A stretch of 64,000 nt of DNA from Chondrosia reniformis. Lineage: Eukaryota > Porifera > Demospongiae > Chondrillida > Chondrillidae. The stretch lies in the NCBI GenBank assembly GCA_947172415.1, contig OX359195.1:2666001-2730000 (forward strand), read 5' to 3'. The notes beneath the pieces are model-generated. The model saw only the letters and a program-made list of their open reading frames with translations, made no database searches and was not told the origin of the DNA. The position numbers were made by a program, and so were the translations under genes. Shown here piece by piece: positions 1-64,000 of the stretch (its first letter is position 1; the number at the start of each line of letters is the position of its first letter).

Positions 1-67
1 ATGAGGTCTAGTCCTGATAACCTGGTGGTGTGTGATTGTATGTAGTATATTTTGTAACTTCTTGTAG

Positions 68-2203
68 ATGCTGATTGTGTAGAGTTATTAGCATGTGTTG
101 TGAGTTGTATGAAGAAGAGCTCACTAAAGACACTTTGTCTCGAGGAGATGGAAGGAGTGCCACAATGTTGTGAAGTGTTTGACTGTCTTAGAAGCAGTGA
201 AATAGAAGAGTTTGCGTTTTATCTGAAGCGCAGAACTTCATTACCTGTGAGTGTGATGACAATATATAGAATATTATCTTCTCCACTTCACTCTCCCCAT
301 TCACCACTCTGGCCCATACACACCTAACACTATATCTCCTCATAGCTATATAGCCCTTGTATGTGTATCTGAAATGAGTTCCAAGTGTATGTACACAGGA
401 TCTGTGAAAGGCTGTGCAGAAGCTACTGACTAGTATTGCTTCTCAAGTATATGGACATAACTAACTTATCTTTAGAGGGTTCACTTTGTTACTCCTGTTT
501 AATTGATAATGTGTAGCAGTCTTATGGCTATCCCATAGTTGGTCCAAATAATGTTCTTCTACAAAAGTTATGTAATAACTATTGTTTATCAGTGAAAGTG
601 TTCATTTGAAAAGAGAGAGGTATCTTGTGTGGTGCAAATTACTTCAAATTGCCAATCCTTATGACCAGTCTAATCCATTTGATTATTAGAGAGTGCTCTG
701 CTCATTCACTGTTCTCTCAGATCAACTGGTATGTAGAGACTGGAAGTGCGGTCTCATTTCCATGTAGTTATTCCATCCACACAATGTTTACATCATGCCA
801 GCTAACCTTGTTCTGAGCAGAAGACATTTTATTGTTATATCCACTCAATTGTGATGTGATATTTCAGTTGACACTTTTGTATAGTGTATTCTCATGTGAA
901 TATCACATCTCTGTTATGTGTGATGTATACAGGAAGGTTTCACTGATCTTGTTGAATGTGGAGTTGGACAGTGCAGGACACTCAGGAAGGTCACCATGGA
1001 AGTTGGTAGACATCAAACACTGTCCTCCAGTATATTGAAGGGAATGATCCAGAATCCTTCATTGGAACAAGTCAAACTGTGGAGATGTGACTTTAAAGGT
1101 AGGTTTTATAACTTTATGTACAGAATGTATTATTGCCTATGGACTTAATAAGTTTCATCAACTACGAGGATCATGTACTCTATACAATCATCTCAATAGA
1201 ATGGTTGTGTTCAGTAAAGTGTCCCTTTCAAGTGATTAGTAGCCAATGTATAGCCTCTCTCTGCAACATTTCAAACTATTACATAAGCATTTAATATAAA
1301 TTTGCAGTGTGTTAATGTACTGTAATCTGATTGGTTCCTTCAATTGACAGGAAATGGAGCATTACTTGTGCAACTACTACAAAATGGCAGATTGGAGAGT
1401 GTTACACTTGGTCACTCCTCTGTAAGAGACTGTTACAACATCACATCGAGGGACATTGCTAATGCTATTGGATGTCTACGTGACAACACTTCATTGAAAG
1501 AACTCACCATCAGTATTGATTCAGACCAGTCTGAGGTACACTTGACTGCCTATCACTAGTAAATATTACTTTCCCTTACTTATTAAAGGTATATCCAGTC
1601 TGCTTATTACAAAGTTTAGGTTTTTTTGACTAGCTTGTTCCAGTCTATGGCCTCTGAGTGTTTTAGATTAGGTAAACACTTCATATTGTAGTACATGTAT
1701 TTAATTGTACTTGATACACTTGTACAGAATATCCAGGATGTCATTGAAGAAGATGTCTTGACATCAGTTGAACAAGCTGTCAAGGAGAACACTACACTGG
1801 AGAGGTTGGAAGTGAATAGTATATGGAGTGCAATGAACTGGAGGAATGTTGCAGAGAGCATTCTAAAGGGAGCAGCAACCAATCAGAATCTCAGAGAGTT
1901 GGAACTGGGGATGAATGAGGAATACAACGAATATGCTCCTAAACAGGAAGTGATTGATAATGTAAGAAAACTCAACAGGAAATTGAAACTCATTGTTTGG
2001 TCAAGTAAGTGAATGTCTTTCATCATCTGTTTGTACATGTAATAGGTAGTTTGGTTAACAGTAGATTTACTAATTTCAATCCAAATAGTGTCACATGTGG
2101 ACTGTGTTATTAATAGGAATACATTATATTATGTAACTTGTGAATATGTAATTCTTCTCTTTTTGTTCCAGGGCCAATTGATGATGTTAAATTTGGTAAG
2201 TGA
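68..2203 (+). CDS. LRR exons of an NLR-type gene (5' part outside window)
   Basis: Exons read at 68-246, 933-1098, 1351-1535, 1737-2004 and 2172-2195 (or to a TGA at 2201-2203). All junctions are AG/GT with consistent phases. They encode leucine-rich repeats such as [39 protein letters not shown] and NQNLRELELGMNE. The same exons occur in NLR-A (45031-47149) and NLR-B (60946-63066), so this is the sensor end of a third NLR; its NACHT exon would lie upstream of the window. In the other two copies the last small exon ends in a stop codon about nine codons after the splice. Here the stop is replaced by sequence followed by a second GTAAGTGAATGTC donor, so the exon may splice in phase to the CARD-like exon at 3544. 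Whether the gene ends at 2203 or continues is the main doubt. Confidence 0.8.
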
Positions 2204-2268
2204 ATGTCTTTCATTATTTGTTTGTAATACGTTGTTTCATTACATCACAAGATTTATATGACCGTGTA

Positions 2269-2749
2269 CAGTGTCACCTCAATAATCCACCCCCTCTTTA
2301 GTCCACCCCCTCTTTAATCCACCCCCTCTTTAGTCCACCCCCTCTTTAATCCACCCACTCTTTAATCCACCAACCTCACCAATCTGCCTATAATTCTACT
2401 AATTGCATTCATTTGTACAGATAAAGTAAATGCATATTCCGCCACCTCACAATTCTGCCTCTGCCATGCATTTTCGATCACTGACGAAATGCCTATTTAA
2501 TTTGTAATTTACACCTAACAACCTACGTAGTAATCTTGGGCACAGCTTCCAATGCCAAAGTAGAGAAAATCGTTCGAAAAACAGCCATTTGTCAATTAAT
2601 CACCCATGCATTCAGGTTTCATCGAGATGTCACATCGGGAACGGAAGCCGCAATTCGTATACAATAATCAAAGGTATTCAAATACCAACCTCACTAATCC
2701 ACCATATTTTTCCTTGTAACAATTGTGGTGGATTATTGAGGTGACACTG
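2269..2749. mobile_element. MITE with TA target duplication (pogo/Tigger-like ends)
   Basis: Inverted ends CAGTGTCACCTCAATAATCC and its complement flank 481 bp, with TA on both sides (2267-2268 and 2750-2751). CAGTG ends plus a TA duplication fit the Tc1/mariner-pogo group. The left side holds a short tandem array of a CTTTAATCCACCCC-type unit. No coding sequence is seen. Confidence 0.85.
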
Positions 2750-2751
2750 TA

Positions 2752-3543
2752 TATTTAGTTACATCATCCCTTTAAGATGTTAGATCTGAATTTGGGGAAG
2801 TACTATTATAGGTACAGCTTTAGAGCCATGTAGTTCGTATGAACCTATAGGGTAATACTTCTAAAGACTTTCATATGCAGCTAAGGCAAGCTGTGGTTCC
2901 TAACCTTTGAAACAACTTAGGCGATGTCTTCTCAGGCATTAGGGGTCACAACATCCCTCCTGTGTCTTTGTATTTCCATGGAGACCTACAGACCATCAAG
3001 TTTCAAGCGCCACTGTAAGAGGAGTGTTATAATATTGTAACCCTCCTCTCACATTTAATTTTGGCTCGGGAGACTTGCCCCTACATTTAATTTTGGCTCG
3101 GGAGACTTGCTCCTACATTCAACTTGCCTATCACTAAAATACTTGCTTTCACCCACTTTCTTTAAGCAACTCTCTCCTCCTCTGCCTATTTTCTGATGAA
3201 CCTGTATACGGATATCTGCTCGCTGTCTTATTAAAAGTCTTCCAGCTCACCTGTCATGGTAGTCTGATTTGCTAGACCCTCCCTTTACAAAAACCCAGAG
3301 GCTCCGAAATGTAGGTCCAGTAGTATGCATGCAATATGAATTAAATAACAACTTTTTGACCAATCAGATGCAATTGCTCAAAATCTGAGCCAGATGTTCT
3401 GGGTCTGTGAATAGGAATGCCTCTTAAGGGATGGGTCTAGCAAGCCAGACTGCTATCATGGTGATTCCTTTTGACATATATACGTACACACATACATGTT
3501 TCTGTTACTAAAAAGTTTTAGTGACTAATTTTTCATTTTATAG
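2752..3543. other. Intron or intergenic stretch with small repeats
   Basis: No exon is seen. A 31-bp unit containing TTTTGGCTCGGGAGACTTGC is duplicated in tandem at about 3051-3113. An imperfect inverted pair (about 3255-3288 and 3427-3460, sharing GCTAGACCC) looks like the ends of a roughly 205-bp MITE. If the LRR and CARD exons are spliced together, this is intron; otherwise it is intergenic. Confidence 0.45.
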
Positions 3544-6500
3544 ATGATACCAAAGGTACCAAACTATTGGAAAGTCAAGGATTTTCAGATCTCCTCAAAA
3601 AAGAAGGTATGACTTCCATGGAGATACCTCCTAGAGAAGTGAGGGAGTTCCTTCAGAAGTCTCTCCATCCAGCCCTCGAGTGGTGTGACGTGAGAAGAGT
3701 GGCAGATCACCTGAGAGCAGCTAATGTTATCTCAGCTGACGAGTGTGAGACTCTGAGGGACCATCAGAAGTGGGAGGATGCTAACAGGTTCCTGTACAGT
3801 CTCCTTGAAGGAGATCCTTGTTGTGACAAACTGGAGGCTCTCTGTGATGCACTACAGAAGGACACTACTCACAGAGGTCACGGGAGACTGGCTGAACTAG
3901 TGAAACAGTTCCTACCAGGTCAGTAAACCTTCTTGAATGATATGTTAAACCACAACTGTTTTATTCTGTGCATTGTATAAATAAGAATTGACAATCTCTC
4001 AAGTGGTATAGATTTATGGATTGACAATCCGTTAGAACAATTATAGATCTGATTATAACTCCCTGAGAATGTTTGGGACTTTAATTCCTTCCTTCTTTAG
4101 AAGACTCTGTTCCACCTTCTAAGAAACCGAAATTCAGTGATGGTGAGTATCACATGTAATAGTGTTAGCAGTTGGTTCTATAGTAATGTCCACATAATTC
4201 AATGTGACAGTCTGTTTATAATTAATCAACACGATGATCACTAGTCTGTATTGAGTAGTGTCAGTATAGAGCTAGTTCCATCATGTAGATCTTACATATT
4301 GAGATAGTTCTCCATAGGCCAGACTGCTATCTAACCACCATATTTATTTGAGAATGTAAAAGGAGAAGTGCAAGTGATATGAATAGAATGTTCTTTACTT
4401 TATTAGGAGAATATGAGTCATCAGAGTTATCCCAAACAGAACCACAAGTCAGTCAAACTGCAGACCAGACAGAACCACAAGTCAGCCAAACTGCAGACCA
4501 GACAGAACCACAAGTCAGTCAAACTGCAGACCAGACAGAACCACAAGTCAGTCAAACTGCAGACCAGACAGAACCACAAGTCAGTCACACTGCAGGCCAG
4601 ACAGCAACCATCGCAAGTCAGTCAAACAGTTGTATGCCTTATATATGTTATTCATATATTCATATATTCAAATACTGCAATGTTCAAGTACTGCATGGTA
4701 AATGAATACTTGTGAAACCAGTAGCTATACCATTTCACTATATAGTCACTATATAGTCAGTATATCACATATATAGTGCTTATAAGGTAGACATGGTAGG
4801 TCACCATTAGTATAATTGCAGTTTACCATTTTGTAAGTATATACAGATATATGTGTACGTAAATGTACTAGTAGTTCATTTTAAAATTAACATTTCACAG
4901 AATGTACATATGCTACAATAACTAGATAACTTTAATAAGGTTTTAGTATGGCTTCCTGTTCGTAACCTTGTATATATAGTATTATCATAGAGTACAGTAG
5001 TACTCTATAAGTAGGGATGGCCGAAAAAAAACATGGCCGCCCTATCTAATTTATTATCAATTAACACCTCGTAATTCAACAACAATAGGATTTTCGGTTA
5101 TATTCGAGTGTTTGCAGTCGTTTTTGCATGCTTTTCTAAAAGCCAAAATATGTTTCGATGCTCTACAACCTTCGCAAAGTGGTAAAACCGAAATAGGCCA
5201 AATTCTGAAATTCCTCATTTTTTCTTCTTCTTCTTTTTTCAAATGAGCTAGCGCTAACATACGAACTTACGCAGGTACATACAAATACTAAATCGTCATG
5301 AATGTTTCCGAACTAGGGAATAGGCTACCCTAGATTTCAAACGCGCCCCATCCGAAGCGTGTTACTTTTGAAAGTTCCAAATTTAGGGCCTCTTTGAACG
5401 CCATTTTTTAATTAAGTTTCAAATTCTCTGTATATAAAATAAGTAACTCGAGTTAGATATATTTGTAGTACTGCCGCCACCCGCGATCAAATTTCTTAGT
5501 CGCTTTGCAAGGCCTATATACAGTCGTATTCTTAACGATTTTGGACCCTTTAATATCCTTAACTGAATGTTAAAGAACGGTAGAAAACTTATTGTACAAA
5601 TTTGGGATCTTTTCGGACGCCATTTTTTAATTTAGAACTCTAGCTTATATCGTCTATGAATCTGCTACTTTATTTCGAGTTTTCGCCAAGAATACGTTCG
5701 AAACAGATGTTAACTAGAAAAAGGGGCAATACAAGTTAAATAAAAACATTCAAAAATGAAGTTAAAAGTAGGGATGGCACTATAACAGTGATTGGCACAT
5801 CTAGAAAAGTAACGAAACAAGAAAGTGATCATATGGTAAGGCTAACATTGCAGAAGTGGCATACTGAAACTTATCTGTACACATCACTTCTATGTTTGGG
5901 CGCATCAATCCCTACTTCTAGTATATCCATGATGCGCCCACACTTCTACACCTGCTATCCTTCTACAGCCTTCAAACCAGGCCTAGGAATATATATAGGC
6001 CCATTTCCAAAATTCATTTTTTCTTCTTTTATTGAATGGTTAGCGCTAATATGCGAACTTATACGGGAACGTAAAAGTTATAAATCGTCATAAATATTCC
6101 AGATAAAACTCTCTTTCCAAACGAATTGCCATTTATAACACAATTGGGCGCACCAAGCTGAAGTAGGAATGGTGTGCCCAAACACAGAAGTGTATGGTTA
6201 AGTTACTTAAATTTCAGTATATACGTATGCAACTTCTGTAGGATTAGCCTTATTGTATAATCACTGTACATGTCTTGTTTCGATACTTTTTGCAGATGTA
6301 TTAGTGAACACTGCCATTCCTACTTCTAACATCATTTTTGTAAATGTTTTTTATTTACTTATCTCTGTATGGAGGACCCAAGTCTACTCTTATGTTTAAA
6401 CACTGCTTCTGTAAGTAGTTCAGTGTTACATTCTCTAATTGACAGACCATGAAGAGCAACTAAAGCAGCTGTGCTTGATCCCATTTGGGATACAGTCTCT

Positions 6501-9500
6501 TCAAGTAGACCAAACTGGAGGAAGGTTCAGCTTGGAACCAGAAGGAGACAGACCGGCGGAGAGTGACGTCACTCATCTGGAGATACTAGAGGGAGCTGTT
6601 GCTGAGAAGAGGAAGGTGCAGATCAGATATGGTATTATAATGGATGGTCCTCTGGTGGCACCAACTGGTTATAAACTGGCCAGCCCTGTGGTGTACATCC
6701 ACTACAACAGTAAAGACATCAAGAGTCCCATCACCCTCCACCTTCCTCACTGGAGTGCAGATGCTGACAGAGTGAAGATGATGATGGCACCTCACTCTCC
6801 TGTGAATGACAAGTTCACATTTGAGGACTATGAAGGGGCAGGTAATGGCAGGGATTTCCTCCTAACAGGACACTGCACCCTCTTTACTATTGCTTCACGT
6901 TTAAGTGATCCTTTTGAGTATCTTGCTTCTGCTTGGCAGTATGAGTCAAAGGATGGCAGTATAACAACACGAATAACTGCTACTTACAAACATAATGTTT
7001 GGATCCAGGTTCGCGTTTAGCTACTTTTTAAAATCTCTCCTGTTTTTTACTATAACTTATGTGTTTTTATCTAGATAATAGAAAAGTATTGGGAAAAATT
7101 TTGCAGGGTTGGACAGACTTGTCACTTCAAATTTTTGGAAGGGGAAGAAATATTGAAGTGTAAGCTGAAGCCTGGTTGTCATGGTGTAATTTCGGGATGC
7201 TCAGAGGTTGGTATATAGCTAGTACACAACATTTAGGATTATGTATACAATTACATGTAATGATTGTAAGTTATATGAAATGGATGTGTTTTGAATTTCA
7301 ACTATATATTATAATTGTTAAATGGTGTATTTACGTAGTTCAAGCAAACTTAAAAAAGTGATATACTCTCATCCAAATTTAACTAATAGTAATTCCCTTT
7401 TCTGAATATCGGAGTTAATTAAGTGGTACTATTTGCTACCAGTATTTGAAGTTAACCTACCCTAAATATACTTACATTAAAATCTGTGAAGGACATTTTA
7501 AACAAACTGGTTGTTTTTCAACTTAAAGGAATAATCTACATACGTAAATCATTTTGATTCTAATTTATTGAGGATTGTCTGTCCTGTATGTTGAATTGTG
7601 TGTATAGCCCTCATATTATACATATGTACATACATAGTTAGAGAGGTCCTAGATCTAAAGTGTCTGTTGGACATGTACAGTCATTCCATCTTGGGAGGTC
7701 ACCAACATACGTACATACAAAATTCACATTAAGAATGCAAAACCTGTACTTTTACATTTTGAACCGTGTGAGTGTACATCTTTCATTGGAATGTTAATTA
7801 AACTATATAATGTAACTATATAGCAACATGTGTTTTCATTCACTTATTTATTATCTTGGATTGATCTTGTGTTTGTGTATACAGATTAAGAAGGATGATA
7901 TTGTGTATCCAATTGGAGATAAAAAGAAATTAAAATCTGATTTTAAAGTAGAAATGTATCCTCCATTTCTTACTCTTGTACCAAATCGTGGGTCCACTTC
8001 TAAAGATCCACCTTATGAAAATGTGTCTCTACAAGGAATTGATCACAGTATCTCTTTTCATTGTGATCTACTAGCTCTTAAGAAAGGTATGTTTAATGTA
8101 CATGTAGTTTCTTACTATCAAATTACAGTGGAACCTCTATAATCTGACATCAATGGGGTGAGAAAAAATGTTGGATTATAGAGAACTAACATTTACGTAT
8201 ACGCTGTAGAGTATACCATACAAACTATGCTACATAATATGCAACAAAATTATGGATTAAAGTTAAGATTTGAAGTACGTAGCTGTACATGTCCAGAGTG
8301 CTTTGCAGCCTTGTGGAGTCTTTCTCCCTGATGATTTTTCCTTCCACCTCTTGGACAAGCTTGCAGCAAGTAGGAAGCAAATTGGAATTGTGGCAGGAAA
8401 AGTATGTACTGACCTTTCCAAGGCAGTCAAGAACCTCCCTGGTCATTTGGATTCGTTCCTAGGAGAAAGCCTCCTCTTCTTCGATCACCTCCGCATTTGG
8501 TACACTGCTTCCAGGAAGATTATAAACAGATCTGAATTCCTCCAGCTGTGTCCATCAGTAATTGGAATTCCTCCTCTATGTGTTCCTTGAAAAATGACTC
8601 TTCCTGCTCCACTTGCTCTACCCATTTGAACCCACAGTATGTGAAGCACTTCTTCAGCTCTGAGCAATCCAGTTGATGGCATGCAGTACATTGACCTGCT
8701 TGGACAACTCTGTGGCTGAGTTACAACTATTCATTTGTGCCAAAATGTGACTAAGGAGATGCTTGCACAAAAGAACCTTGAACATTTTGGCGATTCTGGC
8801 ATCCAATGACTGGAGGCATGAGGTTGTGTTGGCTGGGAAGAATGTCACTGTTACATTTGACAATGAAACTCCAGTAGATGTGTGACTGGAGACATTGTCC
8901 ATGTACAGGAGAATGCTTTGTTTGTGAATCCTCATTTTTCTGTTTAAGTCCTGGAGCCAATCTGAAAAATCTTTGCATTCATCTAGGTATTATTGTTGTT
9001 GCACCATGAGACACCAAGCTGGTCAGTAGCGATCCCCTTGAGGGCCCTGGGCTTGGCAGATTTCCCGATGATGAGGGACTTAAGCTTTTCCCCCTACTGA
9101 ACTACAGGCTAGTAGCACAGTCAGCCTCTCTCAGTTGCTTAACTTTGCACCTTTTACATCTTGCTTCTTTCTTTCCAGTGTCCTGTCTGGCAAGGCTCAG
9201 TAAACAAACCGGTTTTGTTGCAATTGAAACTATCCTAGGGCTTGAACTGGGAGATCAGGTCAGGGAGTCTTTCTTGGAAATCTTCCATGACATCCGCATC
9301 CACATCAGTGCTTTCCCCTGAGATCTTAAACTGCTTAATGTTATAGTGCTTCTTCCAGGCGGTCAACCACCCATTACTGACCTTGAAATCCTCGAATCCC
9401 AGCACATCTGTAATAAGGATGGGGACAAACAATTACTTTGAGATAGTCAGAGGATATAGCAAGCGTCCGACAACACCGCAATGAACAGCAATACGATTCA

Positions 9501-12500
9501 ATCAAGGTACAGCTACAAGAACTCAAAAGGATTAACTAACACGAGGACACTAAAACACGTTACTTCCGTTCATATATAATTGAGTTCACAGGTAAGTGAG
9601 AACACATACACTAATCTGACAGTCAGGGGGCATACCACACACTTCCCCCCTAAGTCCTACAAGTTCAACATGCATAGTTAAACGTGCCCATAACGTTCCA
9701 CTGGCTTCACAGCTCTTCCACTTCGAGTAGTCACGCAAGGAGGACAGGCCTGACTTGTGGTGGTCGTGGCTTCTAGATCTGGTGGTCAGCGTGCATCTCC
9801 TCAGTTTCTTCAGAGCTCGGAGGAGTTGCTCCAGCTGTAGAGGAATAAAGTGGCTGCAGTTGAGGGTCAGAAGGCGGTGCAGAAGGCAGCATTGAGGAAG
9901 CCCCTACATTATCCTCGTGGTGAAATAGGGGAGGCGACCATTCAGCCTGTGGCTCCTGATTTTTGCTTTCCTCTGTGAGCAGGGGGCGTACACGATTCAT
10001 GTGCACTGCACGATTTGTGGATCCTAGGCGCAGCAATACTGTTGTGGGCCCTCTCAGGCCACTGACTGTCCAGGGACCTGTCCATCTTGGGTCCAGCTTT
10101 CCCCTGGCAGGGTTGTTCAGTAGCACCTTCTGCCCAACAAGGAGTCTTGAACTGTTTTCTCTGTCTTGGCCAGCTCGACCTTGACGATATGCTCATTCCA
10201 CAATGTTTGCATCCACAATCTCTCTCAAATGAAGAAGCTTGCTCTTCAGGTTCATGCTGTAGTCTGAGGGTTCAGGAATCACAGTGCCAGGCACGTCTGG
10301 GATTTGTAGAGAAGGCGGATTACATCCAAAGAGAACCTCGTAGGGTGACATTCCAGTCGAAGCATGTTTTGTTGTTCTGTACAGGAACAGGAGCAGCTGT
10401 AAGTGTAAGTGTTTCTCCCACTCCCCCTCCTTTTCAGTATAGGAACGCAGTAAGTTTAGGAGTGACCTGTTCATACGCTCCACTAGGCCATCTCCCATTG
10501 GGTGATAGGGGGTGGTGTGGGACTTTCTCACGCCAAACGCCTCACATAAATCACCAAGGACTCGGCTTTCGAAATTTCGCCCCTGATCCGAGTGGAGCTG
10601 TTGAGGAGGACCAACCAGGGAGAAGACGTTGTCTCTCAATGTTTGTACTATCCTCTCCGCTTTCTGGTCTGGCATTGCCTGAGCGAAGGGCCACTTTGAA
10701 AAGTAGTCTTGGGCCACCAACAAGTACTGGTTTCCTGTGGTGGACATGGGGACCTTGAGAATGTCGACAGCTACAAGTTCCCATGGTCTTCTGGCAATCA
10801 GAGGTTGTAGAGGGGCAGGCTGGTTGTTTGGAGCCTTGGTGAGTTGACAACGTACACAGAACCGGCAGTGATGGGCCACATCTCTTCCTAGTCCGACCCA
10901 GTAGGCAATCTGTGATTACCTGGCCATGGTCCTGTCAATGCCCTGGTGTCCAGACTCTTCATGAGACCTGCGCAGAAAGTCCGGCTGTTTAGATTTGGGG
11001 ATAATGAGTAACAGGGAGTCTTCTGACAGGGTGGGTGACCTCACCTTGCGGTACAGGACATCATCATGCTGAATCAACTGGGACCATATTTGCTTGTAGC
11101 GCTTCAGGGGATAATACCCCCACTCCCTTGTAGCAGGGGGTGTCTGGTGGCGTTCAAACAGGTCTATAACCTTGATTAAAAGTGGATCCGATCTCTGGGC
11201 CTGACTGAATTCGTGCCTGTCCAGAGGGGAGCGCAGAGCCACCAGTCCAATGGGCATCCGAGAGAGTGCATCTGCATTTTGGTTGGTTGCTCCAGGCTTA
11301 TAGACTATGTTAAACTGGTAGGCCCTGAGCTCAAGAGACCACCGCTCTAGACGTTGTGATCGGGCATGGCTGGTTCTGGCGGACTCCAGCCATTCAAGTG
11401 GCTTGTGGTCTGTTTCCAGAGTGAAGGGTGCTCCGACCACATAATGACGTAATTTGCGGACAGCCCAGACAATGGCAAGGCACTCCTTTTCTATTGTGGC
11501 ATACTTCTTTTCCGCTGAAGAGAGTGTTCGACTGGCATATTCCACCACTGTGCCACGTGAAGTTGAGAGAACTGCGCCCAGACCAACATAGGAGGCATAT
11601 GTGGTGAGAATGAACTTGTCAGTCTGTCTTGGGTAGTCAAGGACTGGGGGTGATATTAGCGCCTGTTTCAAGGACTCAAAGGCTTTTTGATGAGTGTCCT
11701 GCCATGTAAAGGATACCTTGTTCTCAGTGAGACTGGTGTGTGGGGCAGCAAGATCAGCAAACTTGGGAATGAAACGCCTGTAGAAGTTGACAAGACCCAG
11801 GAAGGACCGGACTTCCTTAGTAGATGTGGGTATGGGCCACTTGGTAATTGCTTGTGACTTTCCTGCTGCTGGGGTCACTCCACTGCCTGTGTACTCAAAC
11901 CCCAGGTGAGTTACCTTGTTTCTGCCAAAGAAGCACTTTGAGCCACGAAGTGTGAATCCAGCCTGGTGGAGTCTGCCAAGAACACGTCTGAGGTCTTTGA
12001 TGTGAGACTCCATGCTATCCGAATAAACAATGCAGTCATCCACATAGTTGTCCACACAGTCCTTGCAGTCTTTCAAGACTCTGTCAAGTCCTCGTTGGCA
12101 TGTCTGTGTGGCTCCTGTTAACCCGTATGGCATTACAGTGAATTCCCAGAGTCCATATCCTGGTCCTGGACAGAATGCTGTTTTTTCTATGGAAGGGGTG
12201 CTCATGGGGAACTGCCAGTAGGCACTCCGAAGATCGATCTTGGAAAAAACCTGTTTGTGAGCAAGTTTTTGCTGTGGCCCCTCTGCCCTGGGTACTGGGT
12301 AGGAATCTTTCTTGGTGGATTTGTTGAGCTGTACATAGTCCACGCAGATTCGGATTTCCCCATTGCTTTTGGGGACATAGACGGCTGGGGCGCTCCAGGG
12401 GCTCTTGCTAGGCTGAATTATTCCTGCCTTCATCATCTCCTGCAATTGGTCATGTACTTGTTTCTTGTAATGGAAAGGTATCGGGCGGGGCGGTACCCTG

Positions 12501-15500
12501 ACTGGAGGGGCATCAGCTGTGTCAATGACATGTTCTGTGATCTTCGTGCTGCCCAGCTGTGTGGTAAACAGCATCTGGTGTTCCTTCAAGACTTGGCTTA
12601 GTGCTGGGTGACAGTCTTTAGGCATATCCAGTTCGTTTTGGCTACTGCCCTTGAAGGGCATGGCTTGGGGACAGTCATCGTCTAATATCAGATTGCAGGT
12701 GGGTGGGCTTGTACCCAAGCTCAGCTTGCCTTCCTTGGTGGGAGACTTCCTGCTGCTGAAGGTACCTTTATCAAAGTCAATGATCAGGCCATGCTTGGTA
12801 AGAAAGTCACATCCCAGTATGGCAGGTGCTGAGAGGCGTTCCACTACCACAAACTTCTGGGTGGTTGTTAGGTTGGGTATTTGGACTCTCATTGTGGTGA
12901 CCCCTGATGGGGAAAGACCTCTGCCATCTGCATTGACTAGCTTTTCTGGACCCATGGCTCCTAGGTTGCCAGGCCTCACATAGTCTCGGCATACGACTGA
13001 GCAGGATGCTCCAGAGTCCAGTAAGATGTCAACTGCCTGATTGTTTAGCTGCCCCTGGGTGTAAGCTGCCTTGGCAGTGTCCATGTAGCCTGACAGTGAG
13101 GGTATTTGCTCCAGTTCTCGAGCGTTCAGTTGCAGCGGGGAGCGCCTCTTGCTCGAGGAGTTGAGACGCTCCCCCTCTCGTTTCCCGGAAGGTGGCATTG
13201 GCGGGCAATGTGTCCCTGACCTCCACACCGGAAGCACTCTATGTTCTGAGTTGGTGCGGACCTGCAGTTCTTTGCTAGGTGGCCCAGTTTTCCACAACGG
13301 AAGCATCTAGGACGGGCTGCTGCTTCTGAGCGGCGTTTGCCCAAAACAGCCAGTTGCTCCGACACCTGGAGTATGGCCTCTTCTAACCTATCCAAACGTC
13401 CATCTTTGGGTGCACTCTCTATTTGGATCACTGACTCAGACTGGCGGTGAAAAATTAACCGAAGTTCCCTTGCCTTTGCCACTGTTTGGTCATAGGTCTG
13501 TTTTGGAAGCAATTTCATCTGGAAGGCAATCTTCTCTGGGAGTGCTGCTACAAAATGGAAGCGAAGCTCTGTCTCTTTGGCCTCAGCCGAAAGGTCTGGG
13601 GAGGCCCTTTCCAACAGCTTTTCAATGTCCCGCGCCAATTCATCTACACTCTCTTGATCACGAAGTCGCCTCCTGGAGAGTGCGTCGCAGGCGCTCAGTC
13701 TGTCCTCATCTGTGTCCGGACTCAATCTCTCAAGGATAGCCGTCTTCAGACTATCGTAGGATTTCTTCTGCTCCTCGGACAGAGCGTCAAAGACGGCCCA
13801 CGCTCGGCCACGCAAGAGGGTCGGCAGTCGCAGGAGTTTCTTTGCTGCGTTCCACTCATTAGCCGCAGCACAAACTTCGAATCGCTTGAACCACGACTTT
13901 GCATCATTGTCTAGAAGGGGCTTCGGTAGTGCAAGGCCAACGTTGGAAGCCATTCCCGGGTTTCGGCACCAGTGTAATAAGGATGGGGACAAACGATTAC
14001 TTCGAGATAGGCAGAGGATATAGCAAGCGTCCGACAACACCGCAATGAACAGCAATACAATTCAATCAAGGTACAGCTACAAGAACTCAAAAGGATTAAC
14101 TAACACGAGGACACTAAAACACGTTACTTCCGTTCATATATAATTGAGTTCACAGGTAAGTGAGAACACATACACTAATCTGACAGTCAGGGGGCATACT
14201 ACACATCCATGAACATTAGCACTTTGCTCTGAATAATAGGTCCGTTGATAGGGATGTCCTTTGCCCTGGCTTGCGAGAAGGAGTAAATGAGCTCATTAAG
14301 TGACTCTGTTGGTGTAATCTTCACAATTCTCAGGTGTTTAGTAGTGCAAATACTGACTGTGTTTCCGTATAATATCACTAATGGTACTCCTTCCTATGCC
14401 AAACTGTTTGCTCAGATCACCTTGCCTGGGCTTAGAAATAGCTTTGCTGGCTCTTATCAAGTTGATCTTATTCTCAAGAGTAAATTCGTTGTGTCCTCTC
14501 CTCGATGAACTAGCCATTTATTTCCAACACTTAGGAGCAATGCCAGATTAGGCAGTGAATTTTACGTGATTTGGAGGGAAAATGGTGTCAAATTACGGAT
14601 TATTGAGTTTTCCTGATTACAGAACATGTTTGATACACGAAATCTGCCTGTGCCTCAATTTTTTGTCGGTTTGCACCTAATTTCAGGTTATAGAGGAGTC
14701 AGATTAAGCAAGTTTCACTGTGGTTCATTGTATATAACGCAAGTTTTAATTTTAATGTAGATTCATCCTTCAAGAATGGATCAGCAGCCAAATTAGTCCC
14801 AGAAACAAAGGAACAGCAGCAAGGTACATATGCAGACTATTAATGTATTTAAAGGCCTTACCTACTTCACTTTGACTCTTCTTACTTCCACTTGTTACGC
14901 TCATCTAATATATATATTATATACCTATGTAGGTATATAATACAGGTGCATACATATACATTGATCATTAAATTACTTTATTAATATGTATTTGCAATAA
15001 TACTCTATTTAGTGTTTATTTAACCCTTGTTTAACTGGTACGCTAAAATACTAAGAAGGATAAGATATGATTATCCTCTTACAGAATGAGACTAATATAA
15101 TTATCTATCCTTGGGCTAGTAACCTTTTGTACAAAACATGAAAACATTTATTTTTACACTGATTAGTGGTGCAGGCTGACTGCCATTGCAATATCATTAC
15201 TATATAGCAGTTATGTTATTGAGTGACAACAATAAGAATTTTTGTTGTAATAATGAAAGGTTTCAACCCATTCAAACGTATTTCAAAAATTCTTGCTGCT
15301 GTCGATTAATAACTTTGCTTACTCATCATGATTGCAAGAACTACTCCCTATCATTTCATCGTAAACTATAGCACTATACGTACATATTTGAGCCATGTCT
15401 TCATTAATTCACAAGCAATAACTTTGTCTATTGGCCTACGCCTGTGAAAGGTTGAAATTTGCCAGGAGACACTTCAACACACCTGTTATAGTTTAAGAAT

Positions 15501-17279
15501 TTAACTAAAAAGCTGCTATCTAGACAAAATCAGTTGAAGCTAACATTTTTACTATACGTATATACTTAACCTACTAGCATTCCTATATATACCATAGATT
15601 TTTGTTTGATTATACAGATATTTTGATTTTATATAAACATGTTATTCTCCGAATTAGTTCAAATAATCAAGGTTCCACAGTCATTTATATAAATAATTTG
15701 GTTGTATGCTTGGAAAGATATGTATGGGTTCTTACTCAATTAATATGTCACTAAATTTACGGTAGACGTCAAAAAAGTTAATGTTTCGTTCGTTAAGTCT
15801 AAGCCAGAACGGCGTACCGTTTTGTTTCGACTTAGTCTTCAATTCGTCCCAAAGCGTTTCTGATCGTCCTTATTATAGGCCTACGAAATGAATAAAAACG
15901 ATCAATCGTCTATTGCTTGCGTTCTGACATTTTGTAAATTACTGTTAAACACGTGGATACTTGTTTAGCTTATTTGTGAAATACTTTGACAATTGTACAA
16001 TAATTAACACGAAGCGTTTCTCACGTGCATGCGTTCCTACGCAAGACCGTTCCGCATGATTTCGAAAGTACAGATGATTGTTTTTCGAAGACGATCGATC
16101 GTTGTGTATCGTCTTCACACAGTTTTCATAGGAACAAAACGCCATATAAACGAAATGAAACATTAACTTTTTTTGACGCCTACCGTACATACGCGTATTT
16201 GCAAATGGTGCAATTTGGGGAGCTTAAGTTTTATATCAGTCTTTATAATTTTGAGGATACTTAATGGTAAAGGTTCCAAATTGTTGAGATACTATTATAA
16301 AGAGGCCTGCAAAGCGGCCAAGTAATGTGGTGTAGGGGGGCAGCAGCCAGCCCCACAAATTTTTAACTCATATTACTTGTTTATTACTTCAATTTATTTA
16401 GTAAAATTTGCTCTTTTGACTGCCAATGTTACTGAATTGAAGACAGTGAGACACTTCTTTGGTAAGAGCCACCCTGGGATGAAAGAGTACAGCTACAGCT
16501 ACAAAGAGGAGCCAGACTTAGTAGAAGTTGTTAAGTTTGAGCCTGATTATTGTATTGATAGTAGAGAGCAGCTTGGCTATGATCTGATCACTATTGGTGA
16601 GGTTCAAGGAATTCACCTGAAATGTGGTTTCAAATATGGCACTGAGGCAGCACGAAATGCAGTTGAGGATATTATGGATGAGGCAGCAAAAAAGGGATGG
16701 CAGCTTGAGATAATATTCTGCATTGGATGCTGTGGGTGCAGCGCTGGAACAGATCAGAATTATCGTGGTCATGTGCTCATCTCTGATAAGCTTGTAGATT
16801 ACAACCAGGGCATATATGAAGTCAATGGTCAAATACACAAAGATAAATCATATGCAATGAATGATGACTGGTGTAAAAGGTTGACCGAAATGGAAGAAGG
16901 ACCAAATCCAGTAAAAGTAAGCCAGGCCGAGAGTATTTTGTCGGGAGATTGGGTCATGAAAAATAAAGAAATTGCTGGCAACCTTCGTGGTAAACAAAAG
17001 CTCGTTGGTATAGAAATGGAAGGATCCGGTATTGCCAAAGTGTTGGACGCTGTTAACCGACCCAGGAGTAGGTACAAGCTCCCAGGGGGCATGCGACAAT
17101 CTGATTTCCTCATTGTCAAAGGTGTGTCAGATCATGCTGGACCTGATAAGAATACGCCACAGCCTACCCGGTACCATGGCAATGAGACCACACCTGTTGA
17201 TGATGAAAAACGACAAGTAATGGCAACACTGCAGTCTACTGCTCTTGTGTGCAGAGCCATAGCCAAACATATTAAGTAA
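3544..17279 (+). CDS. CARD-like / ZU5-like / nucleoside phosphorylase-domain protein
   Basis: Exons 3544-3918, 4101-4142, 4407-4616, 6446-7008, 7075-7206, 7885-8086, 14761-14823 and 16402-17279 keep one reading frame to the TAA. In order they encode: a death-fold (CARD-like) domain (REVREFLQKSLHPALEWCD ... ANRFLYSLLEGDP); a basic linker; the repeat QTADQTEPQVS; a ZU5-like domain (SPITLHLPHWSAD ... FLLTGHCTLFTI); two exons that may be a UPA-type partner; and a terminal exon of about 290 residues of the PNP_UDP_1 superfamily. The last shows IIFCIGCCGCSAG (nucleobase loop), VGIEMEGSGIA (the Glu that binds ribose in MTA/SAH nucleosidases) and GVSDHAG (the catalytic Asp motif), so it could be active. 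The donor at 7206 (GTTGGT) is weak and is placed by phase. The first exon has no ATG at its 5' edge, which supports joining to the upstream LRR exons; otherwise M at 3609 could start the protein. The intron between 8086 and 14761 is swollen by nested transposons. Confidence 0.75.
4437..4592 (+). repeat. 33-bp coding minisatellite (11-residue repeat)
   Basis: About 4.5 copies of a 33-bp unit in frame, encoding QTADQTEPQVS. The same unit forms the second exon of NLR-B. Because the unit is a multiple of three, copy-number change keeps the frame. Confidence 0.9.
4990..6330. repeat. Intronic block of diverged inverted repeats
   Basis: An inverted pair (left from about 5766, AAGTAGGGATGGCAC; right ending about 6335, GCCATTCCTACTTC) suggests a roughly 570-bp MITE. 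The motif AGTAGGGATGGC also starts near 5011, and CCTACTTC/GAAGTAGG recur inside (about 5910 and 6160), which points to nested copies. No coding potential is supported. Confidence 0.5.
7207..7884 (+). other. Intron of the ZU5/PNP gene
   Basis: AT-rich sequence between two ZU5-region exons. I see no exon, RNA gene or clear repeat in it. Confidence 0.5.
9409..9639 (-). repeat. 3' LTR of the gypsy element
   Basis: Matches 13973-14203 apart from about five substitutions. A polypurine tract (AGGGGGGAAG on the minus strand, about 9641-9650) lies directly inside it, marking this as the 3' LTR. Confidence 0.92.
9773..13306 (-). pseudogene. pol: gypsy pol with two in-frame stops
   Basis: One frame runs from 13306 to 9773, with stop codons at 10916 (TAA) and 10193 (TGA). 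Domains in order: aspartic protease (DILLDSGASCSVV), reverse transcriptase (active site YVDD, SKIDLRSAYWQFPM), RNase H (FTLETDHKPLEWL), integrase zinc-binding (HHCRFC-VRC), integrase core (AVDIL, HSDQGRNFE, GLVERMNRS, giving D, D and E), and a C-terminal GPY-like part (DPRWTGPWTV). The first stop falls between RNase H and integrase, the second after the core. The ORF edges at 13306 are not a true start; translation would come from gag. Confidence 0.9.
13126..13953 (-). CDS. gag: gypsy gag polyprotein
   Basis: The start is the ATG at 13953, right after the primer binding site, in preference to a more upstream ATG inside the LTR. The product is about 275 residues. It has a retrotransposon gag region (NDAKSWFKRFEVCAAANEW), then two CCHC zinc knuckles (CFRCGKLGHLAKNC and CFRCGGQGHIARQC), which bind RNA. 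Its end overlaps pol by about 180 bp in another frame, as expected for frameshift expression of pol. Confidence 0.9.
   Translation of the reverse strand: MASNVGLALPKPLLDNDAKSWFKRFEVCAAANEWNAAKKLLRLPTLLRGRAWAVFDALSEEQKKSYDSLKTAILERLSPDTDEDRLSACDALSRRRLRDQESVDELARDIEKLLERASPDLSAEAKETELRFHFVAALPEKIAFQMKLLPKQTYDQTVAKARELRLIFHRQSESVIQIESAPKDGRLDRLEEAILQVSEQLAVLGKRRSEAAARPRCFRCGKLGHLAKNCRSAPTQNIECFRCGGQGHIARQCHLPGNERGSVSTPRARGAPRCN
13973..14203 (-). repeat. 5' LTR of the gypsy element
   Basis: Partner of 9409-9639. A primer binding site (TGGTGCCGAAACCCGGGA on the minus strand, 13954-13971) follows it at once and ends directly before the gag start codon. Confidence 0.92.
14824..16401 (+). other. 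Intron before the PNP exon
   Basis: AT-rich intron holding one MITE (15760-16185). No other feature is supported. Confidence 0.5.
15760..16185. mobile_element. MITE with TA target duplication
   Basis: The left end CGGTAGACGTCAAAAAAGTT is matched by an inverted right end (AACTTTTTTTGACGCCTACCG). TA flanks it at 15758-15759 and 16186-16187. It is 426 bp, with no coding sequence. This is the Tc1/mariner style of ends. Confidence 0.8.
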
Positions 17280-17710
17280 ACTAGAAATTAGTTCTTGTTA
17301 AAGTTGCAATAGATATAGCTCCATATAACTAAGTTTAGTTTTGTGGGTTTTTTCTGAGAAATTGTAAAAGTTTTGGAAAGAGGTAGTAGATTTTTGTGAA
17401 TCTAAAAGAACTATCATTTGTTCACATGCTTGTTGGAGGGATCATGGTTAAATAACCAATTTAGCTGATACCTTATCCAATGTTCATCATGTAGATATAC
17501 CAATTAACATGATATTGACACTACACAGAAACCAACAGAAAAATACAGTGCACTCCATTTAATCTGCTACAATTGGCTCAGCCATTTTTTGGCAGATTTT
17601 ATATGCAATATTAATGTTAATCACGTTCATTACTTAAGAATGGTCTTCTATATAGTTTTGTAATATAAATTCCTGCAGAAAAAAGTTGGCAGATTATGTA
17701 GTTTGATTAA
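17280..17710. other. 3' flank of the PNP gene
   Basis: No coding sequence. CAGTGCACTCCATTTAATCT at about 17548 and GGCAGATTATGTAG at about 17689 may be the ends of a decayed Tigger-type MITE, next to the piggyBac insertion. Confidence 0.35.
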
Positions 17711-18551
17711 CCTTTATCGTGGATGAGCCACTATAGTGGCTCGCGTGTGACTGCAGCTGGTGTGGAAAAGATGTAGTTATTGCACAACTGTCATGGTGGA
17801 CAGCCACTATAGTGGCTCGTCTCATAGAACATATTTACGAACGAATGTGAACTTCCTTAGCATAATTCTTACCTTTTCCATTAACTACGCTTAATATTGA
17901 ACACAATAATAAGTCTGCACTGATAAAATTGGGCATTTTACGATGGTGTTTACTCGCCAAACATGATTATCAAAACATCTGGTATAACCCTACAAAATAT
18001 CGTCATGTCTATTGTTTATAAAATCTGTTATTTGTACCTTTAAGATGGTCCGAAGATTTAGAGCCGAAAATAAACCAGTGGGTGAGTCCGACTGGGACAA
18101 TTCTTACCCTAGCTCTGATGAAGACGACTACTCAGAATAGATTCCCTCAGAAGACCCGCACCAGCAAGCAGAGGAGTCGGACGAAGATTCTGACAACTCG
18201 TACGATACAAATAACGAACCCACGAGCATCTCCACCAGTGACAACACAACCGAATCTACATGTAAATCACTTGTAGATGTTACTACGTACGTATATTATC
18301 GTAAAACTGCCGCATAACACCGTATAGTCTCCTTGTACATAAAGTTTTATATGTGTTATAACTTCGTTGTAATATACGGCATGGCTGTATTACTGCAAAT
18401 TTAAATACTACTCACTATGTGTTACCTAGGAATTTATTTTAAATAAAATGGCTAAAGTAATCGAATCGTCCACAACTACCAGTCGAGCCACTTTAGTGGC
18501 TTATCCACGATAACGCATTATTGCGCAAGGACATTTTTCCACAATAAAGGG
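17711..18551 (+). mobile_element. piggyBac-like element, internally deleted
   Basis: TTAA at 17707-17710 and 18552-18555 flank ends CCTTTATCGTGGAT and an inverted partner reaching AATAAAGGG. TTAA duplication with CCT/AGG ends is the piggyBac signature. The palindromes GAGCCACTATAGTGGCTC (about 17726), GCCACTATAGTGGCTC (about 17805) and GAGCCACTTTAGTGGCTT (about 18485) are subterminal repeats. Confidence 0.85.
18045..18288 (+). pseudogene. piggyBac transposase N-terminal remnant
   Basis: From the ATG at 18045 the frame gives an acidic start (ESDWDNSYPSSDEDDYSE), a stop, then more acidic/Ser-rich sequence (EESDEDSDNSYDTNNEP). An acidic N-terminus is common in piggyBac-type transposases. The catalytic domain is absent. 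Confidence 0.55.
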
Positions 18552-18660
18552 TTAATTAATTATAAGGTATGCGTATTTAGCTTGTCAATAATGCTGTATG
18601 TGTTTGTATATAAGTGTATGTGGCGTGTATTGTACTTATATAGATATTGCTGGTTGGAAG

Positions 18661-19160
18661 CAGTGTTGTGGTAATCACAGCTCACAGGTAATTAATTACA
18701 ATTACAATTACTTGGCTAGTTCAAGCACCGATTACCATTACTCTAGTGCTTCAATGCAAGGAATCAATTTCCATTACAACTACCTGTATGCAATTACAAT
18801 TACATATAACAGTTATATAAAGTGTACAGGTGTGAACAGGATGTACTAAATACACAATTACTATATAAAATAGTAAGTGGTAACTCCAGGCATGGGCCAT
18901 ATATGTATAAATATAGTATAACATTGTACCTCTCATTGAGTTAAATGTTTCGATCTGGTGTGTTCAGGGGAGATAGGAGGAATGTAATTGTGTATAATTG
19001 AGTAATTGATGTATGTAATTGTTACACAATAAAATTGAATGTAATCAATTACCATTACAATTACTTCAGCCAATAATATCTCAATTACGATAAAATTACT
19101 ATTATTGAGAAATGTGTAATCAATTACAGCCAATTACAATTACCAATTACCACAACACTG
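18661..19160. mobile_element. hAT-like MITE
   Basis: The 500-bp element has ends CAGTGTTGTGGTAAT and the exact inverse. It is flanked by GTTGGAAG (18653-18660) and ATTGAAAG (19161-19168), which match at 6 of 8 bases as a diverged 8-bp duplication. The interior is rich in TTACAATTACAA-type repeats. Confidence 0.75.
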
Positions 19161-19168
19161 ATTGAAAG

Positions 19169-21318
19169 TCGTGATTGAAAGAGAATTCCATGACAGTAAT
19201 AATAAGTTTTCTACGCCATCAAGATGTAAATTTTATTGCCAAATATATCTGACTTTCTCCCTAGCATACTTGTATATTTATATAAATTTATTGTAATAAT
19301 AATAATAATATTGTAATTTATTTATTGTATATTTATATTAAATTTATATATACGATGTATATCGCATATATAAGTTTGTTCTTGTACATGTTCTAGTTTG
19401 GAGGTTAGAGAGTGTACCTGAAGTCTCCTTCCTTCTGGTGATACCTTTGGTACCTTGCTATATATCCTCTGGATCAGATTCCCATAGCCACTAGATAGGA
19501 GATTATAAAGGTATGTATGTACGTACATGTGTATAGCCACATGGATGATCACTGTTATGACATTAAACCAGAAAAGTAAAGTCTGAGATTGGTAGGGTGG
19601 GGACCAAGGGAATAAAAACGACCGATCTAAACAAAGTGTACTACCCACACTGATGAGCTCAAAAGGGAGCAACACTACAACATATGGTTTCCCTCTTGGA
19701 TGATTGGGAGTTGATCACTGCATGGTTGCCATATTCATAGGACCTCAGGTCTCCCAGCCAGCCATGCAAGATAAGACTTTGGTCACTTAGTTGGTCAGGC
19801 ATAATAATTCCAGTGACTGTCTTGGCATATCTATTGTGCAATCCACTATACAGCAGCTATGGTGTTAACTATATCTCTTTTAGAATTCAGTTTAGACTGA
19901 ATTAGATTATTTGATGATACTCTAACTAAAGTATTCCAAAGAGTCATGGATAACTGTATATGTGTATATATTCAATGTACATACTTACTGCTTCATCTAT
20001 ATAATATGAAAAAAATTATCTATGGAAAAGGAAAAAAAGAAAAAACAGAAATGTTAATGGTAAGGTGACACCAAGTAGATTACATATTATGTGTATACTT
20101 GCGTACATTGGATAGGTTTAGACTGTTTGTATTGATTAGATCCACCAACCTTCCAGGAGTACCTGTTACAATATCTACCTGTATGTACATACATGTGAAT
20201 AGGATATACGTTACAGTACAGTGGAGCCTAACTGGAAATAAAACACACTATATACACAATAATCAAATCACTAATAATGCTGCTATACTTTGTAGCATGA
20301 AGCAGTAAGTTCTTTTATTAAGGTAACATTTCCTCACCTATATTCTCACAATACAAAACTACATTTCAAGGATAGTTGGTATTGGTGTAGTATTTAGGTG
20401 ACAAGGGGTTACTGTCAAACTAGCTTTTTGTGTGTATACATATATATATACTCAAATTTGAAACTTTTCACTTTAAATGTAAAGGCTAACAGTTGTGGTT
20501 ATACTATCAGTGTGACATCACATGACTGGTCACATCTCTTACTCCATTTTGCAAATGTTTTATCTGTTCTTTAACACTCTCTCCTCCCATCATTAGACAA
20601 GTGCTACAGAACAGTTCAAAAAGGGAAGAAGAATGCACACAGGAAGAACATGTCAGCCGTGAAGTATCTCTCTAAGATTACATTTTGAAAGAAACAGAAT
20701 GAATATTGCTACAGTTATATGATAAAGTTTACAAGCTTCAAAGTACCATACAAACTAAATCTGTTCTATTATTGTTATATTCCATTGTACAGTAAAAGTG
20801 TGGATTGGTATTAGGCCAATAAATATTGAATGTGTTGTATCTGAAAATAAAAAAATAATTGTCAACTCTCCAGCAGATCAAAAGGCCTCAGTCAAGACAG
20901 AACATGCACCTTAAAATGCCTTAATTACAATGTTGCATGTAGACTAAGTATTGTGTAATGTTTAAAATTTATATAGTTATCTTGGGTTTATATAGGCATA
21001 TATATGTTTATGAATAGTATATATATAGAATGAGGTAGCCAAATCGATGCTTATACATTATACATGTATACTCAGAAAGTAATGGGGGCAGATATCCATT
21101 AGCTCTAGATCTAGATCTGTATGAATTCTGTTTTCAACTTATAATTTTAATAATGCTGTATTAATAATGAGAAAGAAAATTATGCATACATCATGGATCC
21201 ACCTCTTATGCATCATAAAAGTTGAATTGCTGACAAAAGTATAACATTAGTACAAAATAAAAAGTTAATGTTCAGTAAGAAGACAGAGTTAGGGAGTACA
21301 TTAAATACAATCTATGGG
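19169..21318. other. Mostly unassigned; possible small exons
   Basis: On the minus strand, 19841-19659 (DQSLILHGWLGDLRSYEYG) and 19510-19420 (SGYGNLIQRIYSKVPKV) read like coding sequence but lack a clear gene model. On the plus strand, after an AG at 20597, a Lys-rich frame (KCYRTVQKGKKNAHRKN) runs to a TGA at about 20687, with AATAAA at 20818. It could be the last exon of an unrecognised gene. A short ATAATAATA tract is at about 19295. Confidence 0.3.
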
Positions 21319-22631
21319 TCAGATCAATATATGTTCTGATTCTGAATATGATTCTGAACTAGAAACTGAGCTGGAGCTGGTAATAGAGTCACTACTGCTT
21401 CCCGATTCTGATTCTGCTTCCTCTAATTGGGAATGGAGATGCGGTAGTGTCCTGGTATCTCTAGAAGGTGCAGGTCTGTCAAGTGAGGACTCCAGGTCCA
21501 CAGACTGTATTGACCTTATGGACATGTGACCTGTCAAGGGAGGCCTCTGGGGAGTGCTGAAACCAATGGGAGGCTTTTGAAATATTAATATTGGCGTTTC
21601 CATGGTGGCAGTTGCCATGGTGATGGGACTAGATGGACCTGCAGGTGTGCCAGGTATGGATCGATGCCTCTTCTTCAAGAGGTTGTGGGGGAATGAAATC
21701 TCTGGTCTGCTGATGAGATTGGATAAAAGCTGGTTTTGGTGTTGGTTGTTTGTTGTGAAGAGGAGCCAGTTGTGGTTGGGCTGGTCTGGATGTTGCAGGA
21801 AATCGGTTCCAGTAATAAGATGCCTTATCTGGTGTACTGGGTGGTTTGGACGGTTCCGTAAGTGGAGGTGATGTAGTGGGCTGAGACTGAATCCGCCCTA
21901 TTGGGGGTTTGACAGGGGGAAGTGTCACTGGGGTGGCTGGTACAGATGGGCGTGTCACTGGTGTGGCTGGTACAGATGGGCGTGTCCCTGGGGTGGCTGG
22001 TACAGATGGGTGTGTCACTGGGATGGTTGGTACAGATGGGTGTGTACCTGGGGTGGCTGGTACAGATGGGCATTTCACTGGGGTGGCTGGTACAGATGGG
22101 CATTTCACTGGGGTGGCTGGTACAGATGGGCGTGTCACTGGTGTGGCTGGTACAGATGGGCGTGTCCCTGGGGTGGCTGGTACAGATGGGTGTGTCACTG
22201 GGATGGTTGGTACAGATGGGTGTGTACCTGGGGTGGCTGGTACAGATGGGTATTTCACTGGGGTGGCTGGTACAGATGGGCGTTTCACTGGGGTGGCTGG
22301 TACAGATGGGCATTTCACTGGGGTGGCTGGTACAGATGGGCATTTCACTGGGGTGGCTGGTACAAATGGGCATGGCACTGGGGTGGCTGGTACAGATGGG
22401 CGTGTCCCTGGGGTGGCTGGTACAGATGGGTGTGTCACTGGGATGGTTGGTACAGATGGGTGTGTACCTGGGGTGGCTGGTACAGATGGGCGTTTCACTG
22501 GGGTGGCTGGTACAGATGGGCGTTCACTGGGGTGGCTGGTACAGATGGACGTGTCCCTGGGGTGGCTGGTACAGATGGGTGTGTCCCTGGTCTGGCAAAT
22601 GGATCATGTGACAGGGGAGGTGGTTTCATAA
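21319..22631 (-). pseudogene. Pro/Thr-rich 10-residue-repeat protein, frame broken
   Basis: Starts at an ATG at 22629 (MKPPPLSHDPFARPG), with an upstream in-frame TGA. It consists mainly of about 22 copies of a unit like VPATPVTRPS, then a Pro-rich stretch, and ends in an acidic/Ser tail (EESESGSSSD-type, with SSSSVSSSESYSESEH). A 1-bp loss at about 22525 breaks the frame inside the array. A second change of frame near 21660 joins the array frame to the tail frame; this one could be a small intron. The product looks like a disordered or mucin-like protein. I do not recognise a family. Sequencing error in the array is an alternative to true decay. Confidence 0.5.
21920..22590. repeat. 30-bp minisatellite, about 22 copies
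   Basis: Unit GGTGGCTGGTACAGATGGGC plus GTGTCACTGG. Higher-order order is visible: a run of about eight units (around 21930-22130) is repeated at about 22130-22340 with the same variants, including the GGGATGGTTGG variant. It codes for the 10-residue repeat on the minus strand. The long frames on the plus strand are shadows. Confidence 0.95.
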
Positions 22632-23040
22632 TGAGACATCAAGAATCAATATATTACTGTTTGCATGACAGAAATAGTATGGATGACATTGGTTTGATAA
22701 AGGAATTTCCCCTTCAAAACACCATGTGAAATATTTCCTTAGTAGCTTCAAATTGATTATTAATAGCTAGAAAAAAGATTTGTAGAAATATCTTTGCATT
22801 TTCACGCATAAACACATTTTTCGTGCTAATCCAAACTATATATATATTCGGCACATTTGGTTACGATGGGCAACTAAAGTGTCACATATTCTAGTCAGCC
22901 TAGGGTGATTGGTGTGCTGTCGTCAAGAAATGAGTCTCAGAAATCCCTAAAAGCCAAAAGTAAGATCATATCAATAGATAGATCTCTACTGTGCGTTTTC
23001 TATCTTTATGTTCACCTGTATGGATGGACACTTTAATAAC
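22632..23040. other. Intergenic gap
   Basis: Nothing recognised between the start of the Pro/Thr-repeat gene and the promoter-like block upstream of the Roc/COR gene. Confidence 0.4.
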
Positions 23041-23060
23041 TGAGGGTCGATCACAAGGAA

Positions 23061-23165
23061 GAGATCTCTTTGTGGTTGAGTAGAGTTGAAGGTTACAAAA
23101 CCAAGAAGGTAGCCATTTTCTACTGATTTACCAAGAAATTTACTGTTCGCCGAGTGGTCGATCAG
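23061..23165 (+). promoter_or_regulatory. Promoter-like block, copy 1 of 3
   Basis: Contains GATCTCTTTGTGGTTGAG, GTTGAAGGTTA, AAGAAGGTAGCCATTTTC and then CGATCAG. The same string of motifs lies upstream of NLR-A and NLR-B. Here it sits about 350 bp before the CARD exon of the Roc/COR-like gene. Shared position before three death-fold genes suggests a promoter or 5' leader; function is inferred. Confidence 0.5.
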
Positions 23166-23472
23166 GGGAACACATCCTTTCAAACCCTTTATTTTTCGGT
23201 TTCACGCAAACGATGAAAAAAGCTGTACTTGATGTATGCTTGGTGTCTTCATAGCACGTATTTTTCACGAAGTTCCTAAATTTGCGACATATAATGCTGT
23301 TTGGTTTGACTTATTGCAGTATTATTATTTTTAGTGGGGCTACTGTATTTATATTTGTTTGTATAAAAAGAGTTTAATCCAACTAATTCCTACAATTATT
23401 GTCACTGATGTACATATATCAATTAGCAGACTACAAAGAAAGGACCATTTAGGTATCCTTTTGTGTGTGTAG

Positions 23473-25945
23473 GTATGGCTTCCACAGAGATACCTTCCAC
23501 AGAGAGAGTTAGAGAGTTCCTCGATGAGACTGTCCATTCATTTCTTGGGAGATGTGATTTCAAAAGAGTTGGTGCTTCTCTGAGAGCAGCTAATGTCATT
23601 TCAGTTGGAGAGTTCCAGGGACTTCAAGTTTGTCTCCTGTTGGAGGATGCTAACAGGTTCCTGTACAGTCTCTTGGATGGAGACCCTTCTACAAGGAAAC
23701 TTGGAGCTCTCTCTGCAGCACTGAAGGATGACACAACACATGACGGACATCAAGAACTAGCTCAACTGATTGACCAGTTTCTACAAGGTGAGGTCTCTTT
23801 TTACAGGTTACTGTAATTTGGGGAAGTACTGTTGCCATGGTAGCTCCTGAGTGGGTGGGAGTATGCAGCAGTAGCAAGGATAGCATCTGGAAACTGTATG
23901 ACCGTATACACAAAGGGAATCTGATATACTCCGGGATATGAAGGGTGATATCTACAAGCCTAAGGATCAGGATTCCCCCAAATTAGCCCAAGACAAGGAG
24001 GACCTAACAGATGACAGCAAGATTGAGAAAAGTCCATCTCCTAAACTGGAACAGGAACAATCATGCACTACAAGCAGTGAAGTGGTACAGGCTGGATCTC
24101 TTCAAGAAGCTAAAACTAGTATTCCAACTCAGCAGCAGTTACACAAAGCTAAACCAGAGCAAGAGAAAGAGATTTCTCTTGATGAAGGTAATGCGGAAAG
24201 CCTTGAGCATGCAGTGGAACAGAGTGATAGTAAGCCCCCCAGTTCAGGGCTTCAGCTTCTCAATGATGCTTACTCTGATAAAGAGAAAGAGTTTCGAACA
24301 AAACTCTCAGAAGTTCAGCAATCAGAAACTAGGTCACACAGAGAACGAATTATTCACTTTATAGACACGGGGGGACAGGCAATCTGCCATGATGTACATC
24401 CAGTCCTCATCACATCACCGAGTGTCTACCTACTGGTGTTTAGCTTGAAAGATTTGCAAGATAATCCCAGTGGCTGACTTTTTGAGTCATGACCTCCTTG
24501 TGAAAGCTCTGCGTAGCATACAAACACTGGGAACCAAGCAACCAGAGAATAATGAATATCTTAAGCTTCATCCCAAATACCCAAAAATCTTTATAATAGG
24601 AACTCACCTAGATCAGATCAATCCCAAAGAGTGTGACGACTTCCTACAAATGGTTCATGATAAAGTGGAGGCCAATTTAAAAAACAAGCCGTACTCTGAT
24701 TATGTGTGTTATGACACAAATGGCCGCTCATTCTGGTCAGTGGACAACACTCAGGCAGGAGACAAGGCTGTTGATCAGGAATATTACAATGGTTTGCGTA
24801 GAAGAGTTCAATCAGGATCAACCACTTTTGAGGTCACCTTAAGCTTATATACCTCCCTCCTGGTACCTCCTTGAACACTTTACTCATCAGCATAAGCAAA
24901 AGTGCCTCTTGTATTCAGATCTCAAAGAATTCTCGGCCAAGCATGACTTTGTTAAGAAGGAACACTTCAGAGCAATGGTGGACCTCTTTCACGTTCTCGG
25001 CTTCTACTATTACAAAATACCACGTGGATATACTGAGGAAGAGAGTATCATTTTCACAGATCCTAACTTTCTTTACAGAATGACTTCTAAACTGCTTCAA
25101 AAAATAGAGAATGAATTGAAATCAAATGCCGAAAGTAAAATCAGTCCGAAAAACGTGTTCATTAATGTCCTCAAGTATCTTGAGAGATGGATGACTTGAA
25201 GGACACAAAGATTGATCCCAAATGGTTTGTTGCTCTTCTTGAAGAGCTATTCCTAATAGCAAAAATTGAATTTCAAGAAAGCCTATCTGATCTCTCCCCC
25301 TCCTCTTGGATAGTTCCAGCTGCCCTTCCACGAGGACCCGAAGCAGACCCATCTGATAACTCTCTCTTATTTACACTGATAGCCCCAATCACCAAGTCAA
25401 TTCCCTTCATTCCAAGTGGACTCTTCTGTTCACTCATGGCAAGTCTAACCAGTCGAGGATGGAGACCAGAAGAATTCTACCGCAACTATGCAGTGTTTGC
25501 TGTGTCAGCATCGTGTCATGTAACCATTCGAGAACATGATTCCTTCATAGAGGTGTCCTATGAAACGATTGGTCGGTCCTCTGAAGAAGAGTACAAACAG
25601 GTCACTGTTCGAGAGACCATTTATCATCGCCTCTTGAAGATTCAAAAAGTCGTGTATAAGGATCTTGGTAGCAGCACTGATCAGCACTTAGCTTCTGCTA
25701 CTCGAGTATGCCTCGGGTTCCTTTGCACGTGTAGAGGAGGAGTATTTTCTCCGCATGATGTGCCAATTTCTGAAAAAGTTGAGCACGAATCCATTACTGG
25801 TGCTTCCCAAGTGCATCCCCCAGCTGCACTATTTCATTTTGCTGAGTATTTAGAAGAAGATATGAACATTTGTGCAGAATGCACTGAACCAGAAAGTAGC
25901 TTCTTTCAAGACGTCACTGAGAATCAGTTACAATGGTTTTATTAG
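23473..25945 (+). pseudogene. CARD plus Roc/COR-like GTPase gene, decayed
   Basis: The first exon (23473-23787, M at 23475) encodes a CARD-like domain close to the one at 3544 (ERVREFLDETVHSFLGRCD ... ANRFLYSLLDGDP). After an intron, 23938-25945 encodes a low-complexity Lys/Glu linker, a GTPase switch region (IIHFIDTGGQAICHDVHP), the guanine-specificity site (IFIIGTHLDQI) and a long COR-like region (LGFYYYKIPRGY ... NFLYRMTSKLL; SIPFIPSGLFCSLMASL). No P-loop (GxxxxGKS/T) is seen before the switch. Frame changes lie near 24470, 24840 and 25190. Together these argue for a pseudogene, although short introns or assembly errors could explain some breaks. Related intact proteins pair death-fold domains with Roc-COR GTPases. 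Confidence 0.65.
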
Positions 25946-26398
25946 TATCCCTTGTATTTTCTGGCGTCTGTACTAATAGTTAATTCTTACTTTATTCAAG
26001 TTGAGAAATTCACAACTCTATACCCTTCACTATATCCTTTATGGACTGTACAGTATATGTTAGTCTCATAATACAAAACTCTGAACTATATTTTCAATTA
26101 TAGAGCAGATAGATTTTCTCTTTGCTATAATTTTAATGTGCTTCAACGTTTGTCATATGTAATTATATGTTTTGCTAAGTTGGGAGTCGCCACCAAGAAT
26201 ACAAAGATATACAAGCATGATATACATCGCACGTGCTCAGTACGTCTTTTCGTTTACCAAAAAAGGTATGATTACGTCATAGTAATCACGAAATAAATCC
26301 TTTGAATTCTTTTTTTTAAGGTTTGCTAGCGAAAGATATTGTCTCAGTTTCGCCGTTTCTTAACGCTAAATCGTCGCTGAACACAAGAACGAGAACGC
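25946..26398. other. Intergenic gap
   Basis: AT-rich sequence between the Roc/COR-like gene and the promoter-like block of NLR-A; nothing recognised. Confidence 0.4.
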
Positions 26399-26516
26399 AA
26401 TGTCTCTTTGTAGTTCAGTTGAAGGTTAGTTTAAGCAAACATTAAGCCAAGAAGCTAGCCATTTTCCACGTAACTACCATCACTTACTGTTAGCCAAGTG
26501 ATCGATCAGACCAAGA
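26399..26516 (+). promoter_or_regulatory. Promoter-like block, copy 2 of 3 (NLR-A)
   Basis: Carries TGTCTCTTTGTAGTTCAG, GTTGAAGGTTAG, AAGAAGCTAGCCATTTTCC and GATCGATCAG. It lies about 510 bp upstream of the NLR-A start codon. Confidence 0.5.
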
Positions 26517-26979
26517 TGAGGTCAGTGAGAGAAAAACTCTGCTTTATCTTGAGGTCTGACTCAATCCAAGTGGCAACAGGCTGACTTGTACACTATCACA
26601 TCGTAAAACTTGTATACGTAAAGCTCCGAATATTATATAGGTTATTTAGACTTTATTATTATGTAATTTTATCATGAAAGTTACAAAAGCAAGAGTTCCA
26701 TTGGGTTTTGTATTAAATGATTAAAGATAAAGTAGCCCTTGTCATCTGAAACTTTGATATCCTCATTTGACTTACCCTCCCACTCAATGTGCAATGATTC
26801 AAGTTGTACAATAACCACAGGTATACTGTGCTGAGAGATCAGCTCTTGTGGTTACATTCAATTATTTCTAGCCAAGACATGGTACTTATAAACCAGGGAT
26901 GTTGGAAGCAGTTTTGAAGTGCAGCAGACCCCAAACCTACGTACGTACCTATGCCTTCGATTGCGCAATAGTTAAGGAA

Positions 26980-29900
26980 ATGGCGGTCATAAGTCGTTCA
27001 AACGTAAAGAAAGCCTTTTCCAGTCCTGTTGACTCAGGTAAGGAGATAAAATACAAATTATGGAGGCATTGACTTATAGTGAGACGGCCATTGGTGGTGT
27101 GGCCGCCACGGTTCCGATGTCCCTGTAAACCATGCACAGTTCAAAAAATTAAAGTTAAAATGACTATTGCATAATTAAGGTTAGACTGATTTGATTACTT
27201 CTACATTTATGCTGTCACTGCAATTAATGCAATTCAAGTAGTTTATATTACCCCTTTTGTTGTACGTATATACGTACTCGTGTGCATGTTTAGCAAGATC
27301 TGCTGATAATGAGAACTAAAGTATGGCACATTTTTGTTGTTCTTTAATTTTGATTCTGAAATGCACAAAGTTATCTTTTCTCACAGAATGCAGACTACAA
27401 TAAGTGTATGTAGACATGTATAATGAAGTACGGTTTTACATGTTGTATATGTGTGTTATATAGCAATGGAAAGGAGTCCACATGAGATCATTGAATTCCT
27501 GGAGCAACACAGGAATAGTCATATACAGCACTGTAATGCGCAAGCAATACGTTTTGATCTTGAACGTAAGCATGTCATATCTCAAGAACAGAGAGAACGG
27601 TTGGACAATGCTTTAACTGTAGCTGCTGCGAATAGCCTGTTCCACCAGTTCCTCCACAATGACCCAGCTCCAGAGACACTTGAAGCAGCTGCTAAAGTAC
27701 TACAGGAAGCTCCTAATACTACAAACATGAATAAGAAGTTTGCAAAGATCATTGAAGATTTCTTGCCTCTCAAAGTTACCACACCAGGTGGGTATTTATG
27801 TGTATAACTATGTGTGACATCCTTGTAAACATATAACCTGGCTTTGCCTTTCTAGACTGCTTTAGTATTACAGAAATCAATAAAAATAGTATAATTATTA
27901 AGTAAACATAAACACAGTTTTAAATTTTTATACCTCAAGGTTACTAATTTTAACAGGTATTAATTTTAGCGAATTTAGCGAGCAATCCCATAATCGCTAA
28001 AAATTGTACCCACAAAAAATTGTCTTTGCAAATAAAAATGATCGCTAAGCTAGTACAGTAACAGGTTATTTCTGTGTCCCACTAATCCCCGTTTGAAACG
28101 TCTATCTCCAATTTGTCTTCTCTGTCCGAGCCGTCGAGGCCAATGACCAACAACAGATTCGGTAAGGAAACGTGGGAGTTGTTTCGTAGCGGCTATAGCG
28201 TATCAATCATAGCGATTGTTCCTTTCATGTCGCGCACGTAGTACTTCATTTACTGCACAGTCACTTTGATTTCAGTGTTGAGTTCTTATACTTGCTAATA
28301 CACACCGCATGTGGGACATGTCCGCGATTTCCGGAAAATCAAGGAGAAGAAAATTTAACTAACACTTTTTAACTGTCTTTTATTTTAATGTTGAAATATT
28401 TTATATTTAAACGAAGTGCATAGAATTGAAGCGCTATGCATGCCTAATACGTTAGTAAAATCAGCGCTTCGATTGCATGCTTAACGGCTGAGATATTCGG
28501 CCGTAAGTGATAGGTACTTAATTTCCGAAAATGCCGTATTAGACACTGAAAATTACAAATATAGAGTAAATAGTGACACCATTCAATGCGCAATAATAAT
28601 ATCAACCGATTGTGTGTATATTCCTTTTAAATTCCCTTTAGTTTTCGAGTAATAAGTGAAAATGTATTTTCTTACCTTTCTCTCAGGTCTTCAACACTTC
28701 AGATCTCAGCGAAACAAGAGAATATTGCAGGAGTACACATGGAACTTTTAGGCTGTTACCTTTTGAAGAGAATGAAATCAAAAAATCCTTTAACAAAAAA
28801 TCCTCCATTGTCGAATAGTCATTTTCTTGTAAATTTCGTCTCTTTCGTTCGAGTGGAGACATTTTCACGTGACAGTCAGCCTAATATTGCAAACAAAAGT
28901 TTGACGTCATTTAATCGTCATATATGACGTAGGCATCGTTGTTGCTTAATTTGCACCTAATATATTCGTAAATATTATTGCATAACAAAACGTGTCATTC
29001 TTTCCGAAGTGTTTTTCACGTAAGGCTTCTCTGCAAGCATTAAGTTTCTTTCATCAGATCGTTTTTGTCTTATAAGAGGTAAGTGGAATCAGTTAGAGTA
29101 ACAATATCATCAATATGCTACTTCTGTATGCAACCTTTACGTGTACTAGTCTACGTGATTCACGGGAAGAAGAGTAGTAATTAATGGCAATCATCGTGCT
29201 TTTTATTTCTTGCTTGCTTTGATATAGGCTTACATTGTTAGCCCTCTATCACGCTCACAGTTTTAGCTAATATTTCCTTTTATCCACTTGGTTTTTAGAT
29301 GCCATTTGTCAACAATTCGGGAAGATCTTTCAACTGTGGCTTTTGCCGCACTTTGGTGTATGAATGTATGCCTAAAAGGCGTGCCGAGACATCCGAGGAA
29401 ACTATTTCCGAGGAGAAGAGTAAAAAGAAGACTAAGAAGGTTGAGTATAACACTAGAGAATGTTTCCAAAGCTTATTTGTGGGACCACAATTTATGATTG
29501 GCCCAAATTATTTTGAGAAAAAAAGTCTTAAATCCATTAGCTTATTTGAGTCTCATTGTAAAATGATAGAAAAAGCTTTTGCAAAAGGTTTTCCTTTTTC
29601 AACTTTAAAGGTAGCCTATGTAAAAGCCTTTTCTTCTTTAAATTGGGCTGCATTGTCCTCATCTGAAAAAGAAAAACATTCTTTGTCAAACTGTGTAGCT
29701 TGTGCTACGCAGTTTGCAGAAATTCAAAAAACTTTCCCACTGAAGCCTTTTTTTAATATCTCAGTGCCTGAATATGAGAAAGAAAATGCTTCAAAGAGAA
29801 GTTCAACATTTAAAACATTTAATGGGAAGAAGCAGACTTGTAATAAACCCCTGAATGAATCTAGAAATAAGTGTTATAGTGAGGGTGATGTTAATAGATT

Positions 29901-32900
29901 AGTTACAGAAGCCCAAAAGAAACTAATCTCAGAGTTTAAGGGCATACTTGATTCTAGTATCCTTCCAGCAATTTATTCAAATAATATTAGTTTAAGCAAG
30001 GCTGATAGCTTTCGCAAAGAACAATACTTTGAGCCACCCTGTGATGACAAAGCCCCGAAAAAGAAACGGTATCCACTGAGACCACATGAATGCAGCAAAT
30101 TTCCAGAACTTTGTGAATGCTTAAAAACATGGGACCCTAATACTAAGTTTATAGCTAGTGATATAGCTAAATTGTTTGATGTCAGTGCTACTGATGGCAG
30201 TCATAAAATTAGGTTACTTGCTCAAGAAATTAATCCTTCAATTCCAGGGCTTGAAATAGTTCCAAAGCCAAAGTCTACAAAAAAAAGATTCCAAAGCACA
30301 TCTATGGCAGTACCCGTACCTCCCAACAAAAGGCGATTAGTAGCCATTGACCGTTCCCTTGTCCAAAGTGGTGTATTAAATGAAGGCATACCATGTATTC
30401 CCATTACTTTAGTACGATATCACAAAGGAGAAAGGGTTGAATCTGTTGCCCAAAGTCGTAAATTTTCTTTGTTTGACATTCGAAATGGTTTACTGAAGGC
30501 CCATGAAAAATTTATGAGGCTTCATACTGATGTTGAGATTGAAGCAATGAGTAAGGAATACATTCTAGGTGTGCTTAGGGAAGGGGCAGGATATTCTATG
30601 AATCAATTTGAAAATTTGAGTTTGGAGGAATTAAAACTCCTCCTCTCCAAATATGAGAGGACAAGGACTATCTGGATATGGCATGACCACTCAAGTCTAG
30701 CATCACATGGTATTTTAGCCATAATGGTTGGGGTTATGTATGACCCTATTGTGTTCATGACTGAAAATGAAATAGGTAAAAATGTAGAAGAGTTTCTCCA
30801 AGAAGGAGAAATTCATGTAGTTGCTCATGGGTCCTCATCATTACAAGATCAGGCTACTTTAATTCCTGAGCGACTCTCAGAATTAGATGGTCTAAGTGAT
30901 GAGGTTCTAAGTTCAACTGGAATCAGAATTACTGATAGGCTACGTTTCTTCAAGGGTGATAAACCTGCAGCACAATTTGAAGCTGGAATCACATGTGGTG
31001 GAAATTATCCTTGTGTTGCTTGTGTTTGTCACCGTAATAGTTTTGCAGATTTTCCACATGCAGTTAAGTGTGAACAAAGGACGCTGCAGAAAAATCTTAA
31101 AGTGGCTACAGGAGGACACTATGGTAAAGTTCCTGGTAAGATAAAGTACTACGAAGAATTAAATACAAATCAGTTAAGAATTGAGTTAGAGAAAAGGGGT
31201 GTTAAGGACTATCCGTCTGATAAAAAGGGTAGATTAAATGTCCTAAAGGAAATGCTCCGGGGGGTGCAAAGAGTTCCCTCTTTACTGATGATGGCACCTG
31301 AAAGTTCATTAGATGAGTTTCATCTAGATAGCTACATTGTCCTTCCTTGTGAGCCTCTCCATGATTTAAAGGGCTATCTAGGTGCTGTCTTTAGACAATT
31401 GCCCTCAGTTTTGGGGCCTTCAAGGCTAAAAACTTCATTGTGTGATTATTTTAGTACCTTGTGGAAGAAGGCAAATTTGTATGGTTCTGACCTTCGTAAA
31501 GCACTAGTAGATGTAGCTCACATATTCCACTTATATGATACTCCAAGTACTGTGGCTACTTTTATTTGCTGTCTTGTTCAACTGTCCAATATTCTGTATT
31601 CAAAAGATTCTAACAGAAGTCCCAAACAATGCCTACAGTTTTATAATTGTGCATATATTGTTCATGAGCTGCATTGTGAGCTGTTTGGTGACACAATGAT
31701 CTCAAATTATTTTCATGCTTTACTTGTGCATGGTCCTATGCAACATGAAGTTGTTAGCTGCAGGTCAACCAACACTGAAAATGAGGAGAGAATTTTCAAG
31801 AGTGCTGAATCAGCAGCAAAGTGTACTGATCACAAGCCAGAAAACATGCTACCAGGGGTACTGAAAAGACTTCAATGTAAAAGGAATCAAAAAACCAGCA
31901 ACCCTTTGTTAAAATTGAGAAAGGAAAACTCAAGAATTAGTCAGTCTGCTTCAAAACTTCCTCCCTACCCAGGCACTATCTTCAAGGAAGAGTTTATTAA
32001 TAGAAGGACAGATTCCTACAAGGCTCACCTTAAAAGAATAAGTCCTTATTTAAAGTGTGGTGAAGGGGTTTGGTGGCACAGAGACTCATGTGGCAGCTTT
32101 TGCTTCCATGACTCGCAGGATGGTGAAGAAATCTCATCTAAAGGGCCTGAATTGTTACATTTCCGTAATGCTACAATGGAAGATGTTGCTGTAAGGTCCG
32201 AATCCTGTTGGAAGGAGGTTATTGAAAAGAAAATAACACTTCCTATAATCATGGAAAGAGAAAATGAAAGGGAAGGTAACATATCTGAAATTTCCTCTGC
32301 TAACTGTGTGAGTGTTTCAAGTGAACCTGAGTTTTCATTTGAAGCAACATTTATCCAGCCTACTTTGGCTTCTCCTAAGTCTTCCACTCCAAATAGGAAA
32401 ACAATTCAGAGTGAGGAAAGTTCTGAAGCATCTGAAAATGGTGAAGATGGTTTTGTCCAAAAGGAAAATAGTAATGGAAATGATGAGCAAAATCCTAACC
32501 TGAACACAGAAGGTACTGTAGATGTACAAGTAGATGAGGTACTGAATAGTTGTCCTGAAGTATCTCTTGAATCATCAGTGTGTAAAGCTATCGCCAAATT
32601 GCTTGGCTCTTCCACTGATTTGAATGTATTTGATCAATTGCGGTGTATGTATAAGCGGGGAGATAGGCATATGTTGCCTTCTCAGAAGGAAAGGTATCAT
32701 TCACTAGCCCGTTACTTTAGGAAAAAGATCTCAGCTAAGAAACGTAGTTTAGATCTCCAAATAGCCCAAGTATCTCCCAATAATACCATGTTCAGTGAGT
32801 ATGCTAAGGACATAAAGCTTTGCTTGAAATTGGTATGTAATCTTCATTAGAGAGTCGTTGTGTGGCTCTATTATAAGAGTCGTTGTGTGGCTCTATTATA

Positions 32901-35900
32901 AGAGTCGTTGTGTGGCTCTATTATAAGAGTCGTTGTGTGGCTCTATAAGAGTCGTTGTGTGGCTCTATTACAATTTCTAATAAAGGCTTTTTTCAAAGCC
33001 ATCACTTCTCAGAAGATTGGCCATGCATATGCTAATGAGTCTATCTGTTCAGATCAACATTCTACCCAGCCATGCATATTTCACTTCATTGTTATGCTGA
33101 AATGTATGTCAGTCATTAGTACATACTTCACTAATTTACTGGTAATGAGGATGCATGAAAGACTTAACAAAGTCTAGGTATCCCTCTTTGCTGGCTGGTT
33201 AGTGTTCAATGTACATAACATCAAGTCTTTTTAAATTTCCCAACACAATACATACAGTTAAAGGATTTGTCCATATGGCTTCATTTCTAGGAACACCACC
33301 AAATGTCCTTGAATGGACAATTTCTTTGGTGCTGGTCCCAATAGTGAACCACATATGGAACAGCATGGATGTACAGACAAATACAGCTAAAGTTCCTTAC
33401 ATGTGCAAAATCATTTTAGCAAAAGTTTAGGTGACACAACACAATGCATACAATTAAAGGACTTACCTCAAAAGTATGGCTTCCCAAAGTGCTGAAGGAT
33501 TTGTCCATATGGCTTCATTTCTAGGAACACCACCAAATGTCCTTGAATGGACAATTTCTTTGGTGCTGGTCCCAATAGTGAACCACATATGGAACAGCAT
33601 GGATGTACAGACAAATACAGCTAAAGTTCCTTACATGTGCAAAATCATTTTAGCAAAAGTTTAGGTGACACAACACAATGCATACAATTAAAGGACTTAC
33701 CTCAAAAGTATGGCTTCCCAAAGTGCTGAAGATTTGTCCATATGGCTTCATTTCTAGGAACACCACCAAATGTCCTTGAATGGACAATTTCTTTGGTGCT
33801 GGTCCCAATAGTGAACCACATACGTATGGAACAGCATGGATGTACAGACAAATACAGCTAAAGTTCCTTACATGTGCAAAATCATTTTAGCAAAAGTTTA
33901 GGTGACACAACACAATGCATACAATTAAAGGACTTACCTCAAAAGTATGGCTTCCCAAAGTGCTGAAGGATTTGTCCATATGGCTTCATTTCTAGGAACA
34001 CCACCAAATGTCCTTGAATGGACAATTTCTTTGGTGCTGGTCCCAATAGTGAACCACATATGGAACAGCATGGATGTACAGACAAATACAACTAAAGTTC
34101 CTTACATGTGCAAAATCATTTTAGCAAAAGTTTAGGTGACACAACACAATGCATACAATTAAAGGACTTACCTCAAAAGTATGGCTTCCCAAAGTGCTGA
34201 AGGATTTGTCCATATGGCTTCATTTCTAGGAACACCACCAAATGTCCTTGAATGGACAATTTCTTTGGTGCTGGTCCCAATAGTGAACCACATATGGAAC
34301 AGCATGGATGTACAGACAAATACAACTAAAGTTCCTTACATGTGCAAAATCATTTTAGCAAAAGTTTAGGTGACACAACACAATGCATACAATTAAAGGA
34401 CTTACCTCAAAAGTATGGCTTCCCAAAGTGCTGAAGATTTGTCCATATGGCTTCATTTCTAGGAACACCACCAAATGTCCTTGAATGGACAATTTCTTTG
34501 GTGCTGGTCCCAATAGTGAACCACATATGGAACAGCATGGATGTACAGACAAATACAGCTAAATGATACTAATTTACAGGCAAGACAATAACAATAAAGT
34601 GAAAACAAGGTAACAATACGTTGATAATAAGGTCATATCTTCACCTGCTAGTGCATGGATAAGGTGGTGAGAAAGTGAATAACCAGCCTATAATGGGCGT
34701 GATGACACACCCTCCAACCAACAGTATAAATAGACTCCACCCAGCATAGCTACAACAGCTGATACAGCAAAAAATGGCAACTTTTGACTTCGGACATTTC
34801 GATAAATGCCATATAACTATAATCCAAAAAGAGAACGGAGAAAAAGGAGGAAAAGGAGAAAAAAGAAAGGCCAAGACCAAGAAGCCAGGGAACCTACCAA
34901 AGCTGTGTAGGTTCCAAGACAAATGTAAAAAAGGACCTGGAGAGTGCAAATACAGGCATGTGGAACCTCACCTGCTTGAAGGCTGCAAGAGGCCATTTAT
35001 GTTGTGTTGGGGGAGGCCATGTACAAACCCAAAGTGCAGGTTTGTACATCTGGAGGAGGAAAAGGAGCCAGCTGCAAAAAAGAGAAAACAAGAAAAATAA
35101 ATAAAAAGAACTAACAAACGGCTTTTTTCAAAGCCACCACATGTCAAAAGACTAACAATCTAAACAAACTAAAATGAAACGCTACATTACACAAATCATG
35201 TAAATAGTCTATATTAAAAAACTACGTTACACAAATCAACTAGAAAGTCTAAAATGATAAATTACACAAAAGTCTAAAATGATACGTTATACAAAAGTCT
35301 GAAATGCTACGTTACAACGTAGCATTTCAGACTTTCTAGTTGATTTGTGTAACGTAGCATTTCAGACTTTCTAGATGATTTGTGTAACGTCAACTAGAAA
35401 GTCTAAAATGATACGTTACACAAAGGTCTAAAATGATACGTTATACAAAAGTCTAAAATGATACGTTATACAAAAGTCTTGTAACGTAGCATTTCAGACT
35501 TTCTAGTTGATTTGGGTAACGTAGCATTTCAGACTTTCTAGTTGATTTGTGTAACGTAGCATTTCAGACTTTCTAGTTGATTTGTGTAACGTAGCATTTC
35601 AGACTTTCTAGATGATTTGTGTAACGTCAACTAGAAAGTCTAAAATGATACGTAACACAAAAGTCTAAAATGATACGTTATACAAAAGTCTAAAATGATA
35701 CGTTATACAAAAGTCTAAAATGATACGTTATACAAAAGTCTTGTAACGTAGCATTTCAGACTTTCTAGTTGATTTGTGTAACGTAGCATTTCAGACTTTC
35801 TAGATGATTTGTGTAACGTCAACTAGAAAGTCTAAAATGATACGTTACACAAATCATCTAAAAGTCTAAAAGGAAATACTACGTTACATAAAACATCTAA

Positions 35901-38900
35901 CCTTCTCGTTCTTTCACTGAGGATTTTCGAATCCTACTCCTTCGCCGACCCACGCCGTACCTTCTCGTTCTTCCACTGAGTAATTTCGACTTCTCGTCCT
36001 TCGCCGACCCTCGCCGAACAAGTGACTAATCAATCGATTACGTTTTTTCATTCTGCTGCGTCATCATGACATTTATTATAATAATATAAACTTCATGTGC
36101 GAGTCACATGACATTCACGCTACTTCCTGTAAATGTTCGAATATTTCACACCTAAAAGCGGCTTCAAAAAATCGGAACTATAACGGACATGTTCCACATG
36201 CGACAGTAAACATAAAAATGGAAAATCGCTAAAGTTAATACCTGCCAAATACAAGCCTATTCAAACGGCTAAATTTAGTAGCCTTAAGGTACATATACTT
36301 GTGTTCTCACTTCTTTATGTTAGTTAAGGGGAATGTATAATGTGGCATAGTATGCGTACCTTCACACAAATAGTCTAAACACATGTAAAAGCAATGTGAG
36401 GCAATTGTCTTTCCGGAACTTGAGGACATTGCCTCCTTAAATGACAAATGCATATATTAATGCTTGACAATGTATATACGTATAACACTTATGCCATGCA
36501 CTGCACTTCAATGTGTATGGATTTCGGAGATACAGTAGTCGTTTATAAACCACAAGTATTCTCCATTCATTCTCATCTCACAATATATATTTTATTAGTG
36601 TTTTACATGTCTCAATCACTTTCTGTTCTGCTGCTATTGTGTTTGTAGGTCCATCCACCAGTCAGTCCAAAGATCCAACGACTACAGACACCAACCAGAT
36701 CTCTGATATTGTACGTTTACATGTACCTCTTAATTAGTTTATTACATGTGGTAGAATTTACGTACTTATAGAAAATAGGGGGATAAGATCTAAAGCCAAT
36801 CCTAAAGCATCAATATCATTCAAAGTTTAATGATGATGATATTGATGCTTTAAGATTGGCTTTAGATCTTAAGTCCCCTATTTTTCCATATTAGTGGTCA
36901 GCCACACTTTTGGCTGTACCCCTTATCTGCTGATAAGGAAACCACAAGCTTTTTTGCTTTTGGTAGTACTTACAATAGCAGACTAGCCACTGAAACGTCC
37001 ATTGTATGTCATACTGATGAGTCCTAATAAGGAAGAAACAGCTGTCTATGGCCCGACCATCTTTTTGAGTGGCTAAGGGGAGACTCTGGTTCCCATCAAG
37101 CAAACTTCAGTTCTGCCCATTACCTCATTGCGCTCCTCAGGGGACATGAGTATATAATATCCAGAGTTCAATGATGATGTTACTTGTAATTAATCTGTCA
37201 CCAAAAACAGTTTATATTATACGTTTTATATCTTAAAGGAGAAATTAATTTTAACATATTTTTGTAAATCCATTACTTTATAGGAGAAAGCCATTCAGAA
37301 CCTCAAATCACTCTACAGAGGTCCCGTCATAGCTGACCACTGGCTACTGAAACTAGCTGAGATGGAGTTTTTTAGCCTTCACTTGGTCAATCCCTCTGAT
37401 CTCAAACCGAGAAGAGCAGAAGATGCTGCAGCTGTGAAACTTGCCTGTTCTACACCACATGGAAGGGAACCTTTCAAGGGAGGACCAATCCGCCTTCAGG
37501 AGATCTTGGAGTATGAGCCTGTGCGACCTCCAAGGAAACGCATCCTGCTAGAAGGAGAGCCTGGTATAGGCAAGTCCACTCTGACCAAACAGCTGTGCTA
37601 CAAGTTTGCTGAGGGTACATTTGCCAGTGAATACAAGCTAGTCATTCGCATAGTACTCCGAGGTCTTCCTTCCGATACCACACTGAGTGTAAAGGACCTA
37701 GTTCGCAGCTGTACCAGTGATGTTGGGACTTCACTGCAGAAAGAAATTCCTTCCCTCTTGAGTCAGTTCATTTCCTCGAATAATGGAGAGGGTACGCTGT
37801 TCATCATGGATGGCTATGATGAGTTCCCTGAAGAGCTACAGAAGAAATCTCTGGTTGCAGACATTATAAATGGCAAGACCCTCCCCCAGTCATCATTCAT
37901 CATCACATCCCGACCACGAGCATCAGCTCCTCTACATGACAAGATAGACAGACGCATCGAGGTGATTGGATTTGGAGAGGAAGATATTGAACAGTTCACA
38001 AAAAAGTACTACAGAGAATCATCTGATTCTGCAACTAAATTAATAGAAAGGCTGAACTCTACCCTGCCTCGAATCAAAGCCATGTGCTTCATCCCTCTGA
38101 TCCTGCTGATGACATGTTATGTCAATGATGTCCTTGGTGCCCCTCCCGATACAATCAGTGATCTATTTAAAAGCATCATCTGCCTCACTGTGAAGCGACA
38201 CTTTGAGAAGAATGGAGTGAAAATGGAAATTGGCAGTTTTGAGGATGTCCTGCGACTCTGTCCCTGTTTGATCAAACTGAGTCAACTTGCCTTGGATGGT
38301 GTGCAGAAAGAGGACATCATTTTCCACAATCTGAAGCTGTCAGAAGATGATCATTTTGGTCTAATGAACTGCATCTCTTATCGAAGTGCCTCTGGTGGAG
38401 TCACTGGATCATACCACTTTCTTCACAGAACAGTTCAAGAATTTCTTGCAGCTTGTGCAGTCAAGCAGTTACCTGCCGAGGAACAGGGAAAGTTCTGGAA
38501 AGAGAGACTTGTTCTTGGGTACAACAAGAGAGGAGAGTTTGTTTTGTCAGACTCCCACTACGAGATGCCATTCCTTTTCTTCTGCGGCATTGGAGGACTA
38601 GAGAATGATGCTGTGAGAAACCTCTTGTTTGAGCATCTTGCGTTTACCAATGATCGCAGGTTTGCTGGAGGGACCCCTTTTACTGAGATTACTACAGCAG
38701 TAGCAGAGAGCAGAGATGAAGAGCTGTGTCAAAGGTTCATGGAGTATTCCAGTGATGCTCACATTAGTTATCTCAGTTCCCATCAGCTCAACAGTTTAGC
38801 ATACCTGATGACCATCAGCAGACATATCAAACAATTTTCAGACATTTCATCTGATACAAGTGATTCCTTTTTTAAGCAAATATCTGAAAAAGTGACATAT

Positions 38901-41900
38901 TTGGAAGAAGTCACAATTACAGGTAAGTTGATATTGTAATTTTAGATGTGTGAATGAACACTTTTGTAGACTGTTGACATGCCATGTGTAGAAGAAGTAG
39001 AATTAATACATCCAGTAAAGTGTATTGATTGCTCCTAATACCTTAATCTTGTGATTATTATTGAACTGTAAATATTCAACTTGACTGATGACACTCATCA
39101 CTTTCCTTCTATAGTTTTCTCAAAAAGACTAGAGTTTGTTGTACTTCAAGACTTTCTTAAGTTGCAAAGTTCACTAAATAACCTGACCTTTCAAGAATTG
39201 GTATGTTTGCAGTCCAACCCAGAAGTGTAGTTTTATGGCTTCTTTAATTGTTTTGTTTTGTAAATGTATTCCACACTTATATACAGTAAATTTATGTAAG
39301 TATATAGTACTGTATAATATACATGGTACATTTTACATCTGTACAGATACTTAGACCTAAACCTTTGGTGAGAGAAGCTTACATTTCAGTGATGTCTGAC
39401 ATTGTTTCATCTCATTCAAAGAGACGTGAACACCTTGCAATGCATTTCAATAGTAAGTCATGTCAACTTTGTGTGAATATCATTGAAAGTGATCATCTAA
39501 ATATAGTCACATGTGACAGTCACTAGTGTGTGTACATACTGGACAAGTCTGAGTCACTTGTGTTGTCATTCACTGCACAAGTCATGAGTTGTGAGGTTGC
39601 TAACTTTAAATGATACCACACACATGTGGAACATGTCCGCAAATTTTTGATTTTTGTAAATCGTCATATTAGCGCCTACAGAAGTGTCACATTCCAGGTG
39701 GAAGCGTCTTTAGCATGTGGACCTGCGCGTGAAGCAGAGCACCCAGCACTGAAACGTCACGAATTATCACTAGTCGTTATAGATGTCAAATTATAGTATA
39801 GCGGAGGAAGGCCAACGATGGAAGAAGGCCAATGACGTAGGAAGGCCAATAAAGGCGTACGTGACGAATTCATTCTATTTTTCTTTTGATTATACTACAT
39901 TAATAATCAAAGAAGAAAATAACGTTTCGGTCATGTAAGCCTTAATTCCTCATTATACTACGTTAATATTCAAAAGAAGAATAGAACGTTTCGGTCACTT
40001 AGGCCTTAATTCCTCAGCCATTAATAATAGCTGAGGAATTAAGGCCTCCTAGACCGAAACGTTCTATTTTCTTTTGATTATACTTCGTTAAATGCTCATA
40101 CATTTTCACCATTGATAATTACATAAATATTAGTAGACATGCAATATGCTTCTGTTTCCACTTACCTCTTACGACAACAAAAACTTCGATCAAGGAAACT
40201 GTATTGCTACCTATCAACTTTGGAAGTCTAATATTTGTATAACGCGTTACCAAATATTTCGGTGCATATGCAACGTCATAAAACGACCCCCACCAGCAAA
40301 ACAACCCCCACCAGCAAAACAACCCCCACCAGCAAAACAACCCCCACCAGCAAAACAAACCCCACCAGCAAAACAACCCCCACCAGCAAAACATACCCCA
40401 CCAGCAAAACAACCCCCACCAGCAAAACAAACCCCACCAGCAAAACAAACCCCACCAGCAAAACAAACCCCACTGGCTGACATCAACATTGACAAAATGC
40501 CCTCCTTTACAACTCCTGGGAAGCCAAGTGGATGCAAGGGTATAAATATAGAGCCTACTGGCACAATTCTCTTTGTGTTTGATAAACCTGAGCCATTTGA
40601 ACCCCCAATGGATTCTCCATCTGAGGTTCAAATAGCTGCGGTTAGTCAAGCTGAGAATTGTACCGATGTTTCCCACATATGTGAAACTGACTGTCAGCAA
40701 GCCAATGGAAGGGAAGCTGAAATCAATTTGGATGAAATTTGGTTAGATAACTTTCAGAGGGAAGAAAGGTTTTAGCCATCTGTTGGTTCCACTTCCAATT
40801 TTAACGAAATCACTGATTCGCTAAGTAAAATGGTCACTATACTGGAAAATCTGAAGGAGAACACTGATAACATAAGGAGTCAAGTGCAAATCCTAACAAG
40901 AATGATTGACAGCCACATAGAATCTTGTGATCAGCCCATACTGAAGTTGAAGGAGAGTGCATGACACTAAGAAGAAAGCATCCTCAAGATACCAACCCAG
41001 TGAGCCTTTGAAAAGAGAACCTGTATGATGCTACTGAGGGGACCGGAGAAAATATGGTGAAGATTAAACCCTATTTCATCAAATCAGTCAAATCTGAAAA
41101 GGAGCCACCAAGTTCAGCCATCAATGTAGGAGAGTTAAAATCACCAGAAGAAATTTCTCCAAATACAGCAATTTGAAGAACGATAGCAAAATGGGAGCCC
41201 TTGCTGTAAAGCTTGCCCGAGAAGCTTACTTTGGAGATGCTGTCCTAATCCAATGCACACCTAGATGTTGGCAGGATATCCCAGCCCTGCCACACACTGA
41301 ATTGAACCAACTGAAGGCCAAGCTATTTGAAGCCTTCCCTGCCTTTTGGAGCAGCCCAGAATGTTTTGAAAAGAGGTGGCTCAAGATGCCATCTCACAAT
41401 GCTGTAAGAGGCTCCGAAGAATGAATCCGGGTGGTACCTTGCCTTCAGCTAACTGTGTGTAATATGTATAGTCATACTGAACTTGATCTATAGCTGCATG
41501 TATGTCTTTTCATTCATAGGTTTAATATATAATTATTATAGTCTAAGATCTTAACTGTAGTTTTTTTAGTAAGAAACCATTTATTTACTTCATAATCATG
41601 ATACTGTCAGATAAGAAAATAAATTTTAGTTTGTTACACCTTTGTATCATCAGAATTTCCTTTAATTAATTATATTTTGAATGAGTCATGCATGTTTTGA
41701 CTTTTTGAGCAACTGAGGATGTACATGGTTACATTTTTTGTCAACAAAACATTTAACTGACTGCATCCTTAGACAATTAAAATGAATTACCTACTCCAAA
41801 GTTCTATTTGCAGTTAGAATATACTCTATTTACATATGTTTATACGTAGTTTGTCTCTTAGTAACCAGTAGCGGCACCATTACAGGCAATTACAGCTGGT

Positions 41901-44900
41901 ACAACTTTCTTTAGATGGTTAATATATCTCTTGCACTTTTCAGCTGTTATTGTCTTCCAAAAGCAATTAATACCAGATAATCAATTCTTCCTTTGTCTTA
42001 GGCTTGGTTTCCTTTCTAATGTACTCCTTGAGCTCATGCCATAGGTTCTCTATTGGGTTTAAATCCGGCGATTCAGGAGGAGTTGGCCACCAATTAATGC
42101 TTTCCTTCTCATAGAATGCTCTGGCCAATCTAGAACAGTGTTTGGGGTCATTAACCTGCACAAATCTACACCCCTCAGGATAAACATTACGTTGAAAGGG
42201 CAAAGAATGACTCAGTTAGAATGTTAATGAACAATATTGCATTCATCTTCCCTTCAAAAATGCACACACTTGTAGGGCCTCTCATGCTAATTCCCCCCCA
42301 TACGTGGACCTTTAAAGGGTGTTTAGGTTTAGGCTTATACCTTGGCTTTACACCTCTCGTATAGCAGCATCTTCTCCTGTAGGTTTTTATTTGTACTGTT
42401 GTCTCGTCAGAAAAACCACATCAACAAAGGAATCTAATTTATCTATGTTTTCCCTAGCCCACCTTAGTCGTTTCTCCTTGTTTGCCTCTCTAATTAGTTG
42501 ACAATATTTAGTACCTTTTGATGCCAAGCCTAGGTCACTTCTCCACCTAAGAACCGTTGAAAGAGACACCTTAAGCCTCTCCTCAGTCTGCAACAGTTTT
42601 GCAGTTCAATATGTGGTCTCATCATTTCTTTCCATTTCCTTATCAATGATGTTTTTTATTCTAGGAGTAGCTTTAGTAGAACAGCCAGACCCCGGTTTAC
42701 GTTCAATACAGCCTGTTTCTTTGATGTGACGCAAAAAATATGATATCCCTGATTTTGAGGTTTGATGACCTTCCTCTTCCAAGGCAAGCTGTATTTGTCT
42801 GTTACACTTTCCCAATCGCCGAAAAAAGAATTCGTTGCTTTACGTAGGACGAATAAAGCATTTCGTTCCGGAGCATTAAAGATCTTTTACTATTCTGAAA
42901 AGGCGGTAATTTACTAGCTAATATGATTCGCTCTGTGTGTGCTTTGCTTTGAACATTAAAATTCCCCACATAAACTATAAAAACTATCACAGCCCTGTGG
43001 TATCTTTTATAATAACAGACTGTGAAGATACCTACGGGTACGGGTTGGCGAACGGGTTTCGTCCATTTTGATGTACGGGTTACTCGTACGGGTTCGTAAA
43101 TGTGTCTGTGCATAAAAAAACGGTACGGGTACGGGCGTAGAAAGGCCAATTTTTATTGAAAGGTACCGTACTAGAGGCGCCCGATAAAGGTACGAAAATA
43201 TGTTTTCGATTATAATTCAAAAACTAAAGGGAATTTAAAAGGAGTATACATACAATCGTTAGATATCATTGTCCTTCATAGATTGGTGTCACCATTTATT
43301 CTATATTCGTATTTTCCACTGTCTAATAAAACATTTTTGATGATTTGGCACCTCTCACTTACAGCTGCTTACATTCTCCTTTAAGCCTGCAATCGTGACG
43401 CTCTTGTAACCAAAATATTAAGAAAGAATAGCGCTTCAATTCTATATAATTTGTTTAGCAATACGATGTTTCTACCGTAAAAAAGAATAATTAAAAAAGA
43501 GTGTTAGTTAGCGACTTCTATTGAAAATTCCCGGAAGTGTGGACATGTTCCACTAGCGCAAACTATATCCTTTCTTGTTGCTATGTAGTTAATCAGAAGG
43601 TGAAGGCAAGTGTGCTAATGAGCTCAGTAGTTACTTGTCGACAGTTGAAATCTCTTAGTCTGCAGAGTGTCAACTTTAAACAACGTCATAAGGACTTAAA
43701 GGTCTTACTTGACAAACTACCACAATTGATTACCATGGAGATGAGGCTATGTGAATATGAACACGGTGATATTAATGCCAGTGTCAATGTGAGTTTTGGA
43801 ATACATACAAGTGTAAAGAAAGTGGGTCTAGACCTAAGGCACAAGAATCAAGATATAGTGATTATGGGATGTCCATAGTTCAGGCCCAGACCATGGCAGT
43901 AGATTTTTTGGTGATTTTCATTGACAAGCACCCTCAAACAACAAACACTGTTCACTGATAGCCCACTGGTTACTGACCAATGCAATGACTGATTTACTGT
44001 ATGTGTATTTATATAGATGTTGTATGTATTGTTACGAGTTATATTTAGAATAACAAAAGTCGGTAAGCACCTCCGACTGTAGGTACAGAATTATCCTAAC
44101 CATAATGCTAACTACTCGGTTCGCTATTATTCGCCAATGTTGGCATCTTGCTCATAGTCTTGCCCCACAACCACCATTTTTGCCATTTTATATGAGTATA
44201 GCAATGGCTACAATGTGGAAGTGCTTACCAGAATTCTGTATGCATACAATATATGCTGTTACGGTTGCTTAAAGTAGTAGACTAAGTGCATGGAGTTCCA
44301 GTCTAATAATTCAATTCAATTCAATTCAATTCAACAGTAAAACCTCTATACTGAACAGCTAATATTTTAGTTGAGAAATGTTAATCTTTATAGACAGTAT
44401 AGATAGTCTATTAATAGTGGTCACTTTATATTTGTTCTATTCCATTGTTGTCCCATAGCTGCATTCACTGGTTTGTGTCACATACATGATACACTATATT
44501 GCTGGATAGGATAAACACATGTTCCTCAACTCTATAATCAGCTGTAGTCACTATGCATGTGATTGGTTGCTGGTCGTATGAGATCTCACTGTATGACACT
44601 TGTATGCAGTGTTAAGTGTGAATGTTGAGATATGTCTTTATGTGTAGTAATTCTCTATTTCGATAAGTACTATATTGTTATTCTTGAGTGATCCATCAAC
44701 GTCTTTATACTCTAGTGCGTTAAGAGGCACCCCAGTCTGGAAGAGGTAACATTAGATTGGTGGTGTAGTGTGAATTTGATGAAAGTGTTCTTGTTTGGTA
44801 TCAAAGACAAACTAAACATGAAGAAAGTAAATGTTGACTTTTCTGAATACTCAAGTAAGTGTATTGTTATCAAATTACTCAAGTCTATTGATCTCTTAAG

Positions 44901-47149
44901 AACGTTTTTATACATTTTGTGTGAATATTGTAGTAAAGCTGCTGTAACTTGTTAACTTGTCAATATGAGGTCTAGTCCTGATAACCTGGTGGTGTGTGAT
45001 TGTACATAGTATATTTTGTAACTTTTGTAGATGCTGATTATGTAGAGTTACTACCATGTGTTGTGAGTTGTATGAAGAAGAGCTCACTAAAGACACTTTG
45101 TGTAAGGGAGATGAAAGGATTGCCACAATGTTGTAAAGTGTTTGACTGTCTTAGAAACAGTGAAATAGAAGAGTTTGAGTTTGATCTGAAGCCCAGAACT
45201 CCATTACCTGTGAGTGTGATGATGATATATAGAATATTATCTTCTCCACTTCACTCTCCCCATTCACCACTCTGGCCCATACACACCTAACACAATATCT
45301 CCTCATAGCTATATAGCCCTTGTATGTGTATCTGAAATGAGTTCCAAGTGTATGTAGACAGGATCTGTGAAAGGCTGTGTAGAAGCTACTGACTAGTATT
45401 GCTTCTCAAGAATATGGACATAACTAACTTATCTTTAGAGGGTTCACTTTGTTACTCCTATTTAATTGATAATGAGTAGCAGTCTTATGGCTATCCCATA
45501 GTTGGTCCAAATAATGTTCTTCTCTTATACAAAAGTTATGTAATAACTGTATTGTTTATCAGTGAAAGTGTTTATTTGAGAAGAGAGAGATGTGTCTTGT
45601 GTGGTGTAAATTAGTTCAAATGGTCAATCCTTCTGACCAGTCCAATCTATTTGATTATTAGAGAGTGCTCTGCTCATTCACTGTTCTCTCAGATCAACTG
45701 GTATGTAGAGAGTGGAAGTGCTGTCTCATTTCCATGTAGTTATTCCGTCCACACAATGTTTACATTGTGTCAGTTGATTAACCTTGTTCTGAACAGAAGA
45801 CATTTTATTGTTATATATCCACTCAATTGTAAGGTGATATTTCAGTTGACACTTTTGTATAGTGTATTCTCATGTGTGTATCACATCTCTGTTATGTGTG
45901 GTGTATACAGGAAGGTCTCACTGATCTTGTTGAATGTGGAATTGGACAGTGCAGGACACTCAGGAAGGTCACCATGGGAGCTGGTAGACATCAAACACTG
46001 ACCTCCAGTATATTGAAGGGAATGATCCAGAATCCTTCATTGAAACAAGTTGAACTGAAGGGATGTGACTTTGAAGGTAGGTTTTATACTTTATGTACAG
46101 AATGTATTGCCTATGGACTTGTTTCATTAACTATGAGGATCATGTACTATACAGTCATCTCAATAGAATGGTTGTGTTCAGTAAAGTGTCCCTTTCAAGT
46201 GATTAGTAGCCAATGTATATCCTCTCTCTGCAACATTTCAAACTATTACATAAGCATTAAATATAAATTTGCAGAGTATTAATGTACTGTAATCTGATTG
46301 GTTCCTTCAAATGACAGGAAATGGGCCATTACTAGTAGAACTACTACAAAGAGGATTGAAGAGTGTTACACTTGGTCAATCCTATAATATCACACCGAGG
46401 GACCTTGCTAATGCTATTGGATGTCTACGTGACAACACTTCATTGAAAGAACTCACCATCAGAACTGGCAGAGACCAGTCTGAGGTACACTTGACTGCCT
46501 ATCACTAGTAAATATTACTTTTCCTTACTTATTAAAGGTATATCCAGTCTGCTTATTACAAAGTTTAGGTTTATTTGACTAGCTTGTTCCAGTCTATGGC
46601 CTCTAAGTGTTTTAGATTAGGTAATCACTTCATATTGTAGTACATATATTTAATTGTTCTGGATACACTTGTACTGAATATCCAGGATGTCACTGAAGAA
46701 GATGTCTTGACATCAGTTGAACAAGCTGTCAAGGAGAACACTACACTAGAGAGGTTGGAAGTGAATAGTAGAGAGAGTGCAATGAACTGGATGAATGTTA
46801 CAGAGAGCATTCTAAAGGGAGCAGCAGCCAATCAGAATCTCAGAGAGTTGGTACTGGTGATGAATGAGAAATACAAAGAATATGCTCCTAAACAGGAAGT
46901 GATTGATAATGTAAGAAAAGTCAACAAAAAATTGAGACTCATTGTTGGGACAGGTAAGTGAATGTCTTTCATCATCTGTTTGTACATGTAAAAGGTAGTT
47001 CTGTTAACAGTAGATTTACTAATTTCAATCCAAATAGTGTCACATGTGGACTGTGTTATTTATAGGAATACATTATATTATATGTAACTTGTGAATATGT
47101 AATTCTTCTCTTTTTTGTTCCAGGGCCACGTGAAGATGATTACTTGTGA
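26980..47149 (+). CDS. NLR-A: CARD-NACHT-LRR receptor, 1139 aa
   Basis: Exons: 26980-27037, 27464-27787, 36649-36710, 37284-38922, 39115-39200, 39347-39452, 43589-43788, 44716-44854, 45031-45209, 45911-46076, 46318-46484, 46686-46953, 47124-47149. The total is 3420 bp, exactly 1139 codons plus TGA, with every junction in phase. The short first exon reads [24 protein letters not shown]-like domain follows (about residues 21-127; [18 protein letters not shown]). The NACHT domain has Walker [10 protein letters not shown] (about 239-247), Walker [10 protein letters not shown] (about 325) and [12 protein letters not shown] (sensor-1 type). The LRRs occupy about residues 695-1139. It is a cytoplasmic NLR-type receptor expected to oligomerise on ligand sensing. 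Two large transposons sit in introns 2 and 6 without touching exons. All catalytic motifs are kept, so it is probably functional. Exon 1 is chosen by phase and position and needs RNA support. Confidence 0.85.
29299..32850 (+). CDS. Large protein of element 1, putative DDE-type transposase
   Basis: Single frame of 1183 residues with no introns. The ATG at 29299 is preceded by TTTTTAG, so an upstream non-coding exon is possible. The N-terminus has a Cys pair ([11 protein letters not shown]), then a basic region. Acidic residues in conserved-looking settings are D463 (IWIWHDHSS), D554 and E561 ([14 protein letters not shown]); they could be a DDE triad, but I cannot prove it. A Cys/His cluster follows ([13 protein letters not shown]), then a SAP-like DNA-binding helix pair ([11 protein letters not shown] ... 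[11 protein letters not shown], about 617-650). The C-terminal third is Ser/Glu-rich. Position inside inverted ends makes transposase the likely role. An NLR intron containing an intact 3.5-kb frame means the insertion is recent. Confidence 0.6.
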   Translation: MPFVNNSGRSFNCGFCRTLVYECMPKRRAETSEETISEEKSKKKTKKVEYNTRECFQSLFVGPQFMIGPNYFEKKSLKSISLFESHCKMIEKAFAKGFPFSTLKVAYVKAFSSLNWAALSSSEKEKHSLSNCVACATQFAEIQKTFPLKPFFNISVPEYEKENASKRSSTFKTFNGKKQTCNKPLNESRNKCYSEGDVNRLVTEAQKKLISEFKGILDSSILPAIYSNNISLSKADSFRKEQYFEPPCDDKAPKKKRYPLRPHECSKFPELCECLKTWDPNTKFIASDIAKLFDVSATDGSHKIRLLAQEINPSIPGLEIVPKPKSTKKRFQSTSMAVPVPPNKRRLVAIDRSLVQSGVLNEGIPCIPITLVRYHKGERVESVAQSRKFSLFDIRNGLLKAHEKFMRLHTDVEIEAMSKEYILGVLREGAGYSMNQFENLSLEELKLLLSKYERTRTIWIWHDHSSLASHGILAIMVGVMYDPIVFMTENEIGKNVEEFLQEGEIHVVAHGSSSLQDQATLIPERLSELDGLSDEVLSSTGIRITDRLRFFKGDKPAAQFEAGITCGGNYPCVACVCHRNSFADFPHAVKCEQRTLQKNLKVATGGHYGKVPGKIKYYEELNTNQLRIELEKRGVKDYPSDKKGRLNVLKEMLRGVQRVPSLLMMAPESSLDEFHLDSYIVLPCEPLHDLKGYLGAVFRQLPSVLGPSRLKTSLCDYFSTLWKKANLYGSDLRKALVDVAHIFHLYDTPSTVATFICCLVQLSNILYSKDSNRSPKQCLQFYNCAYIVHELHCELFGDTMISNYFHALLVHGPMQHEVVSCRSTNTENEERIFKSAESAAKCTDHKPENMLPGVLKRLQCKRNQKTSNPLLKLRKENSRISQSASKLPPYPGTIFKEEFINRRTDSYKAHLKRISPYLKCGEGVWWHRDSCGSFCFHDSQDGEEISSKGPELLHFRNATMEDVAVRSESCWKEVIEKKITLPIIMERENEREGNISEISSANCVSVSSEPEFSFEATFIQPTLASPKSSTPNRKTIQSEESSEASENGEDGFVQKENSNGNDEQNPNLNTEGTVDVQVDEVLNSCPEVSLESSVCKAIAKLLGSSTDLNVFDQLRCMYKRGDRHMLPSQKERYHSLARYFRKKISAKKRSLDLQIAQVSPNNTMFSEYAKDIKLCLKLVCNLH
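32854..32966 (+). repeat. Five tandem small hairpins in the 3' UTR
   Basis: Five copies of AGAGTCGTTGTGTGGCTCTA, spaced by TTATA-type linkers, start right after the stop codon of the large frame. In RNA each unit can fold as AGAGUC/GGCUCU with a 7-nt loop (one G-U pair). Confidence 0.8.
32985..33000 (+). terminator. Histone-type 3' stem-loop after the 1183-aa frame
   Basis: GGCTTTTTTCAAAGCC is a 6-bp stem with a 4-nt TTTC loop, preceded by AAA and followed by ATCA. This fits the replication-dependent histone mRNA consensus (GGYYYU-UHUH-ARRRCC plus ACCA-like tail). A purine-rich CAGAAGA lies about 10 nt further on, where the U7-binding element would be. Confidence 0.6.
33262..34561. repeat. 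Six tandem copies of a 234-bp unit
   Basis: Each unit contains GGATTTGTCCATATGGCTTC and ends with a link containing GACTTACCTCAAAAGTATGG. Copies are almost the same, with 1-6-bp indels (for example an extra TACG in copy 3). On the plus strand units carry a 62-codon frame. On the minus strand a 30-plus-codon frame ends at a good splice donor (GAG/GTAAGTCC). Confidence 0.9.
34725..34733 (+). promoter_or_regulatory. TATA box of the CCCH gene
   Basis: TATAAATAG lies 41 bp before the ATG at 34774, which allows a very short 5' UTR, as in histone genes. Confidence 0.55.
34774..35100 (+). CDS. Small basic CCCH zinc-finger protein of element 1 (108 aa)
   Basis: Intronless 108-residue frame, rich in Lys. 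Two CCCH fingers are visible: C45-x5-C51-x6-C58-x3-H62 and C78-x4-C83-x4-C88-x3-H92. The tail AAKKRKQEK is a likely nuclear signal. CCCH fingers of this spacing usually bind RNA. A TATA box lies 41 bp upstream and a histone-type stem-loop 20 nt after the stop. It is inside element 1, between the 234-bp repeats and the inverted-repeat field. It may be an accessory gene of the transposon or a captured host gene. Confidence 0.7.
   Translation: MATFDFGHFDKCHITIIQKENGEKGGKGEKRKAKTKKPGNLPKLCRFQDKCKKGPGECKYRHVEPHLLEGCKRPFMLCWGRPCTNPKCRFVHLEEEKEPAAKKRKQEK
35120..35135 (+). terminator. Histone-type 3' stem-loop after the CCCH gene
   Basis: The same 16-nt stem-loop as at 32985, here with flanks closer to the histone consensus: AACAAAC before and ACCACA after. 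CAAAAGA lies about 10 nt downstream. Confidence 0.65.
35195..35865. repeat. Field of alternating inverted repeats
   Basis: Blocks containing GTCTAAAATGATACGTTA alternate with their inverse (TAACGTAGCATTTCAGAC), joined by CTAGTTGATTTGTGTAACGT-type links. Many perfect hairpins are possible. It lies in the right part of element 1. Confidence 0.9.
36772..36884. repeat. Long hairpin in NLR-A intron 3
   Basis: Two arms of about 50 bp are near-perfect inverses (left AAAATAGGGGGATAAGATCT; right ending AAGTCCCCTATTTT), around a loop of about 12 bp. It may be a MITE or a precursor-like RNA hairpin. Confidence 0.8.
39890..40090. repeat. Inverted repeats inside element 2
   Basis: AGAACGTTTCGGTC and TTAAGGCCTTAATTCCTCAG-type segments occur three times in both directions, forming large hairpins around CTGAGGAATTAAGGC. 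Confidence 0.75.
40146..40967 (+). pseudogene. PPPAKQ-repeat / coiled-coil frame in element 2
   Basis: The open frame has about 11 copies of PPPAKQ (18-bp unit, 40287-40470), then non-repeat sequence ([30 protein letters not shown]). A TAG at 40773 interrupts the frame. The same frame continues with a heptad-rich stretch ([14 protein letters not shown] ... [13 protein letters not shown]) to a TGA at about 40961. It may be an accessory gene of the transposon; the true start is unknown. Confidence 0.45.
41173..41424 (+). CDS. BEN-like domain fragment in element 2
   Basis: An 83-codon frame reading [20 protein letters not shown] and [17 protein letters not shown]. The pattern, an alpha-helical start then a Leu-rich helix ending in an aromatic pair, resembles BEN-type DNA-binding domains seen in invertebrate transposon-linked proteins. 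This is a tentative reading. Together with the upstream frame it may form one broken gene. Confidence 0.35.
   Translation: MKNDSKMGALAVKLAREAYFGDAVLIQCTPRCWQDIPALPHTELNQLKAKLFEAFPAFWSSPECFEKRWLKMPSHNAVRGSEE
41850..42840 (-). mobile_element. Tc1/mariner element, decayed
   Basis: Minus-strand transposase pieces lie in order within element 2. The outer ends were not resolved, so the borders are approximate. Confidence 0.6.
41967..42815 (-). pseudogene. Tc1/mariner transposase fragments
   Basis: Three frames in order: 42815-42606 (helix-turn-helix, [19 protein letters not shown]), 42593-42387 (second DNA-binding part, [19 protein letters not shown]) and 42203-41967 (DDE end with NDPKHCS and [16 protein letters not shown]). 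Stops and frame changes between them make it inactive. Confidence 0.8.
43819..44333. mobile_element. 515-bp insertion with ATTCA tail in NLR-A intron 7
   Basis: NLR-B lacks this stretch: its intron runs AAGTGTAAAGAA directly into CAGTAAAACCTC. In NLR-A the extra DNA ends in five copies of ATTCA. A non-LTR or SINE-type insertion is possible; no target duplication is evident. Confidence 0.45.
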
Positions 47150-47269
47150 AACAGATTGTTATTCTTCAAAACTGTTATTGTTTGAACTCCTGACTCAATT
47201 AACCTTTGTTTGCAACAAATATTTCGTATAAGATATCAATAATTACCAGAGAAGAGAGTCAGTTGTAAA

Positions 47270-47455
47270 GAGAAATGCTTTATAGGTCTGCTATTTAGTA
47301 ATTTCCCCTCTGTCTCCTAGCAACCAGTCACATATGGGTGGAGTCTACCTTCCAATTCCCCTCAGTCTCCTAGCAACCAGTCACATATGGGTGGAGTCTT
47401 CCTTTTAATTTACCCTCAGTCTCCTAGCAACCAGTCACATGTAGTGGTCCATGTA
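47270..47455. repeat. Three copies of the NLR 3'-flank minisatellite
   Basis: Units with CTCCTAGCAACCAGTCACAT and GGGTGGAGTC, the same as the long array after NLR-B (63180-64000). Between them and the NLR-A stop is the same 3' flank seen after NLR-B. Confidence 0.9.
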
Positions 47456-47822
47456 TACCTTGTATGGTCTCCCACTGGTCCACCTTGCTCAGTAACTTGG
47501 CCGTCCTCTCATCATCAAATAAGTACCTCCTGTATCCTGTAGTGTCTGTTGTAGTGATATGTATATCAAGAGTGGACATGACAGAGAACAGAAAACACTT
47601 TAAGTGCATCTCTCAATGCCATGGTAATGTGAATTATAGCATTTAATAATTATACAATTAAAACCAGTATAGAGGTACTGGTACCATATCTCATTTGAGA
47701 AGAATTATATATACACTCCTCATCATATTTATATAATATCAACAGATGTAGATAGACTCGTGATCAAAATGTATTGAAAATATTTTCAATGTTCAATTCA
47801 AGGTACAAAAGTATGTAATAAG

Positions 47823-50800
47823 TTAATTGTTCTGACGTAGTCCTGACCACTTCTGTAAGAGTGATGTGATGGTCTTTCCTTTCCTTCCCTGTACACTAAC
47901 TTTAACCTGCAGAGGAAGTACGTAGGGCATCATTCATTTACAAGTAACACTATTGACTACTACTTAGTAGCAGACCTTCTTTGATTTCTTCTTCTTTGGT
48001 TCTGAATCACTGTCCTGACTTGGACTGCCTTCTCTTGACCCCACAGCACCTTCAGTGGTCACCTACAGGTGTTACACGTCCATTTCAGTATAGAGAGATC
48101 CCTCTAAAGTGATCACACTGGACCATAGTTTGAAATGTACCCTTGTAATGTGAGGAACATGGATCATTTGAGTGTTCATGTTTCAGACACATACATTGGG
48201 ATGTTGACACTATTTGTTTTCCCAGCATCCTTAGATTCTAGCCACCTTATATGGGAGGAGTTCATTGGACTATGTGACATCTTTAGTTTAGCTTTATACT
48301 ATTCTAATTTGCAAGCTAACCCCAAAATCATAAAAATTTCCTCCACCATTTTTCTTGAGTTTCACATGATTAGCTCTCACTCTCAGCAATAGTGAAATAA
48401 TAATCACATTTATTCTGAGGACCTTTTCAAAGATTCACAAAAATTTCTATCCTCGAAAATATCCTACTCTATAGTACCAGTTTATGTGATATGTACTGTA
48501 CAGTTCACACGAGCAGACTTACATCAATCAATCTTCCGGGAGCACCCACTGGACCATAATAAATTTGAGGCTCAACTTTAACTATAAATTCTTCAGGATC
48601 GCTCTCACTTTCATCCTTCTCTGCTTCTTCATCTGGAAAAGGAGACGGGGGAGTTGGAGGAGATGGAGGGATTTCCCCTTCTTCTAAGGGAGGGGGAGGG
48701 GAGGAGGAGGACCTTGCCACACCCCCTCAACTGTAGGTAGAGCAATTAATTCTTCAACACCTACAGAATGTATATAAGAAGTTCAATGCAGCTAAAATGG
48801 ATGAAACAGAAGTTCACTTAATGGAAACCAGGAAGACTCTGGTTCCCATTAAGTGAAGTTCCAGAACTCCAGACTCCGCTGATGAGACATCGGAGCCAAG
48901 ATCAGTTTTGATCTGAAAGTCTCTAATTTGTTCATTTTTACTTGATATAGCTTATATACCTGGTGGAGGTGTGGTCTCTCTTGAGTGGGAGGAGTGTACA
49001 TTCTTCTGCCTTTTGATTGGAGTCTGTTCCTCACTAGCTTCTCTTCCCTGTCCTATGGCCCCGCCCTCTATAACGTCATCAGAGGGAAAGTCCCATGAAG
49101 CCTTATCAGTGACAGCATTATAGTAGTAATACCTTTCAAAATCACTACATCACAATGGAAGAAGCGATATTGTGTCACTAGAGGAACTGAATAGAGCTTA
49201 GTACAAAAGCACTGAAAAGCATATAGAAATGTTCAATGATTGCAACTAAATAGAATATATGTAAATATTTAAATGTTAGATACACAATTTAATAAGAAAA
49301 TAAAGATAATTCTTTGATCAGTAAAATGCATGTACATATGTTAGAAGATAACAATCCGAATTATTCATTACCATAGCAACTCACACCTCCTAACTGACTA
49401 CATCAAACTTGCTCTGCCATGAGGAAATCCCTATAATCAAACTTCCCTCTGGTGTACTGAACGAGTTACTATGTCTCTAGGGAGACTAGTGTAAGCCAGG
49501 CTTAGTTTCAAAGATTTATTACAGCACAGTTTGTCAGTTTAAATGTCATGTGACTATCATGTGATCTGAAGTGGGTATACCAAATGCATAAAGCACCCAC
49601 CTATCCCAAACAAAAGTCCATCCAGTTGGAGCTACTTCAGTCTCATATTCTTTCAGGGCAAGGGTAGTTTCCTCTAATTTCTGCAAGAGATATTGTGTTG
49701 GTAACACCCCCTCTCTCCAATCATTGACTCTGACCTGTAAAATGAGATGCTACCTGACAATAGTGGAGAAGAGCAGTGCAATATATTATATATGTACAAA
49801 CCTCAACTTTAATTAATTCTATAATAAGTGGATGTGTTCCCATGGTAACAGCTCCTAATAGGGCTAGCCTCTTTAAAATCATTTTACAAGTGAGCTCTGT
49901 AGTCTCCTAATACAGTGGAGAGGAAAAACACAAAGAAGCAATTGAATCTTATAACCATATCTTATGTCTTTTGAACATTTCAACAGAAAGTGACTGAAGA
50001 AGACCCCCAGGGTCGAAACGTTTGAATCTAAAAGAACTGCATCTCTAGACCTTCAAAAGACTAAAAGACGAACCATCTCAAAGACATGCAGTGTACATAC
50101 AAATGTATATAGAATTATGCAATCTTATGAACCAATTACATAATGTGTACTATCTATGCATACCTCAATCAATGCATACCTTAGTAAGATTGGGATTACA
50201 CAGGTTCTCCTCTTCCGAACAATCTTGCAGTTGAGGCCGATTACTTCCATTGTTGGGCTTCAAGTTAGCCACTCCCTCTTTATCACCAGTCACACCCACT
50301 TCCATACCATCAACATCATCTTTATTGTTATCATCTCTAGTAACACTTTCTTCATCTTCTAAATTGTCTGCTATTCTTGTCTTTTTAGCTAAAGGACTAT
50401 CTGGACCAGCTTCTATGATTGGTTTCTGACGGGTTGGCAGTGTGTCTCCGTTGCGTGGTCCCTCCTCCAGAATAGCCTCTAGTGCACTGTCAAGCATGTT
50501 ATCAATGTCCGACTTGTCTGATTTTGAAGGAACATAACCCACTAAACTGATTCCATCTTGATTGGCTTCTGAAACCTCATTCCCATTTCCATTTTGCATA
50601 TCCAATTTTAGAGTGGTACCAGTCTTGTCAACTTCCTCAGGATCTACATTCTCCTGGAGATCAGCCTCCTCCTGTATCCCTGCCGTGCATGGGGAGGGGG
50701 AGGGGACACCTGACTCTGCCTCCTCCAGGATGGTTGGGCCATACACAACTTCACCAGTGTTCTCTTCACTCACACTCATATCAATGCACCACAAGTTACG

Positions 50801-53800
50801 AAAACTAGTCATTTTTGATGTAGCCATGGAGAGTCACCTGACAGTCACATGAACAGTCACCTGACAGTCACATGACAAATATGACAACTCACTCACTGAC
50901 TTAACAATGATATCAAGGGGTGCTGTTTGGGAGACATTTACCCTAAGCTAAATACCATTCTTAAACTGTACAACCTAGAGGTAAGGATAGCCAATCTAGA
51001 TACTCTACCTCCAATACAATAAAACATTAGCTTCCATACTTTTCCTTCAATATTACTTGGAAACTCAGTTTTTCCCTTCTTGATGAGTTTTTTAAATTAT
51101 ATAATACTGGATGTGATTGAATGATGATAGCTGTACAGTAATGGGGGAGGGTTGCAATCCAATTAGATTATGGGATAGCTGCCAGACATTAGCTGGATAC
51201 TTTGACCACAAGTGTTCTCATGTTGAAAATCAGAGTCTGGTAGAGTGAGAGAAACACATTTATGGATTCTCCATCTCTTTGTGACCCTCTAGTACTACCT
51301 AAATTTATGTATTCTCACAAGACATGGCCACTCTTTCATCCAAGTATCTTCATGAGGAAATATTTCAAATGTTTCAAAAGACACTACAGGTCTTTGAGGG
51401 CACTTGTAGAGGTGGCTGTTGCCAGGCAACCACGGATACAATCATGTACAGGAACACGTCATTCTTGACCAAACTGGTGGTCTCCGTGGAGAGGTGGAGA
51501 GATTAAAAGGCTTAAAGTTCACATTTGTATCTAGAGAGGAAATTCCGAATCATTTCTGGATAAAGCCATAACTGGGGTTCAATGAAACAGAAGCTGTAAT
51601 AACTGTCTCCTGGCCAGTTACAGATGGCCTGGCCAAATCATCACACAAGACCACAGACAACAAGACAAAGAATAAATTTAAAAAGCAATTGTACATTAAA
51701 TAAATTATATACACAGGAAGACATAAAAATCCATTATTCATAAAATCTAGCACTTGATTAACAGAAATGTATCAGAAATGTATCAAACAGATTCACATTC
51801 CACTACAAGTATAGTACGTAGTATAGTAGTATAATAGTATAGTAGTATAGTAGTATAGTAGTAGTAGTATATAGTAGTATAGTAGTATAGTAGTATAGTA
51901 GTATAGTAGTAGTAGTATATAGTAGTATAGTAGTATAGTAGTATAGCAGTATAGTAGTATAGTAGTATAGTAGTATAGTAGTATAGTAGTATAGTAGTAT
52001 AGTAGTATAGTAGTAGTAGTATATAGTAGTATAGTAGTATAGTAGTATAGCAGTATAGTAGTATAGTAGTATAGTAGTATAGTAGTAGTAGTAGTATAGT
52101 AGTATAGTAGTATAGCAGTATAGTAGTATATAGTAGCAGCAGGAGTATAATCATTACAATCACACTTCATCACTGCAGATGCACTTGACATCTTAATCAT
52201 AGGCTACAGGTAATGGACCAGACTGTAAGAGGTCACAGGAAGTGCTATATGTCTATATGTATCCTAATGGACCAGAGACTGTAAGAGGTCACAGGAAGTG
52301 CTACATGTCTATATGTATCCTAATGGACCAGACTGTAAGAGGTCACAGGAAGTACTACATGTCTATATGTATCCTAATGGACCAGAGACTGTAAGAGGCC
52401 ACAGGAAGTGCTACATGTCTATATGTATCCTAATGGACCAGAGACTGTAAGAGGCCACAGGAAGTGCTACATGTCTATATGTATCCTAATGAACCAGAGA
52501 CTGTAAGAGGCCACAGGAAGTGCTACATGTCTATATGTATCCTAATGAACCAGAGACTGTAAGAGGCCACAGGAAGTGCTACATGTGTATATGTATCCTA
52601 ATGGACCAGAGACTGTAAGAGGCCACAGGAAGTGCTACATGTCCGCTATATGTATCCTAATAGACCAGAGACTGTAAGAGGCCACAGGAAGTGCTATATG
52701 TCTATATGTATCCTAATGGACCAGAGACTGTAAGAGGCCACAGGAAGTGCTATATATCTATATGTATCCTAATGAACCAGAGACTGTAAGAGGCCACAGG
52801 AAGTGCTACATGTCTATATGTATCCTAATGGACCAGAGACTGTAAGAGGCCACAGGAACTGCTATATGTCTATATGTATCCTAATGGACCAGAGACTGTA
52901 AGAGGTCACAGGAAGTGCTACATGTCTATATGTATTCTAATGGACCAGAGGCACAGGTTAATCCTATACAATGGGATTGTCCTCAAGTTTTCTTTCTAGA
53001 TTACTTGATCTTTATTTCATTTTACAACCAGCATTACACCTTATACTAACTTCATTAATAAGAGCTAATTCATTTCTCAGACCAATTAGCTCTGTTTTTC
53101 CTTCTCACTAAATGTCTGCACGCTAACACAGTTAGTCTTACATTTCTTGACCAAACCTCTCTCCTGGAGGAAAAGAGAGCTTTAGAGGAAAGTTTGAGGT
53201 ACACCTCAAGACAAAAGTAGGATGAATGGAGACGCTAACCTTTAATCCACCAACATAGCTATCAAATCCTTATCAATTTAACTCTAAAAATCCACCATTT
53301 ATCTCCAATCATGTAAAGTAGGATGAATGAAGACATGAGGTTTCTTCTATAGCCAGAAATATAGGCATAATATATTTTCACGATTTGGTGATTTTCACAC
53401 GAATCACCAAATTATGATCCACCCGTGACGTTATCCATTGTAACGTTGGTAACCACCAATATTTAAATCTGTCCAAAATCGCCAAATATTCTTCCCATCA
53501 ATATTTCCGGCTATATAGTATTATATTTAGTAACATACTTGTAACTATTTGCAAATATAATAATGCAAAATCATTGTTTGTATACAGTGGAATCTCAATT
53601 AATTCGATAATAGTGAATATTCAATATAAAGAACTTAATTTGTTCCCCGTTTAGCTTCACTATAATGAGATTCCACTGTATATATTGCTATGAGTACAAA
53701 CAACACTAGAGTATAATACAGTACCTTCAAAAAGTCTTCCATTTGTGCGTCCATTGAGGTTAATGATTTTCCAACTGACTTTTGTTTTGTATCATTTGAG

Positions 53801-53948
53801 GGATCACTGTTGGACACACCTACTCTTTTACTGATCTCTTCTTGAACAACTTCCCCTTTCTCGTCGCTATGGTAACCACTCATCATTCCTAGAAGTGGGT
53901 TGGCAGGAGGGCTTTCAAGTTTTTGCCATTTTCCTCCTACAGCCGATT
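47823..53948 (-). CDS. FNBP4: FNBP4-like WW-domain protein (5' end not located)
   Basis: Minus-strand exons: 53948-53725, 50827-50180, 49906-49802, 49734-49601, 49132-48960, 48725-48523, 48062-47976, 47906-47823. From 50827 onward every junction agrees in phase and ends at TAA. The hallmark of formin-binding protein 4 is kept: a helical segment (NDWREGVLPTQYLLQKLEE), then a WW domain (GWTFVWD/RYYYYNAVTDKASWDFP) split by an intron, then a proline run (SSPPPPLEEGEIPPSP), a Lys-rich part and a C-terminal SLLQKW motif. The first exon listed resembles the family N-terminus (NPLLGMMSGYHSDE). The link between 53725 and 50827 is unresolved, and the family's first WW domain was not found. FNBP4 proteins bind proline-rich formins. 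Confidence 0.75.
49994..50019 (+). ncRNA. Possible hammerhead-like core
   Basis: CTGAAGA, then AGACCCCCAGGGTC (a hairpin), then GAAAC. This is close to the hammerhead layout CUGANGA-stem II-GAAA, with one extra A before stem II. The flanking stems were not established. The sequence looks like part of a dispersed repeat. Confidence 0.25.
51805..52138. repeat. TAG/TATAGTAG microsatellite
   Basis: Long run of TAGTATAGTAGTA-type units in an intron of the FNBP4-like gene. The Tyr/Leu-rich frames across it are artefacts. Confidence 0.97.
52205..52950. repeat. 56-bp minisatellite, about 13 copies
   Basis: Unit contains CCAGAGACTGTAAGAGGCCA and CATGTCTATATGTATCCTAA. Copies differ by a few bases. 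It lies in an intron of the FNBP4-like gene. Confidence 0.95.
53585..53678. mobile_element. 94-bp MITE with TA duplication
   Basis: Ends CAGTGGAATCTCA and the exact inverse, with TA on both sides (53583-53584 and 53679-53680). Confidence 0.85.
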
Positions 53949-54951
53949 CTATAGTTGAGATACGTACAAGAGAAAAATTGCTTTAAAAAACAAGTAAAAA
54001 CATCAATGAGCAACTAATGCTCCACCTCAGAGAAGTAGCAGCGAGCATTGGTGCTTGAATAGATAATTCTGCAGTCTTAGGTGATAAGAAAATAATGATT
54101 TTAATGACACACTTTCAGAAGCTTCCACGTCAACGGTTGCTTAGTAACTGGCTCTTTGAAGAATAAAGTGGATATACTTTTCACTTACATGGACAAGGTA
54201 AGCTACAATTGTCATAGTAATGCTTCCTTCATGTTCCTCCTCTTATACTAACTACAAAATAGTTGTAATCTTCATTCACTAATTACTAGTGATTCGCTTA
54301 TCAGAACAAGCCGATACTCAAGACCCAGCTCATTTCCACATTTATCATCAATACCTTTAACCCTTAAAGACTAATACAATATATTTGTATACACATAAGT
54401 ATACCAACCCATATGTAATATGTCTACATAGAGCGTATAAATACAGTAATATTATATATTACAGAGAGAAAGAAATAATTGTGGAGAAGAGAACTCGTAC
54501 ATAATGTATACTTGGTTCAGACCAGCCACTATTGCTCCAAGTCACGTGACATATATATGTAAATAATGCGAGTAGCTAACTGTTGAGGCATATCTTCTTC
54601 CAGCATATCCCGCCCTCAGTGAAGAAGACCCGAAACCAAACACTAGCGCCAACTTCGTCTGTGAACTTTAGGAAACTCTCAACTAATGCTCCAGTTGCTG
54701 ATGTTTACGTCTGTTCCTACCTCCACGTACTCATCCTTGTCCCTATATGCTTTGAGGTCAGCCGAGGGGAATCCCCGTTTCTACGCCCTCCGCAAGTAGG
54801 CCTACGCCCTTCCGCCTTTAGACTGTATGTACGTGTGTGTAGATTATATAGACTGTAATATAATCGTCGAATAAGGTCTCTGACTTGACATTCTTAGACA
54901 TCGTCTTCTTATATCCTGAACTGAACGTTGACGTGTCTCTGGTCGCAAGGA
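53949..54951. other. Gap between the FNBP4-like gene and NLR-B
   Basis: The first exon and promoter of the FNBP4-like gene should lie here but were not found. A 91-codon plus-strand frame at 54583 has no supported identity. Confidence 0.35.
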
Positions 54952-55065
54952 CGAGATCTCGTTTTGGTTGAGTTGGAGGTTAGTTAAATCAAGTACATTC
55001 TAGTCCAATCAGGTAGCCATTTTGACTGTAGAAACCAGATAGACTGAAACTAGACCAATCATTCC
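54952..55065 (+). promoter_or_regulatory. Promoter-like block, copy 3 of 3 (NLR-B)
   Basis: Carries GAGATCTCGTTTTGGTTGAG, GTTGGAGGTTAG and AGGTAGCCATTTTG. It lies about 300 bp before the NLR-B start codon. Confidence 0.5.
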
Positions 55066-55330
55066 ATTCGACAGTTAACAATTGGTTTCACAGCTTAATA
55101 GATAGTTCTGCGTGTAAGTGAAATAGTAACTAACTGTTCCATTCATTACACGTAGCTACACCAACTGCGCGGCCGATCTCTAAATATGTATATTTGACAA
55201 ACTGTTCTAATCCGAGACTAACTGAGAAATAAGTAATGTTTGTGAATGGACTGCTACTCAGTAGAGTGTGGTAACGATAACTTGATCTTTATTTACTTTA
55301 CTCGTGTTCTCACTTCTTTATGCTATAGTT

Positions 55331-58300
55331 ATGGGAAATGTTTTCAGAATTGTGCTCCATTTTGTGTTTCGAACCGCTTCACCAGTGACACATCGTTTAG
55401 AAGAGGAGCAAGCTGAAAGTGAGTGTGTAATCCTCCACTAAACCTCTAATCTAAACCTTACTTTCCTATCGAGCTAGAGAGCTAAGGAAACATAAAGAAT
55501 ATACTAGACAGTCACTTGTGTCTCCAACCTGCTATAGATAGTGGAAATATCATGCAATATTAATTGTTTTTAAGATCAATCTGTAGAACTTTATAATACA
55601 ATTACGTAATTCTATAACTACGAGTAATCCCTTTTCCACATGGTTATATCAAGGGGCTAAGTTGTCATTTCTGTTGATCGTGCTGTTCGACTACTGATTG
55701 ATCAAACCAGATAAAATAACTGACAATGATAACCTCTTAATACTATGACTTTACTGTTTGCATACAAATTGGTCCAGTTCATTCCTTCATGTGTGTATGT
55801 AATAGTTACGGAACCAAACTTTCAATGTGAATATGAGAGTGAATGTCAGTTTTACCAATTTAACCACTGAAGTGTCAGTATATAGTTCTACATATAGTGA
55901 TAAACATGCAGAATGAACAGAACTAGTTCCGCCATATAGATCTTATATACTGAGGTGGTTCTCCATAGGCCAGACCACTATCTAACCGCCATATTTATTT
56001 GAGAATGTAAAAAGGAGAAGTGCAAGTGAAATGAATAGAATGTTCTTTATACTTTATTAGGAGAATGTGAGTCATCAGAGTTATCCCAAACAGAACCACA
56101 AGTCAGTCAAACTGCAGACCAGACAGGATCACAAGTCCGTCAAACTGCAGACCAGACAGAACCACAAGTCAGTCAAACTGCAGACCAGACAGAACCACAA
56201 GTCAGTCAAACTGCAGACCAGACAGAACCACAAGTCAGTCAAACTGCAGACCAGACAGAACCACAAGTCAGTCAAACTGCAGACCAGACAGAACCACAAG
56301 TCAGTCAAACTGCAGACCAGACAGAACCACAAGTCAGGCAAACTGCAGATCAGACAGAACCAATCACAGGTCAGTTAAACAGTTTTATGACTTATTAAAA
56401 TGTTCAAGTACTTCATGCATGGCAAATGAATACCTGTTAAAATCATTTCACACAAAGCCAGTACAAAGTACACAATCACTAGAGTCAGTACATCTCATAT
56501 AAAGTGCTTATAAGGAGGACATGGCAGGTCACCATTAAACATTTAGTATAATTGCAGTTTACCATTTAGATATAGAGATATATACATACGTACGCGTATA
56601 CGTAGATATACAGCTTCACTGCATGTACGTAAATGTATAGTAGTTCATTGTAAAGTTAATATTTTGCAGAATGTATGCTACAATAACTAAATATTACATA
56701 ACTTTAATAAGTAAGTAAGGCTTTACATATGTGTTTTATATATAGCAATGGAAAGGAGACCAAAAGAGATTATTGCATTCCTGGACAAGCACAGGGAGAG
56801 TCATATAAAGTACTGTGATGCGAAAGCAATACGTTTTGATCTTGAACGTGAGCAAGTCATATCTCAAGGACAGAGACAACAGTTGGATACTGCTTTAAGT
56901 GTAGCTGATGCAAATAGCCTGTTCCACCAGTTCCTTCACAATGACCCAGCTCCAAAGACACTTGGAGCAGCTGCTAAAGTACTACAGGAAGCTCCTAATA
57001 CTACAAACATGAATAAGAAGTTTGCAAAGGTTATTGAAGATTTCTTGTCTCTCAAAGTTACCTCACCAGGTGGGTATTCATGTGTAACTATGAGTGAAAT
57101 CCTTGTATATGTGCCTTACTAGACTTTAGTAAGTCTGGTTAGCTGTTTAGAATGGCATAGACCATGTTTGCATATACAATTAACCTCACTTGGCACAATT
57201 TCTCTCTTCAGATCAGGGAAGACATCTTGCTATCTCCACCTCTCCTCACAGTGATGTTACTCCTGGTCCTAGTGAAGTAAGTGTATTCATAGCAACAGTT
57301 CAAAGTATATTTACGTACAAAACTTAATTATATACATATATTTTATTAGAGTAAATTATTCTTTTTATGTATAACTTTAATTGGTAGATCCATCCTTTAA
57401 ATTCTTCAGCAAATAGAAACAATAACTATGTACTAGTGTTATAGAAGTACGTATATTCGTGTGTGTGAATAGACCAGGTTTTATGTTATGCAACTTCGCA
57501 TGTGAGCTAAGTTACGTGTTCAGTTGGTCATATAATATAGAGCTATTATAATACTTCCTGAATACTTATACAATAGTTAATGAAATACATATTCTCCTTC
57601 TTCCTAATGTACAGAATGCTCTTACCAATCTTAAGAGGGTGTACCAAAGTCCAGTCATATCAAACCACTGGTTACTGAAGCTATCTAAAATGGACTTTGT
57701 CAAACTCCAACTCGTAGAGTCATCAGAATTGAAAGTGAGAAAAGCTGAGCTACAGTGCGCTCCATCTGTAGTTTTAGCATCAGCAACTGGTCAGTCACAT
57801 GACATCAAAGGAAAGTCCATCAGCCTGCAGGAGATATTGGAGTACGAGCCTGTACAACCTCGAAGGAAGCGCATCCTGCTGGAAGGAGAGCCTGGTATAG
57901 GCAAGTCCACCCTAACCAAACATCTGTGCTACAAGTTTGCTGAGGGTACATTTGCCAGTGAATACAAGCTCGTCATTAGAGTAGTACTCCGAGGTCTTAC
58001 TTCCGATACCACACTGAGTGTAGAGGACCTTGTTCGTAGCTGTACCAGTGATGTTGGGACTTCACTGCAGAAAGAAATTCCTTCCCTCTTGAGTCAGTTC
58101 ATTTCCTCGAATGATGGAGATGGTACGCTGTTCATCATGGATGGCTACGATGAATTCCCTGAAGAGCTACAGGAGATATCTCTGGTTGCAGACATTCTAA
58201 ATGGCAAGACCCTCCCCCAGTCATCCTTCATCATCACATCCCGACCACGAGCATCAGCCCCTCTACACGACAAAATAGACAGACGCATCGAGGTGAGTGG

Positions 58301-61300
58301 CTTTGAAGAGGAAGAGATTGAGCAGTTCATTAGAAAGTACTACGGAGAGTCATCTAGTTCTGTAGCTGATGCTTTACTAGCAAGGCTGAACTCTACCATG
58401 CCTCGAATCAAAGCCATGTGCTTCATCCCTCTGATCCTGCTGATGACATGTTATGTCAATAATGTCCGTGATACCCCTCTTGATACAATCAGTGATCTAT
58501 TTAAAAGCATCATTTGCCTCACTGTAAAGCGACACTTTGAAGAGAAGAATGGAAAGAAATTGAAAATTGACAGTTTTGAGGATGTCCTGCAACTCTGTCC
58601 CCATTTGATCAAACTTGCCTTGGATGGAGTGAAGAAAAATGTCATCATTTTCCACGATCAGGATCTCATTTGCCACAATCTGAAGCTGTCAGAAAATGAT
58701 CATTTTGGTCTAATGAACTGCATCTCTTATCGAAGTGCCTTTGGTGGAGTCACTGGATCGTACCACTTTCTTCACAGAACAGTTCAAGAGTTCCTTGCAG
58801 CTTGTGCAGTCAAACAGTTACCTGCCGAGGAACAGGGAAAGTTCTGGAAAGAGAGACTTGTTCTTGGGTACAACAAGAGAGGAGAGTTTATCTTGTCAGA
58901 CTCCAACTACGAGATGCCATTCCTTTTCTTCTGTGGCATTGGAGGACTAGAGAATGATGCTGTGAGAGACCTCTTGTTTGAGCCACTTACCAATGATCAC
59001 AGGTTTGCTAGAGGGACCCCTTTCACTGAGATTGCTACAGCTGTAGCAGAGAGCAGAAATGAAGGACTGTGTCAAAGAGTCATGGAGTATTGCAGTCTTG
59101 CTGACATTGATCATCTCAGTCCCCATCAGCTCAACAGTTTAGTTTATCTGATGACCATCAGCAGACACATCAAACGACTTTCAGTTTGGATTCCAACTTA
59201 TACATCATTTTTTCAGCAAATATCTGGAAAGGTGACATATTTGGAAGAAGTCACAATTGAAGGTGAGTTGATATTGTAAGTTGAGATGTGTGAATAAAAC
59301 ACTTTTGTAGACTGTTGACATGCCATATATAGAAGAGGTTATAGATTAATAGATCCAGTACAGTGTGTATTGATTGCTCCTAATACCTTAAGCTTGTGAT
59401 TATCTTTGAAGTGTGAATATTCAACTTGACTGATGACACTCATTACTTTCCTTCTATAGGTTCCTTGGCAATGAGACAGCATCACTTACCCTCTATAGCT
59501 TCCTCAGAAAGACTAGAGTCTGTTGTACTTCAAGACTTTCTAAAGTTGCAAAGTTCACTAAATAAACTGACCTATGGAAAAACAGGTAATAGGGTAAGTT
59601 TGCAGTCCAAGTAGTTATAGTTTAATACGTATACGTATACGTGTACATTTTACTTCTGTACAGATGTATAGCCCTTCAGAGAGAAGAGATTACATATCAG
59701 TGATATCTGACATTGTTTCATTTCATTCAGAGAGACTTGAACACCTTGCGATACATTTCTATTGTGAGTCATGTCAACTGTATTATGTCCGTCAGTGAAA
59801 TGTAATATCTTCTTATTAGTTTTGTGTGAATATCATTGAAAGTGTACATCTAAATAGTCACATGCGACAGTCACTAGTGTCTGTACATACTGCACAAGTC
59901 TGAGTCACTTGTGTTGTCATTCACTGCACAAGTCATGAGTTGTGAGGTTGCTACTTTAAATGATACCACAAACTATATCCTTTCTTGTTGCTGTGTAGTT
60001 CCTAATGTGAAGGTAAAGACAAGTGAGCTAATGAGCTCAGTAGTTACTTGTCGTCAGTTGAAATCTCTTAGTCTGGAGAGTGTCAACTTTGCACAAGAAG
60101 ACTTACAGGTCTTACTTGATAACCTACCCCAATTGGTTACCATGGAGATGAGGCTATGTGAATATGAAGGTGGTGATATTGATGCCAGTGTCAATGTGAG
60201 TTGTGGAATACATACAAGTGTAAAGAACAGTAAAACCTCTATACAGAACAGCTAATATTTTAGTTGAGAAATGTTAATCTTTATGGACAGGTATTTAGTC
60301 TATTAATAGTGAATATTGTATTTGGTCAGTGGTCACTTTATATTTGTTCCATTCCACGGACATGTGTTCATATTCTATCCAGCTATATAGTGTATCATGT
60401 ATGTGATACAAACTAGTGAATGCAGCTATGGGACAACTCTATAATCAGCTGTAGTCACTACATGTGATTGGTTGCTGGTCACATGAGATCTCACTGTATG
60501 ACACTTGTGTGCAGTGTTAAGTGTGAATGTTGAGATATGTCTTCATGTGTAGTAATTCTCTATTTACGTAGATAAGTACTTGTATATATTGTTATTCTTG
60601 AGTGATCCATCAACATCTTTATACTCTAGTGCATTAGGAGGCACCCCAGTCTGGAAGATGTGACATTAGTTAAGTGGTGTAGTGTGAAGTTGATGAAAGT
60701 GTTCTTGTTTGGTATCAAAGACAAACTAAACATAAAGAAAATAAATGTTGACTTTTCTAAATGCTCAAGTAAGTGTATTGTTATCAAAGTACTCTAGTCT
60801 ATTGATCTCTTATAAACGCTTTTATACATTTTGGGTGAATATTGTAGTAAAGTTGTTATAACTTGTTAACTTGTCAATATGAGGTCTAGTCCTTATAACC
60901 TGGTGGTGTGTGATTGTACATAGTATATTTTGTAACTTTTTGTAGATGCTGATTGTGTAGAGTTACTACCATGTGTTGTGAGTTGTATGAAGAAGAGCTC
61001 ACTAAAGACACTTTGTCTCAGGGGGATGGAAGGAGTGCCGCAATGTTGTAAAGTGTTTGACTGTCTTAGAAGCAGTGAAATAGAAGAGTTTGAGTTTCAT
61101 CTGTGGCCCAGTACTTCATTACCTGTGAGTGTGATGATGATGTATAGAATATCATCTTCTCCACTTCACTCTCCCCATTCACCACTCTGGCCCATACACA
61201 CCTAACACTATATCTCCTCATAAATATATAGCCCTTGTATGTGTATCTGAAATGAGTTCCAAGTGTATGTAGACAGGATCTGTGAAAGGCTGTGCAGAAG

Positions 61301-63066
61301 CTACTGACTAGTATTGCTTCTCAAGTATATGGACATAACTAACTTATCTTTAGAGGGTTCACTTTGTTACTCCTGTTTAATTGATAATGTGTAGCACTCT
61401 TATGGCTATCCCATAGTTGGTACAAATAATGTTCTTATACCAAAGTTATGTAATAACTGTATTGTTTATCAGTGAAAGTGCTCATTTGAGAAGAGAGATG
61501 TGTATTGTGCAGTGCAAATTAGTTCAATCCTTCTGCAAATTAGTTCAAATGGTCAATCCTTATGACCAGTCCAATCCATTTGATTATAAGAGAGTGCTCT
61601 GCTCATTCACTGTTCTCTCAGATCAACTGGTATGTAGAGACTGGAAGTGCTGTCTCATTTCCATGTAGTTATTCCATCCACACAATGTTTGCATCATGTC
61701 AGTTAACCTTGTTCTGAGCAGAAGACATTTTATTGTTATATCCACTCAATTGTGATGTGATATTTCAGTTAACACTTTTGTATGGTGTATTCTCATGTGT
61801 ATATCACATCTCTGTCATGTGTGATGTATACAGGAAGGTCTCACTGATCTTGTTGAATGTGGAGTTGGACAGTGCAGGACACTCAGGAAGGTCACCATGG
61901 GAGCTGGTGGACATCAAACACTGACCTCCAGTATATTGAAGGGAATGATCCAGAATCCTTCATTGGAACAAGTTGAACTGTTAGGAGGTGACTTTGAAGG
62001 TAGGTTTTATAACTTTATGTACAGAATGTATTGCTTATGGACTTAATAAGTTTCATCAACTATGAGGATCATGTACTCTATACAGTCATCTCAATAGAAT
62101 GGTTGTGTTCAGTAAAGTGTCCCTTTCAAGTGATTAGTAGCCAATGTATAGCCTCTCTCTGCAACATTTCACATAAGCATTAAATATAAATATGCAGTGT
62201 GTTAATGTATTGTAATCTGATTGGTTCCTTCAACTGACAGGAAAGGAAGTATTGAAACTACTACAATGTGGATTGAAGAGTGTTACAATTGGTTACATCA
62301 ACATGGGAGACTGTTACAACATCACACCGAGGGACATTGCTAATGCTATTGGATGTCTACGTGACAACACTTCATTGAAAGAACTCACCATCTGGACTGA
62401 CACAGACCAGTCTGAGGTACACTTGACTGCCTATCACTAGTAAATATTACTTTCCCTTACTTATTAAAGGTATATCCAGTCTGCTTATTGCAAAGTTTAG
62501 GTTTATTTGACTAGCTTGTTCCAGTCTATGGCCTCTGAGTGTTTTAGATTAGGTAATCACTTCATATTGCAGTGCATGTATTTAATTGTTCCGGATACAC
62601 TTGTACAGAATATCCAGGATGTCACTGAAGAAGATGTCTTGACATCAGTTGAACAAGCTGTCAAGAAGAACACTACACTAGAGAGGTTGGAAGTGAATAA
62701 TAGACGGAGTAAAATGAACTGGATGAATGTTGCAGAGAGCATTCTAAAGGGAGCAGCAGCCAATCAGAATCTCAGAGAGTTGGAACTGTGGATGAATGAA
62801 CATACTCCTAAACAGGAAGTGGTTGATAATGTAAGAAAATTCAACCAGAAATTGAGACTCATTGTTAAGTTAGGTAAGTGAATGTCTTTCATCATCTGTT
62901 TGTACATGTAATAGGTAGTTTGATTAACAGTAGATTTACTAATTTCAATCCAAATAGTGTCACATATGGACTGTGTTATTTATACAAATACATTATTTTA
63001 TGTAACTTGTGAATATGTAATTCTTCTCTTTTTGTTCCAGGGCCATTTAGTTACTCTTACTTGTGA
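55331..63066 (+). CDS. NLR-B: repeat-CARD-NACHT-LRR receptor, 1268 aa
   Basis: Exons: 55331-55418, 56061-56369, 56746-57069, 57212-57276, 57615-59262, 59460-59593, 59664-59763, 59999-60195, 60630-60768, 60946-61124, 61834-61999, 62241-62416, 62618-62873, 63041-63066. The total is 3807 bp: 1268 codons plus TGA, all phases consistent. The protein starts MGNVFRIVLHFVF, then has eight or nine copies of QTADQTEPQVS (about 35-130), a CARD-like domain (about 133-240), the NACHT domain (GEPGIGKST at about 353, [21 protein letters not shown]) and the LRR region from about 812. It is a close paralogue of NLR-A but has a different first exon and the extra repeat exon. Gly2 could allow lipid attachment, though position 6 is Arg, not the usual Ser/Thr. 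Exon 6 has two usable acceptors 39 bp apart. Confidence 0.87.
56093..56360 (+). repeat. 33-bp coding minisatellite in NLR-B exon 2
   Basis: Eight in-frame copies encoding QTADQTEPQVS. The second unit is diverged (GSQVR); the rest are nearly the same, which points to recent expansion or conversion. Confidence 0.93.
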
Positions 63067-63179
63067 AACAGATTGTTATTCTTCAAAAGTGTTTTTGTTT
63101 GAACTCCTGACCAATTTTGTTTGAAACGAATTTTGTATAAGATATGAATAATTAGAAGAGAATCAGTTGTATGATATAT

Positions 63180-64000
63180 ATTAATTTTCCCTTGAGTCTC
63201 CAAGCAACCTGTCCCAAATTGGTGAAGTTTACCATCTAATTCCCCTTCAGTCTCCTAGCAACCAGTCACATATGGGTGGAGTTTACCTTCTAATTCCCCT
63301 TCAGTCTCCTAGCAACTAGTCACATATGGGTGGAATCTACCTTCAAATTTCCCCTCAGTCTCCTAGCAACCAGTCCCATATGGGTGGAGTCTTCCCCTCA
63401 GTCTCCTAGCAACCAGTCACATATGGGTAGAGTCCACCTTCTAATTTCCCCTCAGTCTCCTAGCAACCAGTCACATATGGGTGGAGTCTTCCCCTCAGTG
63501 TCCTAGCAACCAGTCACATATGGGTGGAGTCTACCTTTTAATTCCCCCTCAGTCTCCTAGCAACTAGTCACATATGGGTGGAGTCTACCTTCAAATTTTC
63601 CCTCAGTCTCCTAGCAACCAGTCACATATGGGTGGAGTCTACCTTTTAATTTCCCCTCAGTCTCCTAATAACCAGTCCCATATGGGTGGAGTCTTCCCCT
63701 CAGTCTCCTAGCAACCAGTCACATATGGGTGGAGTCTACCTTCTAAATTCCCCTCAGTCTCCTAGCAACCAGTCACATATGGGTGGAGTCTACCTTCTAA
63801 ATTCCCCTCAGTCTCCTAGCAACCAGTCACATATGGGTGGAGTCTTCCCCTCAGTCTCCTAGCAACCAGTCACATATGGGTGGAGTCCACCTTCTAAATT
63901 CCCCTCAGTCTCCTAGCAACCAGTCACATATGGGTGGAGTCTTCCCCTCAGTCTCCTAGCAACCAGTCACATATGGGTGGAGTCTACCTTTTAATTTCCC
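63180..64000. repeat. Minisatellite downstream of NLR-B, runs off the window
   Basis: About 16 copies, alternating units of roughly 41 and 57 bp, built on CCTCAGTCTCCTAGCAACCA and GTCACATATGGGTGGAGTC. The array continues past the window end. Confidence 0.95.

Follow-up and report, generated by a model that had tools for sequence, protein, structure and literature searches.

Proteins in which a ZU5 and a UPA module stand ahead of a C-terminal CARD or death domain include NLRP1, CARD8, PIDD and UNC5, and FIIND modules cleave themselves at an HF/S or SF/S site. A different arrangement is found in fungal NLR-like proteins, where a PNP domain sits N-terminally on NACHT or NB-ARC. Immune ATP nucleosidases reportedly occur in both bacteria and eukaryotes; we know of no ZU5-containing architecture among them. 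Here we describe a locus of the sponge Chondrosia reniformis in which these elements meet. We consider it reasonably probable that it is a lineage-specific chimeric gene that has exchanged its C-terminal CARD for a nucleosidase domain of the PNP superfamily with an effector role.

The locus lies in a stretch of 64,000 nucleotides (termed the window), bases 2666001-2730000 of contig 7. The published assembly is given as 117.37 Mb in 14 chromosomes plus a mitochondrial genome (PMC12181767); the copy counts below refer to a genome of 117,379,552 bases in 15 sequences. Consistent with the original prediction of eight exons in one frame, eight plus-strand exons with GT..AG borders and exit phases of 1, 1, 1, 0, 0, 1 and 1 join into a single open frame, with a frame break in none of them, predicted from the DNA to encode 803 residues and a stop codon. 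Exon 1 (3609-3918) is CARD-like and opens with a Met at 3609. The gene had been predicted to start at 3544, where an acceptor is indeed in frame, but the Met of our model lies 22 residues further on. Exon 2 (4101-4142, phase 1-1) is a short linker placed by its splice sites and frame, and exon 3 (4407-4628, phase 1-1) contains the expected 11-residue repeats (QTEPQVSQTAD), which are also present in a neighboring NLR gene, NLR B. Exon 4 (6446-7008) encodes the ZU5-like domain; exons 5 and 6 (termed E and F; 7075-7206 and 7885-8086), which recur in ZU5 copies, occupy the UPA position behind it; exon 7 (termed G; 14761-14823, phase 1-1) is a linker native to ZU5 genes, with DNA homology over 14721-14880; and exon 8 (16402-17279) encodes an MTAN-like domain of the PNP/UDP superfamily and the stop codon. 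A Pfam scan of the whole 803-residue protein returned CARD, ZU5 and a mucin-like match only, all below their cut-offs, and no PNP, NACHT or LRR. The layout that had been read from the sequence, a death fold followed by a ZU5-like module and a PNP domain, is borne out at the DNA level by the frame, by family-level matches and by the fold.

Mobile elements are also present at the locus. Between exons 6 and 7, the intron holds minus-strand frames resembling the gag and pol of an LTR retrotransposon (9773-14061, named by eye) as well as a minus-strand DDE-transposase-like frame (8654-8989, by eye), and two segments with inverted repeats at both ends, at 2255-2750 and 15763-16186, resemble miniature transposons by eye.

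The predicted CARD-like domain was recovered by Pfam with an E-value of 0.0014, but its 19 bits fall short of the cut-off of 23.9, and no close solved relative was found for it by sequence. The exon recurs at 19 further places on contig 7 with 87-97% identity (20 rows at ≥87%, the window included) and is 91% identical to its counterpart in NLR B, the NACHT of which matches Pfam with an E-value of 2.2e-27. At the DNA level, positions 3605-4558 are 87.6% identical to the CARD-repeat part of NLR B (L031), and in the four NLR copies compared, homology to the window CARD exon starts at 3605, which corresponds to their acceptor AG. The 3' leucine-rich-repeat exons of NLR B, assigned by eye, occupy 1-2195 on the plus strand. 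More broadly, at least 89 rows match the NLR B NACHT; 40 of them, all located on contig 7, are 84-100% identical over at least 420 of its 483 residues, and five of these 40 contain stops. The NACHT genes, many of them accompanied by CARD exons, form large arrays at 0.93-1.36 Mb and 2.35-2.77 Mb of contig 7, with one gene at 0.12 Mb, and also occur inside the window at 37284-38939 and 57552-59279. Elsewhere in the window, a CARD-like exon 57% identical to exon 1 but without a Pfam CARD match is followed by open frames that look GTPase-like by eye (23427-25945), and a long minisatellite at 21629-22729 leaves several frames open on both strands.

A search of the region 6446-8086 against ZU5 and UPA had been suggested. 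For ZU5, support comes from the family: of 17 aligned members, 15 match Pfam ZU5 (best 1.1e-5) and 11 have a FIIND match at E≤1, with the window itself at 16.7 bits against a cut-off of 21. UPA was not recovered, as exons E and F from five proteins gave no Pfam match at E≤5, and UPA is placed by position only. No close solved relative was found by sequence for the ZU5 profile, and the ZU5 structure model was unusable (pLDDT 44.7). At least 26 close ZU5 copies, the window included, are present in the genome. Among the matches listed, 25 further full-length copies are 82-90% identical, and within 1.5-kb flanks 23 of the 25 other close copies listed have exon E behind ZU5, and 20 have exon F; exon G follows exon F in L048, L052 and L055. 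Within the window, ZU5-family DNA homology falls into blocks within 6368-8119 and 14721-15165. Where the FIIND cleavage motif would lie, 14 close rows read GHCTL with no serine (judged by eye, with no aligned template), so the ZU5 part probably does not cleave itself as FIIND does.

Downstream of ZU5, a CARD-like exon is present in all five copies with enough sequence (L040, L063, L064, L065 and L066), although that of L064 may be part of the unit that comes next, and L065 has a second F-like exon ahead of the CARD-like one. Three of these exons were scanned against Pfam CARD, which L066 reached below cut-off (E 0.00042) and L063 and L064 did not match, and the remaining ZU5 copies have no CARD within the 1.5-kb downstream flank. 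The PNP exon of the window thus takes the position at which sibling ZU5 genes have a CARD-like exon, in line with the earlier proposal of an enzyme in place of caspase recruitment. In a separate observation, a multi-domain gene that is ankyrin/GTPase-like by eye, followed by CARD-like exons, is found both ahead of and behind a ZU5 copy (L069 2152-6694 and L064 2804-7769); it seems that different N-terminal parts can be combined with ZU5 modules.

Searched alone, the PNP exon matches no Pfam family at E≤1 and so stays below the PF01048 gathering score, and no close solved relative was found for it by sequence. The lack of a PNP hit had been named beforehand as grounds for rejecting the predicted PNP domain, and taken literally it is such a result, but it is outweighed by the agreement of three other lines of evidence: 13 of 24 family members match PF01048 at E≤1 (best 4.5e-5), the family profile finds MTA/SAH nucleosidases in the PDB (best E 2e-4), and a fold search with a structure model of the exon returns the alpha/beta fold of the PNP/UDP phosphorylase superfamily. 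Residues E11, E206 and D243 align with E12, E174 and D197 of MTAN; all 24 rows have E11 and D243, and E206 is missing in L020 only. The window therefore retains E206 and D243, the ribose-binding Glu and catalytic Asp singled out earlier, together with E11, and these acids favor, on sequence grounds, a hydrolytic nucleosidase. MTA/SAH nucleosidase, one of the activities first listed for this enzyme family, is only the nearest solved fold, and the score of 18.5 bits against the NCBIfam equivalog NF004079 is far from its cut-off of 169. The fold does not fix the substrate, because the structures matched also include futalosine hydrolases and phosphorylases of purine nucleosides and uridine; nor do models discriminate it for the window, which scores 18.9 bits with the conflict model and a similar 18.5 bits with the housekeeping MTAN model. 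Across the family, 22 of 24 members match PADLOC PDC-M60C (best 6.6e-12) and 13 of 24 the PN-superfamily effector. A motif scan of a genome collection (84,980 species per its description) matched 133 stretches, one of which was confirmed as a relative: a bacterial protein of 435 residues, 28% identical, matching PDC-M60C (3.1e-30), PN-superfamily effector (2.3e-18) and PF01048 (5.4e-14). L075 (3251-4558) encodes a PNP protein of a deltaproteobacterium that is extended at its N-terminus; a TIQQG motif occurs both in this protein and in the frame upstream of it, and the two are a possible defense pair.

The sponge genome holds at least 23 PNP places, the window included. Over the matched part, C11:2019705 (the C11 copy), C1:3270541 and C1:1656031 are 79%, 39% and 38% identical to the window, respectively. 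The C11 copy has a Death-like exon about 5 kb upstream of PNP (Pfam 21.6 bits, cut-off 22.6, E 0.00025), C1:1656031 has an upstream Death exon (Pfam 22.7 bits), and C1:3270541 has an upstream Death-like exon recognized by similarity to the NLR B exon; all three are putative members of the same gene as the PNP. At L027 (592-2934) and C1:1659979, four exons succeed one another on one strand: a Death exon (22.7 bits in Pfam), a divergent PNP exon that keeps GVGCCGAP, GVEMESAAY and KGVSDH, a second Death-like exon (by eye) and a NACHT exon. Together they are possibly an NLR with an N-terminal PNP domain. In other assemblies, long contigs carry PNP relatives 71-80% identical to the window (P0001, P0002 and P0004); since P0001 and P0004 can be told apart from the C11 copy by eye, family copy number may vary between individuals or haplotypes. 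A 926-bp contig, P0003 (99% identical), was considered as a transcript and dropped, as its first residues differ from the genome.

Parentage changes within the intron between exons 7 and 8. On the left, positions 15000-15165 are 79% identical over 179 columns to the ZU5-CARD copy L040; on the right, a weak block from 15162 (70% over 104 columns, E 1e-5) and blocks of 80% and 83% from 15328 match the intron that precedes the C11 PNP exon. The best estimate of the junction is an overlap of ATTA at 15162-15165, with the intron of a ZU5-CARD gene on its left and that of a PNP gene on its right; as the ends of local alignments are approximate, the junction is bounded at about 15150-15330. The putative CARD acceptor of L040 lies 51 bases past this point. 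In L063, the CARD-like exon is entered in phase 1 (G|TA AAA), as is the PNP exon of the window, so recombination within the intron can swap the two with the frame kept. The donor after exon G (CAGCAAG|GT) is also found in L063 and the acceptor before PNP (tttatttag) is as in the C11 copy; by this comparison, both splice sites that flank the new join appear to come from the parents. Eight domain queries were run by tblastn (E≤10) to look for a leftover CARD or Death exon in the stretch from ZU5 to PNP, and none of their matches there was better than E 2.6. Of the 23 PNP places listed, the window alone has ZU5 within 100 kb; the next nearest ZU5 copy is 120 kb away. A standing ZU5-PNP family was rejected because none of the other 22 listed places has a ZU5 copy within this distance, and the join of CARD-ZU5 to PNP looks, from these genomic neighborhoods, like a unique recombination.

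That the pairing occurs once among the PNP places listed, and that the PNP copy arrived without its Death exon, would also fit two separate units that are not spliced together, one a pseudogene left when a ZU5 gene was truncated by loss of its C-terminal CARD, the other a PNP copy lacking Death-domain exons. Survival of the PNP frame under neutrality would not be rare, as it stayed open in 9.8% of neutral random-change trials. We nonetheless regard separate units as rather unlikely, given phase-matched splice sites common to siblings at both ends of the new intron, eight exons without a frame break and signs of selection on the PNP exon. Compared with the C11 copy, the exon shows 32 synonymous changes at 189 sites and 74 nonsynonymous changes at 678 sites (dN/dS 0.59; Fisher p 0.032). 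With an outgroup, 14 synonymous and 22 nonsynonymous changes were placed on the window branch (p 0.021) and 10 and 23 on the C11 branch (p 0.28, not significant), while 37 (8 and 29) could be placed on neither; this is mild evidence for constraint on the exon sequence. Three recent copies elsewhere in the family have dN/dS of 0.97 to 1.42, which fits both fast-evolving immune genes and decaying copies.

The gene might instead be larger than eight exons. The small NLR B exon at 2172-2195 exits in phase 1 and could join 3544, which is entered in phase 1 and in frame, giving a CARD-NACHT-LRR-CARD-ZU5-PNP protein, NLRP1-like with an enzyme tail. By eye this exon has no stop, whereas the last exon of a neighboring gene, NLR A (L030), does, and the sequence that precedes the CARD exon in the four compared NLR copies is missing ahead of the one in the window. 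However, the CARD exon of NLR B appears to form the 5' end of the coding region and opens with a Met, exon 2172-2195 is tiny with no relative among the loci compared, and 22 open codons could arise by chance; such a fusion is quite improbable. Its fullest version, an NLRP1-like receptor transcribed from NLR B in which an ATP/dATP nucleosidase follows ZU5 in place of CARD, is more doubtful still. The PNP domain itself may also lack catalysis or have a purely metabolic background, and be used as a scaffold or to sense nucleotides instead of as an effector enzyme. The loss of the ME motif in L020 and loop residues unlike those of MTAN (GCCGC for GSAGG, K239 for R193) point this way; the three key acids, present in the window and conserved across 23 of 24 rows, point the other, and we judge an inactive or housekeeping role unlikely.

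In the chimeric gene that we favor, recombination inside a phase-1 intron would have taken the CARD exon out and brought the PNP exon in. Weighing against this reading are the CARD and ZU5 scores below cut-off, the undetected UPA and unusable ZU5 model, the weak block to the right of the junction, the single sibling CARD-like exon that reaches Pfam CARD, the weak selection signal, and the retroelement in the intron. The N-terminal CARD, presumably borrowed from the neighboring CARD-NACHT-LRR family, could draw the protein into a death-fold assembly, either with these NLRs or with further copies of itself, and the ZU5-like module could serve as a regulatory spacer. Clustering would then switch on the C-terminal enzyme, which is predicted to hydrolyze the N-glycosidic bond of an adenine nucleoside or nucleotide, and nucleotide hydrolysis may stop the infection or the cell. 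By analogy, ATP or dATP would be the favored substrate, because the bacterial relative matches conflict models and immune ATP nucleosidases are reportedly shared by bacteria and eukaryotes.

How, then, does the locus compare with known systems? Relative to MTAN, of the PNP_UDP_1 superfamily (PF01048), its PNP domain is 14-21% identical and about 60 residues longer, adjoins death-fold domains and scores far below the MTAN equivalog cut-off. Like the immune ATP nucleosidases, it would use a PNP-superfamily domain as the effector of an immune-type protein, and PADLOC conflict models match its family; those enzymes cut ATP, whereas for the window PNP ATP is a candidate substrate. Fungal NLR-like proteins likewise couple a PNP enzyme to domains of innate-immunity type, but here the PNP is C-terminal and follows ZU5. 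As in NLRP1, CARD8, PIDD and UNC5, a ZU5/FIIND-like module precedes a C-terminal domain; in the window, however, the tail is an enzyme, UPA was undetected and GHCTL replaces HF/S or SF/S (by eye). The three PNP copies C11:2019705, C1:3270541 and C1:1656031 are of the same family but have a Death-like exon upstream and no ZU5 within 100 kb. A single recombination would thus have let an animal immune-type gene trade a signaling adaptor for an enzyme, with relatives of both parents in the same genome and the break traceable in an intron. If the gene is transcribed and active, it would offer a testable case of an early-branching animal whose immune output consists in cleaving nucleosides or nucleotides, and if the fusion to NLR B were true, one protein would combine sensing with metabolic shutdown, with no caspases. 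The comparisons are at hand in the genome itself: siblings that keep CARD behind ZU5, and PNP siblings without ZU5.
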